DNA from: a virus | Virus record (IMG/VR): IMGVR_UViG_3300007512_000043 | Span: 1 to 57,433 of that record | Direction: 5' to 3' (one strand) | Length of the DNA: 57,433 nt | Shown here: positions 1 through 57,433 of the stretch, in pieces | Numbering within the stretch: position 1 is the first letter of the stretch | Layout of the letters: each line of letters opens with the position of its first letter | Made by a program: the position numbers and the translations under genes | The notes under the pieces: generated by a model | What the model saw: the letters and a program-made list of their open reading frames with translations, nothing else | Database searches by the model: none | Told to the model about the DNA's origin: nothing

Positions 1-954
1 ATCAAAGATGATACTGATGCTGTCTATGTAGGTCTAGATGCTTCTGCTGATATAATGTCACTTGGCTTCAGTAATTCTTTCGCTTCTACAAATTTAAGCA
101 TAGATACAGTAGGTAAGGTCGGTATCGGGACTACTTCACCCGATGTTAGGCTTCAGGTTGAAGATAGTGCAGCGGGAAGCAATGTAGATGTTCTGCAATT
201 AACCAATACGAGCAATAGCGCAAACTCAAGTGTAGGTATGGAGTTTTTCTCCGCAAACGCACAGTTCGCCTATATTAGAGGAATAAGAACATCCGACTCA
301 AACGAAGGGATATTAACTTTAGGGGTTAGAAGCGGGGGTTCGGAAACTGATACCTTAAATTTAAAAGGCGGCAATGTCGGCATTGGGACTTCTGCCCCCG
401 GTTCATACAAGCTGTATGTAAATGGGAATACTTGGGTGCAGGGTTCCCTTGAAACCTCTGGGCAACTTAAAGCGGGAACAAGTCTGGCGATTGGCTCGTC
501 GGGTTCCGGGGGCTACACCCTGCCAGCTACAGACGGAACCAACGGCTACGTCCTCAAGACAAACGGAAGCGGAACGGTAACTTGGCAAGCTGACAGCAGC
601 GGCGGCGGTGGTGGTAGCGGGGATATAACGAGTGTCATTGGTGGTACTGGAATCAGCGTATCTGGTGGAACCAGCGGCGATGCGACAGTTAATTTGGATA
701 CGGCTGGGGCTGATTCAATGGTGAATGCTCTTGTAGAGTTGACCACCCCGCATGAAGATGATTTTATAATAGTATCGGACGAGGGAACCAGCGGCGACCC
801 GGTTAAAAAATGTAAGCTAAAGCATCTTGAGTTCGTCAACAATACAACTTACTCCAGTAGCGGATGTGGTTTCACTATTACCTACCGGGACTGGGATAAC
901 CAAACATTGGATACGGTGTCCATAACATTAAGTTGCGGCGGAGGGGGAAGCTAA
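1..954 (+). CDS. Tail fibre or spike protein, C-terminal part (5' end outside window)
   Basis: The frame is open from the first base, so the gene starts upstream of the window; the first internal ATG is at 55. The visible 317 residues contain the repeated phrases KVGIGTTSP and NVGIGTSAP, each followed by a YVNGN- or QVED-like turn. These phrases are common in phage and bacterial fibre or adhesin shafts. A Gly/Ser-rich stretch (about residues 215-225) follows, then a C-terminal domain ending in a Gly tail. It probably forms part of a host-binding appendage. The short gene at 955 follows without a gap. A structural fibre role is well supported; receptor, fold and full length cannot be judged. 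Confidence 0.7.
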   Translation: MKDDTDAVYVGLDASADIMSLGFSNSFASTNLSIDTVGKVGIGTTSPDVRLQVEDSAAGSNVDVLQLTNTSNSANSSVGMEFFSANAQFAYIRGIRTSDSNEGILTLGVRSGGSETDTLNLKGGNVGIGTSAPGSYKLYVNGNTWVQGSLETSGQLKAGTSLAIGSSGSGGYTLPATDGTNGYVLKTNGSGTVTWQADSSGGGGGSGDITSVIGGTGISVSGGTSGDATVNLDTAGADSMVNALVELTTPHEDDFIIVSDEGTSGDPVKKCKLKHLEFVNNTTYSSSGCGFTITYRDWDNQTLDTVSITLSCGGGGS

Positions 955-1368
955 ATGGTAATTGTAAATTCTAGCAAAGATAAACTGATACCTCTTCGGG
1001 ATTCACTACTAGCCGAGGTTGAGGCTAACGAAGATTGGGCGTTGCTCAATAGTGCAGGAGCCTTGCCCCCTAACTTGGAATACCATTCAATGCAGTTTGA
1101 GAAAACCAACGACAGCATAACGGTGGATGACGCGGAAGGGGTGGTTTCTGTTTACATCAAGCACAAGGTTATTGGTGGCGACATAGAGGTTGGGAAGGTT
1201 GTTAAGTTTGCGCTTGGCGATGAATTACCAGCAGACAAGACCCTTTGGGCTGAAGGGCAAGAGGATGATCTTTACGCGGATGCTTGGGAGGTGTCTGGAT
1301 ATGCCGAGCAACAGGAGTTAATCGCAAAAGTAGATCGTTTAATTAAAATCAAAGATGCCATCTCCTGA
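955..1368 (+). CDS. Hypothetical protein next to tail fibre
   Basis: This 137-residue acidic protein starts one base after the fibre stop codon, behind a purine-rich site (GGCGGAGGGGGAAG). It begins MVIVNSSKDKLIPLRDSL and contains a central beta-rich stretch followed by a charged C-terminal helix. No known domain was recognised. Its position suggests a fibre-associated or fibre-assembly protein, but that is context only. Confidence 0.6.
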   Translation: MVIVNSSKDKLIPLRDSLLAEVEANEDWALLNSAGALPPNLEYHSMQFEKTNDSITVDDAEGVVSVYIKHKVIGGDIEVGKVVKFALGDELPADKTLWAEGQEDDLYADAWEVSGYAEQQELIAKVDRLIKIKDAIS

Positions 1369-1675
1369 TATAACATATGAATGGGTGCAGCGACGGCCAG
1401 CATTGGACTGCGAAGAAGATTGTGTTTGTCAATGGCTGTTCCACTTGCGGGCGACAAAAGGTGAGGCGGCTTCTTACGTTAGTGAGACTGTCCAGATAAC
1501 CGGGGAACATAAGCCTATAGGCGACTATACTGCTGACGAAATAGAGAAGATGGCAGAGGCGTACCGCAGGATTAACAAGTGGGACGCTATGCTGGCTGCT
1601 GACATTGAGGAACAGCTAAACGCGCCACGAAGTGTGGACGGCTGGAACGAGGAGACTTTAAGTGTTGATACCTAA
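1355..1675 (+). CDS. Hypothetical protein
   Basis: This 106-residue protein starts at an ATG that overlaps the previous gene by 14 bases, which suggests translational coupling. It has a CEEDCVC cluster near residue 20 and a predicted helical C-terminal half (YTADEIEKMAEAYRRINKWD). The cysteines could bind a metal or form a disulfide, but nothing shows which. It overlaps the glycosyltransferase gene downstream. Function unknown. Confidence 0.55.
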   Translation: MPSPDITYEWVQRRPALDCEEDCVCQWLFHLRATKGEAASYVSETVQITGEHKPIGDYTADEIEKMAEAYRRINKWDAMLAADIEEQLNAPRSVDGWNEETLSVDT

Positions 1676-2333
1676 AATCATACATCAAGTTTGGGGTGGG
1701 CCTATGCTGCCGGGGATACAGGAGTGTCTGGATTCGGTGAAGAGGGTTATGCCTGACTACGATGTTAGGGTGTATGATGGTAAAGAGGTGGACAGGATCG
1801 CCCCAGATGGAATGACGCTGGTCGGAAAGACGGATGTTGTCCGCAACAAGAAGCTCTACGAGGAGGGCGGCTGGTGGGTGGACGCTGACTGTTACATGAT
1901 GAAGCCACTCAACGGTGATTGCGCCTACAGCTACGGGCTACAGGAACAGCGAGACGGATGCTGGAATCAGGTTTGTGATTGGTTGTTCGGGTCGGAAGCT
2001 GGGAACCCAGATCAGAAGCGGTGTCTTGATTGGATTAACAGTAGCCAGCTTGTGAACACCTACGATGGTTACATGAGGCGACCAAGGAGGCATTGCCCAA
2101 GGTCGGGGTGGGGGATTGATACTGTTGGAGCAAAGGGGTTTCTCCCTTACAACGAATATGGCTCCAGATACTTTGCTAAAAACTATGGGAACAAGTGGCA
2201 TCATTTTCCGGGCCGAAGCCCACAGAGAAGGAAGCCAACCAACCCAACGGCGGTACATTTGTTTTTAGGTAGCTGGGTTAAATCAGCAACGGGGGTGTTG
2301 AGCGAGGTAAGGGAGGTTGAAAGATGGAGGTAA
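1662..2333 (+). CDS. GT32-like glycosyltransferase (DxD sugar transferase)
   Basis: The protein opens with IPKIIHQVWGG, the usual beginning of GT32 / OCH1-like transferases. It also has the family's central motif GGWWVDADCYMMKPL (about residues 68-82), where DAD would bind the metal and nucleotide sugar. At 223 residues it matches compact bacterial members. The start is GTG at 1662 or TTG at 1665; both overlap the previous gene by about 14 bases. It probably moves a sugar onto a surface glycan or a virion protein. Its place among fibre and lysis genes suggests late expression and either receptor masking or glycosylation of the particle (inference). Confidence 0.75.
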   Translation: MLIPKIIHQVWGGPMLPGIQECLDSVKRVMPDYDVRVYDGKEVDRIAPDGMTLVGKTDVVRNKKLYEEGGWWVDADCYMMKPLNGDCAYSYGLQEQRDGCWNQVCDWLFGSEAGNPDQKRCLDWINSSQLVNTYDGYMRRPRRHCPRSGWGIDTVGAKGFLPYNEYGSRYFAKNYGNKWHHFPGRSPQRRKPTNPTAVHLFLGSWVKSATGVLSEVREVERWR

Positions 2334-2788
2334 CAAATTTAGTACAACAACTAGGGGGTCAAGAGGCGGCTGAGTCGCTGGCCAAAGGGCTAATCGGGGA
2401 ATACGGCTGGGTAGCCCTAGCTGCATTGGTGGCTATATTGGCAAAGGATGTGGTGATTAAATTCGCTCAATCAATACTGGTCTTCTTCGGCCACGGCTTT
2501 GAGAACGACGAGATCATCTATATCAGCGGCAGACAGGCCAGAATAATCCGTAAAGGCGTGACTTCAACCACCTTTTACATGAGCGACAGGCGAACCAAGA
2601 TGGTTGTCCCGAATGAAAAATTGTCAGACTTAACGGTGGAAAAGATGCTGCCGCATAACGGTGGCGACCCTTATTTGTCCAAGGGAAGCGACCCTGACTT
2701 TGTGGGTTACGAGGAAGTGCCAATAGTGCCGCCGCCAATGAAGGTTCAGGTGGTAGACAAGAAGCCAGCACCAAGGAGAAAACGATGA
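2324..2788 (+). CDS. MscS beta-domain-like membrane protein
   Basis: This 154-residue protein has one strong hydrophobic helix (about 27-55), then a segment (about 62-100) resembling the last membrane helix and beta-domain of small-conductance mechanosensitive channels. The features are FENDEIIYISGRQ, then a threonine-rich strand, then MVVPNEKLSD, matching the family pattern of G-D-x-V-x-V-x-G followed by V-x-I-P-N-x-x-L. The first membrane helices of a normal channel and the C-terminal vestibule are missing. The C-terminus is Pro/Lys-rich. The start is supported by GGGAGG ten bases upstream. It could oligomerise in the inner membrane; a role in lysis timing or osmotic control is a guess. Confidence 0.5.
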   Translation: MEVTNLVQQLGGQEAAESLAKGLIGEYGWVALAALVAILAKDVVIKFAQSILVFFGHGFENDEIIYISGRQARIIRKGVTSTTFYMSDRRTKMVVPNEKLSDLTVEKMLPHNGGDPYLSKGSDPDFVGYEEVPIVPPPMKVQVVDKKPAPRRKR

Positions 2789-3108
2789 GTTACCACAACT
2801 ACGACCCAGATGCGATGTTTCCAAGGAAGGCGAAGCCCCCTCGGTTCTGGACAGGAGAGAGGATTGCTAGGTGGGCGATTATCATTGGGCTGTCTGCTTT
2901 TGCTGTATTCGTGGGGGCAGGGTGTGGTTCCGTTAGGAACATAAAGGAAGTGGATTTCGGGATTACGGGCTTGGAGATGGAGTTTTACCCAAGCCATCCC
3001 TCTCAAGAGGAGAAAAGTATATTTGATTTCAGCACGCTAACGAATAGAGTTCGGGCGGTTCCAGTAGACTGGGATGGCCCTGTGCTGATGCCAATGAGAA
3101 GGAAATAA
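2785..3108 (+). CDS. Small membrane protein or lipoprotein-like
   Basis: This 107-residue protein has a basic N-terminus, a hydrophobic segment at about 30-46 and a cysteine at 47 in the context VGAGCGS. That resembles a lipobox, but position -3 is Gly, so lipidation is uncertain. The remaining 60 residues would face the periplasm. The start is well supported by AAGGAG eight bases upstream, and it overlaps the previous stop (ATGA). It lies in the lysis-like cluster. It could be an anchored envelope protein or a moron lipoprotein; no family recognised. Confidence 0.55.
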   Translation: MSYHNYDPDAMFPRKAKPPRFWTGERIARWAIIIGLSAFAVFVGAGCGSVRNIKEVDFGITGLEMEFYPSHPSQEEKSIFDFSTLTNRVRAVPVDWDGPVLMPMRRK

Positions 3109-3112
3109 TATT

Positions 3113-3547
3113 ATGGCTAATACATACAAATGCGTGAGGCTTGAGCCTCAATGTCACCACGCTGGCCACGCCGAAGGCGGCAAGGTTTGTAGTGTGGTAA
3201 TCGGCCTTACCGCTGAAGATGGTGAGGGTAATTCTGCTTATATTGATGGCACATACCAGTACCCGGAGGGCAAGTGTGTGGCCGTATCCACGTTCAAGTC
3301 CAATGCCAACAAGATCGTGAGCCAGTTTGCGGCAGACAACGGCTGGGTGGCGAGTCTGGACAGCCAGATAGAATCCCAGAAGGTAAGACCTGTTTCGCCC
3401 GACGACTTCTCTCCTCCAGAGATCACGGTGGATACCACGGTAGAGCCAGCGGAGGGTAGCCCTGCTGCTCCGAAGCCAGAACCTGAGCCTGAACCTGAGC
3501 CTGAACCTGAGCCAGCGGATGACGGAGAGGAAGAGGGGGGCGGATAG
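3113..3547 (+). CDS. Hypothetical protein with Pro-Glu repeat tail
   Basis: This 144-residue protein starts behind AAGGA. The N-terminal 75 residues form a compact Cys/His-containing region (CVRLEPQCHHAGHAEGGKVC), possibly a small metal-binding or disulfide fold. The C-terminus is a low-complexity acidic tail of Pro-Glu dipeptides encoded by a six-base repeat (3477-3513), ending in Glu/Gly. No signal peptide. Function unknown; the extended tail is typical of a spacer or interaction arm. Confidence 0.55.
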   Translation: MANTYKCVRLEPQCHHAGHAEGGKVCSVVIGLTAEDGEGNSAYIDGTYQYPEGKCVAVSTFKSNANKIVSQFAADNGWVASLDSQIESQKVRPVSPDDFSPPEITVDTTVEPAEGSPAAPKPEPEPEPEPEPEPADDGEEEGGG

Positions 3548-3643
3548 CCCTTGTCTTGGAGGAAGCACAGGCCGAAACCCAAGAAACGGAGGCGAAACAA
3601 GGGTTGTCATAAACCACACTTTATTGATAGAGTAACCCCGCTT

Positions 3644-3853
3644 ATGGCTGATCAGAATAAGGAGCAGATACAAACTGCTACCCAAATCCTAGTAAACGCA
3701 GCATCTCAGGCACGTTTGACTGCTGCTGAACACGACCAAGTGCGCCAAGCCACACAGATTGTGGCTACTGAACTTGGGTTGACGGGGCCGGGGGCTGCGC
3801 CTCCACCTGACATTGTTATGCCTGAACCCGCCGTGGAGGAAAAGCCAGAATAA
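3644..3853 (+). CDS. Hypothetical small helical protein
   Basis: This 69-residue protein is read from the ATG at 3644 (MADQNKEQIQTATQILVN). It is a helical Gln/Ala-rich segment ending in a Pro-rich acidic tail. The frame is open back to a TTG at 3551, but the extra 31 residues are a run of basic residues unlike the rest, so the ATG is preferred even though its ribosome binding site is poor. No known domain. Confidence 0.45.
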   Translation: MADQNKEQIQTATQILVNAASQARLTAAEHDQVRQATQIVATELGLTGPGAAPPPDIVMPEPAVEEKPE

Positions 3854-3859
3854 TGCTGA

Positions 3860-4015
3860 ATGAGTTGGCTAGACGACATCAAGGTGGTTTTTGCTTCATC
3901 CGCTGGTATAGGAAACTGGTGGATGGAGATTGATATTATCCTGAAACTAGCCATAAGTGCAGCCACATTGTTCTACATAATCCTCAAATGCCGTCACTTA
4001 TTGAAGCAAAAGTAA
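3860..4015 (+). CDS. 51-residue single-pass membrane protein
   Basis: This short gene lies between 3853 and 4020. It translates to MSWLDDIKVVFASSAGIGNW, then an acidic-hydrophobic boundary, a membrane helix (about 24-41, IDIILKLAISAATLFYIIL) and a basic C-terminus (KCRHLLKQK). That charge pattern fits a small inner-membrane protein. Its position directly before an exported protein and a holin-like protein suggests a lysis accessory role such as antiholin or pinholin (inference). The only upstream GGAGG is about 17 bases away, so initiation may depend on coupling to the previous gene. Confidence 0.45.
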   Translation: MSWLDDIKVVFASSAGIGNWWMEIDIILKLAISAATLFYIILKCRHLLKQK

Positions 4016-4019
4016 AACT

Positions 4020-4355
4020 ATGAAACGTATCCTAATTATTGGGGCGTTGCTGCTGTTTGCGGCGAACGCCAACGCGGGTGGTCTTTTCAGCGCAGGCTGG
4101 AAGCCAGCCCCAAATCTAACCCTGTTTGGCCAGAAGGTAACTTGGGCCATTCCGAGCCTCTGCATAGGGGCCAAAGCTGGGGTTCTCCCTGATGCCGGGA
4201 TCAACTCGGACGGGATGAACCTGAAGATTCCTTACCTTGCGGTAAGTATTCCGTTCCCCAGCCTTACCGTTTCAGTGGGCAAGGATAAGCCCAAGGTTGA
4301 GCTAAAGCTGGGTGCGGTGGATAAAACGGAACATAAACCAAAGGGGGGTGAATAA
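4020..4355 (+). CDS. Exported protein with cleavable signal peptide
   Basis: This 111-residue protein begins MKRILIIGALLLFAANANAG, a textbook signal peptide with an ANA-G cleavage site near residue 19. The mature part is about 90 residues, rich in beta-forming residues and Pro, and ends in a charged tail. It has no recognisable peptidoglycan-cleaving motif. The product would act in the periplasm or outer membrane. Neighbours are small membrane proteins of lysis type. Function unknown. Confidence 0.6.
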   Translation: MKRILIIGALLLFAANANAGGLFSAGWKPAPNLTLFGQKVTWAIPSLCIGAKAGVLPDAGINSDGMNLKIPYLAVSIPFPSLTVSVGKDKPKVELKLGAVDKTEHKPKGGE

Positions 4356-4523
4356 ATGCTTAAATCAAAAACGACTTGGACTGCAATAACGGGCGCAATT
4401 GCTGGAATCGCCGGGTATTTTACCGGGGAACTGGAGCTAGGCGCTGCTGCTAATGTGGTAATCACAAGCTTGCTGGCCCTGTTCTTGAGGCACGGAATCA
4501 AGAAGGTCGAGAACGGAGGGTAA
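4356..4523 (+). CDS. Holin-like small membrane protein
   Basis: This 55-residue protein begins MLKSKTTWTAITGAIAGIAG, continues with a second hydrophobic segment (about 30-44) and ends in a basic tail (RHGIKKVENGG). The basic-TM-short turn-TM-basic layout and the K-x-W-x-A-I start match a common class of short phage holins. It directly follows the exported protein and precedes the spanin-like pair and a terminator hairpin. The start is behind GGGGGG about nine bases upstream. Role: forming inner-membrane holes that trigger lysis, by analogy. Confidence 0.6.
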   Translation: MLKSKTTWTAITGAIAGIAGYFTGELELGAAANVVITSLLALFLRHGIKKVENGG

Positions 4524-4546
4524 TACCCCCAGATCGCTCTACAGGT

Positions 4547-4900
4547 ATGTCTATTATTAGACTGATAGCAGGGCTTCTCAAGGCCGTCCCAGTTTTGGGG
4601 CGGCTTTTTTCGAGACTCGCTGATGAGAAGAAGGAGCAGAAAGCACAAAAGAGATATGAGGAAAAACTGGATTTTATTGACAATGCTGTTGATAAGTATC
4701 GTCGGGCCGGGGTGCGTGACGGGGATGAAGCTAAACAACGTGAAGGAACTGACGGAGCACCCGCAGTTCCCAAGCGCCGCTCACGCCGCACCAGAGTGGA
4801 CGGAGGCAGCCCTAAGAAAAGTAGCAGAACTGGAGTATCACCTAGAAAGAAGGTGAAAACTTCAAAGCGGAAGCGCCGTAAGCCCAAGTCTTCCGGCTGA
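4547..4900 (+). CDS. Inner-membrane spanin-like protein (Rz-like)
   Basis: This 117-residue protein has a hydrophobic N-terminus (MSIIRLIAGLLKAVPVLG), a charged coiled-coil-prone stretch (ADEKKEQKAQKRYEEKLDFIDNAVDKYRRAG) and a long basic tail. It is short for an i-spanin and the tail is unusually Lys/Arg-rich, which is expected because that part is also read in another frame as the o-spanin-like gene. A perfect intrinsic terminator (4583-4610) lies inside its first 22 codons. The 3' end overlaps the convergent terminase gene by 39 bases. It would join with the partner at 4656-4856 to fuse the membranes at lysis. Confidence 0.5.
   Translation: MSIIRLIAGLLKAVPVLGRLFSRLADEKKEQKAQKRYEEKLDFIDNAVDKYRRAGVRDGDEAKQREGTDGAPAVPKRRSRRTRVDGGSPKKSSRTGVSPRKKVKTSKRKRRKPKSSG
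4583..4610 (+). terminator. Intrinsic terminator inside the spanin gene
   Basis: GCCGTCCC (4583-4590), a six-base loop and GGGGCGGC (4597-4604) form an eight-pair stem with one G-T wobble, followed directly by six T (4605-4610). It would end the transcript of the holin block, but it lies 36 bases inside the Rz-like reading frame. Confidence 0.7.
4656..4856 (+). CDS. Outer-membrane spanin-like lipoprotein nested in the Rz-like gene
   Basis: Read in a different frame, wholly inside 4547-4900. It begins MRKNWILLTMLLISIVGPGC, a lipoprotein-type signal with the cysteine at residue 20, followed by about 46 residues of small periplasmic domain. The lipobox is not canonical (Gly at -3). A frame-open ATG also exists at 4623, but its basic extension is unlikely. 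Nested o-spanin genes inside i-spanin genes are well known from lambda Rz/Rz1, and both frames here show the right layout, which supports the pair more than either frame does alone. Confidence 0.5.
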   Translation: MRKNWILLTMLLISIVGPGCVTGMKLNNVKELTEHPQFPSAAHAAPEWTEAALRKVAELEYHLERR

Positions 4901-6334
4901 AGGGCTGTCTGAAATTTCTAGGTCTGAGGCCATTTCCCCTATAAGCGCATAGCTAAGGGAGTCAAAGCTATGCTTGTTGTCATCGTTAATCACATACTGC
5001 CCGGCACTTTTCCCCCTTCGAAGGAACCTAAGCATATCAATTGTCCTGAAGCAGTGGGCGCTAATGTGAAACCTGTTCTGCATTAACAGGTCCTTTATCA
5101 GCTTCACCCTCTGCCTTACAGAGCCTGAGAACTTTGGTGCCCCGATGAGGTTAATTTTACCACCACTGGATGCAGCAACAACCCTGTGGTCATAGGTATT
5201 ACCGGCGGCTCGGTACCTGACCATTGATGACATGTCCGACCAATGTGTCCACCTTATTGGTTTTCCTACCTGTTCCTCCAGAATCTCAATCTTATCAAGC
5301 GCCTCCCCGGTGAAGTCCTCAAGGGAGACATCTGCATGAAGCACGACGAGTTCATCGAGGACTGCCCACCTTGTGCCGCTCATTGTTTGAACCTTTTCCA
5401 TTATATGGAATGCGTGGTTTCTGTCTCCCAAGTCCCATCCTCCTATTAGTTCAGTACAGCTTTCGGAGGGCAAAATTACCTCCCATTCGCTTTCAACGGG
5501 TGATTCAGCATCACCGATGACGTGGGTTTCGTACTTAAAAACCTTGCCGAAATGGGAGTCTGTCGATGATGCGGTCCATTTTCCCAGCACATATCTGTCA
5601 TAAAGCTCAGGGTCTGGCCTGAATGTGGCAATCAAATCCTTCCTGTCGTAGTCGGATAGGTACGGGTTGTCATGTATCATTGCCTCTATGATCTGGAATT
5701 GCTCAGCGTATTCAGGGTCGGGATGGTCTTCCTTGAATGGCTCATCGTACCAAAGCTTGTAAATCCAGCTACTCGTTCCCTCTTCCGCAGGGTTAGTGTC
5801 CCCGATCCACTGATGCCTGTGGTAATCCAGCCCGGGCAGTCGAAGCTGCCCCTTGCTGATCGAGAAAACGCAGCTATCTTTGAAGTTTGATAGCTCGGAA
5901 AAGAAGATCATACTGAATCTAGTGCCCTTTATCTTCTCCTCAATATCATGATCTACGTCCAAGGAATGCAGTTGTATCTCGGTTTCCCCGTCGTGCATAT
6001 TCCTGATTTTCATGTAGTTCATCTTGGTCACACCGTCCACCTTTGGCCTTACGGTGACTTCAAACCCGTCCAGATTCTCCTCCCACTCAGGCACGATAAG
6101 GTCTGTTAGGTCTGACCAAACGCCTGATTTAGCGTTCCTAATGGTCTTCGTGAAGATTCCCACCCTTCCGCTTTTGGTTTCCCAGCAGTGCCGGACGAGC
6201 CTGTGCAATACTCCGATAGTCTTACTGGAGTATCTTGGGCCTGTCACCAGCAGGTAACGCTTATTGCAGTTGAATATCTCAAGCTGCTTTGGGCTGATTG
6301 AGGGGTACCAGCTCCCACTAGCATCTAGCGGCAT
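4862..6334 (-). CDS. terL: Terminase large subunit
   Basis: This 490-residue packaging motor with nuclease has an ATPase domain with a Walker A-like loop GPRYSSKT (residues 32-39), where Ser replaces the usual Gly, and Walker B MIFFSE (142-147) with the catalytic Glu. The nuclease domain has GGWDLGD (298-304) and a C-terminal HSFDSLSYAL, giving the conserved acidic metal ligands. Length is typical. It is the only minus-strand gene in the structural region: convergent with the spanin genes (39-base overlap) and divergent from the portal block, with a start-to-start gap of 33 bases. No good ribosome binding site precedes its ATG. No small subunit was recognised. Confidence 0.9.
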   Translation of the reverse strand: MPLDASGSWYPSISPKQLEIFNCNKRYLLVTGPRYSSKTIGVLHRLVRHCWETKSGRVGIFTKTIRNAKSGVWSDLTDLIVPEWEENLDGFEVTVRPKVDGVTKMNYMKIRNMHDGETEIQLHSLDVDHDIEEKIKGTRFSMIFFSELSNFKDSCVFSISKGQLRLPGLDYHRHQWIGDTNPAEEGTSSWIYKLWYDEPFKEDHPDPEYAEQFQIIEAMIHDNPYLSDYDRKDLIATFRPDPELYDRYVLGKWTASSTDSHFGKVFKYETHVIGDAESPVESEWEVILPSESCTELIGGWDLGDRNHAFHIMEKVQTMSGTRWAVLDELVVLHADVSLEDFTGEALDKIEILEEQVGKPIRWTHWSDMSSMVRYRAAGNTYDHRVVAASSGGKINLIGAPKFSGSVRQRVKLIKDLLMQNRFHISAHCFRTIDMLRFLRRGKSAGQYVINDDNKHSFDSLSYALIGEMASDLEISDSPSAGRLGLTALPL

Positions 6335-6339
6335 ACTTG

Positions 6340-6348
6340 TGGTATTTT
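6340..6348 (+). promoter_or_regulatory. Extended -10-like element before portal operon
   Basis: TG, one base, then TATTTT lies in the short gap between the divergent terminase and portal-block genes. No -35 box is evident. It resembles the elements at 10844, 13021 and 25414, which is the main reason to list it. Confidence 0.3.
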
Positions 6349-6366
6349 AACCAGACAGGTGCGCTT

Positions 6367-6615
6367 ATGGCAAACGAGATAAGTATAGATTTAAGCGACC
6401 CGGCTATGGCTGAAGCACTGGCTGACTGCAATCCGGGCGATACTCACACCATTACGATGGATGTCACTGTAACCGAAAAGGCGACCGAGCTCACTGGTGT
6501 GGTTGACCCAGTTAGCGTTGAGAAGTACGGTGCCGAGGAAGAGGAGGTATATGAGGAAGCCCCGCCAGCCCCAGTTGAAGGTGCCCCGCCAGCCCCAGTT
6601 GCTGCGGTAATGTGA
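6367..6615 (+). CDS. Hypothetical acidic protein before portal
   Basis: This 82-residue protein starts from the ATG at 6367 (MANEISIDLSDPAMAEALAD). A TTG at 6337 is in frame but sits in the promoter-like gap. A compact N-terminal part is followed by Glu-rich then Pro/Ala-rich repeats (EAPPAPVEGAPPAPVAAV). The stop overlaps the next start (TGATG). Such acidic, extended proteins often assist head assembly, but no family is recognised. Confidence 0.5.
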   Translation: MANEISIDLSDPAMAEALADCNPGDTHTITMDVTVTEKATELTGVVDPVSVEKYGAEEEEVYEEAPPAPVEGAPPAPVAAVM

Positions 6616-6866
6616 TGCCAAAGCATAAGCCTGAAATTACATACAACTCAGACGGCACGGTCAATGTGGTTCTGAAGTTCTATCGATTGAAGCCACACCG
6701 TGGAAGGGCCTTCAGAAGCGTTTCATACCACGATGCTGTTATGAAATCAGATGACATGAATGCCTATGTTAAGATATGGAGGAGGATGCCTAGGGAAAGA
6801 ATTAGGAAGGTCATGGTACAATATGCAAAGAATCGAATGATTCAAAACAGCCCAGTGATAATATGA
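6615..6866 (+). CDS. Hypothetical basic protein
   Basis: This 83-residue, strongly basic protein (MPKHKPEITYNSDGTVNVVL) has many Arg/Lys residues in its C-terminal half (KIWRRMPRERIRKVMVQYAK). It starts in a TGATG overlap and its own stop overlaps the portal ATG (ATGA), so the three genes look translationally coupled. The charge fits nucleic acid binding. A small terminase subunit was considered because of position, but no HTH is clear. Confidence 0.55.
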   Translation: MPKHKPEITYNSDGTVNVVLKFYRLKPHRGRAFRSVSYHDAVMKSDDMNAYVKIWRRMPRERIRKVMVQYAKNRMIQNSPVII

Positions 6867-9145
6867 TTGATTTAAATGTATTAAATAGACGCGGTGTCAA
6901 CACGGACAAGCTTAAGTCTGCTTTTGGTCGCGGCGAAACCGTGATCCCTAAGAAAGCAAAGCCCCTCTTGGATGGGATTAGGGCCAGAATTGATGACGGC
7001 CTTCAATGGTGCATCAAGAACCATAAGATTTATCACGCCCTTGATCTGGCTTGGGACACCCCGTTCAAGCAGGTTAGCTCGACACTGGCCCACTCGCTGG
7101 TGACTAAGGACTTGGACAACGAGACGGTTCAGAATGCTGCCAGAGACTGGGGCCTGACAGGAATGCTGGACTCATTCACTGATGCAAAAGGAACGAAGCA
7201 GAGTCTAAACCTCCCGATATTTTTCAATGTATTCGTTCCGATAGTTAGGGCATATGTCACCATAAGGTGGGCTAGGATTTACAATGACAGGAGGCAATAC
7301 CCGCTATTCAAGTACGAGATGGCGCAGAACACAACCACCAACAAGCTTCGCTCCGATATAATTACCGACAGGATACAGGCTATGGCCAATCAGTATGGCT
7401 ATTCCGAAACCCTAAAGCAGGGAATTTTTCAAATGTTGCACTACGGCTCATGTTTCCAGTTTCCTCAGGAAGAGTGGCATTCTGAGAAACAGGTGGTCAC
7501 CAACTCGGCTGGCGCTGAAGAAGAGAAGTATGTGAAGGAGGGGCTTAGGTACCACCTTCCGCATCCTTCGCGAGTTTTCTACGACCAAGCCCACAGGACA
7601 ACGACGTTTAATAGCGATAGTGGCTGTAGCTTTGCTGGGTACTGGAGGATAATGAGGTATGGGGATATACGCAGAAATGATAAGTTCTGGAATGCCGACA
7701 AGATAAGGTATGGTAGGACCACAGACCTGCTTGCCGGAGCAAAAACCTATCTTGAATTGGTGTCGCCGTGTACGATGGAGTTCCCAAGGTCAGGGAATGC
7801 TTTTGGCATGCTTGACCGAGAGGAGGAGATAGACAGAGCTTACAATAAGGCAGATGATGACAAGGCTGTACTCATTACTGAATACTTTGAAAAGATTGTC
7901 CCAAGTGAGTATGGCCTTGGTGATTATGATCATCCTGTATGGTTTCGTTTTTGTTTGGCTAATGATGATACTGTCCTTTACGCTGCTCCATTACCTTACT
8001 GTCCAGTTGTATACTATGCTTACGACCCGCATGAAGGGCGCTCGATAAACGCCAGTCTTAGCTTGGAGGTTGTCCCGTTTCAGGACCAGATTGGGAACCT
8101 TTTATCCCAGTACTTGTTGTCAGTTAAGCAGAACTTGGCAAATATTACGTTTGTTGACACCGACCAAGTGTCTCAAACTGTAATTGAAAAGCTACAGAAC
8201 TGGGGCGAAAAAATATTTCGAGGCTTGAATTTCATGCCGTTTAGCTCCAGACAGAACAAGTTTGCCCAGTCAGATGTACGGGAGGCGTTTAACTCGGTCA
8301 GGTTTTCCACACTCGACACGAACGGGATCGTTGGTGCGATGCGGCAGGTCATTGATATGCTTGAAAGGCTCCTCGTTATTTCGGCTCAGGAGATTGCACA
8401 GACGGCCAGCCACGAGCAGACGGCAGAGGAGGTTAGAACCATTTCGTCAACCACCACAACCCGCCTTGCCTTCACTGCCACAGGGGCAGATGATGCGATT
8501 AATGCGTGGAAAGAGCAGCTTTACAGGGGGCTTATGGCTTATGGCGAAGATGAGGTTTATGCGAATATTAACTCGCAATACACGGTTGACACGCTTCATG
8601 GGCTTGGGTTCTCGGTTACTGAGAAGGACGAGGATCGCTCTGGCTCTGTTAAGGTACGAGGACAGAAGAGCGCACTTAGCCTTGAAAATGTTGGCTCTTA
8701 CAGGGATACTTTGGACCGTGTTTCTGATAACGCAATGGCTGCTGCGCTGACTCAGCTTTACACGATTGTGGCCCAAGACCCTGAAATCCGACAGAGCGTT
8801 GGCTTGGATCAAGTCCTTGGGGTTATTAACGAGATTGGCCAAATGCTTGGCTTGCCTAGAGACTTCAAGCTTCAGAAGATTAATGAAGCTGGTGGCCCAG
8901 ACCAGCAGGCAGATCAGATGGCTGCCGTGGCTGAGGAGATCAAGGGGGCAATATTGCAAGAAGTTGGAGATGCCATTGAGCCTATAGCCAAGGGCACTCA
9001 GGAAAACGCGAATGCAATTGATCAGATAGTTCAACTGATGAAATCGGGGCCTGTTCCACCCCAAGAAACACAGTATGATAACACTGTCCCATCACCCGCC
9101 GGAATCCCAGCGGGTGCTGGAAATCCAGAATTGGCTCAGGTCTAA
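6863..9145 (+). CDS. Portal protein
   Basis: This 760-residue protein lies directly upstream of scaffold and capsid genes, where the portal is normally found. It has a long helical and beta mix with no membrane segment, an internal region rich in Gln/Asn around the putative crown (EIAQTASHEQTAEEVRTISS) and a Pro-rich C-terminus. Tailed-phage portals of 700 or more residues are typical of podovirus-like phages. It would form the dodecameric DNA gate that docks the terminase. The start overlaps the previous stop by four bases (ATGA). The call rests on size, order and overall composition rather than a signature motif. Confidence 0.7.
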   Translation: MIDLNVLNRRGVNTDKLKSAFGRGETVIPKKAKPLLDGIRARIDDGLQWCIKNHKIYHALDLAWDTPFKQVSSTLAHSLVTKDLDNETVQNAARDWGLTGMLDSFTDAKGTKQSLNLPIFFNVFVPIVRAYVTIRWARIYNDRRQYPLFKYEMAQNTTTNKLRSDIITDRIQAMANQYGYSETLKQGIFQMLHYGSCFQFPQEEWHSEKQVVTNSAGAEEEKYVKEGLRYHLPHPSRVFYDQAHRTTTFNSDSGCSFAGYWRIMRYGDIRRNDKFWNADKIRYGRTTDLLAGAKTYLELVSPCTMEFPRSGNAFGMLDREEEIDRAYNKADDDKAVLITEYFEKIVPSEYGLGDYDHPVWFRFCLANDDTVLYAAPLPYCPVVYYAYDPHEGRSINASLSLEVVPFQDQIGNLLSQYLLSVKQNLANITFVDTDQVSQTVIEKLQNWGEKIFRGLNFMPFSSRQNKFAQSDVREAFNSVRFSTLDTNGIVGAMRQVIDMLERLLVISAQEIAQTASHEQTAEEVRTISSTTTTRLAFTATGADDAINAWKEQLYRGLMAYGEDEVYANINSQYTVDTLHGLGFSVTEKDEDRSGSVKVRGQKSALSLENVGSYRDTLDRVSDNAMAAALTQLYTIVAQDPEIRQSVGLDQVLGVINEIGQMLGLPRDFKLQKINEAGGPDQQADQMAAVAEEIKGAILQEVGDAIEPIAKGTQENANAIDQIVQLMKSGPVPPQETQYDNTVPSPAGIPAGAGNPELAQV

Positions 9146-9383
9146 GGAGTGCGATAGCTTAAGGAAGCTTATCCTTGGGGAGATTGCGGCCCTGCAAGAG
9201 AAGTCGTCGCGACTTCTTATTATATCCATAGACGACCCCAAGAAACTTGCCGATGCCCAAGGTGTTGCAGAACAGGCCAATAAACTGGTAAAGTTTCTGG
9301 GTGTTTTTGATACAATTGCAAGAGGTGAGTACGATTTTATGAACGTGCAGTTAAACATTTCGGAGAAATTATTATGGCAGTAG
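9075..9383 (+). CDS. Hypothetical protein overlapping portal 3' end
   Basis: This 102-residue frame overlaps the portal gene by 71 bases and the scaffold gene by 10. The part beyond the portal stop reads as a natural helical protein (SKECDSLRKLILGEIAALQEKSS, then DDPKKLADAQGVAEQANKLVKFLG). The first 24 residues come from the overlap and could be dispensable if a later start is used. Its position between portal and scaffold suggests a head-assembly helper. No family recognised. Confidence 0.55.
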   Translation: MITLSHHPPESQRVLEIQNWLRSKECDSLRKLILGEIAALQEKSSRLLIISIDDPKKLADAQGVAEQANKLVKFLGVFDTIARGEYDFMNVQLNISEKLLWQ

Positions 9384-10846
9384 CAGATGCAGTACAAAGA
9401 ATGGTAGACATCCAGCGCCCCCCGGGCGTCAGGACGACGAGTATGGAGATAGGCAAGCCGGGTGACGCAGTGCCCCCGGGAGAAGTCGAGTCTCCTCCGG
9501 TAGAGCCCCCGGTTCAAGAGCCCCCTCAGATCGAGGAGGCCCCCCCGGCTGAGGAGGCTCCTGTTGAAGAGAAGTCCGAGGGCTCGGTTGATGACGCAAC
9601 TGAAAGGCTAATGGAGCGTTTGGGCTACAGGGCCTCAAAGTCTGAGCCTGAGCCTGAGCCCGAGGAAGCCCCTGTTGAAGAGGAAGCCCCTGTTGAAGAG
9701 GAGCCGAAGGCAAAGAAGAAGCGAGGCCGCCCGCGTAAGGACCTTTCTGCTGACGAGATTAAGGACATAATCCGCGAGACAGCCCAGTCTGTGGCACCTC
9801 AGGTATCCGAGCCAGAGATTCCCGATATTCCGGCAACCAAGGACGAGGTCGAGGAGCTTAACCGGGAAGACCTAGAGGTTTTTTCCGAGCTTGAGGTAAA
9901 GAACCCCAAGTATTCTGGGATTAGGGATCGCTACAAAACCTACCTGAACTCACTTGCGTCCTATAAGGATGAGTGGCAGAAGGAGAATCCAAGCCAGAGG
10001 TTTGATCCGCAAGACCCGGAGCATGAAGAGTGGACTCAGGCCAACATGCCCGAGTTTGATGACAGGGATTTTGATGACGCCAGAATAGAAGCCAAGGCCA
10101 AGCGCCTGCTGAAGGACTCGGAGCGCAAATACATGAGCGAGCTTGAGTCTGTCAAATCGGAGGTTGCTGAGGCAAATATGAAGACAGAGCTTGAGCAGGG
10201 CGCGAACAACTCAATAGCTGAGGTGGTAAACTTTGTTGATGAGGGGTACCTTAAACTAGTTCAGGAAAAAGGTGGAGAGGCTTTTGAAGAGGCTGACCCG
10301 ATTGCCCATCACGTCATAAACGAGACGCTTGCCTCAGGCGAGGAGGCGCTTTATGAGCTTGAGAAGCTTGCCCATCCCAGTAAAAAGTTCAAGATCAACA
10401 TCAATAACGATGTTCACAAGGAGTTGATTGACTTTGCGGTTGGCAAGGAGAGGGAGATTTCTGCCCTCCCCCAAGGTGACCAGATGCACGAAGGCAAGCG
10501 GTTCGCTACAACAGAGCAATGGATGAAGATGCCGCCCTCAAGAAGGGAGAGCCACTGGAAGCTGGAGCCACAGCACATCAAGACGATGTATGTCAGCGAC
10601 CTAGCGAAACAGGCAAAGGAGAAGATAAGTGCAGAAAAGGATCGCTTTAATAGGTATGTAAATAAAAGCTCCGGGAATAAAAAATCCCAGCCTAGATCAG
10701 CTCAACCTTTTCCTGTACAAAGCAGGGTTACAAAACCTCAACCACCGGCCACATCTGGAGAAGCTGTTTCGTCAACAGCTACATCTGAGCAAGGAAAGGT
10801 TAATCTCGATGGGCAAGAAAAACTGAAGAAGTATCTTTGGGGGTGA
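9374..10846 (+). CDS. Scaffolding-type head assembly protein
   Basis: This 490-residue, highly charged protein lies immediately before the major capsid gene. The N-terminal third is a Pro/Glu-rich disordered arm with an exact 18-base tandem repeat (9665-9700, encoding EAPVEE twice), followed by an AT-hook-like basic patch KKKRGRPRKD (about 114-123). The centre is long helical or coiled coil. The C-terminus is a basic tail ending EKLKKYLWG, the kind of segment scaffolds use to bind capsid protein. Size is larger than many scaffolds. The AT-hook-like patch is unusual and may contact DNA. Confidence 0.65.
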   Translation: MAVADAVQRMVDIQRPPGVRTTSMEIGKPGDAVPPGEVESPPVEPPVQEPPQIEEAPPAEEAPVEEKSEGSVDDATERLMERLGYRASKSEPEPEPEEAPVEEEAPVEEEPKAKKKRGRPRKDLSADEIKDIIRETAQSVAPQVSEPEIPDIPATKDEVEELNREDLEVFSELEVKNPKYSGIRDRYKTYLNSLASYKDEWQKENPSQRFDPQDPEHEEWTQANMPEFDDRDFDDARIEAKAKRLLKDSERKYMSELESVKSEVAEANMKTELEQGANNSIAEVVNFVDEGYLKLVQEKGGEAFEEADPIAHHVINETLASGEEALYELEKLAHPSKKFKININNDVHKELIDFAVGKEREISALPQGDQMHEGKRFATTEQWMKMPPSRRESHWKLEPQHIKTMYVSDLAKQAKEKISAEKDRFNRYVNKSSGNKKSQPRSAQPFPVQSRVTKPQPPATSGEAVSSTATSEQGKVNLDGQEKLKKYLWG

Positions 10847-10852
10847 TATACT
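10844..10852 (+). promoter_or_regulatory. Extended -10-like element before capsid gene
   Basis: TG, one base, then TATACT lies at the end of the scaffold gene, 32 bases before the capsid ATG. A -35 box is not clear. It could raise capsid transcription separately from the portal operon. Confidence 0.4.
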
Positions 10853-10884
10853 GTCTCCCGTAACTCTTAACGGAGGAAAATATC

Positions 10885-12954
10885 ATGGGAGCAGGATCAC
10901 CTTATTCAAATAACGCAGCCCATCAAGGCCACGGCCCGGGCGGAACGCAAACCAAGTTATACCCGGCAAACGCCAATGCTAGGGACTCGCAAGGACTTCC
11001 AACTTCAGCCACGGCTGCTGTTTGGAACTCATACAACACTGAAGGGACAATAACTCGATCCAGTGTGGGCCTTGCGGCCCCAGCCGACTTGGACAACATA
11101 TTCACGGACGGTACTAACTACCGTGACATGACTCACCTGTTAACGACTTCATTGGAGTTGGCAACATGTGGGGCTCGACAGTACGGATTGTACGATTGGC
11201 TGATTTCTAGCGCACAGAGCGTTGGAAATCTGGTAAACACCAAGAAGATTCAGGGTTCAGGCTTTGAGGTTGACCCGTTCATCCTCGCAGCACAGAAGGA
11301 TTTCATTAAGGATTCCTACTGGGTTGTTAACGCAATCTATCAATCTGGCTACGAAGTGGCCCCTGCATCCGGCACAAACCTTACGGCTGCTGGTGCTACC
11401 GAGGAGCTGCTAACAGGAGTGGCTTCTGGTTCCAACATAATCAAGGTAAGTGTCCCGGCAACGGGCAACCAGCCGGTTGCGAACAACTACTTTGTTCCCG
11501 GTCAGCATCTATTCTTGTTTATAAAGGATGCCACTGGTGCTGCATACCGCCTTGAGTTTGAGGTCGTTCAGGCCAAGGGCGGCTCGGCTGCGATTCAAGG
11601 CGGCGCAGCAAATGATTACGTCGACATCGAGGTTACCTTCGTTGGTGGCTATGGTGCTGGAAAGTCTGTTTCGACAGGAACGGATGCTGGTGACTGGAAC
11701 GCATCCTTCAGGGTTGGCAGTTCTGTTAGCGTCAACGCATTGTCATTCAAGCTGTCAAAGGCTGGCAGCGGTGTGGTTGTTGCTGGGTCGAACAACGTCA
11801 GTGATTTTGAGAAATGGTGCGAAAATCGCCCAGCTCTGAATACCCTGAAACATATTCCGTTCTGGTATCAAACCTCACGCTTCACGCTCACTGTAGACCA
11901 GTTCTACAAGGAGTGGTTGCAACGGATGATGTCACAAAACACGTTCTTCCAGAAGTTTGGTGACGTTCCTTTGGCTGAGCGCAACAAGCAGTTGGGGCTC
12001 ATGTTCCAAAAGGAATGGGTGAACCAGTTCTTCTGGGGTCAACCGCTTTCGGGGCAGACTCTGGCTTTATACCAATCTGGGGACGTAACCGGGCTGGAGA
12101 AAATCAACAGCTACAACCCGTCTGGCATAACGGATGGTGACGCAAGCATTTCTTCCGGTATGGAGGGAAGCTTCATGAGCTACCGTGCCAGTGCAGTTGG
12201 CCTTTACCGGCAACTGAAGGACACGGGACGGGTTCTCGATTTGCAGGGTGCCAAGCTAAACCTTGAGAAGCACCTGTTTGACAAGCTGTTTGAAATTGTC
12301 CGGTCCCGCAAGGACCAAGGAAAAACAGCCGATAGTATTGATGTCTTTACCGACACAAGGACGGCCCGCCAAATCTGGCGTGGAATGATCGAATACTATA
12401 AGAAAGACGCCGATGGTGGCAGTGGCAACATAATGGGTTTGCAGTGGGATATGGCCCAGAAGAGCCTGTTTGGCGGGTTCTATTCTACCTCGTATGTCCT
12501 GCATCACCCGGTTGGAGTCACGATGAACATCATTACCAATGAGTTCTTCGATGACATGCTAACGGTGGCAGAGTTTGGTGACACCAAGGGTTACCTTGGT
12601 GTTCCGAACACGACGGACGGTCCATCTGGGAGCCCATACGACGGAAGCGGCTCTGGGACCGGGGCGACCGGCGATGCCGGTACGTCAGATGGTTCTGGCG
12701 GCAGGTTCCTGATGATCCTCGACTTGGGTGGCGGCATCTATCCGGGAATAGTTGCATCAAATCGTGTGGTTCACTCTACGGGTGATCTTAACGACCTTGC
12801 CAAGATTAACTCTGGTTACTCTTGCGTGATGGCAAACCCGACCAAGGAGGTTACGATGAACTCGCAAACGTGGACGGTAATTGTTGAGTGTCCGACCGAT
12901 AACCTGATTATCGAGAACTTCAGCAACGAGATTCCGGCCCCCGGAATTAGCTAA
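10885..12954 (+). CDS. Major capsid protein
   Basis: This 689-residue protein sits between the scaffold gene and a strong terminator and has the best ribosome binding site of the region (CGGAGGAAAAT). It is Gly/Ser/Thr-rich and mostly beta-type, without membrane segments or enzyme motifs. A Gly/Ser-rich loop near residues 583-604 looks like a surface insertion. The length is about twice that of an HK97-type core, so one or more insertion domains are likely. Position, own promoter-like element and own terminator fit the most abundant virion protein. Confidence 0.72.
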   Translation: MGAGSPYSNNAAHQGHGPGGTQTKLYPANANARDSQGLPTSATAAVWNSYNTEGTITRSSVGLAAPADLDNIFTDGTNYRDMTHLLTTSLELATCGARQYGLYDWLISSAQSVGNLVNTKKIQGSGFEVDPFILAAQKDFIKDSYWVVNAIYQSGYEVAPASGTNLTAAGATEELLTGVASGSNIIKVSVPATGNQPVANNYFVPGQHLFLFIKDATGAAYRLEFEVVQAKGGSAAIQGGAANDYVDIEVTFVGGYGAGKSVSTGTDAGDWNASFRVGSSVSVNALSFKLSKAGSGVVVAGSNNVSDFEKWCENRPALNTLKHIPFWYQTSRFTLTVDQFYKEWLQRMMSQNTFFQKFGDVPLAERNKQLGLMFQKEWVNQFFWGQPLSGQTLALYQSGDVTGLEKINSYNPSGITDGDASISSGMEGSFMSYRASAVGLYRQLKDTGRVLDLQGAKLNLEKHLFDKLFEIVRSRKDQGKTADSIDVFTDTRTARQIWRGMIEYYKKDADGGSGNIMGLQWDMAQKSLFGGFYSTSYVLHHPVGVTMNIITNEFFDDMLTVAEFGDTKGYLGVPNTTDGPSGSPYDGSGSGTGATGDAGTSDGSGGRFLMILDLGGGIYPGIVASNRVVHSTGDLNDLAKINSGYSCVMANPTKEVTMNSQTWTVIVECPTDNLIIENFSNEIPAPGIS

Positions 12955-12990
12955 TCCTAGCCTGCTACTGGCGTATAGGAATAAAAATAG

Positions 12991-13020
12991 CGGGGCGGTT
13001 GTCATGACCGCCCCGTTTTC
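12991..13020 (+). terminator. Intrinsic terminator after capsid gene
   Basis: CGGGGCGGT (12991-12999), a seven-base loop and ACCGCCCCG (13007-13015) form a perfect nine-pair stem followed by TTTTC. It separates the capsid gene from the connector genes. A promoter-like element begins at the next base. Confidence 0.9.
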
Positions 13021-13029
13021 TGTTATACT
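13021..13029 (+). promoter_or_regulatory. Extended -10-like promoter directly after terminator
   Basis: TG, one base, then TATACT starts one base after the T-run of the capsid terminator and ends ten bases before the ATG at 13040. If transcription begins about seven bases after the -10 hexamer, the mRNA would have almost no leader. No -35 is possible except within the terminator stem. Confidence 0.5.
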
Positions 13030-13039
13030 GCGGGCTGCT

Positions 13040-13465
13040 ATGGCGAAGCCGAAAACGCACTACTGGAAGAAGTCAGACCCTAGGAATCCCGTTCTACTGG
13101 AAAATGGGGGCTATCTTGAACTCGAAATAGTTGACCAAGCCACTGGGATTGTGATGGTTACGAACCCTGAGTTGCAGGAAAAACTGGTCGGGATGCTGGG
13201 TACCTACGGACTGGAGCAGATCGACAAGGAAACCTACGAGGACTTAAAAAAAAACAGGTTATCAACCTGCTTAAGGCCGCAGCAGAGGGAAGAGATAGGA
13301 GGGATAAGAGCCTCAACCGCACCAGAGAGGCGACCCCAGCCGGTCGACGCAGGTGTTGCAGCGGCTAACAACGAACGAAGCGCGGTCTTTTCAGAGGCAG
13401 AGAAGGCGCTTCCGCTTCCCGAGGATTACAAACCAAAGGCATCTAAACGCTCTAAACCGACATGA
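13040..13465 (+). CDS. Small head protein with A9 slippery run
   Basis: This 141-residue protein is read from the ATG at 13040 (MAKPKTHYWKKSDPRNPVLL); a longer frame start at 13004 lies inside the terminator and is rejected. The first 70 residues look like a folded domain. At 13246-13254 there is a run of nine A. Before the run the protein reads naturally. After it, frame 0 gives a Pro/Arg-rich stretch, whereas frame +1 reads KKQVINLLKAAAEGRDRRDK and then stops about 36 codons later. The last 35 residues of frame 0 again look natural and its stop overlaps the next start. Slippage giving two C-termini is possible. Likely a head or head-tail joining protein by position. Confidence 0.55.
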   Translation: MAKPKTHYWKKSDPRNPVLLENGGYLELEIVDQATGIVMVTNPELQEKLVGMLGTYGLEQIDKETYEDLKKNRLSTCLRPQQREEIGGIRASTAPERRPQPVDAGVAAANNERSAVFSEAEKALPLPEDYKPKASKRSKPT

Positions 13466-15231
13466 CATTTGCAGAATTAGTAGGGGACCTGAGCGGGGAC
13501 ATCTGGCCGGAAGGCGTGCCAGAGAACCTGCTTGCCCCTATAAGAAAGAACTTTGCGGCAGCAGCCGTAAGCCTACAGCGATACATTCCCTGCTTTCAGG
13601 AGAGGAACATCAATCGCTACCCCCAGTGCTCGACTTACTACCAGAGGGGTATGACAGTATTCGATGCCCCGAAGGGGAGAATTGAAAGACTGTACACTGT
13701 CCAGAATGCAGACGAGGATTATCCTGCTGTCTTCAGACAGGCCCAGAAGCATGAAGTTGAGTGTCATTCGTTTGCGTATATTAAAAGTATATACCCACCT
13801 GCGAATGAAGGTATGGATGTTCTGCCTCTTGGGTTCAAGTACCCTGAGGAGGACAGTGATTTCAAGGTTTCGGTCGACGGAGTCACAGCGACAAAGCAGA
13901 CAACCAAGCACCCCCGCGCAGTGACCGGGCTTTGGGCTGTTGAAAAGAACAAGATTTATGTTTCGCCTTGGCTGAATAGCTACGAGGTTGCTGTGGTTGA
14001 GTGGAGCGGGCTGAAGCAGAGCTATGGAGATGAAGACATCGTATATGATTCGACCGACTGGAAGAGGGCTGTTCGCCTGTACGTCCACAAGGAGTACGCA
14101 CGGGATTTCGACAGTGATTACGAAAAGTACAAGTTCCTTACTGTTGAGTACAATGAGGCACTGGCTGACCTACTTTATGAATGCAAGAAGGAAAGCGAGG
14201 TTAAGCCCTTCCTATACTGCTCTGAAGCGTTCGATATTCTGACAGCCAGAAGGGACGCCCAGATTAAGGCGGGAACAACTGATGCTGTTGCAATCACTTC
14301 TGAGTATGTGTTTGCCCAGATCGGTGACTATGGCGCTTCTGCGGGTAGTGGTAATTACGACGGAACCAATGCTGGCAAGGTGGCAACACTAGTTAAAGGC
14401 TGGGGCCCTCAGTTTATCATTACAACCGGAGACAACAGTTATGACGCTAGTGGGGACGACACGACTGCTGGGCTGTATGATACGAATGTTGGACAGCACT
14501 ACAGTGATTACATCTTTCCGTTCGGCACTGGCCAGTCCAGTACCTACACATCCACTGCAACAGAGAATAAGTTTTTCCCTGCTGTTGGTAATCACGACTA
14601 TGTATCTGACAGCCTTTCAGCGTTTCAGGGTTACTTCACTCTTCCGGGCAACGAAAGGTACTACGATTTCCAGCGAGGAGGTATCCACTTCTTCTGCATC
14701 AACAGCGGTATCGCAACTGATGGAGATGTTGTTGAGCCTGATGCCTTGTCTGGTTCTGCCACCGAGCACAGGGCTGAGGAATCCATAATGGCCAACTGGT
14801 TGGAGGGTAAATTAGCATCATCAAATGCACACTGGAAGGTGGTTTATTTCCATCACCCCCCTCACTCGTCTGACGTTAACATGGGATCAGGTAAAGGCAC
14901 GCCAGCAATGCGTTGGCCTTTTCATGATTGGGATGTTGATGTTGTTATCAGTGGCCACGGCCATCAGTACGAGAGGATAAAGGATGCCAATAACAGTGAT
15001 TTTCCATATATTGTTAATGGCGCAGGAGGTGCCCCGTTAAGGGGATACCACAGCAACGGGCTGGAATCTGGGATTACAAGCGTGCTGAAGTATAACACCA
15101 AGCAAGGTGCTGTACGCGGAACCATCTCTGGTGACACATTAAAGTTTGAGTTTATAGATTATGACGGAACAGTTCAGGACACCTTGACACTAACCAAATC
15201 AGCTAATGCAACTTCAACTACATACTCATAA
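13462..15231 (+). CDS. Connector-like domain fused to purple-acid-phosphatase-type phosphoesterase
   Basis: This 589-residue protein has two parts. Residues 1 to about 270 resemble a virion adaptor: no enzyme motif, position straight after the capsid genes. Residues from about 275 carry the five motif blocks of purple-acid-phosphatase-like calcineurin phosphoesterases in order: IGDYG (about 288), TGDNSYD (about 324), GNHDY (about 377), YFHHPPH (about 463) and SGHGHQYER (about 497). All expected metal ligands are present, so the enzyme should be active on phosphate esters. No signal peptide; it would reach the outside as part of the particle. It overlaps both neighbours (ATGA, and one base), so it is one reading unit, not a sequencing join. 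Confidence 0.8.
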   Translation: MTFAELVGDLSGDIWPEGVPENLLAPIRKNFAAAAVSLQRYIPCFQERNINRYPQCSTYYQRGMTVFDAPKGRIERLYTVQNADEDYPAVFRQAQKHEVECHSFAYIKSIYPPANEGMDVLPLGFKYPEEDSDFKVSVDGVTATKQTTKHPRAVTGLWAVEKNKIYVSPWLNSYEVAVVEWSGLKQSYGDEDIVYDSTDWKRAVRLYVHKEYARDFDSDYEKYKFLTVEYNEALADLLYECKKESEVKPFLYCSEAFDILTARRDAQIKAGTTDAVAITSEYVFAQIGDYGASAGSGNYDGTNAGKVATLVKGWGPQFIITTGDNSYDASGDDTTAGLYDTNVGQHYSDYIFPFGTGQSSTYTSTATENKFFPAVGNHDYVSDSLSAFQGYFTLPGNERYYDFQRGGIHFFCINSGIATDGDVVEPDALSGSATEHRAEESIMANWLEGKLASSNAHWKVVYFHHPPHSSDVNMGSGKGTPAMRWPFHDWDVDVVISGHGHQYERIKDANNSDFPYIVNGAGGAPLRGYHSNGLESGITSVLKYNTKQGAVRGTISGDTLKFEFIDYDGTVQDTLTLTKSANATSTTYS

Positions 15232-17624
15232 TGAATTTCGACAATGTTAAGACAGCAGACTGTGTAAACAAGGCAGTAACTCCAGCAAACAAGACTGATG
15301 TAGTTAAGGACAAGGATTATGTTCCGCCAACGACAGATGACCCCAATTGTTCTGATTACGAATGGGCCGCTCTCAACCCGGACAAGTGTTCAAATGCTCC
15401 GTCGATAGCGCGTCTAATAATTGAGCCATCCCCCGACGCTCAGGTGGAAGAAGGTAAGGTTGCGAAGTTCGACGCAAGGTTAGAGTTTGAGTTTGCAGAC
15501 GGCAAAATTAAGCACAAGAAGGTTACTGAGTTTGCTGACTGGTCTTCTTCAGATGAAGCATTGGCATCCCACACGAGTGATGGGAGGTTCAAAATAGGGC
15601 AGGTAACGGCAGACACAAGCGTTGATGTGTTCGCTTCCTATACACCCGAAGTCGATGGGGAGGTTCATCCAAAGTTAAATGCTTCTGCTCCCCTTGATAT
15701 TAAGGACAACTGCCTTCGCGTTGGAATGGATATTGTTCTCGTTGTGGATCGCAGTGGTTCAATGCTTAGAAAGGATTCTGCCGGAGAGGAAAGGCTTTCT
15801 GCGGCCAAGTCTGCGGCCCTCGGATTGGTGGACGGTGCAAACCTTCCAGATATGGCTCAGGAAGGCACCACAACAACTGGCGACTACGACAGAATGGCTG
15901 TTCTTTCGTATGCAGGGAACAAAGATGAGGGGTCTAATGTAACGACTCATATTAAACTTTCGCCAACCGGAGATTCAATCAGGGCAGGTGTAAACGATAT
16001 TCAGATCGCGGAGGAATGCGGAGGCCAAGGGGTTAACATTAGCACATGTGCTACTGGCATAGGGGGGGGCCTCTCTGATGCGTATGACCTTTTAAAAGCT
16101 GACGGAAAGCTCGGAAAGAGGAAGGTTATTATTGTCCTAACAGACGGGCATGAGAATGTTTGTGAGACTGGGAAGTATCCGAAAGTAATAGCTGACACAA
16201 TAAAGAAAGATGTGGAGCAGGCGGTTAGTTCGATTACGGAGTCGAACGGGACTGCTACTGCAACCTATGCGGTTGCCGCTGGGTCGAACGGCTTTTCTGC
16301 TGGCGAAACAGTGCACATTACTGGGGCTACTGGGGCCAATGCGGCAAAATACAACGGCCCCCATTATATCCTTACTGTCCCAGACGCAACTACATTTACA
16401 TTTGCCGTTGATTCAGAGACAGGGAATGCGGCTGGCACGCTGAAGGCAGCCCGAAACGCAGCCAACACAATGATCGTTGTTGTTGGGTTCCACACCACAG
16501 GCTCCAAGTCAATTCGCAGGTGTGACGGAACAGGCAGGACGGTTGACCAGTTCCTTGGAACTGACATTGCATCCTGCAATCTTTACTACACTGCGTCAAA
16601 CAGGGCTGACTTGGTTAAGGTGTTCCAGAAAATTCACAACCTTATCTGCGCTGACAACCAAGGGGGCAGTCCGTGCCACTATGTTGCCCCGCCCACGGAA
16701 ACCTCTGATAATCCGTGTCTTAATGACAGACATAACTATCACGGGCTTAAGAACTGGTCCCTAAGTAAGGGGAGGATTGACCTTATGGGCGCTGATATCT
16801 GGAGCTCGCTGTCTCCCGGGAATGGGCAATATGTAGGACTCATAGGAAATCGCGGAACCATTATAGGCTCCGACAAGATACAATCATTAAAAGGCACAAA
16901 CTGCCAGAGGTTCAGGGCACCATTTGATGAGCAGTATGGAGGCATACAGACAAAAAAAACATATGTGCTTGAGTCTGGTAAGTACGAGCTCATTGTCAGT
17001 CTGGCTGGAAACAGGGAGGTGTCCTTCCCCAACCTCGGAAACCAACTATGCAGCACTGTTCGTGTTTCTGTCGGCGGAAGACAGGTCGGGAAACTCGACA
17101 GAGCGAATAACAGGTTTGCCAGTGCTCCCGATAGTATCGGGACGGTGGACTGGGGTTTCTTGGACGGTGATCCGAGACTTGTTACAAGGAAGCTTGAAGG
17201 TGCGGTCGCTGAAAAGATTATCACTGTTGATCCGATGAAGGATTTTGCCAACTACTTCCTTCAGTTTGAAGGTGACGGTGAAGATGTACACATCCGTGTT
17301 GAACAGTACCCGCTTGGGTGGAACCTCAACACATACGAACACACCGTGGATTCATCTGTATTTGATGGACACGGGTGTGGAAGCAGGGTTGTTAATCCGG
17401 TATCAGTCAGGGAGTACGGAGGGTTCTGGACCCACAAGGGGCACTTGGTTCCTAACGAGAAGTATGAGGAGCTGCGTTACCAGACGAGTGGTGCTGACGA
17501 GTTCATTGGCCCTGTGCCGTTTGGTATTCTTCTTGGCGAGGTAACGCTTAACGAGGTTCTGTCGGACGGGACAAGGCGGCAGATATTCTACGATAACTTT
17601 GACAACGAGAAGGTTTGCTCATAA
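15231..17624 (+). CDS. vWA-domain virion protein with inserted beta domain
   Basis: This 797-residue protein has a beta-rich N-terminal segment (about 60-160) resembling an Ig-like or Big-type domain. A von Willebrand A domain begins at about 165 with a complete metal-ion adhesion site: DRSGS (172-176), a Thr in CATGIGGG (about 276) and TDGHE (about 302-306). A 65-70-residue beta module (about 338-406, with the phrase AGETVHITGATG) interrupts the vWA fold before strand MIVVVGF. The C-terminal half is a set of beta domains. Location suggests an exposed tail or head decoration that binds protein or glycan through metal. It overlaps the previous stop by one base. Confidence 0.7.
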   Translation: MNFDNVKTADCVNKAVTPANKTDVVKDKDYVPPTTDDPNCSDYEWAALNPDKCSNAPSIARLIIEPSPDAQVEEGKVAKFDARLEFEFADGKIKHKKVTEFADWSSSDEALASHTSDGRFKIGQVTADTSVDVFASYTPEVDGEVHPKLNASAPLDIKDNCLRVGMDIVLVVDRSGSMLRKDSAGEERLSAAKSAALGLVDGANLPDMAQEGTTTTGDYDRMAVLSYAGNKDEGSNVTTHIKLSPTGDSIRAGVNDIQIAEECGGQGVNISTCATGIGGGLSDAYDLLKADGKLGKRKVIIVLTDGHENVCETGKYPKVIADTIKKDVEQAVSSITESNGTATATYAVAAGSNGFSAGETVHITGATGANAAKYNGPHYILTVPDATTFTFAVDSETGNAAGTLKAARNAANTMIVVVGFHTTGSKSIRRCDGTGRTVDQFLGTDIASCNLYYTASNRADLVKVFQKIHNLICADNQGGSPCHYVAPPTETSDNPCLNDRHNYHGLKNWSLSKGRIDLMGADIWSSLSPGNGQYVGLIGNRGTIIGSDKIQSLKGTNCQRFRAPFDEQYGGIQTKKTYVLESGKYELIVSLAGNREVSFPNLGNQLCSTVRVSVGGRQVGKLDRANNRFASAPDSIGTVDWGFLDGDPRLVTRKLEGAVAEKIITVDPMKDFANYFLQFEGDGEDVHIRVEQYPLGWNLNTYEHTVDSSVFDGHGCGSRVVNPVSVREYGGFWTHKGHLVPNEKYEELRYQTSGADEFIGPVPFGILLGEVTLNEVLSDGTRRQIFYDNFDNEKVCS

Positions 17625-18631
17625 TGCTAAGCATAGAGGAAATAAGAAACAGGGAATACAAGCCCGGGCCAAACCCCGGGCCAGAGAGTTTTTGCACAAT
17701 CATTGACTCCAAGGGCCTGTGGGAGGGAATGTTCAGCCTGTATTCTATACGCCTGTTTCACGACCAGCCGATTTATGTGGTGTGTGACAAGGAGACGAAG
17801 GATGTAATTGAGCGACTTGAGATAAAGGATGTTTACACCAAGCTGGCCGTTGACAAGAAGTCCAATGATAAAATTTTGCACGGCATATTCAAGGGCGGCT
17901 CTGATAAGTTTAACAAGGACTGGCACTTCTTCCACCCCATCGAGCTTATATTTAGAAAGCCCGATGTGGTTGATTTTGCAATGTCAAAGCACAACAACAC
18001 GCTGTTTGTTGACGGAGACATATATTATGTAAAGCCAACTGATGTGGTGTATGATTCAGAAGTGGGCCTCTACCCACAGTGTGCCAACTACTTCCTGAAC
18101 AGCAACGATATATGGCGTGAGAAAATGGAAGCCAAGTACGGCGTGCACACTGCAAGTATGGTTTACACAAACCGAAAAGATTTCACGGAGTGGTGGCGTG
18201 ATACCACAATCAATGACAGTGTCTACTATGAGCAGGAGAACCTGTCCCGGGCAGACAGGGTGTACGACGTAAAGTTTTTCCCGGCTACAGAGCAGCTACA
18301 GAGCTACCATTTTCAGGGCTATGGAGACATGAGTCCGTTCATGGAGGTTCCTTGCGAGCAAGCCCTAGAGCACACTGGATGGAGGATCGACAACGGTCTG
18401 CATGTGCAGGCTGGAGAGGTTACCTCGTTTCATTTCCATTTGGACTTGGGCGGTGTACAGGCCAGAGGGCAGGAGGTGGACTACAAGGCTAAGATTCTTG
18501 GAAGAATGTTTCTTACTATGCTTGCCGAATCAGAGAATGAGAAGCATCGCGATTTGCTTCGGTTTTACAACGAACACATAAGGGTGCACATAAATCCTGA
18601 GTGTGAGTGGAAGGAGGCCGCAAATGCCTAG
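17624..18631 (+). CDS. DxD glycosyltransferase-like protein
   Basis: This 335-residue protein is read from the ATG that overlaps the previous stop (TAATG). Its key sign is a hydrophobic strand plus DxD: LFVDGDIYYVKP (about 126-137), as in GT-A fold transferases. N-terminal strands IYVVCDKET and a C-terminal His-rich stretch (EVTSFHFHLDLGG) fit metal and sugar handling. No membrane segment. It lies in the middle of virion genes, so it may modify a fibre or be packaged. Assignment to a precise GT family is not possible by eye. Confidence 0.6.
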   Translation: MLSIEEIRNREYKPGPNPGPESFCTIIDSKGLWEGMFSLYSIRLFHDQPIYVVCDKETKDVIERLEIKDVYTKLAVDKKSNDKILHGIFKGGSDKFNKDWHFFHPIELIFRKPDVVDFAMSKHNNTLFVDGDIYYVKPTDVVYDSEVGLYPQCANYFLNSNDIWREKMEAKYGVHTASMVYTNRKDFTEWWRDTTINDSVYYEQENLSRADRVYDVKFFPATEQLQSYHFQGYGDMSPFMEVPCEQALEHTGWRIDNGLHVQAGEVTSFHFHLDLGGVQARGQEVDYKAKILGRMFLTMLAESENEKHRDLLRFYNEHIRVHINPECEWKEAANA

Positions 18632-19985
18632 CAGGATTACACCGAAGGACTTTAAGCGGTTTCTCCCAGAAGAGCGTGACACTATTGCTCAAGGCATATT
18701 AAAGTATGTTCAGTTTGCGATACTGTTCTGGCGTTGGTACAGGGATGCCTATGACTCTAGCGGGAACCCGGTTAACTCCATTCTGGAATCGGCATGTGAG
18801 TCTGGCTGCTTTGGTTCAAAAGTAATAGAAGAGGGCGTCCCAGAAAAAGGAAACCCTGTTGAGGAAAATGAAGACGGAACCGGAGAACCCAGCGACGGGG
18901 GCAAAGAGAATACAGTTCCCACTGTTCCTGTGCCGGGACCTGATGTTCCTCCTCCCAACAATGGCAAGCCCGGCAGTTTGGGTGATTGCTGCAAAAAACA
19001 CATTGGAAACTACAGTGATTTCTTCTTCTGGAAGGAGCCCAAGGGTGTCGATCTAAAGTGCAGCACAGGTCCCGGTGGCGGGGCTAGAAAGTTTATATCA
19101 ATTAAAAACGGATTGCCGTGGGGGCCGAAGTTTGAGACAGGGCAGGACAAGAGCAGCAACTTCAATACCCTTGTTGGTTGGACAGATGTAACCCGGGCAC
19201 CAAAGATGCACATCGATGTCCCAATCTCAGGCGGTGCAGGCGGCACTGGCTCGACTGAGACAGAAACGCTTCATCGATGGGACAGGGTGGTGATTCAGAT
19301 TTGGGGGTGGACCCCGGAGCTTCGAGCACTGGAGAATGAATCTGACTTGGAAACCTACCCTCCTATTCAGGGCTCTGTCCTTTACAACAAGGATTCAAGC
19401 CGCGTTAACTTTTTTCTTCAGAACGCATATGGTACCAGCGGCGGCGACTTCGGGGCTGAGATAACTTTAGAAAACAGTAGGCCGGAGCATGACTCAGACT
19501 TTGGAGAACAGATGAGAAACTTTACGATTCACATCTGCCCTTGGCATAACAGAAATGGAAAAGGCCCGGGGACACCTGTTAAAGATATAGAAAAAAAAGA
19601 CAGGTTCCCTCTGACGGTCAGAAAGGGAAACATATTAGCTGAGCAGCCGTACTTGGCACATATATGGGGGATAAGGATACTGCACCTGCACCAAGGGAAT
19701 TACAAAACCGATGGAAACATACCTTGGCAGGTTAAGTCGCCCAACAATTCGGTTGATTGGATAAACTGCCTTCTTGATGACCGATGGCAAAATGAAGAGC
19801 CCTGTTATGTGCCGAGCACTATCTCGGAAATTAATTGGAGCAAGAAGCCTAGGTCGTATGCCCCGCTATGGGGTTATGCAGAGGGGTCGCGAGCTGGTAT
19901 TTTTGATATTTACAAGGAACAGGATTTTAATGAAATGCCACTGACATATGAAAGTCATGTTAGTTTCGGAAAACGACAGCGCTAA
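18624..19985 (+). CDS. Appendage protein with shared N-terminal anchoring module
   Basis: This 453-residue protein starts at the ATG at 18624 behind GGAGG and overlaps the previous gene by eight bases. The first 62 residues (MPSRITPKDFKRFLPEERD, then a helical stretch ending in C-E-S-G-C) match, position by position, the start of the next protein at 20004. The shared module is probably the virion-attachment end. A Pro/Glu/Gly linker (about 75-115) follows, then a beta-rich C-terminal domain with many Trp. It may be a short fibre or a baseplate decoration. Confidence 0.6.
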   Translation: MPSRITPKDFKRFLPEERDTIAQGILKYVQFAILFWRWYRDAYDSSGNPVNSILESACESGCFGSKVIEEGVPEKGNPVEENEDGTGEPSDGGKENTVPTVPVPGPDVPPPNNGKPGSLGDCCKKHIGNYSDFFFWKEPKGVDLKCSTGPGGGARKFISIKNGLPWGPKFETGQDKSSNFNTLVGWTDVTRAPKMHIDVPISGGAGGTGSTETETLHRWDRVVIQIWGWTPELRALENESDLETYPPIQGSVLYNKDSSRVNFFLQNAYGTSGGDFGAEITLENSRPEHDSDFGEQMRNFTIHICPWHNRNGKGPGTPVKDIEKKDRFPLTVRKGNILAEQPYLAHIWGIRILHLHQGNYKTDGNIPWQVKSPNNSVDWINCLLDDRWQNEEPCYVPSTISEINWSKKPRSYAPLWGYAEGSRAGIFDIYKEQDFNEMPLTYESHVSFGKRQR

Positions 19986-20003
19986 AAACAAGGATACAAT
20001 AAA

Positions 20004-22265
20004 ATGCCATCACCAGTAACACCAAACGAAATTAAGGACACGCTTCCAAACGTGGACAGCAGTTTATGCGATAAGCTTAAGAAGGTAATAATTGATTTTC
20101 CCCGAAAGGTATATGCGTGGATGAGTTATATGTACAATGACGACGGCACCTTCTCGGAAGATTTCAAGCAGGAGATGTGCAGTATTAATTGCGACGACAT
20201 AAACAAGGGCCCAAATAGGCCTGACGTAGATAACGGGGGCGGTGGCGGGACTCCGCAAGTGAAGATAAAAGGTGCCATTGCAACTCCAGCAACCAGATAC
20301 GAAGGAGGCATAATGCTTATCTGGCCGAAGATGGACAACGCAGCATTCTACACCATATTAAGAACCCCAACCATCACAATTGATCACGACACACCGGGGT
20401 CCACTTATGCTGCCTCGGTGACAGCAGTCAAAGTTGAGGGGCTTCAGGAGGCACTGCCTTCGGGCAAGAAGGTTACGTTTGATAACGGCACGGTGTTAAC
20501 AACAACAGGAAATGCAGCCATAGGAACCACAGCAATAGCCTGTACACTGACCGGGGTTTTGCCAGATGGGGAACCCGGCCACCTTTCGGCAACAGATGCT
20601 AAGATTATTACCAAGGATAAAGACCTTTGGACCAACCCAAACTGGAGACAAATTGATCCCGGCCAGATTGGCCTCAGGCGAAACTCTTTTTGTTTCATTG
20701 ATGCACGCGGTATGGAGATATGGGACGGAACAGGCTACGAGACTCACGATGTCAATGGGAACCTCGCGAACGACCTGAAAGACGGACACAGGTATAATTA
20801 CTTTATTTGTTACAAGTCAGCCTCTGGAAAATACTCAGCATACTCTGATCCGGTTGTAGGATTCTCGAAGTATGTTAGGGGGTTCTCTACGGAAACAGGC
20901 ACAGAAGGACTTGCCTATTCCGGTGGTGATGATGCTTATTACGAGTATGATGTTAAATCTGATTTGACTTACCCGAACAGCGGCAAAAGCTACATGAGGG
21001 TTGTTCTCAGGGGCGGTGGTGGTGGCGGTGGTGCTGGTGGTGACTATGCGGAGCCGACAGGGGTAAGCTACTACGTTAAAGCTATTGCCTATGACGGACA
21101 GTTAAGCGATGAGTTTACTTTTACCTTGGGAGGGAGCCCAAACATAGAACACTTTCGGGAAGGCCAGAGGATCAAACTCAAGGACAACGGTAACACTAAG
21201 TTTAACGCTCATACTTTCATTATTAAAAGTGTAAGCAGCCCTCAATTTGTCTGCTACAAGATAGACGGTACTGAGAATCTGGCAGGTGAGTCTTCTCAGT
21301 CCAATGGTGGAACAATCCCCGGAACATCCGATGCGTCCCACGGGCAGGTTTACCGAGAGCTGGACAAGCAAAAGGTTAAAATTGCAGGAGGAGGCGGGGG
21401 CGCAGGCGGGCTGTTGATATGCGTGTTTGAAATTACGAATGCAATCACTGCGTTCAGGGTGCTTACAAAAGATTCCTCAAGTACGCCTAAGGTAGTAAAT
21501 TACTCTGACCAAGGAACTGCCCCGCTCAAGCAGATACTTATAGAACTTGATTCAGAGGTGGATGCTGACCATACGATACCATTTAATGTCGGAGGGGTGG
21601 GCAGGGTCAGCCCAACCGTACACCCCACCGCAGGCGAGCCTTCGACAAACCCCGGGGCGCACACCACGGTGGCTCAGGCTGGCGACCCGACCTTTTACTT
21701 TGCCACTGTGGATAAGACGGGCTATTTAGCACCTTACTTCACAACACTTCAGGTGAAAACAGGAGGTAATTGGGTAGAGGTGGCTAGGGTGGCTGATGGG
21801 CAGGGCGGTGGCTACAGGAATGGCTTTACTGATCTTGAATCTCTTGGGGGTAAAGGCGGCTCTACTTACACCACCACCAATATTACTGGTTGTGCGATCA
21901 GGACGACTGCGCTGTCGAAGTTAGCCGGGGCAAAGGACGGAAAGTTTTTCAAGAAGGGAACTAATGGAACTAATGGCGTTACATCTTCGCACTATGGCCC
22001 AGAAGGTGGAGCATTCGTTGGATCAGGAGGGTATGTGTGGGATGGGTTCAAGCCTATTGGCCCTAACACAGTGCTGGCAGCAGGTATGGGCGGTGACACA
22101 GCCGGAATGGCTGGAACATCTTTTTACCTAGACGCCCCGGGCGGGGGTGGGTCAGCAAGCTCAGGCTCTTCTGTTCAAACCGACACAAGTAATTGTTTTG
22201 GCGGGCATGCTATGGCTGGTTGCGCTTGGGTTACGTTCTCGGACAATGCTTACGATTTGTACTAA
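20004..22265 (+). CDS. Fibre-like protein with Gly-rich repeats and shared N-terminal module
   Basis: This 753-residue protein has an N-terminal module (MPSPVTPNEIKDTLPNVDSS to C-S-I-N-C, about 60 residues) paralogous to the protein at 18624. A possible fibronectin-type stretch (about 92-290) follows, then two beta domains with long Gly runs (GGGGGGGAGG near 336 and GGGGGAGG near 463) and a C-terminal Gly-rich region (about 610-735) of the kind seen in phage tail-tip or putative glycine-rich receptor-binding proteins. It would be an adhesin exposed on the particle. The start follows AAGGA by about ten bases. Confidence 0.65.
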   Translation: MPSPVTPNEIKDTLPNVDSSLCDKLKKVIIDFPRKVYAWMSYMYNDDGTFSEDFKQEMCSINCDDINKGPNRPDVDNGGGGGTPQVKIKGAIATPATRYEGGIMLIWPKMDNAAFYTILRTPTITIDHDTPGSTYAASVTAVKVEGLQEALPSGKKVTFDNGTVLTTTGNAAIGTTAIACTLTGVLPDGEPGHLSATDAKIITKDKDLWTNPNWRQIDPGQIGLRRNSFCFIDARGMEIWDGTGYETHDVNGNLANDLKDGHRYNYFICYKSASGKYSAYSDPVVGFSKYVRGFSTETGTEGLAYSGGDDAYYEYDVKSDLTYPNSGKSYMRVVLRGGGGGGGAGGDYAEPTGVSYYVKAIAYDGQLSDEFTFTLGGSPNIEHFREGQRIKLKDNGNTKFNAHTFIIKSVSSPQFVCYKIDGTENLAGESSQSNGGTIPGTSDASHGQVYRELDKQKVKIAGGGGGAGGLLICVFEITNAITAFRVLTKDSSSTPKVVNYSDQGTAPLKQILIELDSEVDADHTIPFNVGGVGRVSPTVHPTAGEPSTNPGAHTTVAQAGDPTFYFATVDKTGYLAPYFTTLQVKTGGNWVEVARVADGQGGGYRNGFTDLESLGGKGGSTYTTTNITGCAIRTTALSKLAGAKDGKFFKKGTNGTNGVTSSHYGPEGGAFVGSGGYVWDGFKPIGPNTVLAAGMGGDTAGMAGTSFYLDAPGGGGSASSGSSVQTDTSNCFGGHAMAGCAWVTFSDNAYDLY

Positions 22266-24265
22266 TGCACATCCCACCAAAAACTAAATTATATGAGATG
22301 CGTCCGTTGACAGGGCCGCTCGACCCGCAGTCATCTCCCGATGGTGTTGCTGCCGGGGCTCATAGGTGGGTGCAGAACTTTCGTGTCAACAAGGACGGCA
22401 ATCTCCAGCGGTCTGAGGGCTTTAGGCGGTTTATGTACTCTGACTCGTCAAACAATAATGCCGACCTGCACAACCAGTTCCCGCTTAATGATGCAAGCAC
22501 CCCCGCACAGATTGCAACTGGAACAGAGGAGGACATAACATTTCTGTTCGAAGCCAAGGCGGCAAGCGGTGACACTAGGCTTCTCGCTGGAGGTTCAAAG
22601 AGAACTTACGTTTACAACCAGAAGTCCAATAACTGGAGGATAATCAGGAACTCGTCTACAGCTACTGGCAGATGGAAGGCCGCCCAGCTTGGGGAGGATG
22701 TTGTTTTTGTTAATGAAAACGAGAAGCCCCATTACTGGAAGATGGATCAACCAGCAGAGAACTCCTCAACGGGGTCTGTTCGCGAGATAGAAAGCTTCTC
22801 GGAGATCGGCTTGAATCGCATTCGACATATACAGGAGTGGCGAGGGCTGATGTTTTACGGGAATGTCAACGAAGGCAACGAGTGGATGCCTGATAGGCTC
22901 ATATGGTCTGACTTCAAGAAGCCGTTCAGCGTTGCGCCTGCTGAGGAGTCGCTCGCGGGGTACCAAGATTTGGGGCCGGGTGAGGACATTATAGGTATGG
23001 AGCCGCTTGGAAATGCTCTGCTTGTGTACACTTCCAAGGGGGTTTGGCAGTTTGAGGTTTCTGGCGGAACAGGCACGGATGTACTTTCTTTCAGGAAGAG
23101 GTACACCGATGAGGACAACGGGAACACAATCCCCGCCTATCCGAATACCATTATCAATGCGTCCGACAACCACTTCTATCTGGGGAGGGATGGGATTTAT
23201 TATTACAACATTTACAGGGCAGCACCCGATCAGCCTGATTGGCTAAAGGATGCTTCTGCTGTAATTTTCGATGGAATCAATTCTTCAGAGTGTGAGGCTC
23301 CTGTTGCGGCATTCAATGCAAGGACGGATGAAGTGTGGATAAGCTGGCCCGGCTCCACTCTCACAAAGAACTCGAAGTCGATTATAATAAATGTAAGGCA
23401 CAAGCATGTAACCTATTATGATGCCGGTTTCACCGCGCTGTCTAATTTTGTAAGCAAGGCATACACCAGCATAGGTGACTGGCTGACAACCAAGAACTAT
23501 GTGTGCAGCCCTCTTTCTATAGCAAGGCACAGGGACAGCACAGAGGGGTCTGTGATTTGCTCTGGCACATTAGACCTTTTGGACACCATCCCATCCCCGG
23601 CGCTTACAAGCATATACTCCACGACAAGTATAACAGTAACTGACGAGGGTCAGGATGGTGATGACCTCATCACGGAGGACTGGGATGCTGCCAGCACATC
23701 GGATCACAGCTTGTACGGGAACCTCGGGATTCAAAAATTTGCAGATATTTGTACTCAGGGATGCAGGGAGGAGCCAAGGTTTGTAATGGCGTATGCCAAG
23801 GATAACTGCCTGAAGGAAGATGGCGGTGCTTATTACAGGGAGCGCTGCACAGACAAGACAGGGTGTGGTGTTTACACGAAGGACACAGGGTACAAAAGCA
23901 TCCTTCGTTCCCCTGCTCTCAGGTTTAACAGTCCGAAGAACAACAAACTTCTTCGTGCCCTTACGGTTGAGTTTGAGCACGCACAAGCTGGCGGCAAACT
24001 GTCGTTGAGGGTGGGGAACGCAGCGCAATCAGTTGACCCGAACACCGTAGGCTCTAAGTGCGGCCTGCAATGGAGACAGCATGATGAGAAAGCCGTGGGG
24101 TGTGTGTCGGATATTAGAGACTTAAGCTTGCGTGCAGTTGAAGAATTAACTTGGCCTCTATATGAGCAGGGTAGAAATCTCTACTATGAGCTTAGCGTCT
24201 ACGGAACAGTAGGCAAGTTTGAGGCCTCAGCCATAAGACTCTATGCCGAAACTAAAACGTCGTAG
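22265..24265 (+). CDS. Tail-associated structural protein (propeller- or nozzle-like)
   Basis: This 666-residue protein is read from the ATG that overlaps the previous stop (TAATG); the longer frame start at 22193 is inside the previous gene. The opening PLTGPLDPQSSPDGVAAGAH followed by a W-x-x-N-x-R-V-N-x-x-G-x-L-x-x-S-x-G pattern is typical of large phage tail proteins that recite a list of beta blades. Repeated W/Y-G-rich strands (VWQFEVSGG, EVWISWPGS) fit a beta-propeller. It is most likely a tail nozzle or ring component. Confidence 0.5.
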   Translation: MHIPPKTKLYEMRPLTGPLDPQSSPDGVAAGAHRWVQNFRVNKDGNLQRSEGFRRFMYSDSSNNNADLHNQFPLNDASTPAQIATGTEEDITFLFEAKAASGDTRLLAGGSKRTYVYNQKSNNWRIIRNSSTATGRWKAAQLGEDVVFVNENEKPHYWKMDQPAENSSTGSVREIESFSEIGLNRIRHIQEWRGLMFYGNVNEGNEWMPDRLIWSDFKKPFSVAPAEESLAGYQDLGPGEDIIGMEPLGNALLVYTSKGVWQFEVSGGTGTDVLSFRKRYTDEDNGNTIPAYPNTIINASDNHFYLGRDGIYYYNIYRAAPDQPDWLKDASAVIFDGINSSECEAPVAAFNARTDEVWISWPGSTLTKNSKSIIINVRHKHVTYYDAGFTALSNFVSKAYTSIGDWLTTKNYVCSPLSIARHRDSTEGSVICSGTLDLLDTIPSPALTSIYSTTSITVTDEGQDGDDLITEDWDAASTSDHSLYGNLGIQKFADICTQGCREEPRFVMAYAKDNCLKEDGGAYYRERCTDKTGCGVYTKDTGYKSILRSPALRFNSPKNNKLLRALTVEFEHAQAGGKLSLRVGNAAQSVDPNTVGSKCGLQWRQHDEKAVGCVSDIRDLSLRAVEELTWPLYEQGRNLYYELSVYGTVGKFEASAIRLYAETKTS

Positions 24266-24704
24266 TGATGAGGATGGGGATCGGGTCGATGAGATTCTAA
24301 GTGCAGCTCGGACAAGAACCCTAACCCCGGATGAGCTAAAGGAGGTTATATGGATTCTAGCTCCAGCCACCGACTGGCCAGCCTTCTATCACGACAACCA
24401 GCAGTTCTACTTCGATAACATATCTGGTGAGTTGTATACAGTTAAGGATGACGGGACTCGTCTCTATGTTGGATTTATACCGGACACCCTTGCCAATATG
24501 CTTGGCGGGGGAGGCGGCAACAGGGGTGGTGGTAATTTTGCCAGATTAGCCCCAACTGCTAAAAAGCTAAACATACCGCTGCCACCGTTCCCGAAGATAC
24601 CCGGAAACGTAAAGGCCAAGTTTCCAGAGCTAACAGAAAGCTGGGACAAATGGGAGGAGTCGGTTGAGCAGTGGGTTCAGTACGTCCAAAACCAATTGTC
24701 ATAA
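24243..24704 (+). CDS. Hypothetical tail-region protein
   Basis: This 153-residue protein overlaps the previous gene by 23 bases. It has a charged N-terminus, a short beta segment containing F-Y-F-D-N-I-S-G-E-L-Y, a Gly-rich hinge (GGGGGNRGGG) and a Pro-rich to helical C-terminus. No enzyme motif or membrane segment. Probably a minor virion protein, judged only by its neighbours. Confidence 0.5.
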   Translation: MPKLKRRSDEDGDRVDEILSAARTRTLTPDELKEVIWILAPATDWPAFYHDNQQFYFDNISGELYTVKDDGTRLYVGFIPDTLANMLGGGGGNRGGGNFARLAPTAKKLNIPLPPFPKIPGNVKAKFPELTESWDKWEESVEQWVQYVQNQLS

Positions 24705-25400
24705 ATGCCTTACACTCCAGAAGAGTCCGAGTTGGTCAAATACCTAGACCCCCAAGGTATTGGAACTGACGAGCCGCTGACTGGCACTCGATTCAGGGAG
24801 CTCAAGCTCACGGGCTGGACAGACAGGGATGAGAGTGGGGTGACCCCGCCGCTTTGGAACATCGGTTATAAGTGGAACTTTTTTTGGCTTGGGAAGCACA
24901 TACATTACCCTACCTTTGAGTTCCAACAGCATGTCGTTGGGTTTATCCCAAACATTATAAGTCTTTGGTATATCATGGCCCTGCTGACGTTTGCCCTTCG
25001 TCGCCCGCTTGATAAAGACCAGTGGGAGATAATCAATAGCTGGTGGAAACACTACAGTTCTTCGCTTGGAATAGGGGACGAGGTCTCTGACAGATGGTAC
25101 TCATACTACGTCGGCCCCAAGTTTTATTCTCATGCCATATACTTTGACCCGTCTGCTGAATTGGACTCAGCCCCCACTATCCTGAGGCTGGGTGGCAACA
25201 TGAAAGCCAATGAGCTAGGAGCTATGGGTGGCGGCACGATTGAGGTTGTGAAGCCCAGAGAAATTCCCCTTTTCCCGCAGTGGGATGATAAGATAATCAA
25301 TCGTTTTCATAGGTCGGACGACCCGGAAATGCGTAGTTACACAAAAGCGCTGGATGATTGGTCTGCGTTGATGCACAACGCCATCAGCCGATTAGCCTAA
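24705..25400 (+). CDS. Hypothetical virion protein with hydrophobic helix
   Basis: This 231-residue protein starts right after the previous stop. It is Trp/Tyr-rich. A hydrophobic stretch (about 75-100, HVVGFIPNIISLWYIMALLT) could be buried or cross a membrane during infection. No motif recognised. It is the last gene before a promoter-like element at 25414. Phage proteins ejected early often have such a single amphipathic or hydrophobic helix, but this is only a possibility. Confidence 0.5.
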   Translation: MPYTPEESELVKYLDPQGIGTDEPLTGTRFRELKLTGWTDRDESGVTPPLWNIGYKWNFFWLGKHIHYPTFEFQQHVVGFIPNIISLWYIMALLTFALRRPLDKDQWEIINSWWKHYSSSLGIGDEVSDRWYSYYVGPKFYSHAIYFDPSAELDSAPTILRLGGNMKANELGAMGGGTIEVVKPREIPLFPQWDDKIINRFHRSDDPEMRSYTKALDDWSALMHNAISRLA

Positions 25401-25413
25401 GGGTGGGGCTGTG

Positions 25414-25422
25414 TGTTAAAAT
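25414..25422 (+). promoter_or_regulatory. Extended -10-like promoter before internal protein genes
   Basis: TG, one base, then TAAAAT lies in the 31-base gap before the ATG at 25432. The hexamer ends nine bases before the start codon, close to the spacing seen at 13021. The sequences between hexamer and ATG are also alike (GCCGCCGCT here, GCGGGCTGCT there). Confidence 0.45.
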
Positions 25423-25431
25423 GCCGCCGCT

Positions 25432-26520
25432 ATGGCTGTATATGACAGAAATACTAATTCAACAACACCGATTGTCTTTGCCGGGTCTTCAAACCCTAAC
25501 ATAGCCCACTGGTTCTCAACCGCGCCAGCTAGGGAGGCATTCTCAACCGCGCCAGCTAGGGAGAAGTGGAGTAAAAGGCGCACACAACCCACATTAAATC
25601 AGTTCGGGTCGCCTATGCTGCTAAACCAACTGGGAAATAATTTTCCCCTTGCTGGCTCACCTTCTTGGCAGCAGCAGGAGGGGACAAAGAATCCGTACCA
25701 AGTTCTTGAAACACCTCGGTCAACCGACCTCGCAGACAGGATAAGAAAAATCCTTGGTGCCTCCGACAAGCAGCAACAGAAGGCTGAGAAGGCGGTGGGT
25801 AAATATGAGAGCGCTTTGAATCGTGCCCCGGCTGGGGCGTTTGCAAAGCAGGAGAGCGATTACCTGTCCAGATTCTATGACTCACGGGCACAGCAAGAGC
25901 TTGAGGGAATGAGGGAGAGGCAGGCTGATGCCCTTCGGCAGGCGGGTGATCTGGCCCGTGGGAACCTAAGGCGCGATCTAAAGGCGTCTGGATTCAGGAG
26001 CGGGGCGGGGGGCTCAAGCAGGCTCGACCGTTTTGCACTAGACCGTAATATGGCCATAGAGGCTGACATTGCGAATCGCATGTCGGCGGCTGAGCGAGGG
26101 GATTATGACTACCTGAACAGGATGAGGGCGAGTGCCCTAGGGCAGCGTGGGAACATCTACGATAGGTTGGCATCAAGGGAGCTGTTGCCTATGCAGGCAA
26201 GAAACCAAATGCTCCAGAATCAGCTCGGATTTCTTGGCAATGTGGGGCAACAGGAGAGAGCCAACACTCTTTATCACCTAGCTGAAACTCCTGAATACAC
26301 CCAGAACAAGGAGTATCAAGCAATGCTGGCACAGCAGGGGCTTCAACCTGTGAGGGTTCCGGGAACTAATTACGGTTATGACATGAATCAAACCGAGCCA
26401 TTTGCAAGGTTTCCAAGGGCACCTTGGGTTGGTTATGGGGTTAACCCAGTGAACAACCTGTACGGCTATCAGTACAGTATGCCTCAATACAGCTACCCTA
26501 ACGTAATACGACAAGTCTAA
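25432..26520 (+). CDS. Internal virion protein (Ala/Arg/Gln-rich)
   Basis: This 362-residue protein is strongly helical, rich in Arg, Gln and Ala, with no enzyme motif. An N-terminal tandem duplication of nine residues (FSTAPAREA, FSTAPAREK) is encoded by the 27-base repeat at 25513-25563. The helical centre (about 110-260) and Pro/Tyr-rich C-terminus recall the small internal proteins ejected by podoviruses, and the next two genes are large proteins of the same style. Start directly after a promoter-like element, with no ribosome binding site visible in the nine-base leader. Confidence 0.5.
   Translation: MAVYDRNTNSTTPIVFAGSSNPNIAHWFSTAPAREAFSTAPAREKWSKRRTQPTLNQFGSPMLLNQLGNNFPLAGSPSWQQQEGTKNPYQVLETPRSTDLADRIRKILGASDKQQQKAEKAVGKYESALNRAPAGAFAKQESDYLSRFYDSRAQQELEGMRERQADALRQAGDLARGNLRRDLKASGFRSGAGGSSRLDRFALDRNMAIEADIANRMSAAERGDYDYLNRMRASALGQRGNIYDRLASRELLPMQARNQMLQNQLGFLGNVGQQERANTLYHLAETPEYTQNKEYQAMLAQQGLQPVRVPGTNYGYDMNQTEPFARFPRAPWVGYGVNPVNNLYGYQYSMPQYSYPNVIRQV
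25513..25563 (+). repeat. 27-base tandem duplication inside coding sequence
   Basis: Two copies of a 24-base identical segment (25513-25536 and 25540-25563) lie with a period of 27, in frame, giving FSTAPARE twice. The identity at every codon position shows a recent duplication. Confidence 0.85.
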
Positions 26521-28952
26521 TGCCTACAATATATGACAACTTAAGGCGCTCTGGTTACCAGAGGCCGTGGATGAAGAACTATAAGGACCCTTTGTCGGCT
26601 CCAAGATATGGTGAATCCACCGGCTTCATAGGGGGAGGCGGCACCTACCACGATTCTCCCGGCGGCAAGGGCTTCACAAATACAACGAAATACTTTTCTG
26701 ATTACGCGCCGGGCACAGCCTATTCCTCGTTCGAGGAGGCGCTGGCCGTGGGCAAGGAAGCCAGAACAAGACAGGAGTTGGAGGATTACAAGAGGTATGC
26801 AATGGCACTGGGGATTCCCATCAGTGATGAGGGGTACGCCCAGTACAGTAAAGAGCGAGGGGCTGAGAGAGGCCTTGAGATGACCGCTGCCCAGAAGAAC
26901 GCGGAGATAGCCCGGGATCAGGCCAACAGGAACAGGAAGTATATGTTCGATGTTCTTCAGGCTGACAGGGCCGCAAGACTGAAGGCGCGTGATCAGCAAA
27001 TAGCCATCCAGAGAGAGAGAGGTAAACAGGACAGATGGTACGGGGGTGGCAGCGGCGGCGGTGGTGGCAGCGGTTACAGCCGTGCAAACAGGTCCACAAC
27101 TCAAGCTGTTACGGCTGTTGGGTCAGGCGCATTTAATAACGCTACTGAGAAACAAGTCGTGGATTATCTCATAAGGGCTGGAGTAAATGAGCATCAACTA
27201 AATACAGGGATAGCCAACTGGAGAAACAAGCGTACATCCTTTCAAAGGGGCAACGAGAAGTATACAACTGGGTTTGAGTCCCCAGCTACACAGGGGAGGG
27301 AACTTGGCAAGCAGCAGGAGCAGGACATTAAAGACCTTGTTGAAAGGGGGAACCTCACCGGGTTGGCTGACTTGCCTGTTGATAATATACCGGAGGGCAG
27401 GCGTCCCCACATTGAGGCATACATTAAGGACCGCCGACAATCGACACTTAATAATCGCGAGAAGGCTAGGCAGATTAAGATTATGTGGGATCAAATGTTT
27501 GAAGACCACAAAGCAGAACAGGAGGAAAGAGAACCGGATAAGAAATTTAAACCCTCCCCAGCTATGCAGGAGCAGTACCGCGAATTCATTAATGAACACA
27601 AGGAATTCGTTCTTGGGGACTGGCAAAATCCGCACTTTACAACGAGGTTTAATGATGAATTTGTAGGGGAGGACTTCGAATCTGTTAACCCGTTCTCTAA
27701 GGTGGTCGAACCCGGTGACGAGCCGGTAACCTTGCCGCCTTTCGACTCGCCTAGGGCTGATTGGGAAGGTGAGCTTGAAGAGATTAGAGGTTACGAGAGG
27801 AAATATGGAAGTCAGTTAGGCCCTTTTTCTGATGAGAAGGCAATAGATTCATCCTCTCCGCATATGCCGGTTATTGCAGAGAAGTACCGCAAGTCTGGTA
27901 TTCCGCGCAGGCTTTGGCCAGCCCAAGTGAAGGAGTTTGAGGCTCAAAGAGGGAGGGAATGGGGGCTTAGGCAGAGGGCGGCAAAAGGTGGTATGGATTA
28001 TGAGTCGCCTGAATTTCAGGCAATGATAAAGGCAGAGGAGGAGCAGGCCGCACACGATCAATTCATGGCTGACTACTCTAGGAAGCTAAGAGCAACCCAA
28101 AGGGAAAGGGAGCTGGCAAAGCCTCCCCAGCCCCAAGGCGCTGACACTGACGATCCATTTAAGCTGGCACAGTATGAAGCCATACTTGCTCCACCTATGC
28201 AACGTGATCCAATTGAAGTCGGCCTTGAGAAAGAAGCATTGAGAATAGGGATGCAAGAGGACATAGCTGCTGGGGGTGGTGAGCTTCCTGAGTATAGAGG
28301 CTTTGATATGGTTGAGGAATGGGAGGATAGGATTCCTCCGGTCCCTGCCCCTGAAACGTCTGCCTACAGGCCAACGCCGGTACCACCAGATGAGCATATC
28401 CCCTACTACTTAGGGAGGAACACAGTCTTTGCTGACCCGACTGATCAGGGCCTAGTGCCCGCTTGGGGAGCACAGGTGGCTGGGCCTCACCTTGAGAATC
28501 CCAATTGGGAAGCCCTTAAAGCAGGCGTAGGCGGCCTTGCAGCCGCGCCGTTTGATTCAGTGAAGGGTCTATCTTATGGCGTGAACAAGGGGTTAATTAA
28601 CCCGCTTTTATCCTTTGCTGAGACAGCGACAGGGGAGCCCTTTTCAGATTACCACCTCGCGACCGAGGGTATATTTCAGGATAGGGCAGCTCCAGTTATG
28701 AACCCGACCGCGTACACCAAGGACGGAAGGAAACCTAGGATAACCACAGAGCTCTTCATGAATAAACTTCTGCCAATAGCAGAGAGACAGGCAATGGCTG
28801 CTCGCCGCGCCGCAGGGAGGTCTGACACTGACGGTGTAACAGATGAGTCCATTGCTAATCTTCTTGAGCAGTTTGAGATTGTTGATATGGATAAGTTTTA
28901 CGAAGCCCAAGGCCTTGGTGAGCCGCCGTATCATGTATGGCCCAAAGGATGA
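26520..28952 (+). CDS. Large internal virion protein
   Basis: This 810-residue protein is rich in Arg, Glu, Pro and Gln. Its start overlaps the previous stop. There are long helical segments (about 80-175) and a Gly/Ser hinge (GGGSGGGGGSGYSR near 175-190), then further helical and disordered regions with many Pro. No membrane helix or enzyme motif found. It sits between a smaller helical protein and the 4,414-residue protein, so the three are likely packaged together as an ejection set. The N-terminus (MPTIYDNLRRSGYQRPWMKN) and that of the giant protein are both short tyrosine-rich starts. Confidence 0.5.
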   Translation: MPTIYDNLRRSGYQRPWMKNYKDPLSAPRYGESTGFIGGGGTYHDSPGGKGFTNTTKYFSDYAPGTAYSSFEEALAVGKEARTRQELEDYKRYAMALGIPISDEGYAQYSKERGAERGLEMTAAQKNAEIARDQANRNRKYMFDVLQADRAARLKARDQQIAIQRERGKQDRWYGGGSGGGGGSGYSRANRSTTQAVTAVGSGAFNNATEKQVVDYLIRAGVNEHQLNTGIANWRNKRTSFQRGNEKYTTGFESPATQGRELGKQQEQDIKDLVERGNLTGLADLPVDNIPEGRRPHIEAYIKDRRQSTLNNREKARQIKIMWDQMFEDHKAEQEEREPDKKFKPSPAMQEQYREFINEHKEFVLGDWQNPHFTTRFNDEFVGEDFESVNPFSKVVEPGDEPVTLPPFDSPRADWEGELEEIRGYERKYGSQLGPFSDEKAIDSSSPHMPVIAEKYRKSGIPRRLWPAQVKEFEAQRGREWGLRQRAAKGGMDYESPEFQAMIKAEEEQAAHDQFMADYSRKLRATQRERELAKPPQPQGADTDDPFKLAQYEAILAPPMQRDPIEVGLEKEALRIGMQEDIAAGGGELPEYRGFDMVEEWEDRIPPVPAPETSAYRPTPVPPDEHIPYYLGRNTVFADPTDQGLVPAWGAQVAGPHLENPNWEALKAGVGGLAAAPFDSVKGLSYGVNKGLINPLLSFAETATGEPFSDYHLATEGIFQDRAAPVMNPTAYTKDGRKPRITTELFMNKLLPIAERQAMAARRAAGRSDTDGVTDESIANLLEQFEIVDMDKFYEAQGLGEPPYHVWPKG

Positions 28953-28960
28953 TTTAATAA

Positions 28961-31900
28961 ATGCCACAAGGTACATATCCTTCATTAAACTATGGCGGCC
29001 AACGCAGGAGACAGTCTGGCCCAAGGCCCCGTGTGTCAGGGGCATACATGCCCTTTACCAGCTATGAAGATTTTGACGCATACAGCAAGAAGCTATCTGA
29101 AGCACAACAAGCCTATAAGGATTACGAGGACTACTTAAAATCCATAGAGGATGAAAGGGAGCGCGAGAGGCAAAGGCGCAGGAAGATCATTGAGGACCCG
29201 GAGTACGCCAAGCTCTACTCTGAGAGGTACAGGGTAGGTCAGGAGAATCTAAAAGACACCCCGTCTAGGGTCGCAGCTCATCTGGAACAGGGCATTAAGT
29301 CCACCGGGGAATCTCTTTACAAGCAGTACACTGAAGCCTACGAGGCTTCAGCCTACCTGTTAGGAGCGGATTACGAACGCCTGAAAGAACTTAGGGAAGA
29401 GCGCAAGGCTGCTGAGCAGATGATGGAGGAGCAGAAGGCCGAGCGTCTCAAGGGTATACGCGGTGGGTCAGGTTCTGAGTTTGCATATGAAGCAGGTCAG
29501 GCGGCAGCACAAGAGGCCCCGTTCCTTGCTGCCTCAGCCGGAACAGGAAGAATTGTTTCTGGCACAGTAAAGAAGGGACTTGAGAAGAGCGCGGCAAAGA
29601 AGGCTGTTGCCGTAGAGGCTGCGCTTAAGGAGGCTCCAGTGAGTGCAGCAGGTAGGGCTTCAGCAATGGAAGCTCAAAGGGTTAGTGCTGCCGAGAGGAT
29701 TGCCAAGCTTACAGAGAAGACAAACAGGCAGGCGTCTGTTGCCACAATGGGCGCGATACACGGTGACAGGAAGTTTTCATCATCAAGTGCTGCAAATTAT
29801 GACATCATGTATCCTCAGGTGTATTCTGCGCTTGAGGCCCAGAATCGTGATGGGGAGTTCTCGCCAAAAGAACTGGCTAGAATGGCTGATGAGCAGACCC
29901 GTGAAATAGCAATTGCTCCCTCTCTTGCAGCAGGTGCTGCAACCACGGCGCTTGTTACAACATTTGGAGCCACTGGTGTTGAGTCACTGTTTGCAAACAC
30001 TGCATCTAGGATAACCGCTAGGAACGCAATCTCAACCCTTGGTAAGGGATTTGGGTTTGAGTTCACAGAGGAAGGTGCTGATCAGTTTATAGAGCAGGTT
30101 ATACAGAAGCACACACTAAGAGAGGACAGGCCTTGGGAAGATATAATAAGCGAAACGTGGCATGCCGCAACCATTGGCGGTGTTGTTGGCGTCAAGTACT
30201 CAGGCATTGGCTTGGTTGCTCGCGCACCCAAGGAGGTCGACCTGCGCTGGAGAGAGAGGCAGGGCAGGAAAGCACTGGAGAGGATTCAAAGTAGGGACTT
30301 CTTCATCAGCTACATCAAGGAGCAAAACCCTGAACTAAGCGATGAAGTCGTAAGGGAAAAGGCAAGGGAGCTGGCTGATGGGGTTGCTGACATCAAGGAG
30401 AGGGCGAGACTCAGGTCATCCGGTGCAACAGAAGAAGAGATTGAGGATCAGTCTGCAATAAATCAGTTAATTTCCGAAGACCAGCTTGACCAGCTTGAGA
30501 GCGAAGGTGTGGATGTTAGTGATGAGAGAACCAAGAACGTCGAGCTTAAGGTGTTTTATGACAGGGGTGTAACTGCTGCTCAAACGAATGAGAATGCAGA
30601 GGATATAATAGAGGAGATTGAGAGAGACTATGGAGCTGTTGCCGCCACTAAATTCGCAGAAGGGTTTAACCAAACTAAAGCCACGGACGAGCTATCAGAG
30701 CCTGAAGTTGGAGAGGAACAAGCGGAGCCTGAGACAGTACCGGCAGAGGAACCGACCGGGCCGGATATTGAGGCACCAGTTGATGTCGATGTTGAGGAAG
30801 AGAAGCCGGAGGTTCCGTTAGAAGGGGAAGAAAAACTTGAAGCTCTGGCCAAAGAATATTGGGAGGCGGGAGAAGCAGAGAGCTTTAAATCCGCCAGACC
30901 GATTATAAAGGAGTTCGATGAGCTGGCAGAGGAGCTGGGGTACGACCACATGGATCGCATCGTGGAAGAAGATAGCGTATTAGCTGAGATTTTTTACAAG
31001 CACGCCCCGGAACATCAGAAGCCAGCTCTAGAAGAGGCAGAGAAAGGGGCAGCACCAGCGCCCGAGCCTGCCCCTGAGCCTGTTGCGGAGCCTGAGCCTG
31101 CGCCCGAGCCCGCTCCTGAGCCAGAACCAACAGAAGCAGAAGCGGAGACTGCCGAAGCGCCGGGCACAGAACGAACAGACCTTACCGGGGTTAAGGAAGG
31201 CGACATTATTAATCTGTTTGACCCTAGAGGTCGCCCAGTGCCTCGCGAAGTTACGGCTATTAATGCGGATTCGACCACGGTGACAACAAAGGAACCCGGC
31301 AATCCAGATGATCCCGGCAGTTCCATATCAGATGAAGGTATATACAGCACAATATCTACTAAGTCAGAGGATTTCGAGATAGGTACAATTGAGGGCAGCC
31401 CTCCTGTTAGTTCCTTAACAGATGAAGAACTTCAACATGCACTTGGCAGGCAGCAGGAGATCATAGACTCCAAGAAAAAACACGGGCAGCCGTATGAGTG
31501 GGTTGCAAGAAACTACAATGCCATTAAATATGAGCAGAGGCGCAGGGCTGAAGAGCCCGAGACTGAAATAGGCATTGAGAGTCAGTTGTCCGAGTCCCCA
31601 TCCGACGAAGCTTTCTTTGGCCCTCCCGATCTTCGACAGCCCGGCCAACCAACTCCACCGGCAGAAGAAAAGCCACTGCCTGTAAACATGATTCCTTACA
31701 CGGAATCAAAGTACAATTCTAAGACACAGACGTTTGACAAGGTAAAGGGCGAGTCCGAGTATGTAAGCCTTAACGGTCGCTTCATAAAGCTGGTTGACGT
31801 AAACGGAATCAAGGTTCCGTTCTACCTGTCCACTGGCAGGGCAGGAAAGGAAAATGTACCAGAAGGTAAATGGTACCCCATCTTTGGTGTATCTACCGCA

Positions 31901-34900
31901 ACGGGCTGGCTTAATAAGGGTACTCAGTCACAGATTCTGGATTATTATGGCAGCCCAGCTCTCCGGGATGCAGCTAAAAAGCTGGACGATGAAGTCGGAG
32001 ACATAAGGGCAGCGGATGTCCCACGGCTGGCAAGCGGGATGACGAAGAGAAAGGGCAAGAAAGGATGGTCAGACCCTTCAACGCTTGAGGCTATAGAATT
32101 TATCAATAACGCCCTAGGGGTAACGGCCCTGAAAAGGGATGAGGCCCTGAAAAAGGATGATGATGGGGTTAAGGGAATAGACAAAAACATTAGGACAGTT
32201 CTGTCTGCCATCGAGGGTGAATCATCACCTACGGAAAGCAAGGGGCAGGTGGTTTTTAATGCACTCGCAGCGGCAGGTGACCTTATTAATCCAGAGCTGG
32301 TTGGGCGAGGCACACTTGAAGGTGAGGCTTTGTCGCTTGGCAGCATGCTTGAAGGCCGGGATGAGACGGAGCCCCCTCCCGGTTTCTCATATGACCGCAA
32401 CTTCAACTTGGTTCCGCTTAAGCCGGGCGAGAAGAGGGAGCCAGTAAGAATTGAGGTCAAACGCGAGAACCTTAAGATACCACCAAACAACTTGCTCATT
32501 ATCGGGTCGCATATCAAACGAACGACAGGCAGAGGAAGAGGGGGTGTTGAGTACCACAAGAGCATTGATGGTTTCCTTCCATCGGGTCACAAGGCAGAGG
32601 AAGTTCTACTTCCGTTCAGGTTTGCTGGGGAGAACAGGCCTATGGCCTTTATTAGGTACAACAAGGAGGGTGGAAAGATACAAGTTGGGTACTTTGTTAG
32701 GTCTGCCGGGCCTAGCCCATTTAGATTTAAGCCAACTCACACATTAAAAAACTCTGAGAGGTATGAGTACAGGACGCCCAACGGCACCCTGAAGGGGTTT
32801 AAGATTCCAACATCGCTGACAACGAGTAAGGCGATAGTAAACGAAAAGAACTGGGAGCGACTTCCAAGTAAGTACTCAGGGAAACTTGAGAGAGCAGAGG
32901 CAGCGGCAACACCTGACTCTCACCTCATACGCAGATTTATAGATCACATCTCCAGCCCGGTGCTTAAGCGCCAGCTAAACCTAATGTGGAACAACGGGTT
33001 GGACAGGTGGAAAAACCCACAAGGAAGCATAGACGAGGGCGTTATCCCGCCTATGCTCAGCTTGGAGGGGATTGCTGCAACAATACTTGTAGCCAACCAG
33101 TTTAAGAAGGGAACCGGGAGCAAGAGAGGGAAGTACGCGAGAACACTCATCTCGACAGGGAAGATGGAGGAGCTTGCCAACTCTTTTGAGAGCGCAATCA
33201 AAACCCTAAGGAACTCGGATTCGTACACAAAGACGGTTTTAAACGACAAGGGGACCCCAAAGAAAACAGTCAACGCCCTTCTCAGGAGGCACGACCTGCT
33301 ACTGAGGGCAACCAAGGGGCTTTCCCCGGGGCAGACTCAGGAATTGATCAGCAAATGGGAAGAGGAGCAGGTCAAGTCCACGGCAGAGTTTGATGTTAAG
33401 CAGTTTCTTAACGCAATGGAGATGGTTGCAGCCATCAACAAGACACACAAGGCAAGGGAACTAACCCTGAATGACATCATATTTGTTGATAAGGGTCAGG
33501 CTGATGAGTACTTCACTGGAGCCGTATTCACGCCTGACCAAAGGGGCCAAAGCCGGGCGTACCAAGTAGCCATAGGCAAGGCACCGCCACGGGTAAAGAA
33601 GATAGAAGATGTTACTGCTGAAGTTGTCTCCGACAGGGAAGTAAAGACAACTACTGTAGATGAAGATGGAGCCCTTAAAGATGAGGGTTATGCCAGAGCT
33701 TACGGGATTGAGATAACCGACTCCAACAGGATTCCGCTTAGCGTCTTGGTCAAGGGGCTCAAGGAGCTGATGCCCGATATAGACTTCAGCACTCAGGAGC
33801 TCCCAGACGGCACTGGCCGGGGCACCGAGAAGACAGAGGTTGAGAGAATAAAGTTTGACGTAGACCCAACGCAAAAGAAAAAGACTGGAACATCATTTAT
33901 GGATGTTACTGGTGGAAAAGGAGGGGCGAAGACTACAACCGCAAGAGCCAAGAGGGCCATCCCCGGTAGGGTAATCAAAAGAACACAGCTTAACCTTACA
34001 CCCCTGAACCCTGAAGCACTTACAGAGGAAAAACTTCTCACGGTAAGGGCTGCAATTAAATTTATAAGCAAGAAGGCATCCAGAATTAAGGACTTCCAGC
34101 CGTCAGCACGATGGACGGCAGCCAATAAGAAAAAGCTGAAGCTTGAGAGGCTGAAGGCAAAGAAGGACTTCAACGATAAGCTGAAGAAATTTTGGAACGC
34201 CAGCGAGGATGAGCTTGCCGACCTTGCGAAGAAGGAGGAGACACAGTTCTTTAAGGACATAGCCCGGTGGCTGCTTCAGCCTAACTCCAAGAAGGGGACA
34301 ACATGGGCGCAGTTCATTAAAAACAACAGCACGACAGATGCTGTTGGCGGCATAAAGAGGGGGCCTGACCTTACGAAAGCTGAAAAGGCTTACCTTAGCA
34401 GGGGCCTGACCATCAAGGAAACCAAGTTGCTGCAAGAGGAGGGAGGCTCTGAAGCTGATTGGGCAGGCATGCTTACGGCTGGCAAGATTCAGAGCTATGC
34501 AAGCGATCAATTAGCAGGCGTCCTGAAGGAAGGAGAGGAGAAACCGGAAGCAACACAAGGGTTCCTTCCGTTGACAACGCCAGACGCCGGGCCACCGGAT
34601 ATTGTAACAGAGGAAATTCACTTGGTGAAGGATCAGCTTAAGGACAGGGTTAAGAAGTTCAGGCTGGATGGCAGGCAGTTCTACATTATTGATACGACTG
34701 GCAAAGAGGACTTGGGCTTTTGGTATACGTTCAACGCAAAGGAGGCAACCAAGGAGGAGTTCGGCGGGTACGGCACAGGGGAAGACTGGGTTCAACTGCC
34801 GATGAGCGAGGTTAAGACAGAGCTGCAAGCAAAGAACAGGATTCTTGATCAGGTAAACAAGTCCAATGACAACCTCAGCGTTCTTGGAATGGCTGCGCTT

Positions 34901-37900
34901 ATCGATTCATCCTTGGCCAGCAAGGCGCAGGAAATCCAGCAGGCAGTCCCGATTGAAAAATATGAGGCAGGGGAGGCCGAGTATGCGTACACGCGGTACT
35001 CGACTGCTGAGCATTTAACTCAGGAGCAGTTGGTCACTAGGGAGATAGAGCCTGAGCACCCAGATGACGCAGGGGTAATTAACAAAAAACTTAAGGCTGA
35101 GAGTGAGGCTGTAAGGCTTTCCAGAGAGAAGGCGTTCAAGGAGATGGCTAGGCTTACCCCTGTCGACAGAAGGAAGATGCTCAAACACACAGAGGCTGTG
35201 TCCTTTAAGTGGCAAGACAAGCCTCAGGAGAGGATTCCAATGCCGGAGCCAAGCCAGAAGGTGCACAGGCAAAAGGAGGATGATGCAGGGCCAAGGCGCA
35301 TATATGAAATAAACAACGCTGGTCGGCTTGTTAATATTCCCAAGAGTAATTTATTCAACAACGCTTGGCGAAAGAGGAACGGACTTAAACTTGTTGAGTT
35401 CAGTGACGGGAAGTGGTGGCACGTTATTGGGGGGCCGGTGGTTCACACCAAGATGAGTGGGCCTAGGGTAACAACTGCTGCTTCTGAGGAGGTTCTCGAC
35501 AGGATGGCTGCAACAGCCCCGGTTACCCACGGGGAGAGGATGAGGCAGACTAGACTGAATCAGCCGCCGCCAAGCAGTGTAGTTGACCCGGGCAGAGATT
35601 TCGAAGGGAACACATTTACCCTGACTGAAGAGGGAGGGAAGAAGGTTCAGTCTATCCTTAACACATATACCAATACCCGTGAGTTCCTTGAGGAGATGGC
35701 AGACCGAATTGCTGACTACGGCAAGGGAGAGTTGGCCCATCAGCTTACTAAATTTGCAGAGGCTGGTCGCCCGGGACAACCATCAATTCATTTTAAGGAC
35801 CGTATCAAAAATCCTGCTGGCCGAGATGCCCTGAAGAGCTGGGCCAAGCGCGTGTCACCGGAAAAGTGGCAAGCAGTTGCTCATTACGCAGAGGAAATAC
35901 TTCTTACGGCTAACACTGGTGGCAGGGCGAATAGGTTCAGGGTAAGGGTAGAACAGGCAGAGAGAATCGGCCCGGTGATCCCCACTGATCTTCCTTGGGC
36001 GCAAGGGAAGAAACAGCTTAAGGACTTAATCAGCCGAAAGGACAACGGCCTAACCGATGAGGCGAGGGAGAAGGCGCTTAGGATAATAAACGAGATTGAT
36101 TCAGAGTTGCTGGACAATCTTTCCCTTAGGATAGGGGCAAGGTTGAACTCCAACGGGGACACAGAAGTGGATATCGTTGGTGAGTTCAACACTCTTGGCA
36201 ATCTCATTACACTTGCTGGCGATGTCAGTGTCGATCCAGATGTTCTGCTTGAGGAGATAGCCCACTTCACAGCTAGGGTCCTGCCTGAAAAACTTAGGAA
36301 CGAGGCCCGGGGGCTGCACAAGGCTGCGCTTGATGATGCGTTTAAGAAGAGCCAAGCCACCCCCGTAATGGCGAAGCATCCTCGTACTGAGGAAAAAATA
36401 ATTCAAGTCCGCCGTTGGGCGGCCAAGCACGTCTTGGTTCGCAAGGTGCTTGAGAAAATCAGAAAGGGTGAGGACGGTCAGTTAACCAGTGACGAGTACA
36501 GGGCTGTCCTACCTAGAATCGGTGACCTTGTCTCAGGCACAGGGAAAATGTCTGATACCGTGTCCGTTGATGCCGAGATGCTGGAAGATATTGTGAGGGA
36601 AACATATCATCTTGCAAACCCGGATGAGTTTTATGCCAACGCAATGGTCACAAGGGTTGGTGACTCCACATTTGATCGTGCCCGTGGGTTCCTCAAGAAC
36701 ATTCTTCGCGCAATAACTAGAGTGTTCTCCGGCAAGAGTGAAAGCGAAAAGGTTGATGACTTTGTAAGGAGGGCGCTTAAAGCACTAGCCAATCCTGATA
36801 AGCGCAACAAGGATATGCGAGGCATGCTTATGCGCCGCAACATTCTTGCGAAGGGAATGCGTGTGTTAAGCAGGGCTGATCGACTAAGGGATGCTGTGCT
36901 TGCGCTGAACGAAAGGGCGCAGGCAGCCGATGATCTCGGCAATACAGAAACGGCTGCTCGCCGCAGGGATGAGGTGAAGAGGCTTGTGTCTCAGGCGTCA
37001 GCAATCACGAATATATTTGATAAGGTTATAAGGAGGATAGCCCCTGACTTGTCTCCCAATAGCAAGGTTTGGGGGATGGTCAACATGCGTGACATAGATT
37101 TTGTTAACGATCTCCTTGAGGTGTTTCCGTCAGAGAGCGAGTACAGAAAGGTACTTGAAAAGTTTGCCTCGGATGGAAGGCATGAGCTTGGTCAAGCCAC
37201 TGCACTGTATGCAATGCACATGATACAGGAGATGGAGAGAGTTGCTAGGACACTGACCGAGAGGGCGGAAAAGAGATCAAAGGATGTAAGGGGCAAGAAC
37301 TTCCTGAAGTCGCTGACAGAATTTGCAAAGAAAGTAGGAGACAGCGCAGTAACCGGCAAAACCAAGGCTGATCTTACATCTGAAATAAAAGATGTCATCA
37401 GTATAGCAGCTACCGAGTTTGCCGAAACCGGGGACATTCGCGGACTGCTTGGTGGTGAGTTTGTGAGGGTTGCAAGTGAGGATGCAATACAGGCAGCACA
37501 GGACAAGGCCGGGATGATAGCCGCGAATATGGAGCAGATAGCCACCATCCTCACTGAAACAGCAGATGGTAGGGAGCTCCTCAACAGGGACGATATCAGT
37601 GAGGAAGCAACTGAGGAGGAGAGCCTGTCAATAACGGGAGAGCAGCTTGAGACTATCGCGCATGACATTTATCAGATTGTGGATTCTGTTCTGGCGGCAA
37701 ATCAAACCCCGATAGATATGATGCCTGACGATGAGCAGATTGCTTGGAGGGTTGCTGCTGGATTGTTTGCAGGTAATAAGAAAGCTAGGGAACACGCCAC
37801 GGTTTCGTCCTTCGGTGAGGAGGATGCGGAAATTTACAAGCGGGCTGTAGAAGAAGTTGCAAAGCTAAGGGATGGCTTGGAAAGCGGAAAGCTCAACAGT

Positions 37901-40900
37901 CAGAGCGCCTTTGACTCCTTTTCTGGGGATATGGACCTCCTGTTAGAGGAGGGGAAGCTTGCCTATGTTGCGCGTTATGCAATCAGATCGCCAATGCGAA
38001 GGATCAAGGACGCGCTCGACCACCGTAAGGCGGCTGATCTAGCAAGGGCCGTGATGAATGACCCTGAAATGCTGGACTACCGGCGGCAGGTTGGGATAGA
38101 TGCAAAGGTTGACGATGTTCCTGACCTGCTTGGTGATACTTTCTATGAGCAGTTTGTTAATGGTGAGGTAATCATTCCAGTCCCCCCAACTGATCTTGTT
38201 GAGGAGTTCGATCCAGATGGCAGGCTAAAGAGAGGGAAGGAACCCAATGTGAGGAAGTTCAGGTTCTTTACCGGCAAGGAAGAGGGAGCCAAAGAGAACC
38301 TGCTGGCTGCGTATGAGGCCGCAATAGACATTCAGAAGTGGCTGGATCAAGAGCTCAAGAAGACAACTCCTGTGATTGATGCTGAAACAGGGCTGCCTAT
38401 GCTTGACGAAAAGGGGGACGTTATTATGGACGACGCCCCGTTAAGTCCGTACTGGAATTTTTACTGGAACACTCTTCAGCAGTTACAGGCAGGGTTCCTT
38501 CATGACGCAGTGTGGAACGCGCCGGACGACATGAACCAGAGGGGTATGTTCAGGAATACATACTTCGGTGTTCTTCGCCACCTAGTTTCAGGCACGCCAA
38601 CAAGGGCAATGAAGATTGCATCCCGGTACGTTGATAAGCATGAGATGTACTACGTTCTGTTTGACTCATGGAAGGCAAACTTCAAGGCACCTTGGGCAAA
38701 CAAGTTACTGGATGCGGCAAAGTCTAGGCCGGGCAGGTTTGCGCTGGACGTTGGTGGCATCGGGCTAAGATGGGAAGAGCTAAAAGCTTGGGCTCAGGTA
38801 AGCAAGGATGCTCAGGTTGCCAAGGGTGTTGCAAACTGGGAGAGAACAATAGGCAGGCACCTCCGCGAAAGCTGGCAGGAAGGAGGTCAGGAGATTGGCG
38901 TAGGCGAGTTGCTTCCCAATGGTGAAATTGTAACCAAGGAAGATATGGCCCTCATTGACTTTGAGTTCAAGATGGCCAATGAGGCTTACGAGATTAACGA
39001 GCTTATAACTGACATCGACGAGAGCGTTCAGCCCCTGAGGGTAAACGACCAGACGGTCAAGACACTCAGAAGAAGGGCGCTAAAGCGAGGCAAGAAGATG
39101 CTTCCAAGGAGGTTCAGCACAAACGGGAGGAGCCTTGTCAGCAGGTGGAACAGGTTGAAGGATGATCTCAAGGGGGCTGATCTTTTTGATGCGGTATTCA
39201 GGAACGGCGAGGAGGGGTTCGAGGCAATGGTTTCATTCCTTAATGACAGGGACCCTGAGTGGATAACGGCACCAACCGAAGACGAGGAGGGCCGATTGAA
39301 ACCAAGGCCCGGCTCACCGAACGAGCATCTTTACAGCATTGTCGCTCAAGAGATACAGCAAAACGGCCCCGAGATGGAGCACACAACGAATGCTGTAATA
39401 AAGCTGCTGGCAGAGAAGGGCAGCCGAGGTGCCGATGATGTGAAAGTGGCCATCATGAACGAGCTTGAAGGGTCGCTTACAAATCTGAACAGGAGGATCA
39501 ACCCACCAGAGAAGGATGCGATGCTGGTTCAGCTTAACCACTCAAGCGGCCACTCCCCAATGACTGACGCGAGACAGGATAAGCTTGGCCCAAGCTTCTT
39601 CTACACGCACGGGTTTAACCACGAGGCTGAGGTCCAAAGCTTTACCAGTTCACTCCAGCTACCTGTTGCGAACGGGGTTATTAATGCACTGCGTTCAGCA
39701 TCTAGGGACTTGAATGATTTTATAAACAAGGGTGGCATCAAGGAGGCAATTGACGACGCTGTTGAAAAGCTGTACGGAAACAAAAAGAACCCGAACAAGT
39801 ACAGGTACAGCAACAAGGTCCTAAAGGAAGTAAGGAAGGAGCTTGGCATTGATACCGGGAGCAAGAACAACCCAGAGGTAGACATCTTCAACACAATCGT
39901 AGCTATTGACTCATTCACAAGGGACTATGAAGATGTTTACGGGGCAGGTTACAAGGACTTTACTGTTGACTTGATGCCTAAGCTTGGTCGCCGGGTTTGG
40001 TCTTCAATTGTTGGAGGCATCCTTGGGAACACAATGACTGCGATGCGTAACGTCTCGGAGACAGCCATTGGTGCAACCATAAACGTGCAGAGCCTCACTG
40101 GCGGAACGGGATTGCAGGCTGCGATGGCTGTCATTACTCGCGGGTATCTTGTTCACGCGCTAAAGCTTGGAGGCTCCCTAGCCAAGAGCTTGCTTAAGTT
40201 GTCGGTCTATCCGGTTGGAGGATTCAAGCAGGACAAATTTGTTCCGTTACTGCCCCTGCGTAGCGCAGTCACTAGCGGCTGGTGGCACCAGAAATACAGG
40301 AAGGGCCTCAAGCAGAAGTTAATGGGGATTAAGCCTGACATTACGATGCTAATTCAAGGGCTCTTTGATCCTATGATTGTTGAGCTTGCTCAGGTAATGC
40401 CAAGGAGAATTAATGAGCATAAGATTTTAGAAAGGCAGGGGCTTGGGATGCCAATCACCCCAACAGAAACGATGCTGAACTTCGGCCAGCTTCGTGAGAT
40501 GGGTGGGAGGATAATGGACGAGGTGTCTGCGGAGGAAACCAGCTCCTCCAATCCAGTTGCGGCCCTATGGAACCGGGGACTGTACAACTTGGTTGGACAT
40601 TGGGAGTCCTACATTGCGCTCTGGTTTAGACCGACGCTTCCAAGGATTGGGGACTTAGCGGCCAATAACATAATGGCTTCAATGGGTCATTATGTTGGGC
40701 ACAACCTAGAACGAAAGGCTCGGCTGGCCTTTGGCAGCAGGATGAAGAACAAGGTGGCCCTTGATGAGGACATAACCCCACAGGAGTTGGTGGGTAACTT
40801 CCTAGGTTTACTTGAGGCTAACAGGGTTACTTGGAATAATGTTGAGGAGTTCCTGTCTCAGGCTGGTGTTACAAACTTTAAGGATCAGGTAAGGAAGTTC

Positions 40901-42205
40901 TGGAGGGAACTCCAGACTGCCCCGAATGATGAGGCAAGGAGGAATGTAAAACTATTCAAACCAAAACAACTGGACCGGATGGCAGCGATCATTGTCATGA
41001 CAAACAACCATCCGACTCCAGCCAACCGCCCGTTATGGATGAAGACCAATGTGATGAACTCTGTCCTGTTCGCTCTCACTGGCTGGTCGTTCAACCAGTT
41101 GCAGAACTGGGCGAAGTCAATGCCGGGCACGGGGTATAAGACGCGAGGAGACAAGTCAGTGATGCAGGGGTTTGTCCAAAGGGCTCAAGCCTTTTTAGTA
41201 ATGGCCGCAGCTTTGGGCATAGCCATACCCGACAACTGGCTGCTTGAATACCTAGCCAGAATGGCAGACAGGCAGCTTTATGGGCGAAGAAGGGTTGCCC
41301 GTTTGCCAAATGAAATGCAGGGAACAAAGAACCAGATGTGGGCAACTGCCGGGCTGGCATTTCAGTCCGTGCCCCTCTTCGGAGGCACACTTGCCGCACT
41401 TGCACACGATCTTCCCGGCAGGCCGCAGCATCTTCCTGCCAATCTTCTGATGAGTCAGGTTGGGAATGCCATCCGGTGGGGAATGGAGATGAAGGAGGCT
41501 GGTTTATATCTCCCCGATACTAAGAACAGGGAGGTGGTTTTAGAATGGATGATTAATCAGTCAGTAAACGCAGCCAACCGGGCTCTGCCGATGACAAGGA
41601 TCATCACCTCCAGAATAAGTCCTCACCAGAAAGCCCTGCTGAAAACAATCAATGCAATAAGGGCCGTCAAGGCAAACTATGGTGACCCGAAGGCTACAAA
41701 GAGTACCGCAGGCTGGTCGGGGCAATACCAATACAGGCAGTCCAGCTTATGGAGCCCGTACAGGGAGCTCTGGGCGGCGGCTGTCGAGAGCGGTGACCTG
41801 AACGAGGCAAGCAGAATATTTGACGAGGCAATCCCGGTTTTCATTGCGGCGAAGAAGTACGCAACAGGGGACAAGGTTTGGGATTCGCCGGGTGCTTGGG
41901 ACAAAGCCAAGAGAAGTATGGAGCAGAGCTTAAAAACTATGAACCCGGTAAGGCGTTCGCTTAGGTCAGTTCCAACAAGGGATATGTTCTGGAGGAACTT
42001 AACTCACGTCAACAAAATTGATCGTAACTATATTGAGACGAGCATTCGAAACTGGGAAAATGCGTATGCGGAGTTCGGGTGGACAGGGCTATTCGCCAAT
42101 GAGCCTGTTAGGGAAAAGCCTCCAACGGTTCCACCCCCCTCGAAAAGAATCCCCAGCTACAGGCCTAAAAGTCAGGGTCCAAGGTCGAGGGTTCCGGGCG
42201 GCTAG
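28961..42205 (+). CDS. Giant (4,414-residue) polyvalent-type ejected virion protein
   Basis: This single uninterrupted frame covers 13.2 kb. In order: a charged N-terminus (1-150); an Ala/Gly-rich hydrophobic region (about 316-417) that could insert in a membrane, including an EEGADQFIEQ phrase common in large phage ejection proteins; an acidic linker; a Pro-Glu linker (about 696-730); a compact domain with SLNGRFIKLVDVNGIKVPFY (about 934-977); long helical sections; a segment LLEEIAHF (about 2427) that resembles a metallopeptidase helix but lacks the first His; and a C-terminal hydrophobic and Trp-rich region with PLWMKTNVMNSVLFALTGW (about 4024). No polymerase motifs found. The style matches multi-domain polyvalent proteins injected with phage DNA. 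The 3' end overlaps the convergent integrase gene. Confidence 0.65.
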   Translation: MPQGTYPSLNYGGQRRRQSGPRPRVSGAYMPFTSYEDFDAYSKKLSEAQQAYKDYEDYLKSIEDERERERQRRRKIIEDPEYAKLYSERYRVGQENLKDTPSRVAAHLEQGIKSTGESLYKQYTEAYEASAYLLGADYERLKELREERKAAEQMMEEQKAERLKGIRGGSGSEFAYEAGQAAAQEAPFLAASAGTGRIVSGTVKKGLEKSAAKKAVAVEAALKEAPVSAAGRASAMEAQRVSAAERIAKLTEKTNRQASVATMGAIHGDRKFSSSSAANYDIMYPQVYSALEAQNRDGEFSPKELARMADEQTREIAIAPSLAAGAATTALVTTFGATGVESLFANTASRITARNAISTLGKGFGFEFTEEGADQFIEQVIQKHTLREDRPWEDIISETWHAATIGGVVGVKYSGIGLVARAPKEVDLRWRERQGRKALERIQSRDFFISYIKEQNPELSDEVVREKARELADGVADIKERARLRSSGATEEEIEDQSAINQLISEDQLDQLESEGVDVSDERTKNVELKVFYDRGVTAAQTNENAEDIIEEIERDYGAVAATKFAEGFNQTKATDELSEPEVGEEQAEPETVPAEEPTGPDIEAPVDVDVEEEKPEVPLEGEEKLEALAKEYWEAGEAESFKSARPIIKEFDELAEELGYDHMDRIVEEDSVLAEIFYKHAPEHQKPALEEAEKGAAPAPEPAPEPVAEPEPAPEPAPEPEPTEAEAETAEAPGTERTDLTGVKEGDIINLFDPRGRPVPREVTAINADSTTVTTKEPGNPDDPGSSISDEGIYSTISTKSEDFEIGTIEGSPPVSSLTDEELQHALGRQQEIIDSKKKHGQPYEWVARNYNAIKYEQRRRAEEPETEIGIESQLSESPSDEAFFGPPDLRQPGQPTPPAEEKPLPVNMIPYTESKYNSKTQTFDKVKGESEYVSLNGRFIKLVDVNGIKVPFYLSTGRAGKENVPEGKWYPIFGVSTATGWLNKGTQSQILDYYGSPALRDAAKKLDDEVGDIRAADVPRLASGMTKRKGKKGWSDPSTLEAIEFINNALGVTALKRDEALKKDDDGVKGIDKNIRTVLSAIEGESSPTESKGQVVFNALAAAGDLINPELVGRGTLEGEALSLGSMLEGRDETEPPPGFSYDRNFNLVPLKPGEKREPVRIEVKRENLKIPPNNLLIIGSHIKRTTGRGRGGVEYHKSIDGFLPSGHKAEEVLLPFRFAGENRPMAFIRYNKEGGKIQVGYFVRSAGPSPFRFKPTHTLKNSERYEYRTPNGTLKGFKIPTSLTTSKAIVNEKNWERLPSKYSGKLERAEAAATPDSHLIRRFIDHISSPVLKRQLNLMWNNGLDRWKNPQGSIDEGVIPPMLSLEGIAATILVANQFKKGTGSKRGKYARTLISTGKMEELANSFESAIKTLRNSDSYTKTVLNDKGTPKKTVNALLRRHDLLLRATKGLSPGQTQELISKWEEEQVKSTAEFDVKQFLNAMEMVAAINKTHKARELTLNDIIFVDKGQADEYFTGAVFTPDQRGQSRAYQVAIGKAPPRVKKIEDVTAEVVSDREVKTTTVDEDGALKDEGYARAYGIEITDSNRIPLSVLVKGLKELMPDIDFSTQELPDGTGRGTEKTEVERIKFDVDPTQKKKTGTSFMDVTGGKGGAKTTTARAKRAIPGRVIKRTQLNLTPLNPEALTEEKLLTVRAAIKFISKKASRIKDFQPSARWTAANKKKLKLERLKAKKDFNDKLKKFWNASEDELADLAKKEETQFFKDIARWLLQPNSKKGTTWAQFIKNNSTTDAVGGIKRGPDLTKAEKAYLSRGLTIKETKLLQEEGGSEADWAGMLTAGKIQSYASDQLAGVLKEGEEKPEATQGFLPLTTPDAGPPDIVTEEIHLVKDQLKDRVKKFRLDGRQFYIIDTTGKEDLGFWYTFNAKEATKEEFGGYGTGEDWVQLPMSEVKTELQAKNRILDQVNKSNDNLSVLGMAALIDSSLASKAQEIQQAVPIEKYEAGEAEYAYTRYSTAEHLTQEQLVTREIEPEHPDDAGVINKKLKAESEAVRLSREKAFKEMARLTPVDRRKMLKHTEAVSFKWQDKPQERIPMPEPSQKVHRQKEDDAGPRRIYEINNAGRLVNIPKSNLFNNAWRKRNGLKLVEFSDGKWWHVIGGPVVHTKMSGPRVTTAASEEVLDRMAATAPVTHGERMRQTRLNQPPPSSVVDPGRDFEGNTFTLTEEGGKKVQSILNTYTNTREFLEEMADRIADYGKGELAHQLTKFAEAGRPGQPSIHFKDRIKNPAGRDALKSWAKRVSPEKWQAVAHYAEEILLTANTGGRANRFRVRVEQAERIGPVIPTDLPWAQGKKQLKDLISRKDNGLTDEAREKALRIINEIDSELLDNLSLRIGARLNSNGDTEVDIVGEFNTLGNLITLAGDVSVDPDVLLEEIAHFTARVLPEKLRNEARGLHKAALDDAFKKSQATPVMAKHPRTEEKIIQVRRWAAKHVLVRKVLEKIRKGEDGQLTSDEYRAVLPRIGDLVSGTGKMSDTVSVDAEMLEDIVRETYHLANPDEFYANAMVTRVGDSTFDRARGFLKNILRAITRVFSGKSESEKVDDFVRRALKALANPDKRNKDMRGMLMRRNILAKGMRVLSRADRLRDAVLALNERAQAADDLGNTETAARRRDEVKRLVSQASAITNIFDKVIRRIAPDLSPNSKVWGMVNMRDIDFVNDLLEVFPSESEYRKVLEKFASDGRHELGQATALYAMHMIQEMERVARTLTERAEKRSKDVRGKNFLKSLTEFAKKVGDSAVTGKTKADLTSEIKDVISIAATEFAETGDIRGLLGGEFVRVASEDAIQAAQDKAGMIAANMEQIATILTETADGRELLNRDDISEEATEEESLSITGEQLETIAHDIYQIVDSVLAANQTPIDMMPDDEQIAWRVAAGLFAGNKKAREHATVSSFGEEDAEIYKRAVEEVAKLRDGLESGKLNSQSAFDSFSGDMDLLLEEGKLAYVARYAIRSPMRRIKDALDHRKAADLARAVMNDPEMLDYRRQVGIDAKVDDVPDLLGDTFYEQFVNGEVIIPVPPTDLVEEFDPDGRLKRGKEPNVRKFRFFTGKEEGAKENLLAAYEAAIDIQKWLDQELKKTTPVIDAETGLPMLDEKGDVIMDDAPLSPYWNFYWNTLQQLQAGFLHDAVWNAPDDMNQRGMFRNTYFGVLRHLVSGTPTRAMKIASRYVDKHEMYYVLFDSWKANFKAPWANKLLDAAKSRPGRFALDVGGIGLRWEELKAWAQVSKDAQVAKGVANWERTIGRHLRESWQEGGQEIGVGELLPNGEIVTKEDMALIDFEFKMANEAYEINELITDIDESVQPLRVNDQTVKTLRRRALKRGKKMLPRRFSTNGRSLVSRWNRLKDDLKGADLFDAVFRNGEEGFEAMVSFLNDRDPEWITAPTEDEEGRLKPRPGSPNEHLYSIVAQEIQQNGPEMEHTTNAVIKLLAEKGSRGADDVKVAIMNELEGSLTNLNRRINPPEKDAMLVQLNHSSGHSPMTDARQDKLGPSFFYTHGFNHEAEVQSFTSSLQLPVANGVINALRSASRDLNDFINKGGIKEAIDDAVEKLYGNKKNPNKYRYSNKVLKEVRKELGIDTGSKNNPEVDIFNTIVAIDSFTRDYEDVYGAGYKDFTVDLMPKLGRRVWSSIVGGILGNTMTAMRNVSETAIGATINVQSLTGGTGLQAAMAVITRGYLVHALKLGGSLAKSLLKLSVYPVGGFKQDKFVPLLPLRSAVTSGWWHQKYRKGLKQKLMGIKPDITMLIQGLFDPMIVELAQVMPRRINEHKILERQGLGMPITPTETMLNFGQLREMGGRIMDEVSAEETSSSNPVAALWNRGLYNLVGHWESYIALWFRPTLPRIGDLAANNIMASMGHYVGHNLERKARLAFGSRMKNKVALDEDITPQELVGNFLGLLEANRVTWNNVEEFLSQAGVTNFKDQVRKFWRELQTAPNDEARRNVKLFKPKQLDRMAAIIVMTNNHPTPANRPLWMKTNVMNSVLFALTGWSFNQLQNWAKSMPGTGYKTRGDKSVMQGFVQRAQAFLVMAAALGIAIPDNWLLEYLARMADRQLYGRRRVARLPNEMQGTKNQMWATAGLAFQSVPLFGGTLAALAHDLPGRPQHLPANLLMSQVGNAIRWGMEMKEAGLYLPDTKNREVVLEWMINQSVNAANRALPMTRIITSRISPHQKALLKTINAIRAVKANYGDPKATKSTAGWSGQYQYRQSSLWSPYRELWAAAVESGDLNEASRIFDEAIPVFIAAKKYATGDKVWDSPGAWDKAKRSMEQSLKTMNPVRRSLRSVPTRDMFWRNLTHVNKIDRNYIETSIRNWENAYAEFGWTGLFANEPVREKPPTVPPPSKRIPSYRPKSQGPRSRVPGG

Positions 42206-43094
42206 GCATTACAGACTTGGCTTGAATCAGCTTGCCTACTTCATCCACATCCGTGTCTAGGTAGCGTTGCAGCATACTGGTGGATGACCACCCTATTATC
42301 TCGACAATTGTTGTCACCTTTATCCCCGCCTTTATCATGTTGGTTGCTGCTCCGTGGCGAAGGCAGTGGAATGTCATGTGCGGCGGTAGCCCGGCTGCTT
42401 TAACTATCCGCTTGAACTCCTTGCTTAAGGAGTTGGAGGCATACCTTTGTGCCCCAAGGGGAAAGTAGAACTCTTGGTCGTCCTCAATGGGCAGGCCCTT
42501 GATAGCCTCCACCAGATCATGATGTAGCGGCAACTCGATCTCCCTCTCGCTCTGCTTTCTTGGCATGAACTTGAATGTCATCCTGTTCCAGTCAACGCAG
42601 TGAGCCCCAAACTTGGCACAGTCTTCTATCCTCATTCCGTAATGCCATCCCAACAGTATCATCGGAACCCAGTAATCACAGCCGTGGTCAGCATTGGCTG
42701 CCCCGATCAACGGGGCAATCTCCTCAGGCTCAAACCCCCTTACATGTTTCCCTTCTTTCGGGAACTTGCCGACTAGGAAGCAGGGGTTCCTGTCGAAATA
42801 ACCCATTACCAGTCCCCAGCTATAGAAGGACTTCAGCCTTTGGATATACACATTGATTGATCCCCCGGTTCGAACACGCTTTCCCTTAACAGGTGCCCTC
42901 AGGGTTGAAGCCCACCTGTTAACAGTATCGGGCTCAAGCGGGTCCAGCTTCCTGTCCAAACAAAACATGGCAAACTTTTCCAGTGTGCCTTGGAGCCCGA
43001 TAATCGTGTTGTCTTTACCTGTGACCTTCTTGAAGGCAAGAAATTCGTGAATCAATTGTGGCAGCGTTCTGCCTAGCTTTTTTTTCTTCTTCAT
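42165..43094 (-). CDS. int: Tyrosine recombinase (integrase)
   Basis: This 309-residue recombinase has a SAM-like core-binding domain (about 8-105) followed by a catalytic domain. All catalytic residues are visible: R155 in YGMRIEDC, K180 in PRKQSE, H243 and R246 in FHCLRHG, W269 in IIGWSS and the nucleophile Y278 in LQRYLDT. It would integrate and excise the phage genome, making the phage temperate. The 3' end overlaps the giant gene by 41 bases in opposite orientation. The start follows the HTH gene stop by six bases, so it is at the end of the minus-strand recombination operon. No attP core was identified. Confidence 0.92.
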   Translation of the reverse strand: MKKKKKLGRTLPQLIHEFLAFKKVTGKDNTIIGLQGTLEKFAMFCLDRKLDPLEPDTVNRWASTLRAPVKGKRVRTGGSINVYIQRLKSFYSWGLVMGYFDRNPCFLVGKFPKEGKHVRGFEPEEIAPLIGAANADHGCDYWVPMILLGWHYGMRIEDCAKFGAHCVDWNRMTFKFMPRKQSEREIELPLHHDLVEAIKGLPIEDDQEFYFPLGAQRYASNSLSKEFKRIVKAAGLPPHMTFHCLRHGAATNMIKAGIKVTTIVEIIGWSSTSMLQRYLDTDVDEVGKLIQAKSVMPSRPEPSTLDPDF

Positions 43095-43100
43095 TGTGGC

Positions 43101-43415
43101 TCATAATTCAAGCAGCTCCAGCAGATACCTTTTGTTTGGACTTCTTTTGATGTGGTTCATCTTCGCACCCTCTCGTCTTAACAGGTACTTCCTTGTCTTC
43201 GCTTGGTGAACAAGGTCTACACCGCAAGCCAAGGCAAACCGGCTTGCCTGCTCAACGTCCACCCGCCCCCAACTTGAGAGCCGTGATATCTCACCGACTC
43301 TCTTTATTGTCAGCCCTGACTGCTTGGATATCTCTTGGTTTGTCATTGCTGTGCCACCGGATCGGGCAAGCACTCGGCATAAATTGGGTGGTATCTTGTC
43401 TAAATGTCTAAGCAT
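43101..43415 (-). CDS. Small HTH DNA-binding protein (excisionase- or Cro-like)
   Basis: This 104-residue protein has a helix-turn-helix at about 25-47 (TNQEISKQSGLTIKRVGEIS), followed by a basic helical C-terminus. It lies directly upstream of the integrase and overlaps the helicase stop by 16 bases. Position suggests control of integration or excision, or a regulator of the operon. It does not show a MerR-type excisionase signature, so the precise class is open. Confidence 0.65.
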   Translation of the reverse strand: MLRHLDKIPPNLCRVLARSGGTAMTNQEISKQSGLTIKRVGEISRLSSWGRVDVEQASRFALACGVDLVHQAKTRKYLLRREGAKMNHIKRSPNKRYLLELLEL

Positions 43416-44719
43416 ATTGCTCCTTCATCGAATTTTGTAAGGTCACGGTGAAACACCATTGGAATCTTTACACCGCTCAATCCATCCCTGTTCTTATCGA
43501 CAGACAGCTTCACAGGTATAGCTAAATCCTCATCGTTCATCTTGTACTCAGGGTCACGCCACAGAAACAGAACCACATCGGCATCCTGTTCAATGGAGCC
43601 TGAGTCGCGGAGGTCGCTGAGCTTCGGCGGTCTGGCATCCTTGTCGGCTGATCTGGAAAGCTGGGAAACCAGAATAACAGGTATGTTCAGTTCCTTTGCC
43701 AGAGTCTTGCAGCCTGAGCTGATCTCTGTCACCTCGTCATTACGACTTCCCCTGTCCCTAGTGCTGCGTATAAGTTGCAGGTAGTCTATGACAAGCATCT
43801 TGATCTTGTGTTGCTGCTTCATTCTTCTTGCGGCAGCAGTAATTTGCTGAACTGACAAACCGCTTCTGTCGTCTATGAACAGTGGCGCATCAGCAATCCT
43901 AGATGCAGCAGCGCTGATCTCATCAATATTGTCTCTCGCATCGTCCTTGCTTATCCCTGCCTCTATGTGAACCAAGCGTTGAATCAGTGCCGCTGCTGAC
44001 ATTTCCAACGAAAAGATTCCAACTGCCATACCTGAGTCAACCGCCACATGCCGGGCTATACATATAGCCATTGATGTCTTTCCAACGCTAGGCCGGGCAG
44101 CAAGTATAATTATGTTGGCCTTCTGCAATCCCTTCAGCGTGTTGTCAAGGGATGGGTAGCTTGTCTTGATGCCGAGCATCGCACTGGGATTACTTATGCT
44201 GTCTCCCAGCTTGGCCAAGTACTCACTGACGAGCTCCGGGGTATCATGTTCGCCTGACTTTGACTGGTCCTGTGCTATCGCAAGTATGTCACGCTGTGCA
44301 CGCTCAAGTGCATGTGATGCGTCTGGCTCAGACAAGGCTGACGATATGGCTTCACGACCTGTCTCAATGAGGCGGCGCTTGATGTGGTAGCCCATCAGTT
44401 CGTCGGCGTAATACTTCCAGTTGTGTGCGCTTGGTGTGCTATCCGTAATGCCTGCAACACGGGCAAGACCCCCTGCATCTTCCTCACCTCCAAGTTTCTT
44501 GATGTGGTTTATCAAGGTTAACTCATCAATAAGCGAGTTGGAATTGAACAGTGTGAGTACGCAGTCGAAAACAAACCTGTTCCCAATATTGTAGAAATAA
44601 TCGGCACAACATTTATGCTCTGATATAAATGATGGCAGCACCTCGCTTGGCTTTAGCATGATGCACCCAAGCATACCTGCTTCCATATCCTCGTTGTGTG
44701 GAATTTCGTCAATCTTCAT
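43400..44719 (-). CDS. dnaB: Replicative DNA helicase, DnaB type
   Basis: This 439-residue helicase has an N-terminal helical domain (1-150) with the usual EAGMLGCIML start and a RecA-like motor with Walker A ARPSVGKTS (208-216), Walker B KMLVIDYLQLI (about 300-310) and the Q-rich H3 motif VILVSQLSR. Length is normal for phage and bacterial DnaB. It would unwind DNA at the fork. The start overlaps the nuclease gene upstream by 11 bases. No primase, initiator or DNA polymerase gene is present in the window, so host enzymes or genes outside are needed. Confidence 0.92.
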   Translation of the reverse strand: MKIDEIPHNEDMEAGMLGCIMLKPSEVLPSFISEHKCCADYFYNIGNRFVFDCVLTLFNSNSLIDELTLINHIKKLGGEEDAGGLARVAGITDSTPSAHNWKYYADELMGYHIKRRLIETGREAISSALSEPDASHALERAQRDILAIAQDQSKSGEHDTPELVSEYLAKLGDSISNPSAMLGIKTSYPSLDNTLKGLQKANIIILAARPSVGKTSMAICIARHVAVDSGMAVGIFSLEMSAAALIQRLVHIEAGISKDDARDNIDEISAAASRIADAPLFIDDRSGLSVQQITAAARRMKQQHKIKMLVIDYLQLIRSTRDRGSRNDEVTEISSGCKTLAKELNIPVILVSQLSRSADKDARPPKLSDLRDSGSIEQDADVVLFLWRDPEYKMNDEDLAIPVKLSVDKNRDGLSGVKIPMVFHRDLTKFDEGAICLDI

Positions 44720-45080
44720 TCATCAACCACTCAGTAGGTAACTGTCTGCAAACCTCAAAGAAATCCTCTAGCGATAGGCACACTATCCAGTCAGCATAAT
44801 TCTTCTTGAACCCAACAATGGGAATCTGGCCCGGCTTGGAATCACCATCAGCCTGCTCAAGTGCCTGCCTTGGGGTTCCCTTTTCTCGGAACTTAATTTC
44901 CCAGTGGAACTTGGCCATCATTGGGACGATCACGTCGGGAGCCGCTGTTCCTCCAGCCCCACGTCCAGCATTCTGGCAACCTCTAATGGTGGCAAGCTCG
45001 CCCTCTCCGTGGAACCCCGCTGCACGCAGCTCGTCACGGAACATCCTCTCCCCCCTTGCCCCCTTCTGCCTACTGTTCAT
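44709..45080 (-). CDS. Phage PD-(D/E)XK endonuclease (resolvase-like)
   Basis: This 123-residue protein is read from the ATG at 45080 (MNSRQKGARGERMFRDELRA); a longer frame adds an unlikely hydrophobic lead. The order is: an N-terminal helix with E (GARGER), then PDVIVP, then FHWEIKFRE, giving the D and E-x-K of the PD-(D/E)XK nuclease core, then QALEQADGD and a strand IPIVGFKKN. This pattern is common in phage Holliday-junction-type nucleases next to DnaB. Role: trimming recombination or packaging intermediates. Confidence 0.75.
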   Translation of the reverse strand: MNSRQKGARGERMFRDELRAAGFHGEGELATIRGCQNAGRGAGGTAAPDVIVPMMAKFHWEIKFREKGTPRQALEQADGDSKPGQIPIVGFKKNYADWIVCLSLEDFFEVCRQLPTEWLMNED

Positions 45081-45507
45081 ATAAGGTAGGTTTATCCGTG
45101 AACTCATCAACAGGAAAATGAACAACAGGTTCGATATCATCCGAGTCGCCCCTGTCTTTTCTTCCTCCCATCTCAACGTGAGCTACAACATCATCCACCC
45201 TGTAGAATCCTAAAGCATCAGTCCATTTAGCGGCAACCCAGAAAGCACAACCCGTAAGCCGTGCCAGATTAGCGCCGGTTGCATACTTGCCCAACGAAAT
45301 GATAAGGGTGGAGAACCTGTTCTTCTCAAACGACCTAGATTTTAATTCAATAAAACCAAAGAGGCCGCTCTTGTTGAACACTGCCCAGTCAACACGATAG
45401 CTAACAGGCAGCTTGTGACACCTGAGGTCATGATATTTAAGGAGGTAGTTTGCAACCTCCCTCTCAGCCTCCCTGTCCTTCTCTGATTCATATCTGGGTC
45501 TGGTCAC
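45070..45507 (-). CDS. PD-(D/E)XK-like nuclease
   Basis: This 145-residue protein starts with GTG at 45507 behind GAAGAAG. The nuclease core is visible as RVDWAVF, then GFIELKSR, with D, E and K in proper spacing, after an N-terminal helical segment (EKDREAEREVANYLL). It overlaps the next gene by 11 bases. It belongs to a row of three nuclease genes. Whether it cuts branched or linear DNA is unknown. The C-terminal 30 residues are acidic and unlike the rest. Confidence 0.6.
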   Translation of the reverse strand: MTRPRYESEKDREAEREVANYLLKYHDLRCHKLPVSYRVDWAVFNKSGLFGFIELKSRSFEKNRFSTLIISLGKYATGANLARLTGCAFWVAAKWTDALGFYRVDDVVAHVEMGGRKDRGDSDDIEPVVHFPVDEFTDKPTLYEQ

Positions 45508-45509
45508 TT

Positions 45510-46619
45510 TTACTTCTTCTGGATTACGCTGTCAGTAGCCGAGGTAACCTTGATCACATCGCCTAGTTGTTGCTCCATAAAGTCTTCGCCGTCCAATGCC
45601 TTTGCTGCTGTTGATGCAAGAGTCCGGTACTTTGAGTAACTAATACTGCACGAAGCGAAGAACTCCTCGTCAGTTATTCCCAAGCTCTTGGCCAAGTCAA
45701 AGGCCTTCTTGGCGTCCGTAAGCTTGCTGATTTTTCTGCCCTTCTTGAGGCCGAAGCCCGGTATACTTGTGGAGCTGTTTGCCAGTAGTTCCCGTGCTTC
45801 TGCTTTCCTCTGGTTCCATATGTTCTCAACCATTGAAGATGCTTCACGGGCCCTGTAAAGAACAGCAGCCCTGTTCTCTGGGGTTAATTCAGACAGGGGT
45901 TTGTCCAGCTCTCCCATTGAGTCCTCTACCCTCCAAGAAGCAGCAGGGCATATTGATATAGCTTTACACCACTTGCATGAATCCAGTGATGGCATCAGCG
46001 GTGGATTGTCTGCACGGGCAGCAGCCACAACCTTGAGGATTTTCTTTTCAAACAGGGCAAGATCAGCTTCCGTGAACGTGGCTGATATAGCCTTGCCGTA
46101 CTGTGATTCCGGTTGATTGAAGGAATACACCACGCTTTTACCCGGTGTACCTATGTAGCGGTGGAAGAGTAGGCTTTCGGTCATCGCCTGCCAGTTGCCT
46201 TCAACTGATTCTTGACCGAGACCTGTTTTGTAGTTGACCAATACGGTGTTCCCGTTTAGTTTATCAATACCACCAACGTCGATCTTCCCGCTGAACAATC
46301 TGTCGCCATCATCCCACTCATACCACAGTCTGATCTCACGAACCAATGTGTCACAAGTTTCCAGTAAGACTGCGTCAAAATCCTGCATCTCCTTGGCAAC
46401 CAATGCTTCCTCTGGGGATAGTTCAACATCCTTCCCTTCCATTCTTTCGTGAACTCTAGTTCCTCTTTCAGCATACGGGGAAGCTGGCTCAGGTGGGGCT
46501 TTGCCGCTCATTCGGTGGGAGCCGGGGCATGATGCCAGCCTATGAATACCAGACGCAGAGGGCAGCCCCATCCTCTCATCACCCGCTGGCACCGGGTCAT
46601 CTACTATTACTTTACTCAT
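45510..46619 (-). CDS. Cas4/RecB-like PD-(D/E)XK exonuclease (DUF2800 type)
   Basis: This 369-residue protein is read from the ATG at 46619 (MSKVIVDDPVPAGDERMG). It has a cysteine in LASCPGSHR near the N-terminus and CKWCKAISIC near residue 223, the four-cysteine pattern of an iron-sulfur cluster in Cas4- and AddB-type nucleases. Between them lie SGKIDVGG and VLVNYKTG, giving the D and x-x-K of the active site. The C-terminal third is helical. A 158-base gap with a three-way-junction structure (46633-46769) lies directly upstream. It probably resects DNA ends for single-strand annealing with the ATPase encoded upstream. Confidence 0.8.
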   Translation of the reverse strand: MSKVIVDDPVPAGDERMGLPSASGIHRLASCPGSHRMSGKAPPEPASPYAERGTRVHERMEGKDVELSPEEALVAKEMQDFDAVLLETCDTLVREIRLWYEWDDGDRLFSGKIDVGGIDKLNGNTVLVNYKTGLGQESVEGNWQAMTESLLFHRYIGTPGKSVVYSFNQPESQYGKAISATFTEADLALFEKKILKVVAAARADNPPLMPSLDSCKWCKAISICPAASWRVEDSMGELDKPLSELTPENRAAVLYRAREASSMVENIWNQRKAEARELLANSSTSIPGFGLKKGRKISKLTDAKKAFDLAKSLGITDEEFFASCSISYSKYRTLASTAAKALDGEDFMEQQLGDVIKVTSATDSVIQKK

Positions 46620-46632
46620 GTTTAAAAAGATC

Positions 46633-46769
46633 GCCACAGGAAATCCAATAACATGTCTCAGGGAGGAACCACACAACCATCGAACATGTCACGGGCATTG
46701 GATTTTTTAACCCGAACATAGCACTTATATCATGATCAAACCATATGAGTGCGCCCTTAAACCTGTGGC
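46633..46769. ncRNA. Putative structured RNA or structured DNA site: perfect three-way junction
   Basis: Three stems abut without any unpaired base at the junction. P1 is GCCACAGG (46633-46640) with CCTGTGGC (46762-46769). P2 is AAATCCAAT (46641-46649) with ATTGGATTT (46697-46705), extended inside by ACATGT (46651-46656) with ACATGT (46684-46689). P3 is TTTAA (46706-46710) with TTAAA (46757-46761), extended by GCACTTATAT (46721-46730) with ATATGAGTGC (46743-46752), one T-G wobble. The wobble pairs only in a plus-strand RNA and becomes an A-C mismatch in a minus-strand RNA. It lies in the leader of the Cas4-like gene if read on the minus strand. It could be a regulatory RNA, an antisense RNA or a folded origin-type DNA. 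Confidence 0.6.
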
Positions 46770-46777
46770 TAAATTAC

Positions 46778-47707
46778 TTACTTGCTCAACGCGACAGCGG
46801 TTGACAGGAAAACTTGAGGTTTATCCAGTATCGAGTCAGCATAGCTTTGACTAATGCTCTGCCATGTTTCGCCGTCCTTTATCTGGCCTCTCATAACAAG
46901 GAACTTGTGTATCAGTAGCTCCTTGCCTGAGAACAATTGACTTAACTTGTCCTTTGCCTCCTTTGTTAGAGCATCCTCAAGAGCTCCGTTTGATTCCGGC
47001 TTGGGCTCTGGCTTGGGCTCTGGTTTCTCACTTGCGGGAGGCGTGTCGGCTTCATCTGAAGAGAGCCAGTCCTTAATCATAGAGGCAAGTTCTTCACCCG
47101 GCCTAGCGAACACCATACCTGACAGCTCTGGACATCGGCTCTTCTCTATTGTGATGTTGTTCATTGTGTCCATCACGCCGAATAAGTCGAACTCGTAGTC
47201 GATACCGTCACGCTGCTGTGTGGCTAGGCCGATCTTTGCAACACTGACCTTCCCCTTGTCATCCTTCTCCTGTTCATACGCCTGCTTCATTCTCATTGTT
47301 GCAATGAGGTGGCCGGGGTGTGTCATCAGCGTATCCAGCAACAGATTGTGCAGTGGGGTTACCTTGCCCCAAGCGTTGAATGATTTGCCCTGCTTCCCAA
47401 CCAAGTCTAGCGCCCCATCTCTGCCCATCCAAGCGTGGCTTAAGCTGTCCACAATAAGGACATCGTAATCTGATGCTGCCTTGATTGCATCCACATAGCT
47501 TTGCGGGTGGTGTGTCTCCAACTGCGCCACATCAAAATCAAACTTGTTAGAGTAAATCTCTGCGCTTGATCTTTCTGTGTCCAATAGTGCCACACTCTTG
47601 CCGAGCTGATGTGCCAGCCTTAGTGCGGTGTATGTTTTGCCGCTGCCAGCAATACCGGCAATGGCCATCCTTAATTTCCTATTACTTCTTTGTGCTTTTT
47701 TATACAT
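46778..47707 (-). CDS. Sak4-like RecA-fold ATPase
   Basis: This 309-residue protein has Walker A GIAGSGKTYTA (about 18-28) and Walker B DVLIVDSLSHAW (about 81-92), followed by a Thr/Gln-rich strand (HLIATMRMKQAYE), the layout of phage AAA_24 / Sak4 recombinases. A Lys/Pro/Glu linker (PEPKPEPKPES) leads to a small C-terminal helical domain. It probably promotes single-strand annealing together with the nucleases downstream. The start overlaps the previous small gene by eight bases. Confidence 0.75.
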   Translation of the reverse strand: MYKKAQRSNRKLRMAIAGIAGSGKTYTALRLAHQLGKSVALLDTERSSAEIYSNKFDFDVAQLETHHPQSYVDAIKAASDYDVLIVDSLSHAWMGRDGALDLVGKQGKSFNAWGKVTPLHNLLLDTLMTHPGHLIATMRMKQAYEQEKDDKGKVSVAKIGLATQQRDGIDYEFDLFGVMDTMNNITIEKSRCPELSGMVFARPGEELASMIKDWLSSDEADTPPASEKPEPKPEPKPESNGALEDALTKEAKDKLSQLFSGKELLIHKFLVMRGQIKDGETWQSISQSYADSILDKPQVFLSTAVALSK

Positions 47708-47858
47708 CTCTTGTAACGATTGCTTTGTTTTTTATTCCGATTCGGATGAATTGCGATGCGGCTGCACCGACCTTCATCCCTGTATTCTTACACCACTTCT
47801 TTAAAAGCAGGTGTGTCTTACCATCTATAGTTAGTGACTGTGTCTTTACATCCTTCAT
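47700..47858 (-). CDS. Small RHH-like or basic regulator
   Basis: Read from the ATG at 47858 this is 52 residues (MKDVKTQSLTIDGKTHLLLK), with a strand-helix-helix pattern similar to Arc/ribbon-helix-helix proteins; alternative starts are at 47891 (ATG) and 47903 (TTG). No ribosome binding site fits any of them. It is the first gene after the terminator at 47927-47955 and a promoter-like site, so it may regulate its own operon (inference). Confidence 0.45.
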   Translation of the reverse strand: MKDVKTQSLTIDGKTHLLLKKWCKNTGMKVGAAASQFIRIGIKNKAIVTRDV

Positions 47859-47899
47859 ATGTGAAGAAGGACAAAGGATGTCCCACCGCATCGGCTTGG

Positions 47900-47928
47900 T
47901 CAATATTATTATTCATATTAATTAACAA
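47900..47928 (-). promoter_or_regulatory. Candidate promoter of recombination operon
   Basis: On the minus strand TTGTTA (47928-47923), a 17-base spacer and TATTGA (47905-47900) form a sigma70-like pair. It lies between the terminator and the first gene of the operon. The -35 overlaps the T-run of the terminator. The -10 is a weak match. Confidence 0.35.
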
Positions 47929-47955
47929 AAAATAGGGAGGCCCGAAGGCCTCCCT
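47927..47955 (-). terminator. Intrinsic terminator with TTCG loop
   Basis: On the minus strand AGGGAGGCC, loop TTCG, GGCCTCCCT, then a T-run (47932-47927). Nine perfect pairs. It ends the early operon that begins near 57.2 kb, or its last segment, after a 100-base untranslated tail. Confidence 0.9.
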
Positions 47956-48053
47956 ACCCAAGCAATGTGAGCAACACAACAAACAGAGGGAAATACTACG
48001 AAACCCCTGTCGCAGGCACACATTATCCAACCAGTAGGCACCTAGGCAAGCCC

Positions 48054-48431
48054 TTATTTGCTATTCTTTTTACTGAAGAACTTGTTCCTCAGTACGGCCA
48101 TCTTGACCGAATGTTCAGCGGTTCCTGTCCTAACCGCATTCGTCCTTAACCATTCCTCAGTCAGCCCCAGCTTCTTGAGTGATGCTGCGACATCCACCTT
48201 CTTGGCTCCTGTTGGCCTAATGCTGAAGACCAGCCTTGGGTCATCCCCGTTTGAGGCTGGCTCAACCTTGGGCCCCTTCTTCACAGGGGTCCTGTTCTTC
48301 TTCCTGAGCACAGGCTCAGGTTGCTGCTCTTGCAGTGAGGCAGACACAAGCCTTGCCTCTTTCATCGTCCCGACCAAGCCAATCAAATCGGCTAGGTCAT
48401 TGCCTCTAGCATGTATAATAACGGTATACAT
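48054..48431 (-). CDS. Hypothetical protein downstream of the repeat array
   Basis: This 125-residue basic protein starts behind GAAAGGAA 12 bases upstream. The N-terminal part is a short strand-helix (YTVIIHARGNDLADLIGLVG). The middle is Lys/Arg/Pro-rich (LRKKNRTPVKKGPK). The C-terminal part (about 80-120) is a helical segment that looks like a small winged or SAP-like fold (DVAASLKKLGLTEEWLRTNA). The repeat array is its 5' neighbour and it is the last gene before the terminator. The charge suggests nucleic acid binding; binding to the array is a hypothesis only. Confidence 0.6.
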   Translation of the reverse strand: MYTVIIHARGNDLADLIGLVGTMKEARLVSASLQEQQPEPVLRKKNRTPVKKGPKVEPASNGDDPRLVFSIRPTGAKKVDVAASLKKLGLTEEWLRTNAVRTGTAEHSVKMAVLRNKFFSKKNSK

Positions 48432-48489
48432 AAATATATTATTCCTTTCTGTATAATTGTTGTGATTAAACTTAACGCTCTGCTGGATT

Positions 48490-49367
48490 GGTGCTCTCTC
48501 GTATTTTGACTCGTTCTGATTATATGGTACTCACATTATTGATGACTCGCTCACTCAGTATGGTTCTCTTATTTTTAGTGACTCGCTCTTGCAGTATGGT
48601 TCTCTCTTTCGAAGTGACTCGCTCTATCATATTGGTTCCACTCATGGACAGTGGCTCGTTCGTCGGATCTGGTTCTCACTTTTTTAATGACTCGTTCGGA
48701 ATGACTGGCTCTATCGGGTAATATGACTCGTTCGGGGTGCGGGGTTCTCTCAAATAGTATGACTCGTTCGGTTCTAATGGTTCTCTCCTATTCGTTGACT
48801 CGCTCCGTATCTCTGGTTCTCTCGATGTATGTGACTCGTTCGTTCATAGTGGCACACTGCTGCTGCATAACTCGTTCGGGGATGATGGTTCTGCTTATGA
48901 TCTTTGACTCGTTCTGCTCCAATTGATTCTCTCAGGTCACATGACTCGTTCTATTCATTTGGTTCTCTCCTTGGTACTTGACTCGTTCATTACCAGTGGT
49001 GCTGTTCTGTAGTAGTGACTCGTTCCAGTCTGATGGCTCTCTCGAATATGGTGACTCGTTCAACTTTCTTGGTTCTCTCAAGTTAAATGCCTCGTTCAGT
49101 AGGGGTGGTTCTCTCTTATACAATGACTCGTTCTCAGTCTTTGGTTCTCTCAGCCAAGATGACTCGTTCGCGTATACTGGTTCTCTCAGTAGGCATGACT
49201 CGTTCGACCAAGATGGTTCCCTCAACAACTTTGACTCGTTCTAGTTCTCTGGTTCTCTCGGAATGACTGACTCGTTCTGGACTAATGGTTCTCTCGAAAA
49301 CGATGACTCGCTTCTGCCTTCTGGTTCTCTCAAGACCTATGACTCGCTCGGCAATCAAGGTTCCCTC
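48490..49367. repeat. Two-box repeat array: 24 units of 36-37 bp, about eight-base variable spacers
   Basis: On the plus strand each unit is TGACTCGTTC, eight variable bases, TGGTTCTCTC, eight variable bases. Without the leading T, A boxes start at 48508, 48544, 48580, 48616, 48653, then on to 49341 (24 copies: 15 exact GACTCGTTC, 5 GACTCGCTC, 4 with one other change). B boxes lie 18-19 bases after each A box (24 copies, 12 exact GGTTCTCTC), plus one degenerate B at 48490-48500. Nineteen unit steps are 36 bp and five are 37 bp (ending at 48653, 48906, 48943, 48980 and 49017) when the step count includes all shifts in the series. Spacers share no sequence except a terminal T. The two boxes fit one 18-bp consensus, TGRYTCKYTC. 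No gene is credible here. Confidence 0.9.
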
Positions 49368-50113
49368 TATTGGCCGGGCTTATTGTATTCCGCTATTATT
49401 TTTTCAGCATCCCAGCCTAGCTTTAGCTTGTCACTAACGTAGTCTGTTGGAATGCCGAATGCGTCAGCGAAGTCTTTCTGCGATATGTAGATAGTCTTCG
49501 TCGAGTGTCTGACTACGGGCTCCTTGTTGTCGTCGCCTGTCGGAATGTTGGGAACATATGTGTAACCCTGCTCCACCACCAGCCTATCAACCTCCACATA
49601 GTTTGGCGGGACATCGAACCCAAAGGATTGTTCAAGGGTCCAGCCCTTGTTCTTCCTCGCTATTATCGTTTGGTACTTTGCGAACAGCGGGAACGGGTAG
49701 GCCCCGTCCTCAATCTGTCGCATAAGTTCCCTAACTGAACCCCCTTCCAGCACCTCGCCTCCGTTAGGAAGCCTCAGCCTCAGGTTCTCTTCAACCACCG
49801 GAGTGACATGATCGAGACACTTGTCAGGGGTAATGTCGTTGCCGGGTATCAGATCGAACAGGCTTACAACCTCATGCTTATCAATAGCAAAGAACTCCCG
49901 CTTGTCGCTGACCCTCTTGCTTGCCAGTGCCGAGTGTATCTTAGACTCAATGAAGTTGGCATCATCAACCTCCTTTGCGTAGATACATTCGAAGGGGGAA
50001 GGTACGTTCGTGTCAAACAACTGCTTCATCCTCCTCTCCAAGTTGCCGGTTTGCCCTATCTTCACAACGCACGGCATTGATGCGTTCGTAACTGCGTATA
50101 TTATACCGTTCAT
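49367..50113 (-). CDS. GIY-YIG domain protein (T5orf172/MUG113-like)
   Basis: This 248-residue protein begins MNGIIYAVTN, then VVKIGQTGNLERRMKQL with the catalytic Arg, and has the Glu in FIESKIHSAL, all of the GIY-YIG nuclease core (1-90). Two copies of a short DNA-binding-type motif follow: IARKNKGWTLEQSFGF (about 165) and KLKLGWDAEKIIAEYN (C-terminus), like the NUMOD helices in homing endonucleases. Its stop codon overlaps the last bases of the repeat array. The start is behind GAGGAG. It may cut DNA or act as a repeat-binding protein; the link to the array is by position only. Confidence 0.75.
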   Translation of the reverse strand: MNGIIYAVTNASMPCVVKIGQTGNLERRMKQLFDTNVPSPFECIYAKEVDDANFIESKIHSALASKRVSDKREFFAIDKHEVVSLFDLIPGNDITPDKCLDHVTPVVEENLRLRLPNGGEVLEGGSVRELMRQIEDGAYPFPLFAKYQTIIARKNKGWTLEQSFGFDVPPNYVEVDRLVVEQGYTYVPNIPTGDDNKEPVVRHSTKTIYISQKDFADAFGIPTDYVSDKLKLGWDAEKIIAEYNKPGQ

Positions 50114-50122
50114 TTTATCTCC

Positions 50123-50200
50123 TCAGTCGTCTGTCAGTACCAAGTAATAGAAATACAAGGTCATTACCAATGATGCGAATGCCAGTATCATGAGAATCAT
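50123..50200 (-). CDS. 25-residue membrane peptide
   Basis: Short frame MILMILAFASLVMTLYFYYL then VLTDD. It starts inside the previous stop (ATGA overlap with the gene ending at 50197) and ends ten bases before the GIY-YIG start, leaving room for its ribosome binding site. The whole peptide is one membrane helix with an acidic tail. The tight coupling supports it as a real gene. Function unknown. Confidence 0.5.
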   Translation of the reverse strand: MILMILAFASLVMTLYFYYLVLTDD

Positions 50201-50991
50201 GCCGCCTTTATATGGTGCACATGGCCCATATGCGCTATGGGATAAGGCAACGGCGGGTCTGTCTTGTAGTGCTCACGGTATGCCGTCTCATGCCAGTGCG
50301 CCAAGAACAGCTTGACCGCATATCGCTTGGCTCTGGCGTGAATGTGGCCCGGCGGCAGCTTGCCAACCGAGTAGTGCTTGTATGCCTCGGTGTTCTTTCC
50401 GACCCGCTTGGCACCCTCATCTGCCTGAGACTTGTACATGAGTACGCTGTTGTTTGCAGTCTCAAGCACCTTGCGTTGTTCATAGTACTGACCATAGATG
50501 TCCTTGTCCCTTGACTTAACCTTCACGAATGACTCACCTATCTTCCAGCACAGTGTCTTTAGGCTGGCGTTCCAAGGGCGCTTCTGTCCCTTGCCCCACT
50601 TGCACGTTGGGTCCTGACCTGCGTACCTCCAGATGTGTCCGACAGTAGGGGCCTTGGTGATGTCGATATGAGCAAGAAGGCCAGCCGCAATCACAGGGCC
50701 GATCCCGCATATACCCATAGACCACTGCCCCACTGGGTCAGCCTTCGCATACCTGTTCAGCGACCTCTTGATGTTGTGCTCAAGGTCTTCGTTGACTTCA
50801 CCAACCCACTCAAGCAATGAGCTTGGCTCGTTTGTGCCTGCCAAGCTTCTCACCTGTGCTGCTGCCCTTATTCTGCTATCTTGTATCTGATAGTATGTGT
50901 CCACTAGGAACCTAGCTTCATCTGATGAGAGCCTTGAGCTCGCATCAAGCAGGTCCTTGTCCAGTTTTATTCTCTCTCTTCCTTCGCTCAT
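50197..50991 (-). CDS. Stand-alone IS110 Transposase_20-like protein
   Basis: This 264-residue protein contains GICGIGPVIAAGLLAHI (about 93-110), a helix-hairpin-helix segment, then GHIWRYAGQDP and KRPWNASLKTLCWKI. This is the order seen in the C-terminal Transposase_20 domain of IS110-family transposases. The N-terminal RuvC-like DEDD domain of those enzymes is absent; instead there is a helical 85-residue N-terminus. No insertion sequence ends are seen, and it is locked in an operon by ATGA overlaps on both sides. It is likely a domesticated DNA-binding protein. Confidence 0.6.
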   Translation of the reverse strand: MSEGRERIKLDKDLLDASSRLSSDEARFLVDTYYQIQDSRIRAAAQVRSLAGTNEPSSLLEWVGEVNEDLEHNIKRSLNRYAKADPVGQWSMGICGIGPVIAAGLLAHIDITKAPTVGHIWRYAGQDPTCKWGKGQKRPWNASLKTLCWKIGESFVKVKSRDKDIYGQYYEQRKVLETANNSVLMYKSQADEGAKRVGKNTEAYKHYSVGKLPPGHIHARAKRYAVKLFLAHWHETAYREHYKTDPPLPYPIAHMGHVHHIKAA

Positions 50992-51230
50992 TTGTTTCCC
51001 TTTCTGTTTGTTTCGCTAACGGGAGTTATTCCCGTTACATATGTCCTTAGTTTTTCGGCGGGGTCATGATCCCACTTCTGGGCCACACCTTCGCCGTAGT
51101 TTTCATTGCAGTCCATTGATGTGCCAATAACCCTGTTGTTGACAATCTCCACTGCCCGTGACTTGTTCTTTGCATCCACCTCAAAGTAGTGGGTGCTCTT
51201 TCTTCTTACTGTTACTAGGTATTTTTTCAT
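50988..51230 (-). CDS. Hypothetical small protein
   Basis: This 80-residue protein (MKKYLVTVRRKSTHYFEVDA) with a strand-helix-strand look resembles small phage early proteins that fold around a single sheet. It has ATGA overlaps with both neighbours. The gene downstream starts behind GAAAGGG inside this gene's 3' end. No family recognised. Confidence 0.6.
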   Translation of the reverse strand: MKKYLVTVRRKSTHYFEVDAKNKSRAVEIVNNRVIGTSMDCNENYGEGVAQKWDHDPAEKLRTYVTGITPVSETNRKGNK

Positions 51231-51454
51231 AGCTCTCCATCTGCGAGTAGCTCGCCATTGGTGATCTCGTTTTGTCCTCCCTTCGCAATCCGCATGACAG
51301 TGAACATGTCCCTGCCGTTGGTGTGTACCAACTCAACGCGAATTGCGCCGCTGTGACTTGCCGCCTCAGTAACAAGGCCCGTGCTCTTGTGCCCTCTCGC
51401 CGTTGCCTGTGTCTTGCGTGCGCTTACTGGTATAGTACCGTAGAAGTGTGACAT
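51227..51454 (-). CDS. Hypothetical small protein
   Basis: This 75-residue protein (MSHFYGTIPVSARKTQATARG) ends in a beta hairpin (VELVHTNGRDMFTVMRIAKGG). The start is behind GGAAAGGAAG. The N-terminal S-H-F-Y-G-T-I phrase is of a type seen in small phage proteins of unknown role. Likely early expressed. Confidence 0.6.
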   Translation of the reverse strand: MSHFYGTIPVSARKTQATARGHKSTGLVTEAASHSGAIRVELVHTNGRDMFTVMRIAKGGQNEITNGELLADGEL

Positions 51455-51456
51455 TA

Positions 51457-51633
51457 TTATCTTCCTTTCCTTAAGTCTCCGTAATTAAACTTCGTTCTGT
51501 TCTGGTCAAGCCCTCGCTTCTTGAGGAACTTTGCATAACCCTTGTCGACTTCTTTCCTCAGTCCCGCAAACGTATCCTCTGGTAGGGAGTCTGCCACCTG
51601 AGCCATCTTTTTCCCGTCATGTTTCTCACTCAT
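51457..51633 (-). CDS. 58-residue hypothetical protein
   Basis: MSEKHDGKKMAQVADSLPED, then a helical basic stretch (LRKEVDKGYAKFLKKRGLDQ) and a short tail. It starts three bases after the stop of the gene at 51637 and ends just before the next ATG. Its last codons contain the ribosome binding site of the next gene. Highly charged, probably soluble. Function unknown. Confidence 0.55.
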   Translation of the reverse strand: MSEKHDGKKMAQVADSLPEDTFAGLRKEVDKGYAKFLKKRGLDQNRTKFNYGDLRKGR

Positions 51634-51636
51634 GTG

Positions 51637-52032
51637 TTATTTTATGCTTCCTCCTGACGCCCAGTCAGGGTTGTGATCAAGCTGCAACTTTATCCACGCT
51701 GTGGTGTACAGCTCCTTGTACTTCTCTCTCATCTTGTCAGTCCATCCATTGTCATCCCTTCGCCAGTCAAACTGTGGCCGCTTATCAACCACAGCAGGGA
51801 AGTGTTCGTTGACTATCCTCTGTGCCCTGCTTGGGCTACATCGGATGTGCTTGTCATACTTAACCAGTCGGTGGATATCTGGATTACCACTGAACTCGCC
51901 AGTCAGTATCGCCAACTCAATTGTTGACTCCCATATTTGCAGTGGGTCACCGCAGACCTGACAGTCCACGGGGTACCACTCTTTCACTTTCTCATCCTTG
52001 CCTGTGTCTAGGTTTAGCTGTATCTCACTCAT
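51637..52032 (-). CDS. Hypothetical protein with CxxC
   Basis: This 131-residue protein has VDCQVCGDPLQ near residue 25 and a further cysteine near 65 (HIRCSPSRAQRI), a possible zinc-binding site. The C-terminal part has W-rich helices (WTDKMREKYKELYTTAWIKL). The ATG overlaps the upstream stop (ATGA). Possibly a small regulator or DNA-binding protein. Confidence 0.6.
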   Translation of the reverse strand: MSEIQLNLDTGKDEKVKEWYPVDCQVCGDPLQIWESTIELAILTGEFSGNPDIHRLVKYDKHIRCSPSRAQRIVNEHFPAVVDKRPQFDWRRDDNGWTDKMREKYKELYTTAWIKLQLDHNPDWASGGSIK

Positions 52033-52265
52033 ATAATTCCTAACTCCTCCTTGTGTTTCTCTGTGTAACCATAGTCATCCTCATCTAAGGAGTACCACCT
52101 TTGGTATGCTGTCTCCATATTGAATTTGAAATCACACAATGTTGTATCATCTGACAACGCCCAATGCTTGCCTAGGTATTCTCCTATTGCCTCGGCTATT
52201 ATCTTTAAGCGAAGGGGGTCAGCCTTTATCGACAGGTGGTGTTCGCTTACATTTATCTCACTCAT
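52029..52265 (-). CDS. Hypothetical small protein
   Basis: This 78-residue protein is read from the ATG at 52265, which follows GGAAAGGAAAG by about six bases; a longer frame to 52304 lacks such a site. MSEINVSEHHLSIKADPLRL, then a helix (IAEAIGEYLGKHWALSDD) and an acidic C-terminus. It shares the MSEI start with the next gene. No family recognised. Confidence 0.6.
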   Translation of the reverse strand: MSEINVSEHHLSIKADPLRLKIIAEAIGEYLGKHWALSDDTTLCDFKFNMETAYQRWYSLDEDDYGYTEKHKEELGII

Positions 52266-52401
52266 TGTCTTTCCTTTCCAGTGGCCACTTGCCGTCGAAC
52301 TCAAACGATCCCAACTCCTTGTACCTCCCTCGGCTTAACTGCTTGAGGTAGGTCACGGTGCCGGGGGCACCAGACAGGCAGTCCATATCACGAATTGACA
52401 T
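52258..52401 (-). CDS. 47-residue hypothetical protein
   Basis: The start at 52401 (MSIRDMDCLSGAPGTVTYLK) is chosen because AAGGAG lies ten bases upstream; earlier in-frame ATGs at 52410, 52473 and 52503 lie deep in the previous gene. It ends in a basic tail and overlaps both neighbours. Function unknown. Confidence 0.5.
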   Translation of the reverse strand: MSIRDMDCLSGAPGTVTYLKQLSRGRYKELGSFEFDGKWPLERKDNE

Positions 52402-52675
52402 GATCGCCATTCTCCTTGTCCCCCTGTAGTGGGTGTCCAGCCTGACATGTGTCGTGTGCTTTGGTGTCCTCATTGAACTTGAACTCTTCTCCTTTATACT
52501 CATTGATTTGTTCCTTGTTATTCTGTCCCATTATCTGCTCAACTATTTGAGCAACTGTGTATACCCAATACGGGTGCCCACCTTTCTCCCCCTCAACCAG
52601 CCAACGCTGTAGCCTCTCGTCGAGGAGGCTGTCACGCTGGCGTGGTGTAAGGAGAATGGTGTACTCATTTGGCAT
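52388..52675 (-). CDS. Hypothetical protein
   Basis: This 95-residue protein starts at the ATG at 52675 (MPNEYTILLTPRQRDSLLDE) behind CGGAAG; an ATG at 52696 is also possible. The helical N-terminal half (RLQRWLVEGEKGG then VYTVAQIVEQIMGQ) looks like a small regulator. The C-terminus is charged and low in structure. It overlaps the gene upstream by 11 bases. Confidence 0.5.
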   Translation of the reverse strand: MPNEYTILLTPRQRDSLLDERLQRWLVEGEKGGHPYWVYTVAQIVEQIMGQNNKEQINEYKGEEFKFNEDTKAHDTCQAGHPLQGDKENGDHVNS

Positions 52676-53477
52676 TGCTTCCGAACTGTGAGACATAGCT
52701 GATGAGCTTTAGGAAGTCATCCCTGTTCAACGATATGTTGTCCAGTGAGTTTTTCTCCTGTTCATCTCGGCTTACCTGCATGCAGATTTCACCAAGTTTT
52801 TCAGAAGTGTATTCAAGTGAAACAGTTTCACCGTATGACCTCTTGAACTTAGGTTTACCCAAGATTGAATCTATCTTGGATATGTATTTCTTTACCCCAT
52901 CAGCCTTGCTCAGGTAGTCCTTAGCCCAGAAACTGCTTGCCCGATAGAGGGTGTCGTATGTTTCCCAAGTCTTCTCAATCTTCTTACTGGCTATCGTTAC
53001 GTCAGTAAGGGGAGACTTCTTGTTTGGGTTGCCCACGTTGCGCCATACCTTGCCTTCAAGGTCACGCCTTTCAGAGTAATCCCATCTATCCACTATCCGG
53101 CTAAACAGGGAGGATTGTTTCTCACTCCACATGCTGCCGTTTGGTGCATAGTCAGTCGGGTCGAAGCCGGGCGTAATAAAATGCTCCCGCTCGTCAACGT
53201 CCACATAAGCAGGCCACTTATACCTCAACTCAAACGAGTTGAATGCCGGTGTGTAGCAGGCATCGACCTGTCTTCCTATCGCAAACTCACCCTCATCCTT
53301 GAAGGTAAACCTTGCACCATAGGTTGCCCCGTCGAACAACTCGGGCTTAATGCCCTCAACTGGTAGCCCTCGGATATCCAGAAGCTGACCGATGCTTTCG
53401 GCAATGAGCTTGGACGCTGCAAGTTTTGCATCATCCTTTGCGTTTGCCCCCACCATATTTAATGATATATCGTTCAT
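52665..53477 (-). CDS. Hypothetical protein of early operon
   Basis: This 270-residue protein starts behind GAAAGGAACC. N-terminal helices (1-40), a beta-rich middle with RYKWPAYVDVDEREHFI, then a helical second half (IEKTWETYDTLYRASSFWAK). No catalytic motif. It directly follows the VWA/metallopeptidase gene and has the same leader (AAAGGAACCA), so it may belong to the same functional set (inference). Confidence 0.6.
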   Translation of the reverse strand: MNDISLNMVGANAKDDAKLAASKLIAESIGQLLDIRGLPVEGIKPELFDGATYGARFTFKDEGEFAIGRQVDACYTPAFNSFELRYKWPAYVDVDEREHFITPGFDPTDYAPNGSMWSEKQSSLFSRIVDRWDYSERRDLEGKVWRNVGNPNKKSPLTDVTIASKKIEKTWETYDTLYRASSFWAKDYLSKADGVKKYISKIDSILGKPKFKRSYGETVSLEYTSEKLGEICMQVSRDEQEKNSLDNISLNRDDFLKLISYVSQFGSNAK

Positions 53478-53495
53478 GTATTATTGGTTCCTTTC

Positions 53496-55028
53496 TTATT
53501 CAACGATTACCGGAATGTAACCGTAAGTTCTTTGTGGTAGTACAATGGAATCACAGGCATTCACGCCAACGAAGATGGTTGGCACGCCTGACTCGGTCAT
53601 GCTGTCATAACAGAACCCCATATCTGTCACGAATATAGCCCAGTCGTAGTCGTGCTTCTTATCCCTCAACCAGTCTATCGCTGGCTGCATGTCCGTGCCT
53701 CCGCGCCCCAGCCACTCACGGGGTACCGTAAGAGGCAGGTCGTTGTAGTTGTATTCACGAATGCCACGCTCATGTATTGTGGCATCGCACTGCACCATTG
53801 TGATCTCTGCCTTCGGCCATTCCTCCAGAACCTTGCTGATCTGGACGATAGCCTCGTCGCATTCACGGTGACCCATACTCCCGCTGGTGTCTGTGATTAC
53901 CGCACCCTTGGTCTTACCCTTGGTGCGATTGGACGGGAAGATAACATCGCCCATCGTGCGCCTGCGGTGTGGCCGCTTGTGATTGCGCCCACCCAAGCAT
54001 GACTTGTGGATGTACTCACGGAGCTTTGACCAGTTATTCGCAGCCTTCTTGGCAATGGAATTTTCTATGTAATCAATCCCATACCCTGCGCCCCTGCCTT
54101 GCTGCTTCATGAGCACCACTGCCTGAGTTGCTGTCTCTTCGTACTCGGCCTCGGCATGATCCATCCCCTCCTCTTCAATGACGGGACTGTCATCAACCTC
54201 GCCAACCACAGTGCTGTCTCCGGTTATCTCTTCAAACTTTTCAGTAAGAGACTTGCCGCTGCTCGCTGTACCCCCGCTGGATGTGGCATCTCCACTGCCA
54301 CCAGCATTGCTGTCGCCGTCAGTATCGCTGTCACCATCACTGCCGTCGCCGTCGCCGTCGCCGTCGCCCCCGTCGTCAGGCTTCTTGTCGCCGTCGCCCC
54401 CGCTGGTGGTGCTGGACTCTTCATCGTCAGGCTCGCACCCTTCGCCATTCTCTCCGCCATCTCCGCCTTCACCATCCTCGCACGGCTCGGTGATGCCTCC
54501 GTGTGGAGGCTCAGGAAGATCGGCAATGTCCTTCTCAAGCTCACGGTAATACCATTCAGCCGACTTTAGGTGAGGGAACTTTGCCCAATCACCTTCTCTT
54601 GGCATGAGTATCTTGACCTTGTTGATCAGCTCGTCCCAAACGTCCAGCTTGATGATGTAATCCCTGAGCAGTGAGTTGATAGCCAAGTCACCGGCCACAT
54701 TGTAGCCCTTGTGATTTCGGTCACCCCTTCTGACGTGGTGCCCCAGCAGCAGGTGCATTGCCTCATGCAACACCACCCACTTGACGGCATCCGTGCTCAG
54801 CTTATCCACAAACTTGGGATTATACTTGAGCACTCGTCCATTGGTACACATGGTCGGGACGCCGTGATCCATAACAACCTTCCACTTGGCAATCCACGGG
54901 ACGCCAATTGGATGGAAGTCGAAGATGTAATCATGACCCAGATCAACCTTCAACTTCGCTCTCTTCATTATGTCATCCAACAAGCTGTCGGCTGACTTCA
55001 TCGCTTCTTTTAATTTAGTATTGCTCAT
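53496..55028 (-). CDS. Metallopeptidase-VWA protein (DUF2201 type)
   Basis: This 510-residue protein is read from the ATG at 55028 behind GAAAGGAACC. The N-terminal domain has VLHEAMHLLLGHHVRRGD, an HExxH zinc site at 88-92 in a metallopeptidase-type helix. The middle (about 180-260) is an acidic Asp/Gly/Ser low-complexity linker. The C-terminal VWA-like domain has DTSGS (380-384), a Thr in GGTD (about 446) and VTDMG (about 469), a full metal site. This two-domain layout is the one found next to MoxR ATPases, one of which is encoded two genes upstream. It would be a substrate adaptor, protease or chaperone partner. Confidence 0.8.
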   Translation of the reverse strand: MSNTKLKEAMKSADSLLDDIMKRAKLKVDLGHDYIFDFHPIGVPWIAKWKVVMDHGVPTMCTNGRVLKYNPKFVDKLSTDAVKWVVLHEAMHLLLGHHVRRGDRNHKGYNVAGDLAINSLLRDYIIKLDVWDELINKVKILMPREGDWAKFPHLKSAEWYYRELEKDIADLPEPPHGGITEPCEDGEGGDGGENGEGCEPDDEESSTTSGGDGDKKPDDGGDGDGDGDGSDGDSDTDGDSNAGGSGDATSSGGTASSGKSLTEKFEEITGDSTVVGEVDDSPVIEEEGMDHAEAEYEETATQAVVLMKQQGRGAGYGIDYIENSIAKKAANNWSKLREYIHKSCLGGRNHKRPHRRRTMGDVIFPSNRTKGKTKGAVITDTSGSMGHRECDEAIVQISKVLEEWPKAEITMVQCDATIHERGIREYNYNDLPLTVPREWLGRGGTDMQPAIDWLRDKKHDYDWAIFVTDMGFCYDSMTESGVPTIFVGVNACDSIVLPQRTYGYIPVIVE

Positions 55029-55062
55029 ACTGTATGGTTCCTTTCTGATTACTGGCAAGTAA

Positions 55063-56094
55063 TTAGCTCACCAAGTTAATACTTCTTATGTCATCAAGCA
55101 TGCTCCTTGCGGTGGCTGTTGCCTCCTTCCGCATATTGCTGTCCTTCTTGACTCCCTCGGCTGTGAACTTCTCAAACACCTGCGCCATCTTCTCCGATGC
55201 CTTCTCAATGTCGGGGCACCCAGAGACGTTGACCTCCTTCATCACGCTCACCAGTTGCTTGATGTTGTTGATCGAGTTGCCATTGTGTCTAGCCCTCAGC
55301 CCCTTGCGCTTGTCCTCAAGCTTCTTGACCTTGGCCTCCGCTTTTTCAAGCTTGTCCTTGTCCCCTTTCGGGGCCGCCTTCAAGTCGGCCTTGGCTTTAA
55401 TTAGCAGGACATCAATCTGTTCCTGCTCCTCCTTTGCCTTGCCGTATGGTTCAAGGGTGTCGATGCAATTGGTTAACACGTCCTCCATTCTGGTGACTGA
55501 CTCATTGCGAGCTGCTGTCACCTTTCGCTGGAGTCTCTGATTCAACTCATGCTCCATATCCTTGACCACGGCAGCGGTATGGTTAAGGCGAATGTCATCA
55601 CCGCCCTTGACCACGTCACGCTCAATGGTGAACTTGAAGTTATCCCTGAGCTCTTCACGACTAGGGAAGTCAGCCCACTCAAACTCACCTCGGAGTCTGG
55701 ACTTGGCATCCTCTCGCATACCGTCATAGTCCTCGTCCACTATTTTGTCAGCGACCTCAGTTGACTTGAGCTGCAACTCCTTGAGCTGTGTCTCAATAGA
55801 CGGCCAGAACTTGAGCCTGACCAGTCGCCATCCGTTGTCATCATATGCACAGCTTCTGTAATTCAGATAGCTGCGTGCCTCACCAACCAGCTTGGCGTAG
55901 CGTGCGAGGTTATCACCCCGTAGCTTCACAAGCGTAGTCCTTACGGAATCGGTGTCGATTCCCTTCGACTTGGCCGTGTCAACGGCAAGCCGTTCGCTCT
56001 TCTTGCTTTTGCCCGGCTGCTTGAAGCTGAGCTTGACGAGAATCACATCCTCTTGGATTCTCTTTAGTACTTTTTGTTGTGCAGTTAGCAACAT
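55063..56094 (-). CDS. Coiled-coil protein between MoxR and VWA genes (DUF3150-like)
   Basis: This 343-residue, strongly helical protein has a long charged coiled coil at about 220-265 (KAKADLKAAPKGDKDKLEKA and following) and a second at about 305-335. It lies between the MoxR ATPase and VWA genes and has the same GAAAGGAACCAT leader. It matches by layout the third member that often accompanies phage MoxR-VWA pairs. Likely a structural bridge in the complex; no catalytic motif. Confidence 0.65.
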   Translation of the reverse strand: MLLTAQQKVLKRIQEDVILVKLSFKQPGKSKKSERLAVDTAKSKGIDTDSVRTTLVKLRGDNLARYAKLVGEARSYLNYRSCAYDDNGWRLVRLKFWPSIETQLKELQLKSTEVADKIVDEDYDGMREDAKSRLRGEFEWADFPSREELRDNFKFTIERDVVKGGDDIRLNHTAAVVKDMEHELNQRLQRKVTAARNESVTRMEDVLTNCIDTLEPYGKAKEEQEQIDVLLIKAKADLKAAPKGDKDKLEKAEAKVKKLEDKRKGLRARHNGNSINNIKQLVSVMKEVNVSGCPDIEKASEKMAQVFEKFTAEGVKKDSNMRKEATATARSMLDDIRSINLVS

Positions 56095-56118
56095 ATTATG
56101 GTTCCTTTCTTGTTTGTA

Positions 56119-57246
56119 TTACAGGTTCTTCGCCTGTAAATCCTTGTAGGCTTGGTGCGAGGCCACCGTCATCCTGTCTTTCGCCATTCGAAAGAAGTTC
56201 GCTTGGTATTCCTCGGGCCACCGACCTGCGTAATCGCAGAAAGCCCTTGTCTTCGCACGGTCTTCAATGAACATGCCCTTCTCATCCTGAGGGGCAGCAT
56301 CTTGTACCATTGAGATACTGGTTGCGTAGTACAACCCCGGCTCCTTCGGGAGCTTGCAACCCTTCGGGTCTTTGAAGATTTCCCCGGGCTGTGGACACTC
56401 ACTCATTCGTGTGCGGAACTCCTTCATTGAGTTGCCCACGTTGCGCCCAACTGTTCCGAAGATACATGCTTCAACCACCTTTGGATTGGTGCTCCACTTG
56501 GTGCCAATCTCATAGCATGACTCGATGAGTTTGGATGCCCAAGTAAATGTCCTTGAGTTGCACCTTGCGTGCTCGGCATAGGACACTGGCTCCCCGAACA
56601 CCTCGTCCTTCTGGTACTTGGCAAAAGCCTGAGCCCAAGCAGGGACGTTGTTATTCTGAGCCCATTGAACATACCCATCAACGGCTTCCTCACTCTGATG
56701 CGCCACATACAGATGCGTCAGCCTTGTGGACAACGCTTCCGTAAACGGTGTGGTTCCGATGTCACTCTCACCGTTACCGGCGGCAATGACCCTGACACAA
56801 TCGTAGAGGCGTGCACCATTACACATCCTGTCGAGGATGAGTTGCAGTGCCACGTTCAACACCTCTTGCATCGAACGATCCAGCTCATCAAGAAACATCA
56901 GACACTTGTCAGTCCATTCCCCTTTGAGGTTCTTCCAACGCGGTTTGATCAGCTTGCCCTTATCGTCAAACTTCTCAAACGGTATCACATTGGATGACTG
57001 GAGCCACTCAACGCACTTGTTCACCCTGTCTGCGACAGGCAGTCCAGCCAGATCGGGCGGCTCTTTGTCCGAACAACGAACATCGAACAACGCCCAGCCC
57101 AGCATCTCGGCAATCTGCCTGACGATACTGGATTTTGCACAACCCGGTGGACCCCACAACATGACGGGCTGGTTGACATTAACACAGACCATCAGTGCTG
57201 ACTTGATTGTGGCTATCGGATAGGTAACAGCTTCACAGCTATTCAT
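56119..57246 (-). CDS. MoxR-family AAA+ ATPase
   Basis: This 375-residue protein is read from the ATG at 57246 behind AAAGGAACC. Walker A GPPGCAKSS (about 32-40), Walker B CLMFLDELDR (about 105-114), sensor-1 VIAAGNGE, and an arginine finger region LSTRLTHL. The D-L-A-G-L-P phrase after Walker A is characteristic of MoxR-type ATPases. It would work with the coiled-coil and VWA/metallopeptidase proteins encoded next to it, remodelling or activating a target. It is the first gene of the early operon in the window. Confidence 0.85.
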   Translation of the reverse strand: MNSCEAVTYPIATIKSALMVCVNVNQPVMLWGPPGCAKSSIVRQIAEMLGWALFDVRCSDKEPPDLAGLPVADRVNKCVEWLQSSNVIPFEKFDDKGKLIKPRWKNLKGEWTDKCLMFLDELDRSMQEVLNVALQLILDRMCNGARLYDCVRVIAAGNGESDIGTTPFTEALSTRLTHLYVAHQSEEAVDGYVQWAQNNNVPAWAQAFAKYQKDEVFGEPVSYAEHARCNSRTFTWASKLIESCYEIGTKWSTNPKVVEACIFGTVGRNVGNSMKEFRTRMSECPQPGEIFKDPKGCKLPKEPGLYYATSISMVQDAAPQDEKGMFIEDRAKTRAFCDYAGRWPEEYQANFFRMAKDRMTVASHQAYKDLQAKNL

Positions 57247-57433
57247 TCTATTATGGTTCCTTTCTTTTTTTGTTATGGTTGTACCAGCCAATGGCTGGCA
57301 GGCTCGGTCACCTGACCGCTCCCCTCAAACATCAGAAGATGATGACAGGACTCATCAGCCTGTCAATATTATTTTTAATTTTTTTTTATTATTCTGATGG
57401 TTGAAGGGAACGGCCAGCCCGAAGGCTGACCGC
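57247..57433 (-). other. Leader region of the early operon with inverted repeats
   Basis: No gene is seen in these 187 bases. Reading leftward it holds: a hairpin CGGTCAGCC / TTCG / GGCTGGCCG (57432-57411, one G-T wobble), an A/T-rich stretch, a TTGACA box overlapping an inverted repeat, the palindrome-like CGGTCA-CC-TGACCG (57306-57319), a hairpin CCAGCC-AAT-GGCTGG (57284-57298) and the ribosome binding site of the ATPase gene. It is likely a regulated promoter and structured 5' leader. Confidence 0.5.
57343..57366 (-). promoter_or_regulatory. Candidate operator overlapping a -35 box
   Basis: TGACAGG (57343-57349), nine bases and CCTGTCA (57359-57365) form a perfect seven-base inverted repeat. 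The minus-strand TTGACA (57366-57361) overlaps its right arm. A matching -10 is not obvious (ATCATC at the expected distance), so the promoter is uncertain. Confidence 0.35.

Follow-up and report, generated by a model that had tools for sequence, protein, structure and literature searches.

A conserved three-way-junction RNA between Sak4-like ATPase and nuclease genes of metagenome-derived phages

Results

Comparison of homologous intergenic gaps shows a conserved three-way junction of helices P1, P2 and P3, read in mRNA sense, between a Sak4-like ATPase gene and a nuclease gene in a group of phages, and its pairing has evidently been kept by compensatory changes. The RNA element itself is established; its function carries less certainty. 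The stretch analysed, here called the window, is a virus record of 57,433 bases, and its right part is a minus-strand operon according to the list of open reading frames and their PHROG and Pfam matches. The gene upstream of the element encodes a Sak4-like AAA_24 ATPase of 309 codons (46778..47707, minus strand; phrog_1366, 3e-68; phrog_124, Sak4-like, 4e-12; PF13479), and its start at 47707 overlaps the preceding ORF (47700-47903). The downstream gene encodes a DUF2800 / PD-(D/E)XK (Cas4-like) exonuclease (45510..46619, minus strand; phrog_69, 2e-34; PF10926; PF12705), which begins with the ATG at 46619-46617 of the minus strand. Two more PD-(D/E)XK endonucleases, a DnaB-like helicase and an integrase belong to the same operon, and a RusA-like resolvase match lies near the element. 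Between the Sak4 and nuclease genes is a gap of 158 nt (46620-46777). The initial annotation had described the operon as otherwise gapless, which holds as far as the next genes, where the gaps, given the gene starts that we chose, are 2, -71, -11, -16 and 6 nt.

Other features of the record were noted in passing. A single open reading frame of 4414 aa (28961-42205) takes up slightly under 1/4 of it. The product of 53496-55058 carries conflicting labels, 'HNH endonuclease' from phrog_1314 and DUF2201 metallopeptidase plus VWA-like domains from Pfam, and together with a MoxR-like AAA ATPase (56119-57291) it resembles a MoxR-VWA pair. The gene at 50197-50991 is a transposase according to PHROG (phrog_4285, 3e-51), and its sole Pfam match, an IS110-type transposase family, is below the cut-off (E 0.0027). 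Positions 48505-49370 hold an array of two 10-mers, TGACTCGTTC and TGGTTCTCTC (plus strand), alternating every ~18 nt with ~8 nt of unlike letters separating them. A corresponding array is found at about 3330-4320 of the related contig L007; at up to 2 mismatches there are 25 and 22 copies in the window and 24 and 24 in L007, with a small number out of register. Long reading frames through the array are broken by occasional +1 steps, and it could be a binding array (origin, partition or packaging).

The junction is flush and is recovered exactly. The element spans 46633..46769 on the minus strand, to which all of its parts belong. It is closed by P1, in which the 5' arm GCCACAGG (mRNA sense, 46762..46769) pairs with the 3' arm CCTGTGGC (46633..46640), as established by a coordinate check and the covariation alignment. 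The same alignment places P2, formed by AAATCCAAT (46697..46705) and ATTGGATTT (46641..46649), and P3, formed by TTTAA (46757..46761) and TTAAA (46706..46710), the latter continuing into an A-rich linker. These are base for base the helices that the initial annotation had proposed from the window, and they meet, as it had said, with zero unpaired bases, positions 46640/46641, 46705/46706 and 46761/46762 being adjacent. It had also judged such an arrangement very unlikely to arise by chance. No flush junction whose helices reach 8, 9 and 5 bp, as they do in the window, appeared among dinucleotide shuffles of the gap (0/400), and a chance origin was rejected on this basis; a relaxed junction of at least 6, 6 and 4 bp occurred in 1/400.

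Two of the proposed details required revision. P2 had been given 9 bp, and its coordinates are correct, but the last two pairs (46648 and 46649) compete with a conserved upper stem, P2b. The 5' arm of P2b is GTGAC (46688..46692), followed by ATGT, and its 3' arm is GTTAT (46648..46652); both were placed by hand, the window being gapped at P2b in the model alignment. The ten extra pairs assigned to P3 were located, in a variable hairpin (46721..46752) that lies outside the model. By eye, a hairpin of this kind was readable in L007 only.

The element recurs after Sak4 in related viruses. Related loci with the same gene pair came from protein scans of IMG/VR. A folded gap is found at the same place in nine contigs (the window, L003-L007, L019, L020 and L027), directly after Sak4 in every case. 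They represent seven distinct sequences, as the element is identical in L004 and L005 and likewise in L019 and L020, and the alignment A7 omits L005 and L020. We built a covariance model, R1, from L003, L004, L019 and L027 only, with P1, P2, P2b and P3 set by us and the window excluded. Against all 57,433 bases on both strands and up to E 10, R1 gave a single match, full length, at 46633-46769 on the minus strand (20.9 bits, E 0.011; E-values are rough owing to a short calibration), with P1, P3 and P2 in the initially proposed register. At the homologous place beside the same gene pair it also matched L006 (E 0.035) and L007 (E 0.042), neither of which was used in building it. A second model, R2, matched the window with E 1.4e-10, the window being part of that model.

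Among 38 loci, R1 returned 16 rows, comprising 14 known members or their duplicate loci and two chance rows (L030 and L032), and it gave no match on 58 further loci or on 5 pattern loci. R2, run on 84 sources with duplicates left out, returned the seven members and two chance rows (L037 and L030). Seven contigs carry the Sak4/nuclease pair without the element (L002, L055, L023, L024, L025, L026 and L028), and R1 had no match in them or in their duplicate loci. In whole records, some of which are fragments, R1 matched 8/18 and R2 3/10, at one place each, so that the element is present in one copy per matched record and nowhere else in it; a first look had missed the L007 record. A mobile or repeated element was rejected on these counts. 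DNA pattern scans of viral_contigs yielded 24 and 9 stretches, with the full-length element (by R1) on already known contigs only. In the genome collection, 0 of 23 candidate stretches obtained through Sak4 alignment were confirmed and a pattern scan gave 0. Annotated phages included 26 records with short matches to 46400-47000, the best at E 0.6 and none spanning 80%; among annotated phages, relatives of Sak4 were found in 408 records and nuclease relatives in 42, all below 60% identity. The phages with the element are known here solely as metagenome-derived virus records.

Pairing is maintained while the letters change. The initial annotation had proposed to test homologous gaps for compensatory changes in P1, P2 and P3, and such changes are present. 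In the seven members of A7, 17 of the 23 pairs carry two-sided changes, spread over 34 cells, and 96.8% of 157 cells pair; because A7 was fitted to the model these statistics lean towards structure, while the held-out matches and the raw sequences are independent of the fitting. None of 500 shuffles reached the A7 covariation values, and when partners were slid by 1-3 columns as a control no more than 6 pairs showed two-sided changes. All seven members have P1 and P2 in full, and the compensation in these helices is visible in the raw gap sequences too. In P1, 56/56 cells are paired and 6/8 pairs changed on both sides, and in the modelled P2 the figures are 100% of cells and 6/6 pairs. The closing stem differs in its letters between members, being GCCACAGG/CCUGUGGC in the window, GACGCAGG/CCUGCGUC in L004, GAUGCAGG/CCUGCAUC in L019 and ACCAGAGGGG/CCCCUCUGGU in L006. 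P3 is the weakest helix, with 85.7% of cells paired, two-sided changes in 2/5 pairs and a length of about 3 bp in L027; it reads UUUAA/UUAAA in the window versus UUUCC/GGAAA in L003. Including flanks (161 nt), the element of the window is 80% identical to that of L007, against 43-45% at four-fold sites of the two neighbouring genes. Its identity to the other five members is 44-52%, against 31-45% at four-fold sites, which indicates that mainly the pairing is kept there.

Folding energies favour another fold in two members. The element is predicted to fold with greater stability than its shuffles, at -38.9 kcal/mol on the plus strand (z -3.9 versus shuffles) and at -43.1 kcal/mol on the minus strand (z -2.3 versus shuffles). 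In the window the lowest-energy fold is not the junction (-44.5 versus -40.6 kcal/mol with the junction forced over 161 nt, a difference of 3.9), and the same holds for L007 (-45.2 versus -39.0 kcal/mol, a difference of 6.2). In the other five members, forcing the junction (in L027 without P3) costs 0-1.2 kcal/mol relative to the minimum. The junction is argued from its homologues and not from the energy of the window sequence by itself.

A pseudoknot is conceivable within the junction. In 7/7 members a hand placement gives GGGC or GGGU, which lies immediately 3' of the P3 5' arm (GGGC at 46753..46756 in the window), a complementary partner in the bulge that separates P2 from P2b, namely GCCC, GCUC or ACCC (GCCC at 46693..46696 in the window); in L006 the contact is extendable by hand to GGGUGA/UCACCC. 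In the covariation analysis 92.9% of the 28 GGGC/GCCC cells pair, 213/500 shuffles are as good and L006 is misaligned by one there; with so little variation at the contact, covariation speaks neither for it nor against it. In the lowest-energy fold predicted for the window GGGC pairs with GCCC and excludes P2 and P3, and a switch between the two folds is possible in the window.

The element is best read as mRNA-sense RNA. Read on the mRNA strand, the 157 modelled cells of the seven members comprise 142 Watson-Crick, 10 G-U, 2 A-C and 3 other combinations; on the opposite strand the G-U and A-C counts swap, and the window contributes no G-U or A-C to them. The excess of G-U over A-C on the mRNA strand is modest. 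Overall, the best reading of the element is an mRNA-sense RNA, with good support for the strand, and not an ORF, an antisense RNA or a DNA structure. The initial annotation had seen a hint of an antisense transcript in the wobble T46726-G46747. That pair does favour the plus strand, being C-A on the mRNA strand, but it sits in the variable hairpin outside the model, whereas R1 matches the minus (mRNA) strand only and the modelled cells lean towards that strand as well. Antisense RNA was rejected on account of the wobble's location and the strand of the model match.

Spacing around the element is narrow. In 7/7 members the layout is the Sak4 stop codon, 3-8 nt (8 nt in the window), a fold of 108-137 nt closed by P1, a leader of 12-17 nt and a start codon. 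The leader is 13 nt in the window (46620..46632) and runs AU-rich from P1 to the nuclease start codon; over the seven members 81/96 of its bases (84%) are A or U, with no clear Shine-Dalgarno in any of them, a duplex score of -5.8 in L007 deriving from letters of P1. From the Sak4 stop to the nuclease start are 158 nt in the window and in L007, 126 in L006, 137 in L004, 139 in L019, 138 in L003 and 360 in L027, and the short distance typical of translationally coupled pairs is thus missing from the element carriers. By our own reading of the listed starts, leaving out Sak4 and the first gene and with one start uncertain, six starts in the window are separated from the preceding listed stop by more than 6 nt; an AAGG- or GAGG-type site precedes 5/6 of them but is missing before the nuclease. 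Sak4, PDDEXK14, DnaB and the integrase also lack a Shine-Dalgarno-type site, and each overlaps or nearly touches the preceding ORF, so the absence before the nuclease is only suggestive. An intrinsic terminator (GC-rich hairpin plus U-run) was searched for on the minus strand from 46300 to 47100 and none was found, and a terminator or promoter reading was rejected, with nothing of either kind at the element.

Relatives without the element have the spacing of coupled pairs. In the five measured, the stop-to-start distance is -11 nt (L002), -4 (L055), 7 (L023), 7 (L025) and 4 (L026). L002 groups with L006, which has the element, in the trees of both proteins (11 Sak4-like rows and 12 nuclease rows; support 84/87 and 100/100). 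At 3224-3234 of L002, an ATG in frame with the nuclease ORF, at which that ORF can start, overlaps the end of Sak4 (ATGTTAAATAA), a natural control for loss of the element. In L027 a 71-codon ORF with a GTG start (5071-5286) is found between element and nuclease, 4 nt ahead of the nuclease ATG; its hand translation had no match in Pfam at E up to 0.05. This inserted ORF directly follows the element and also lacks a Shine-Dalgarno, and the element stays beside Sak4. Among the initially proposed roles, one in cis between both genes fits best; a riboregulator tied to the Cas4-like nuclease gene is not supported, as in L027 the nuclease comes only after another small ORF.

Discussion

The reading that we prefer, although we would put it somewhat short of an even chance, is that the fold acts as a structural bridge, keeping stop and start close so that translation of Sak4 would still feed the next gene. 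Ribosomes finishing Sak4 would halt at the base of P1. As the two ends of the fold are joined by P1, a ribosome or subunit still on the mRNA could, we propose, pass across the junction base to the AU-rich leader and restart at the ORF beyond it, and coupled expression would be retained across a gap of 126-158 nt. A terminating ribosome should open part of P1, so the fold could in addition determine how much ATPase is made relative to nuclease. A stronger version, in which this would be a ribosome bridge of a bacterial virus with roughly 90-120 nt inside P1 neither melted nor read and a restart on a Shine-Dalgarno-free AU-rich site, appears rather unlikely to us.

Several observations are consistent with the structural bridge. 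The structure is kept, as indicated by the held-out R1 matches, the 17/23 pairs and the 0/500 shuffles; the G-U to A-C count agrees with the strand, and position after Sak4, spacing and leader recur in all seven members. Only the nuclease, of six well-spaced starts in the window, is without an AAGG/GAGG-type site. Relatives that lack the element have overlapping or near-touching genes, including L002 beside L006, and in L027 the ORF inserted after the element has no Shine-Dalgarno either. Plant-virus shunts share the layout, in the passages of PMC5902531 that describe them. The main counter-argument is a screen of random sequences in which, according to part of the review PMC12548453, coupling was negatively correlated with structure immediately behind the stop codon; the element could accordingly uncouple the two genes instead. 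Further points against a bridge are that a four-member core keeps loop letters (ACGGCUGU..CUACG..GA) beyond what a plain spacer needs, that another fold is lower in energy in the window and L007, and that the literature matches listed contain no bacterial shunt.

Those loop letters bear on a second explanation. Three-way junctions are common folds of protein- and ligand-binding regulatory RNAs, and the junction may be recognised by a small molecule, or by a protein of phage or host, whose binding would switch downstream translation or stability, in the style of an autoregulatory operator or a riboswitch. Loop and linker letters are kept in the four-member core, where many columns are invariant (15 are so in all seven members); GGG, the A-run and the CCC bulge (CUC in L004) recur in 7/7, and the alternative window fold, in which GGGC-GCCC replaces P2 and P3, makes a switch possible. 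The core's conserved apical loop is, however, missing from the window, L007 and L006, there is no Rfam family match, the next gene in L027 is not the nuclease and the gene functions suggest no metabolite. We consider such a binding site unlikely, if worth serious attention.

Independent ribosome entry, by which the fold would present the AU-rich leader to the 30S subunit (for example via protein S1) and Sak4 translation would be irrelevant, is improbable. It would account for an AU-rich leader 12-17 nt past P1 with no clear Shine-Dalgarno in 7/7, and an intergenic IRES has been reported to drive translation in E. coli in a paper with S1 in its title (PMC9458429, as far as its available part goes). 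It leaves aside that the element begins 3-8 nt past the Sak4 stop in 7/7, which entry does not need, and that the measured element-free relatives are tightly spaced. A stable folded intercistronic RNA might also serve mRNA processing or stability, by separating the Sak4 and nuclease transcripts or shielding an end from exonucleases, but with no terminator-like site at the element and with the narrow spacing to the next start codon left unexplained, this is quite improbable.

The initial annotation also suggested a DNA structure for branch nucleases or an initiator. A single-stranded DNA junction of this kind, or a small mobile insertion such as a foldback element, would fit the absence of the element from some relatives (L002 and L055), its inverted-repeat ends and the nearby RusA-like resolvase match. 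Against this are the G-U excess over A-C of 10 to 2, the maximum of one copy per searched record, fixed between two ORFs and at the same place in nine contigs, and pairing that stays while letters drift, which together make a DNA-level role highly improbable. A small protein gene is scarcely credible, as the frame that is open through the gap in the window and L007 has no codon pattern (differences by codon position of 10/4/10, versus 37/18/142 in Sak4) and the open stretches in L004, L006 and L027, read by eye, are in other frames or interrupted; a protein-coding gap was rejected on the codon counts.

We rate the element as a new RNA family within a broad class already known, the structured intercistronic mRNA elements. 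At gathering score, Rfam 15 had no match in the window or in five loci; at E up to 10, the element regions gave Sphinx_2 in the window, tpke11 in L003 and none in L027, all below gathering. The element is likewise undescribed among the listed open-licence PMC matches on bacterial shunting, on coupling with RNA structure, on phage three-way-junction RNAs and on intercistronic hairpins, and among those on candidate structured RNAs and on Sak4/Cas4. This structured RNA combines strong covariation with the absence of an Rfam match, and its location from stop to start offers a small, clean test of whether RNA structure can replace short distance in bacterial coupling, with natural controls in related phages that have the element (L006) or lack it (L002). 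If the bridge is true, the element would also be a handy part for operon building.

A structured RNA known as the DUF2800 RNA motif is said to sit upstream of DUF2800 genes. Rfam 15 (4227 models, which may or may not include this motif) has no match to our element, on which ground a known Rfam family and the motif were set aside, and a search for DUF2800 RNA in the open-licence PMC literature gave no match. The nearest phage cases, compared by description only and from part of one source (PMC2988022), are structured or untranslated RNAs between phage genes. In T4-like phages, RNA hairpins before homing endonuclease genes hide the ribosome site with one exception, a very stable hairpin just upstream of a site that is not hidden, and phage 44RR has an intercistronic untranslated sequence (IC-UTS) between 43A and 43B (PMC2988022). 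Translational coupling is shared in that the same gene pair overlaps or is at most 7 nt apart in the five measured relatives and in that there is no downstream Shine-Dalgarno. Prokaryotic termination-reinitiation coupling weakens as the gap grows, by the account in part of PMC12548453, whereas here the gap is 126-158 nt and contains a conserved fold.

Among the open-licence PMC matches listed, the layout of the element was found described in eukaryotic viruses only. The dicistrovirus intergenic IRES, which initiates without initiator tRNA, is also a folded RNA between two ORFs that places the ribosome on the second, a comparison made by description only. It is a triple pseudoknot of a eukaryotic virus (PMC9458429). 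If the bridge is true, the element would be a bacterial counterpart, with none described among the literature matches listed, of the ribosome shunt of plant pararetroviruses, in which, according to passages of PMC5902531, an upstream ORF ends before a basal helix and a UA-rich landing site follows the stem. The CaMV and RTBV shunts resemble it in that a stable basal helix closely follows the end of an ORF, and in having a folded RNA with a UA-rich landing stretch right behind the stem (PMC5902531, same passages), and in our seven members the ORF stops 3-8 nt before the basal helix and an A/U stretch of 12-17 nt (81/96 bases) with a start codon follows the stem. The shunts differ in being eukaryotic, with cap-dependent scanning and a short uORF, whereas the element belongs to phages, follows an upstream gene of 309 codons and is a fold of 108-137 nt known from sequence.

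What the first reader, a model, noticed from the sequence alone, without database searches (positions are those of the whole stretch)
48490..49367. Array of 48 short conserved boxes with about eight-base non-conserved spacers
Seen: 24 A boxes (T)GACTCGTTC and 24 B boxes (T)GGTTCTCTC alternate strictly. The A boxes run from 48508 to 49341, a distance of 833 bases, equal to 23 steps of 36 plus five single-base insertions. Box conservation is high (15 of 24 A and 12 of 24 B exact), while spacers are unrelated apart from a final T. Recent tandem duplication would keep spacers alike, so the boxes seem to be kept by selection or made by repeated copying of only the boxes. Both boxes fit TGRYTCKYTC, hence an 18-bp underlying period. 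Repeats are too short for CRISPR and the spacing is not helically phased. Options: a replication-origin iteron field, a titration array for a regulator, or an RNA with many protein sites (purine-rich on the transcribed strand). I know of no named element with this form.
Basis: seen in the sequence. Interest (0 to 1): 0.9.

Follow-up and report, generated by a model that had tools for sequence, protein, structure and literature searches.

The report
Phage guide-RNA array (TIGR-TasA)
The repeated boxes are a TIGR array, a string of about 25 two-part guide-RNA genes that a phage carries together with its RNA-guided DNA-binding protein TasA; this kind of system was first described in 2025, so this is a new member of a known family with some informative details about how its guides change.

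Summary
The array is real and far beyond chance. It is not an unnamed element: it is a TIGR (tandem interspaced guide RNA) array, described by Faure et al. 2025 (PMC12045711). With a truncated edge repeat at each end this makes 25 predicted 36-nt guide RNAs. The gene at 50197-50991(-) encodes the partner, a nuclease-less Tas protein (TasA): it matches solved TasR and TasH by sequence and by predicted fold. A scan of IMG/VR found 69 stretches with the same boxes; 54 also hold a tas homologue, usually directly upstream of the array. A GIY-YIG (T5orf172) gene lies between tas and array only here; the nearest relative lacks it. Relatives show non-polar, mosaic replacement of guides while tas stays conserved, and one guide unit kept across five otherwise different arrays. 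Searches for natural targets were negative. Most likely function: RNA-guided, non-cleaving DNA binding against other DNA (competing elements or host); target and effect are not shown. New member of a known kind.

The parts
48476..49379 (-). TIGR array: 25 loop repeats (GAGAGAACCA), 24 full edge repeats (GAACGAGTCA), a truncated edge at each end, 8-nt spacers; 25 predicted 36-nt tigRNA units
   Evidence: register from co-inheritance of spacers
50197..50991 (-). tasA: 264-aa solo Nop-domain Tas protein without a nuclease domain
   Evidence: phmmer to TasR 9mty 1.3e-15 and TasH 21kl 5.5e-14; AlphaFold model pLDDT 84, whose only Foldseek hits below 1e-3 are TasR/TasH, followed by IS110-family recombinases
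49376..49379 (-). 5' truncated edge repeat (box C half) at the start of the array
   Evidence: by comparison with about 60 relatives in which the truncated edge mostly sits at or just after the tas stop codon
48476..48480 (-). 3' truncated edge repeat GAGCG (box D half) at the end of the array
48832..48877 (-). conserved unit: edge GAACGAGTTA, spacer A TGCAGCAG, odd loop CAGTGTGCCA, spacer B CTATGAAC, next edge
   Evidence: kept in L052, L032, L041, L066 while nearly all other units differ
50123..50200 (-). 25-aa hydrophobic micropeptide ORF whose ATG overlaps the tas stop codon (ATGA); also in L052
   Evidence: read
49367..50113 (-). T5orf172 (GIY-YIG superfamily) gene inserted between tas and array; judged a passenger
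   Evidence: Pfam PF10544 1.9e-16; absent from the same place in L052 and not found in any of the other loci
48054..48431 (-). gene after the array, 125 aa, no known family; probably co-transcribed with it
   Evidence: also found after the arrays of L052 and L064 only
47930..47959 (-). strong intrinsic-terminator-like hairpin (13 pairs) after the 125-aa gene, the first minus-strand terminator-like site after the array

Best explanation
It is a TIGR-TasA system. The minus strand is transcribed through tas and the array; the RNA is cut within each edge repeat into 36-nt tigRNAs; a TasA dimer holds one tigRNA by its edge and loop repeats (box C/D-like ends); spacer A pairs with one DNA strand and spacer B with the other over about 16-18 bp. 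Because this Tas has no nuclease domain, the complex would bind and bend its target without cutting it, blocking transcription or replication of competing mobile elements or of host loci. Shown here: array anatomy, repeat register, homology and predicted fold of TasA, physical linkage, turnover of guides under conserved repeats and conserved tas. Inferred from the characterised family: processing, RNA binding, two-strand targeting. Not shown for this clade: the natural target and the effect on it. The confidence given is for the identification; for blocking of foreign or host DNA as the function I would say 0.6.
For: Alternating 10-nt repeats, 8-nt spacers and 36-nt units match the published definition. 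TasA matches TasR/TasH by sequence and fold. A scan for the box pair found 69 stretches of viral contigs; 65 hold a chain of boxes and 54 a tas homologue, mostly ending about 12 bp before the first loop repeat on the same strand. An independent search from the Tas side found 65 of 85 loci with an array within 700 bp downstream, and most of the rest with one upstream. Co-inheritance of neighbouring spacers is 348 of 521 across the loop repeat but 183 of 559 across the edge, so spacer-loop-spacer is the inherited unit. The last base of edge and loop repeats covaries among arrays, r = 0.86, as reported for TIGR. tas is 99% identical in protein between L016 and L022 while 20 of 24 guide units differ.
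Against: Spacers are 8 nt rather than 9, and repeats start with GA rather than the UG of TasR arrays (the paper allows divergence). No terminator directly follows the array. No RNA data exist. No target was found: matches in 1.43 Mb of TIGR-carrying phages, the own genome included, are at chance, self-matches reach at most 14 of 16-17, and three target scans of IMG/VR gave no convincing target.
Confidence: 0.93

Rival explanations
1. The T5orf172 GIY-YIG protein is the cutting partner of nuclease-less TasA, so this is a TIGR variant with a nuclease supplied in trans.
For: The gene sits between tas and array, same strand, spaced as in one operon.
Against: L052, the nearest relative, has the same tas, micropeptide, array and following gene but nothing in that place; phmmer found no relative of it in the other loci. 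T5orf172 proteins are common free-standing phage cargo (own knowledge).
Confidence: 0.06
2. An iteron-type replication origin, partition site or titration array bound by a phage DNA-binding protein.
For: Many regularly spaced short direct repeats in a phage, next to replication and recombination genes.
Against: Two different repeats alternate strictly; spacers are inherited as pairs across one repeat type more than the other; a Tas gene is nearly always adjacent; arrays range from about 10 to over 90 repeats; the fold of the partner is that of guide-RNA binding proteins.
Confidence: 0.02
3. A TIGR-TasA system used to tune the phage's own genes or to guide its own integration, rather than against other DNA.
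For: TasA probably only binds and bends DNA; the paper suggests help to integrases; the phage encodes an integrase; one unit is conserved across five phages.
Against: No spacer pair matches the own genome better than 14 of 16-17 bases; most guides are replaced between close relatives, unlike regulators of conserved own sites.
Confidence: 0.15

Closest known systems
TIGR-TasA systems (Faure et al. 2025, PMC12045711; e.g. Flavonifractor plautii FpTIGR)
   Same: Solo Nop-domain Tas, two alternating short repeats, short paired spacers, 36-nt units, truncated edges at both array ends, array next to tas, phage-borne.
   Different: 8-nt instead of mostly 9-nt spacers; 25 units against the usual 5-15; repeats begin with GA; array runs into a downstream gene rather than a terminator; a T5orf172 gene intervenes.
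TasR (9mty) and TasH (21kl, 9vzx and others), RNA-guided nucleases of the same family
   Same: Homologous Nop domain over most of the window protein.
   Different: N-terminal RuvC or HNH nuclease domain is missing here.
IS110-family bridge-RNA recombinases (IS621, 8wt6/8wt9) and box C/D snoRNP Nop proteins
   Same: Fold of the RNA-binding domain (Foldseek E 6e-3 and weaker to IS110-family entries; the Nop link is from the paper).
   Different: No DEDD catalytic domain, no single bridge RNA; sequence identity 14-16%.
CRISPR arrays
   Same: Repeat-spacer logic, variable guides.
   Different: Repeats of 10 rather than 25-36 nt, two alternating repeats, paired 8-nt spacers; turnover is not polar.

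Membership tests
TIGR-Tas | Two distinct alternating repeats of 8-12 nt | tested here: met
   10-nt edge and loop repeats, strict alternation over 49 repeats
TIGR-Tas | Short unrelated spacers (9 nt, some exceptions) and a unit of about 36 nt | tested here: met
   Spacers of 8 nt with a few of 9; period 36. One nucleotide shorter than usual
TIGR-Tas | Adjacent Tas protein with a Nop domain | tested here: met
   adjacency in relatives
TIGR-Tas | Array begins and ends with truncated edge repeats | tested here: met
TIGR-Tas | Box C and box D ends of edge and loop repeats covary between arrays | tested here: met
   r = 0.86 for the last base; that set contains some spurious chains, so the value is approximate
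TIGR-Tas | Rho-independent terminator directly after the array (typical, not defining) | tested here: not met
   the first minus-strand terminator-like site follows the next gene, 47959-47930
TIGR-Tas | Processing into 36-nt tigRNAs bound by Tas | not testable with these tools
   needs small-RNA sequencing
TIGR-Tas | Spacers A and B pair with opposite strands of a target | tested here: inconclusive
   no targets found; weak codon-like spacing of variable spacer positions fits joined A and B targets without a gap, z about 2
TasA subgroup | No nuclease domain in the Tas protein | tested here: met
   264 aa; best stretches begin at residue 142 of the TasR chain and 126 of the TasH chain; no Pfam domain
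CRISPR array | Single repeat of 25-36 nt with longer spacers | tested here: not met
IS110 bridge RNA | DEDD recombinase domain | tested here: not met

The most novel reading that the evidence does not exclude
In this clade TIGR guide arrays change not by adding units at one end, as CRISPR does, but by mosaic replacement all along the array plus point drift of spacers in place, and units can be exchanged between arrays of different repeat type; one such unit (TGCAGCAG/CTATGAAC with odd repeats) has become a core guide kept across five phages whose tas genes are near saturation at silent sites, and so should point to a conserved natural target.
Probability: 0.35. Interest if true: 0.65.

Novelty: new member of a known kind. 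Interest (0 to 1): 0.42.

Why it matters
The class is known, but the 2025 paper lists as open how TIGR arrays arise and change, what their natural targets are and what nuclease-less TasA does. The set of related arrays gathered here (65 stretches, more around the Tas hits), with many close pairs, makes the first question testable by comparison: turnover is internal and mosaic, and outpaces a tas gene under purifying selection. The conserved unit gives one concrete guide whose target should be conserved too. It also shows that a tool-less reader can pick out a guide-RNA array from raw sequence.

Tried and rejected
Coding repeat: single-base insertions break every frame, and relatives' spacers are unrelated. 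First register (B as edge) was wrong and was corrected by co-inheritance and array ends. Targets: scans of 658 kb and then 1.43 Mb of TIGR-carrying phages, several geometries with a shuffled control, gave chance levels; own-genome matches at most 14 of 16-17. IMG/VR scans for targets of two widely shared units gave 82 and 91 hits (I had estimated roughly 80-130 by chance, assuming about 45 billion bases), and the contigs hit were not hit by several different units. The scan for the conserved unit gave 89 hits: 36 are one gene, which I recognise as the terminase small subunit of P2-like prophages, all near-identical, and I put this down to database redundancy; one hit (L427) is from the same sample as L052, but no other unit of L052 matches that contig. 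Codon-tracking of spacer variants: suggestive spacing (z 2.0-2.6) but no excess of synonymous changes in a direct test. Isolated phages and plasmids: only distant Tas relatives in Salicola phage CGphi29 and Microcystis phage Mvi-JY20. Rfam and tRNA scans empty. The looser array finder makes spurious chains (reversed-sequence control), so counts of arrays are taken.

Full report
What is there. The window is an IMG/VR virus record of 57,433 bases. Between 48476 and 49379 lie 24 copies of TGACTCGTTC and 25 copies of TGGTTCTCTC, strictly alternating, nearly all 18 bases apart. The degenerate consensus occurs 36 times in the window against 2.08 expected by chance.

What it is. Neighbouring genes are all on the minus strand. 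The product of 50197-50991 has no Pfam domain but belongs to PHROG 4285, annotated as transposase, and matches two solved proteins, TasR (9mty, E 1.3e-15) and TasH (21kl, E 5.5e-14). Its AlphaFold model (pLDDT 84, pTM 0.81) finds in the PDB eleven TasR/TasH chains below E 1e-3, followed by IS110-family recombinases. TasR and TasH are the nucleases of TIGR systems, whose arrays are defined as two alternating 8-12-nt repeats with about 9-nt spacers, processed to 36-nt guide RNAs (PMC12045711). The window protein lacks the N-terminal nuclease part of both, which makes it a TasA.

Register. On the minus strand the repeats read GAACGAGTCA and GAGAGAACCA. Across relatives, two spacers on either side of GAGAGAACCA are inherited together in 348 of 521 comparisons, those on either side of GAACGAGTCA in 183 of 559. 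So GAGAGAACCA is the loop repeat and GAACGAGTCA the edge repeat. Arrays in relatives begin with a truncated edge (CCA or similar) mostly at or just after the tas stop codon and end with a truncated edge such as GAACG, as the paper describes. The window has 25 units.

Relatives. One box-pair pattern found 69 stretches of IMG/VR contigs, 65 of them with a recognisable chain of boxes; 54 also hold a tas homologue, mostly ending about 12 bp before the array on the same strand. Starting from Tas instead, 361 viral relatives were found, 80 kept, and ten in bacterial genomes and MAGs (Halomonas, Acidobacteria, Gammaproteobacteria and others). Of 85 of these loci examined, 65 have an array within 700 bp downstream of tas, three end too soon to tell, and most of the other 17 have one upstream. 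The last base of edge and loop repeats varies together between arrays (r 0.86), as expected if both bind the same site of a symmetric dimer.

The neighbours. In the nearest relative, L052 (TasA 83% identical), the order is tas, a 25-aa hydrophobic micropeptide ORF overlapping the tas stop, the array, and the 125-aa gene. The window has the same order with a T5orf172 gene inserted between micropeptide and array. It is therefore a passenger as far as comparison can tell.

How the guides change. Between L016 and L022, TasA is 98.9% identical and silent four-fold sites differ by 11%, yet 20 of 24 units have no counterpart; between L010 and L039, 15 of 21 units are identical. Replacements lie along the whole array, mixed with identical units and with units that differ by one to four bases, for which chance predicts about 0.02 matches per pair of arrays (my estimate). 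Thus turnover is mosaic and not confined to one end. Transitions exceed transversions among the drifted units (239 to 144).

A conserved unit. The unit at 48832-48877 (TGCAGCAG / CTATGAAC, loop CAGTGTGCCA, edge ending TTA) recurs in L052 unchanged in both spacers and the loop, and in L032, L041 and L066 with small changes in spacer A and the loop, although tas is near saturation at silent sites between window and L052 or L041 (0.57 and 0.63). The 29-base core occurs in IMG/VR only in these arrays. Its odd repeats resemble those common in another array type (L191, L192, L209), which suggests import of a unit by recombination (inference).

Targets. No spacer pair matches the own genome or 1.43 Mb of TIGR-carrying phages above chance, and three scans of IMG/VR with shared units gave no convincing target. 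The targets are thus probably in hosts or in other elements not sampled here, and the biological effect remains inferred: binding and blocking, since no nuclease is present.

Verdict. Whether this very contig was in that paper's table could not be checked. The interest lies in the comparison set and in the conserved unit, not in a new kind of element.

Noticed in passing
50123-50200 (-): A 25-aa hydrophobic micropeptide ORF starts in the tas stop codon (ATGA) and is conserved in L052; not possible in loci where the array starts directly at the tas stop.
   Followed up: partly
49367-50113 (-): T5orf172 (GIY-YIG superfamily) gene inserted exactly between tas micropeptide and array, with the truncated edge repeat among its last codons.
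   Followed up: yes
28961-42205 (+): A single ORF of 4,414 codons, nearly a quarter of the record.
   Followed up: no
42165-43094 (-): Integrase (PHROG 1), so the phage may be temperate; the protein at 50197 is filed in PHROG 4285 as 'transposase', which is probably a misannotation of Tas.
   Followed up: partly
53496-57291 (-): DUF2201 metallopeptidase/VWA-like protein and, two genes on, an ATPase of PHROG 1297, reminiscent of MoxR-VWA pairs.
   Followed up: no
L131 (Halomonas sp. NO4), L132 (Acidobacteriaceae bacterium KBS 96): tas genes in genomes that look like cultured isolates (probable prophages, inference); KBS 96 has a short array directly after tas, useful for laboratory work.
   Followed up: partly
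L191, L192, L209: Arrays with a second repeat type (edges GAACGAGTTA, loops like AAGTGTACCA or GATAGTAACA) that resemble the odd repeats of the conserved unit.
   Followed up: partly
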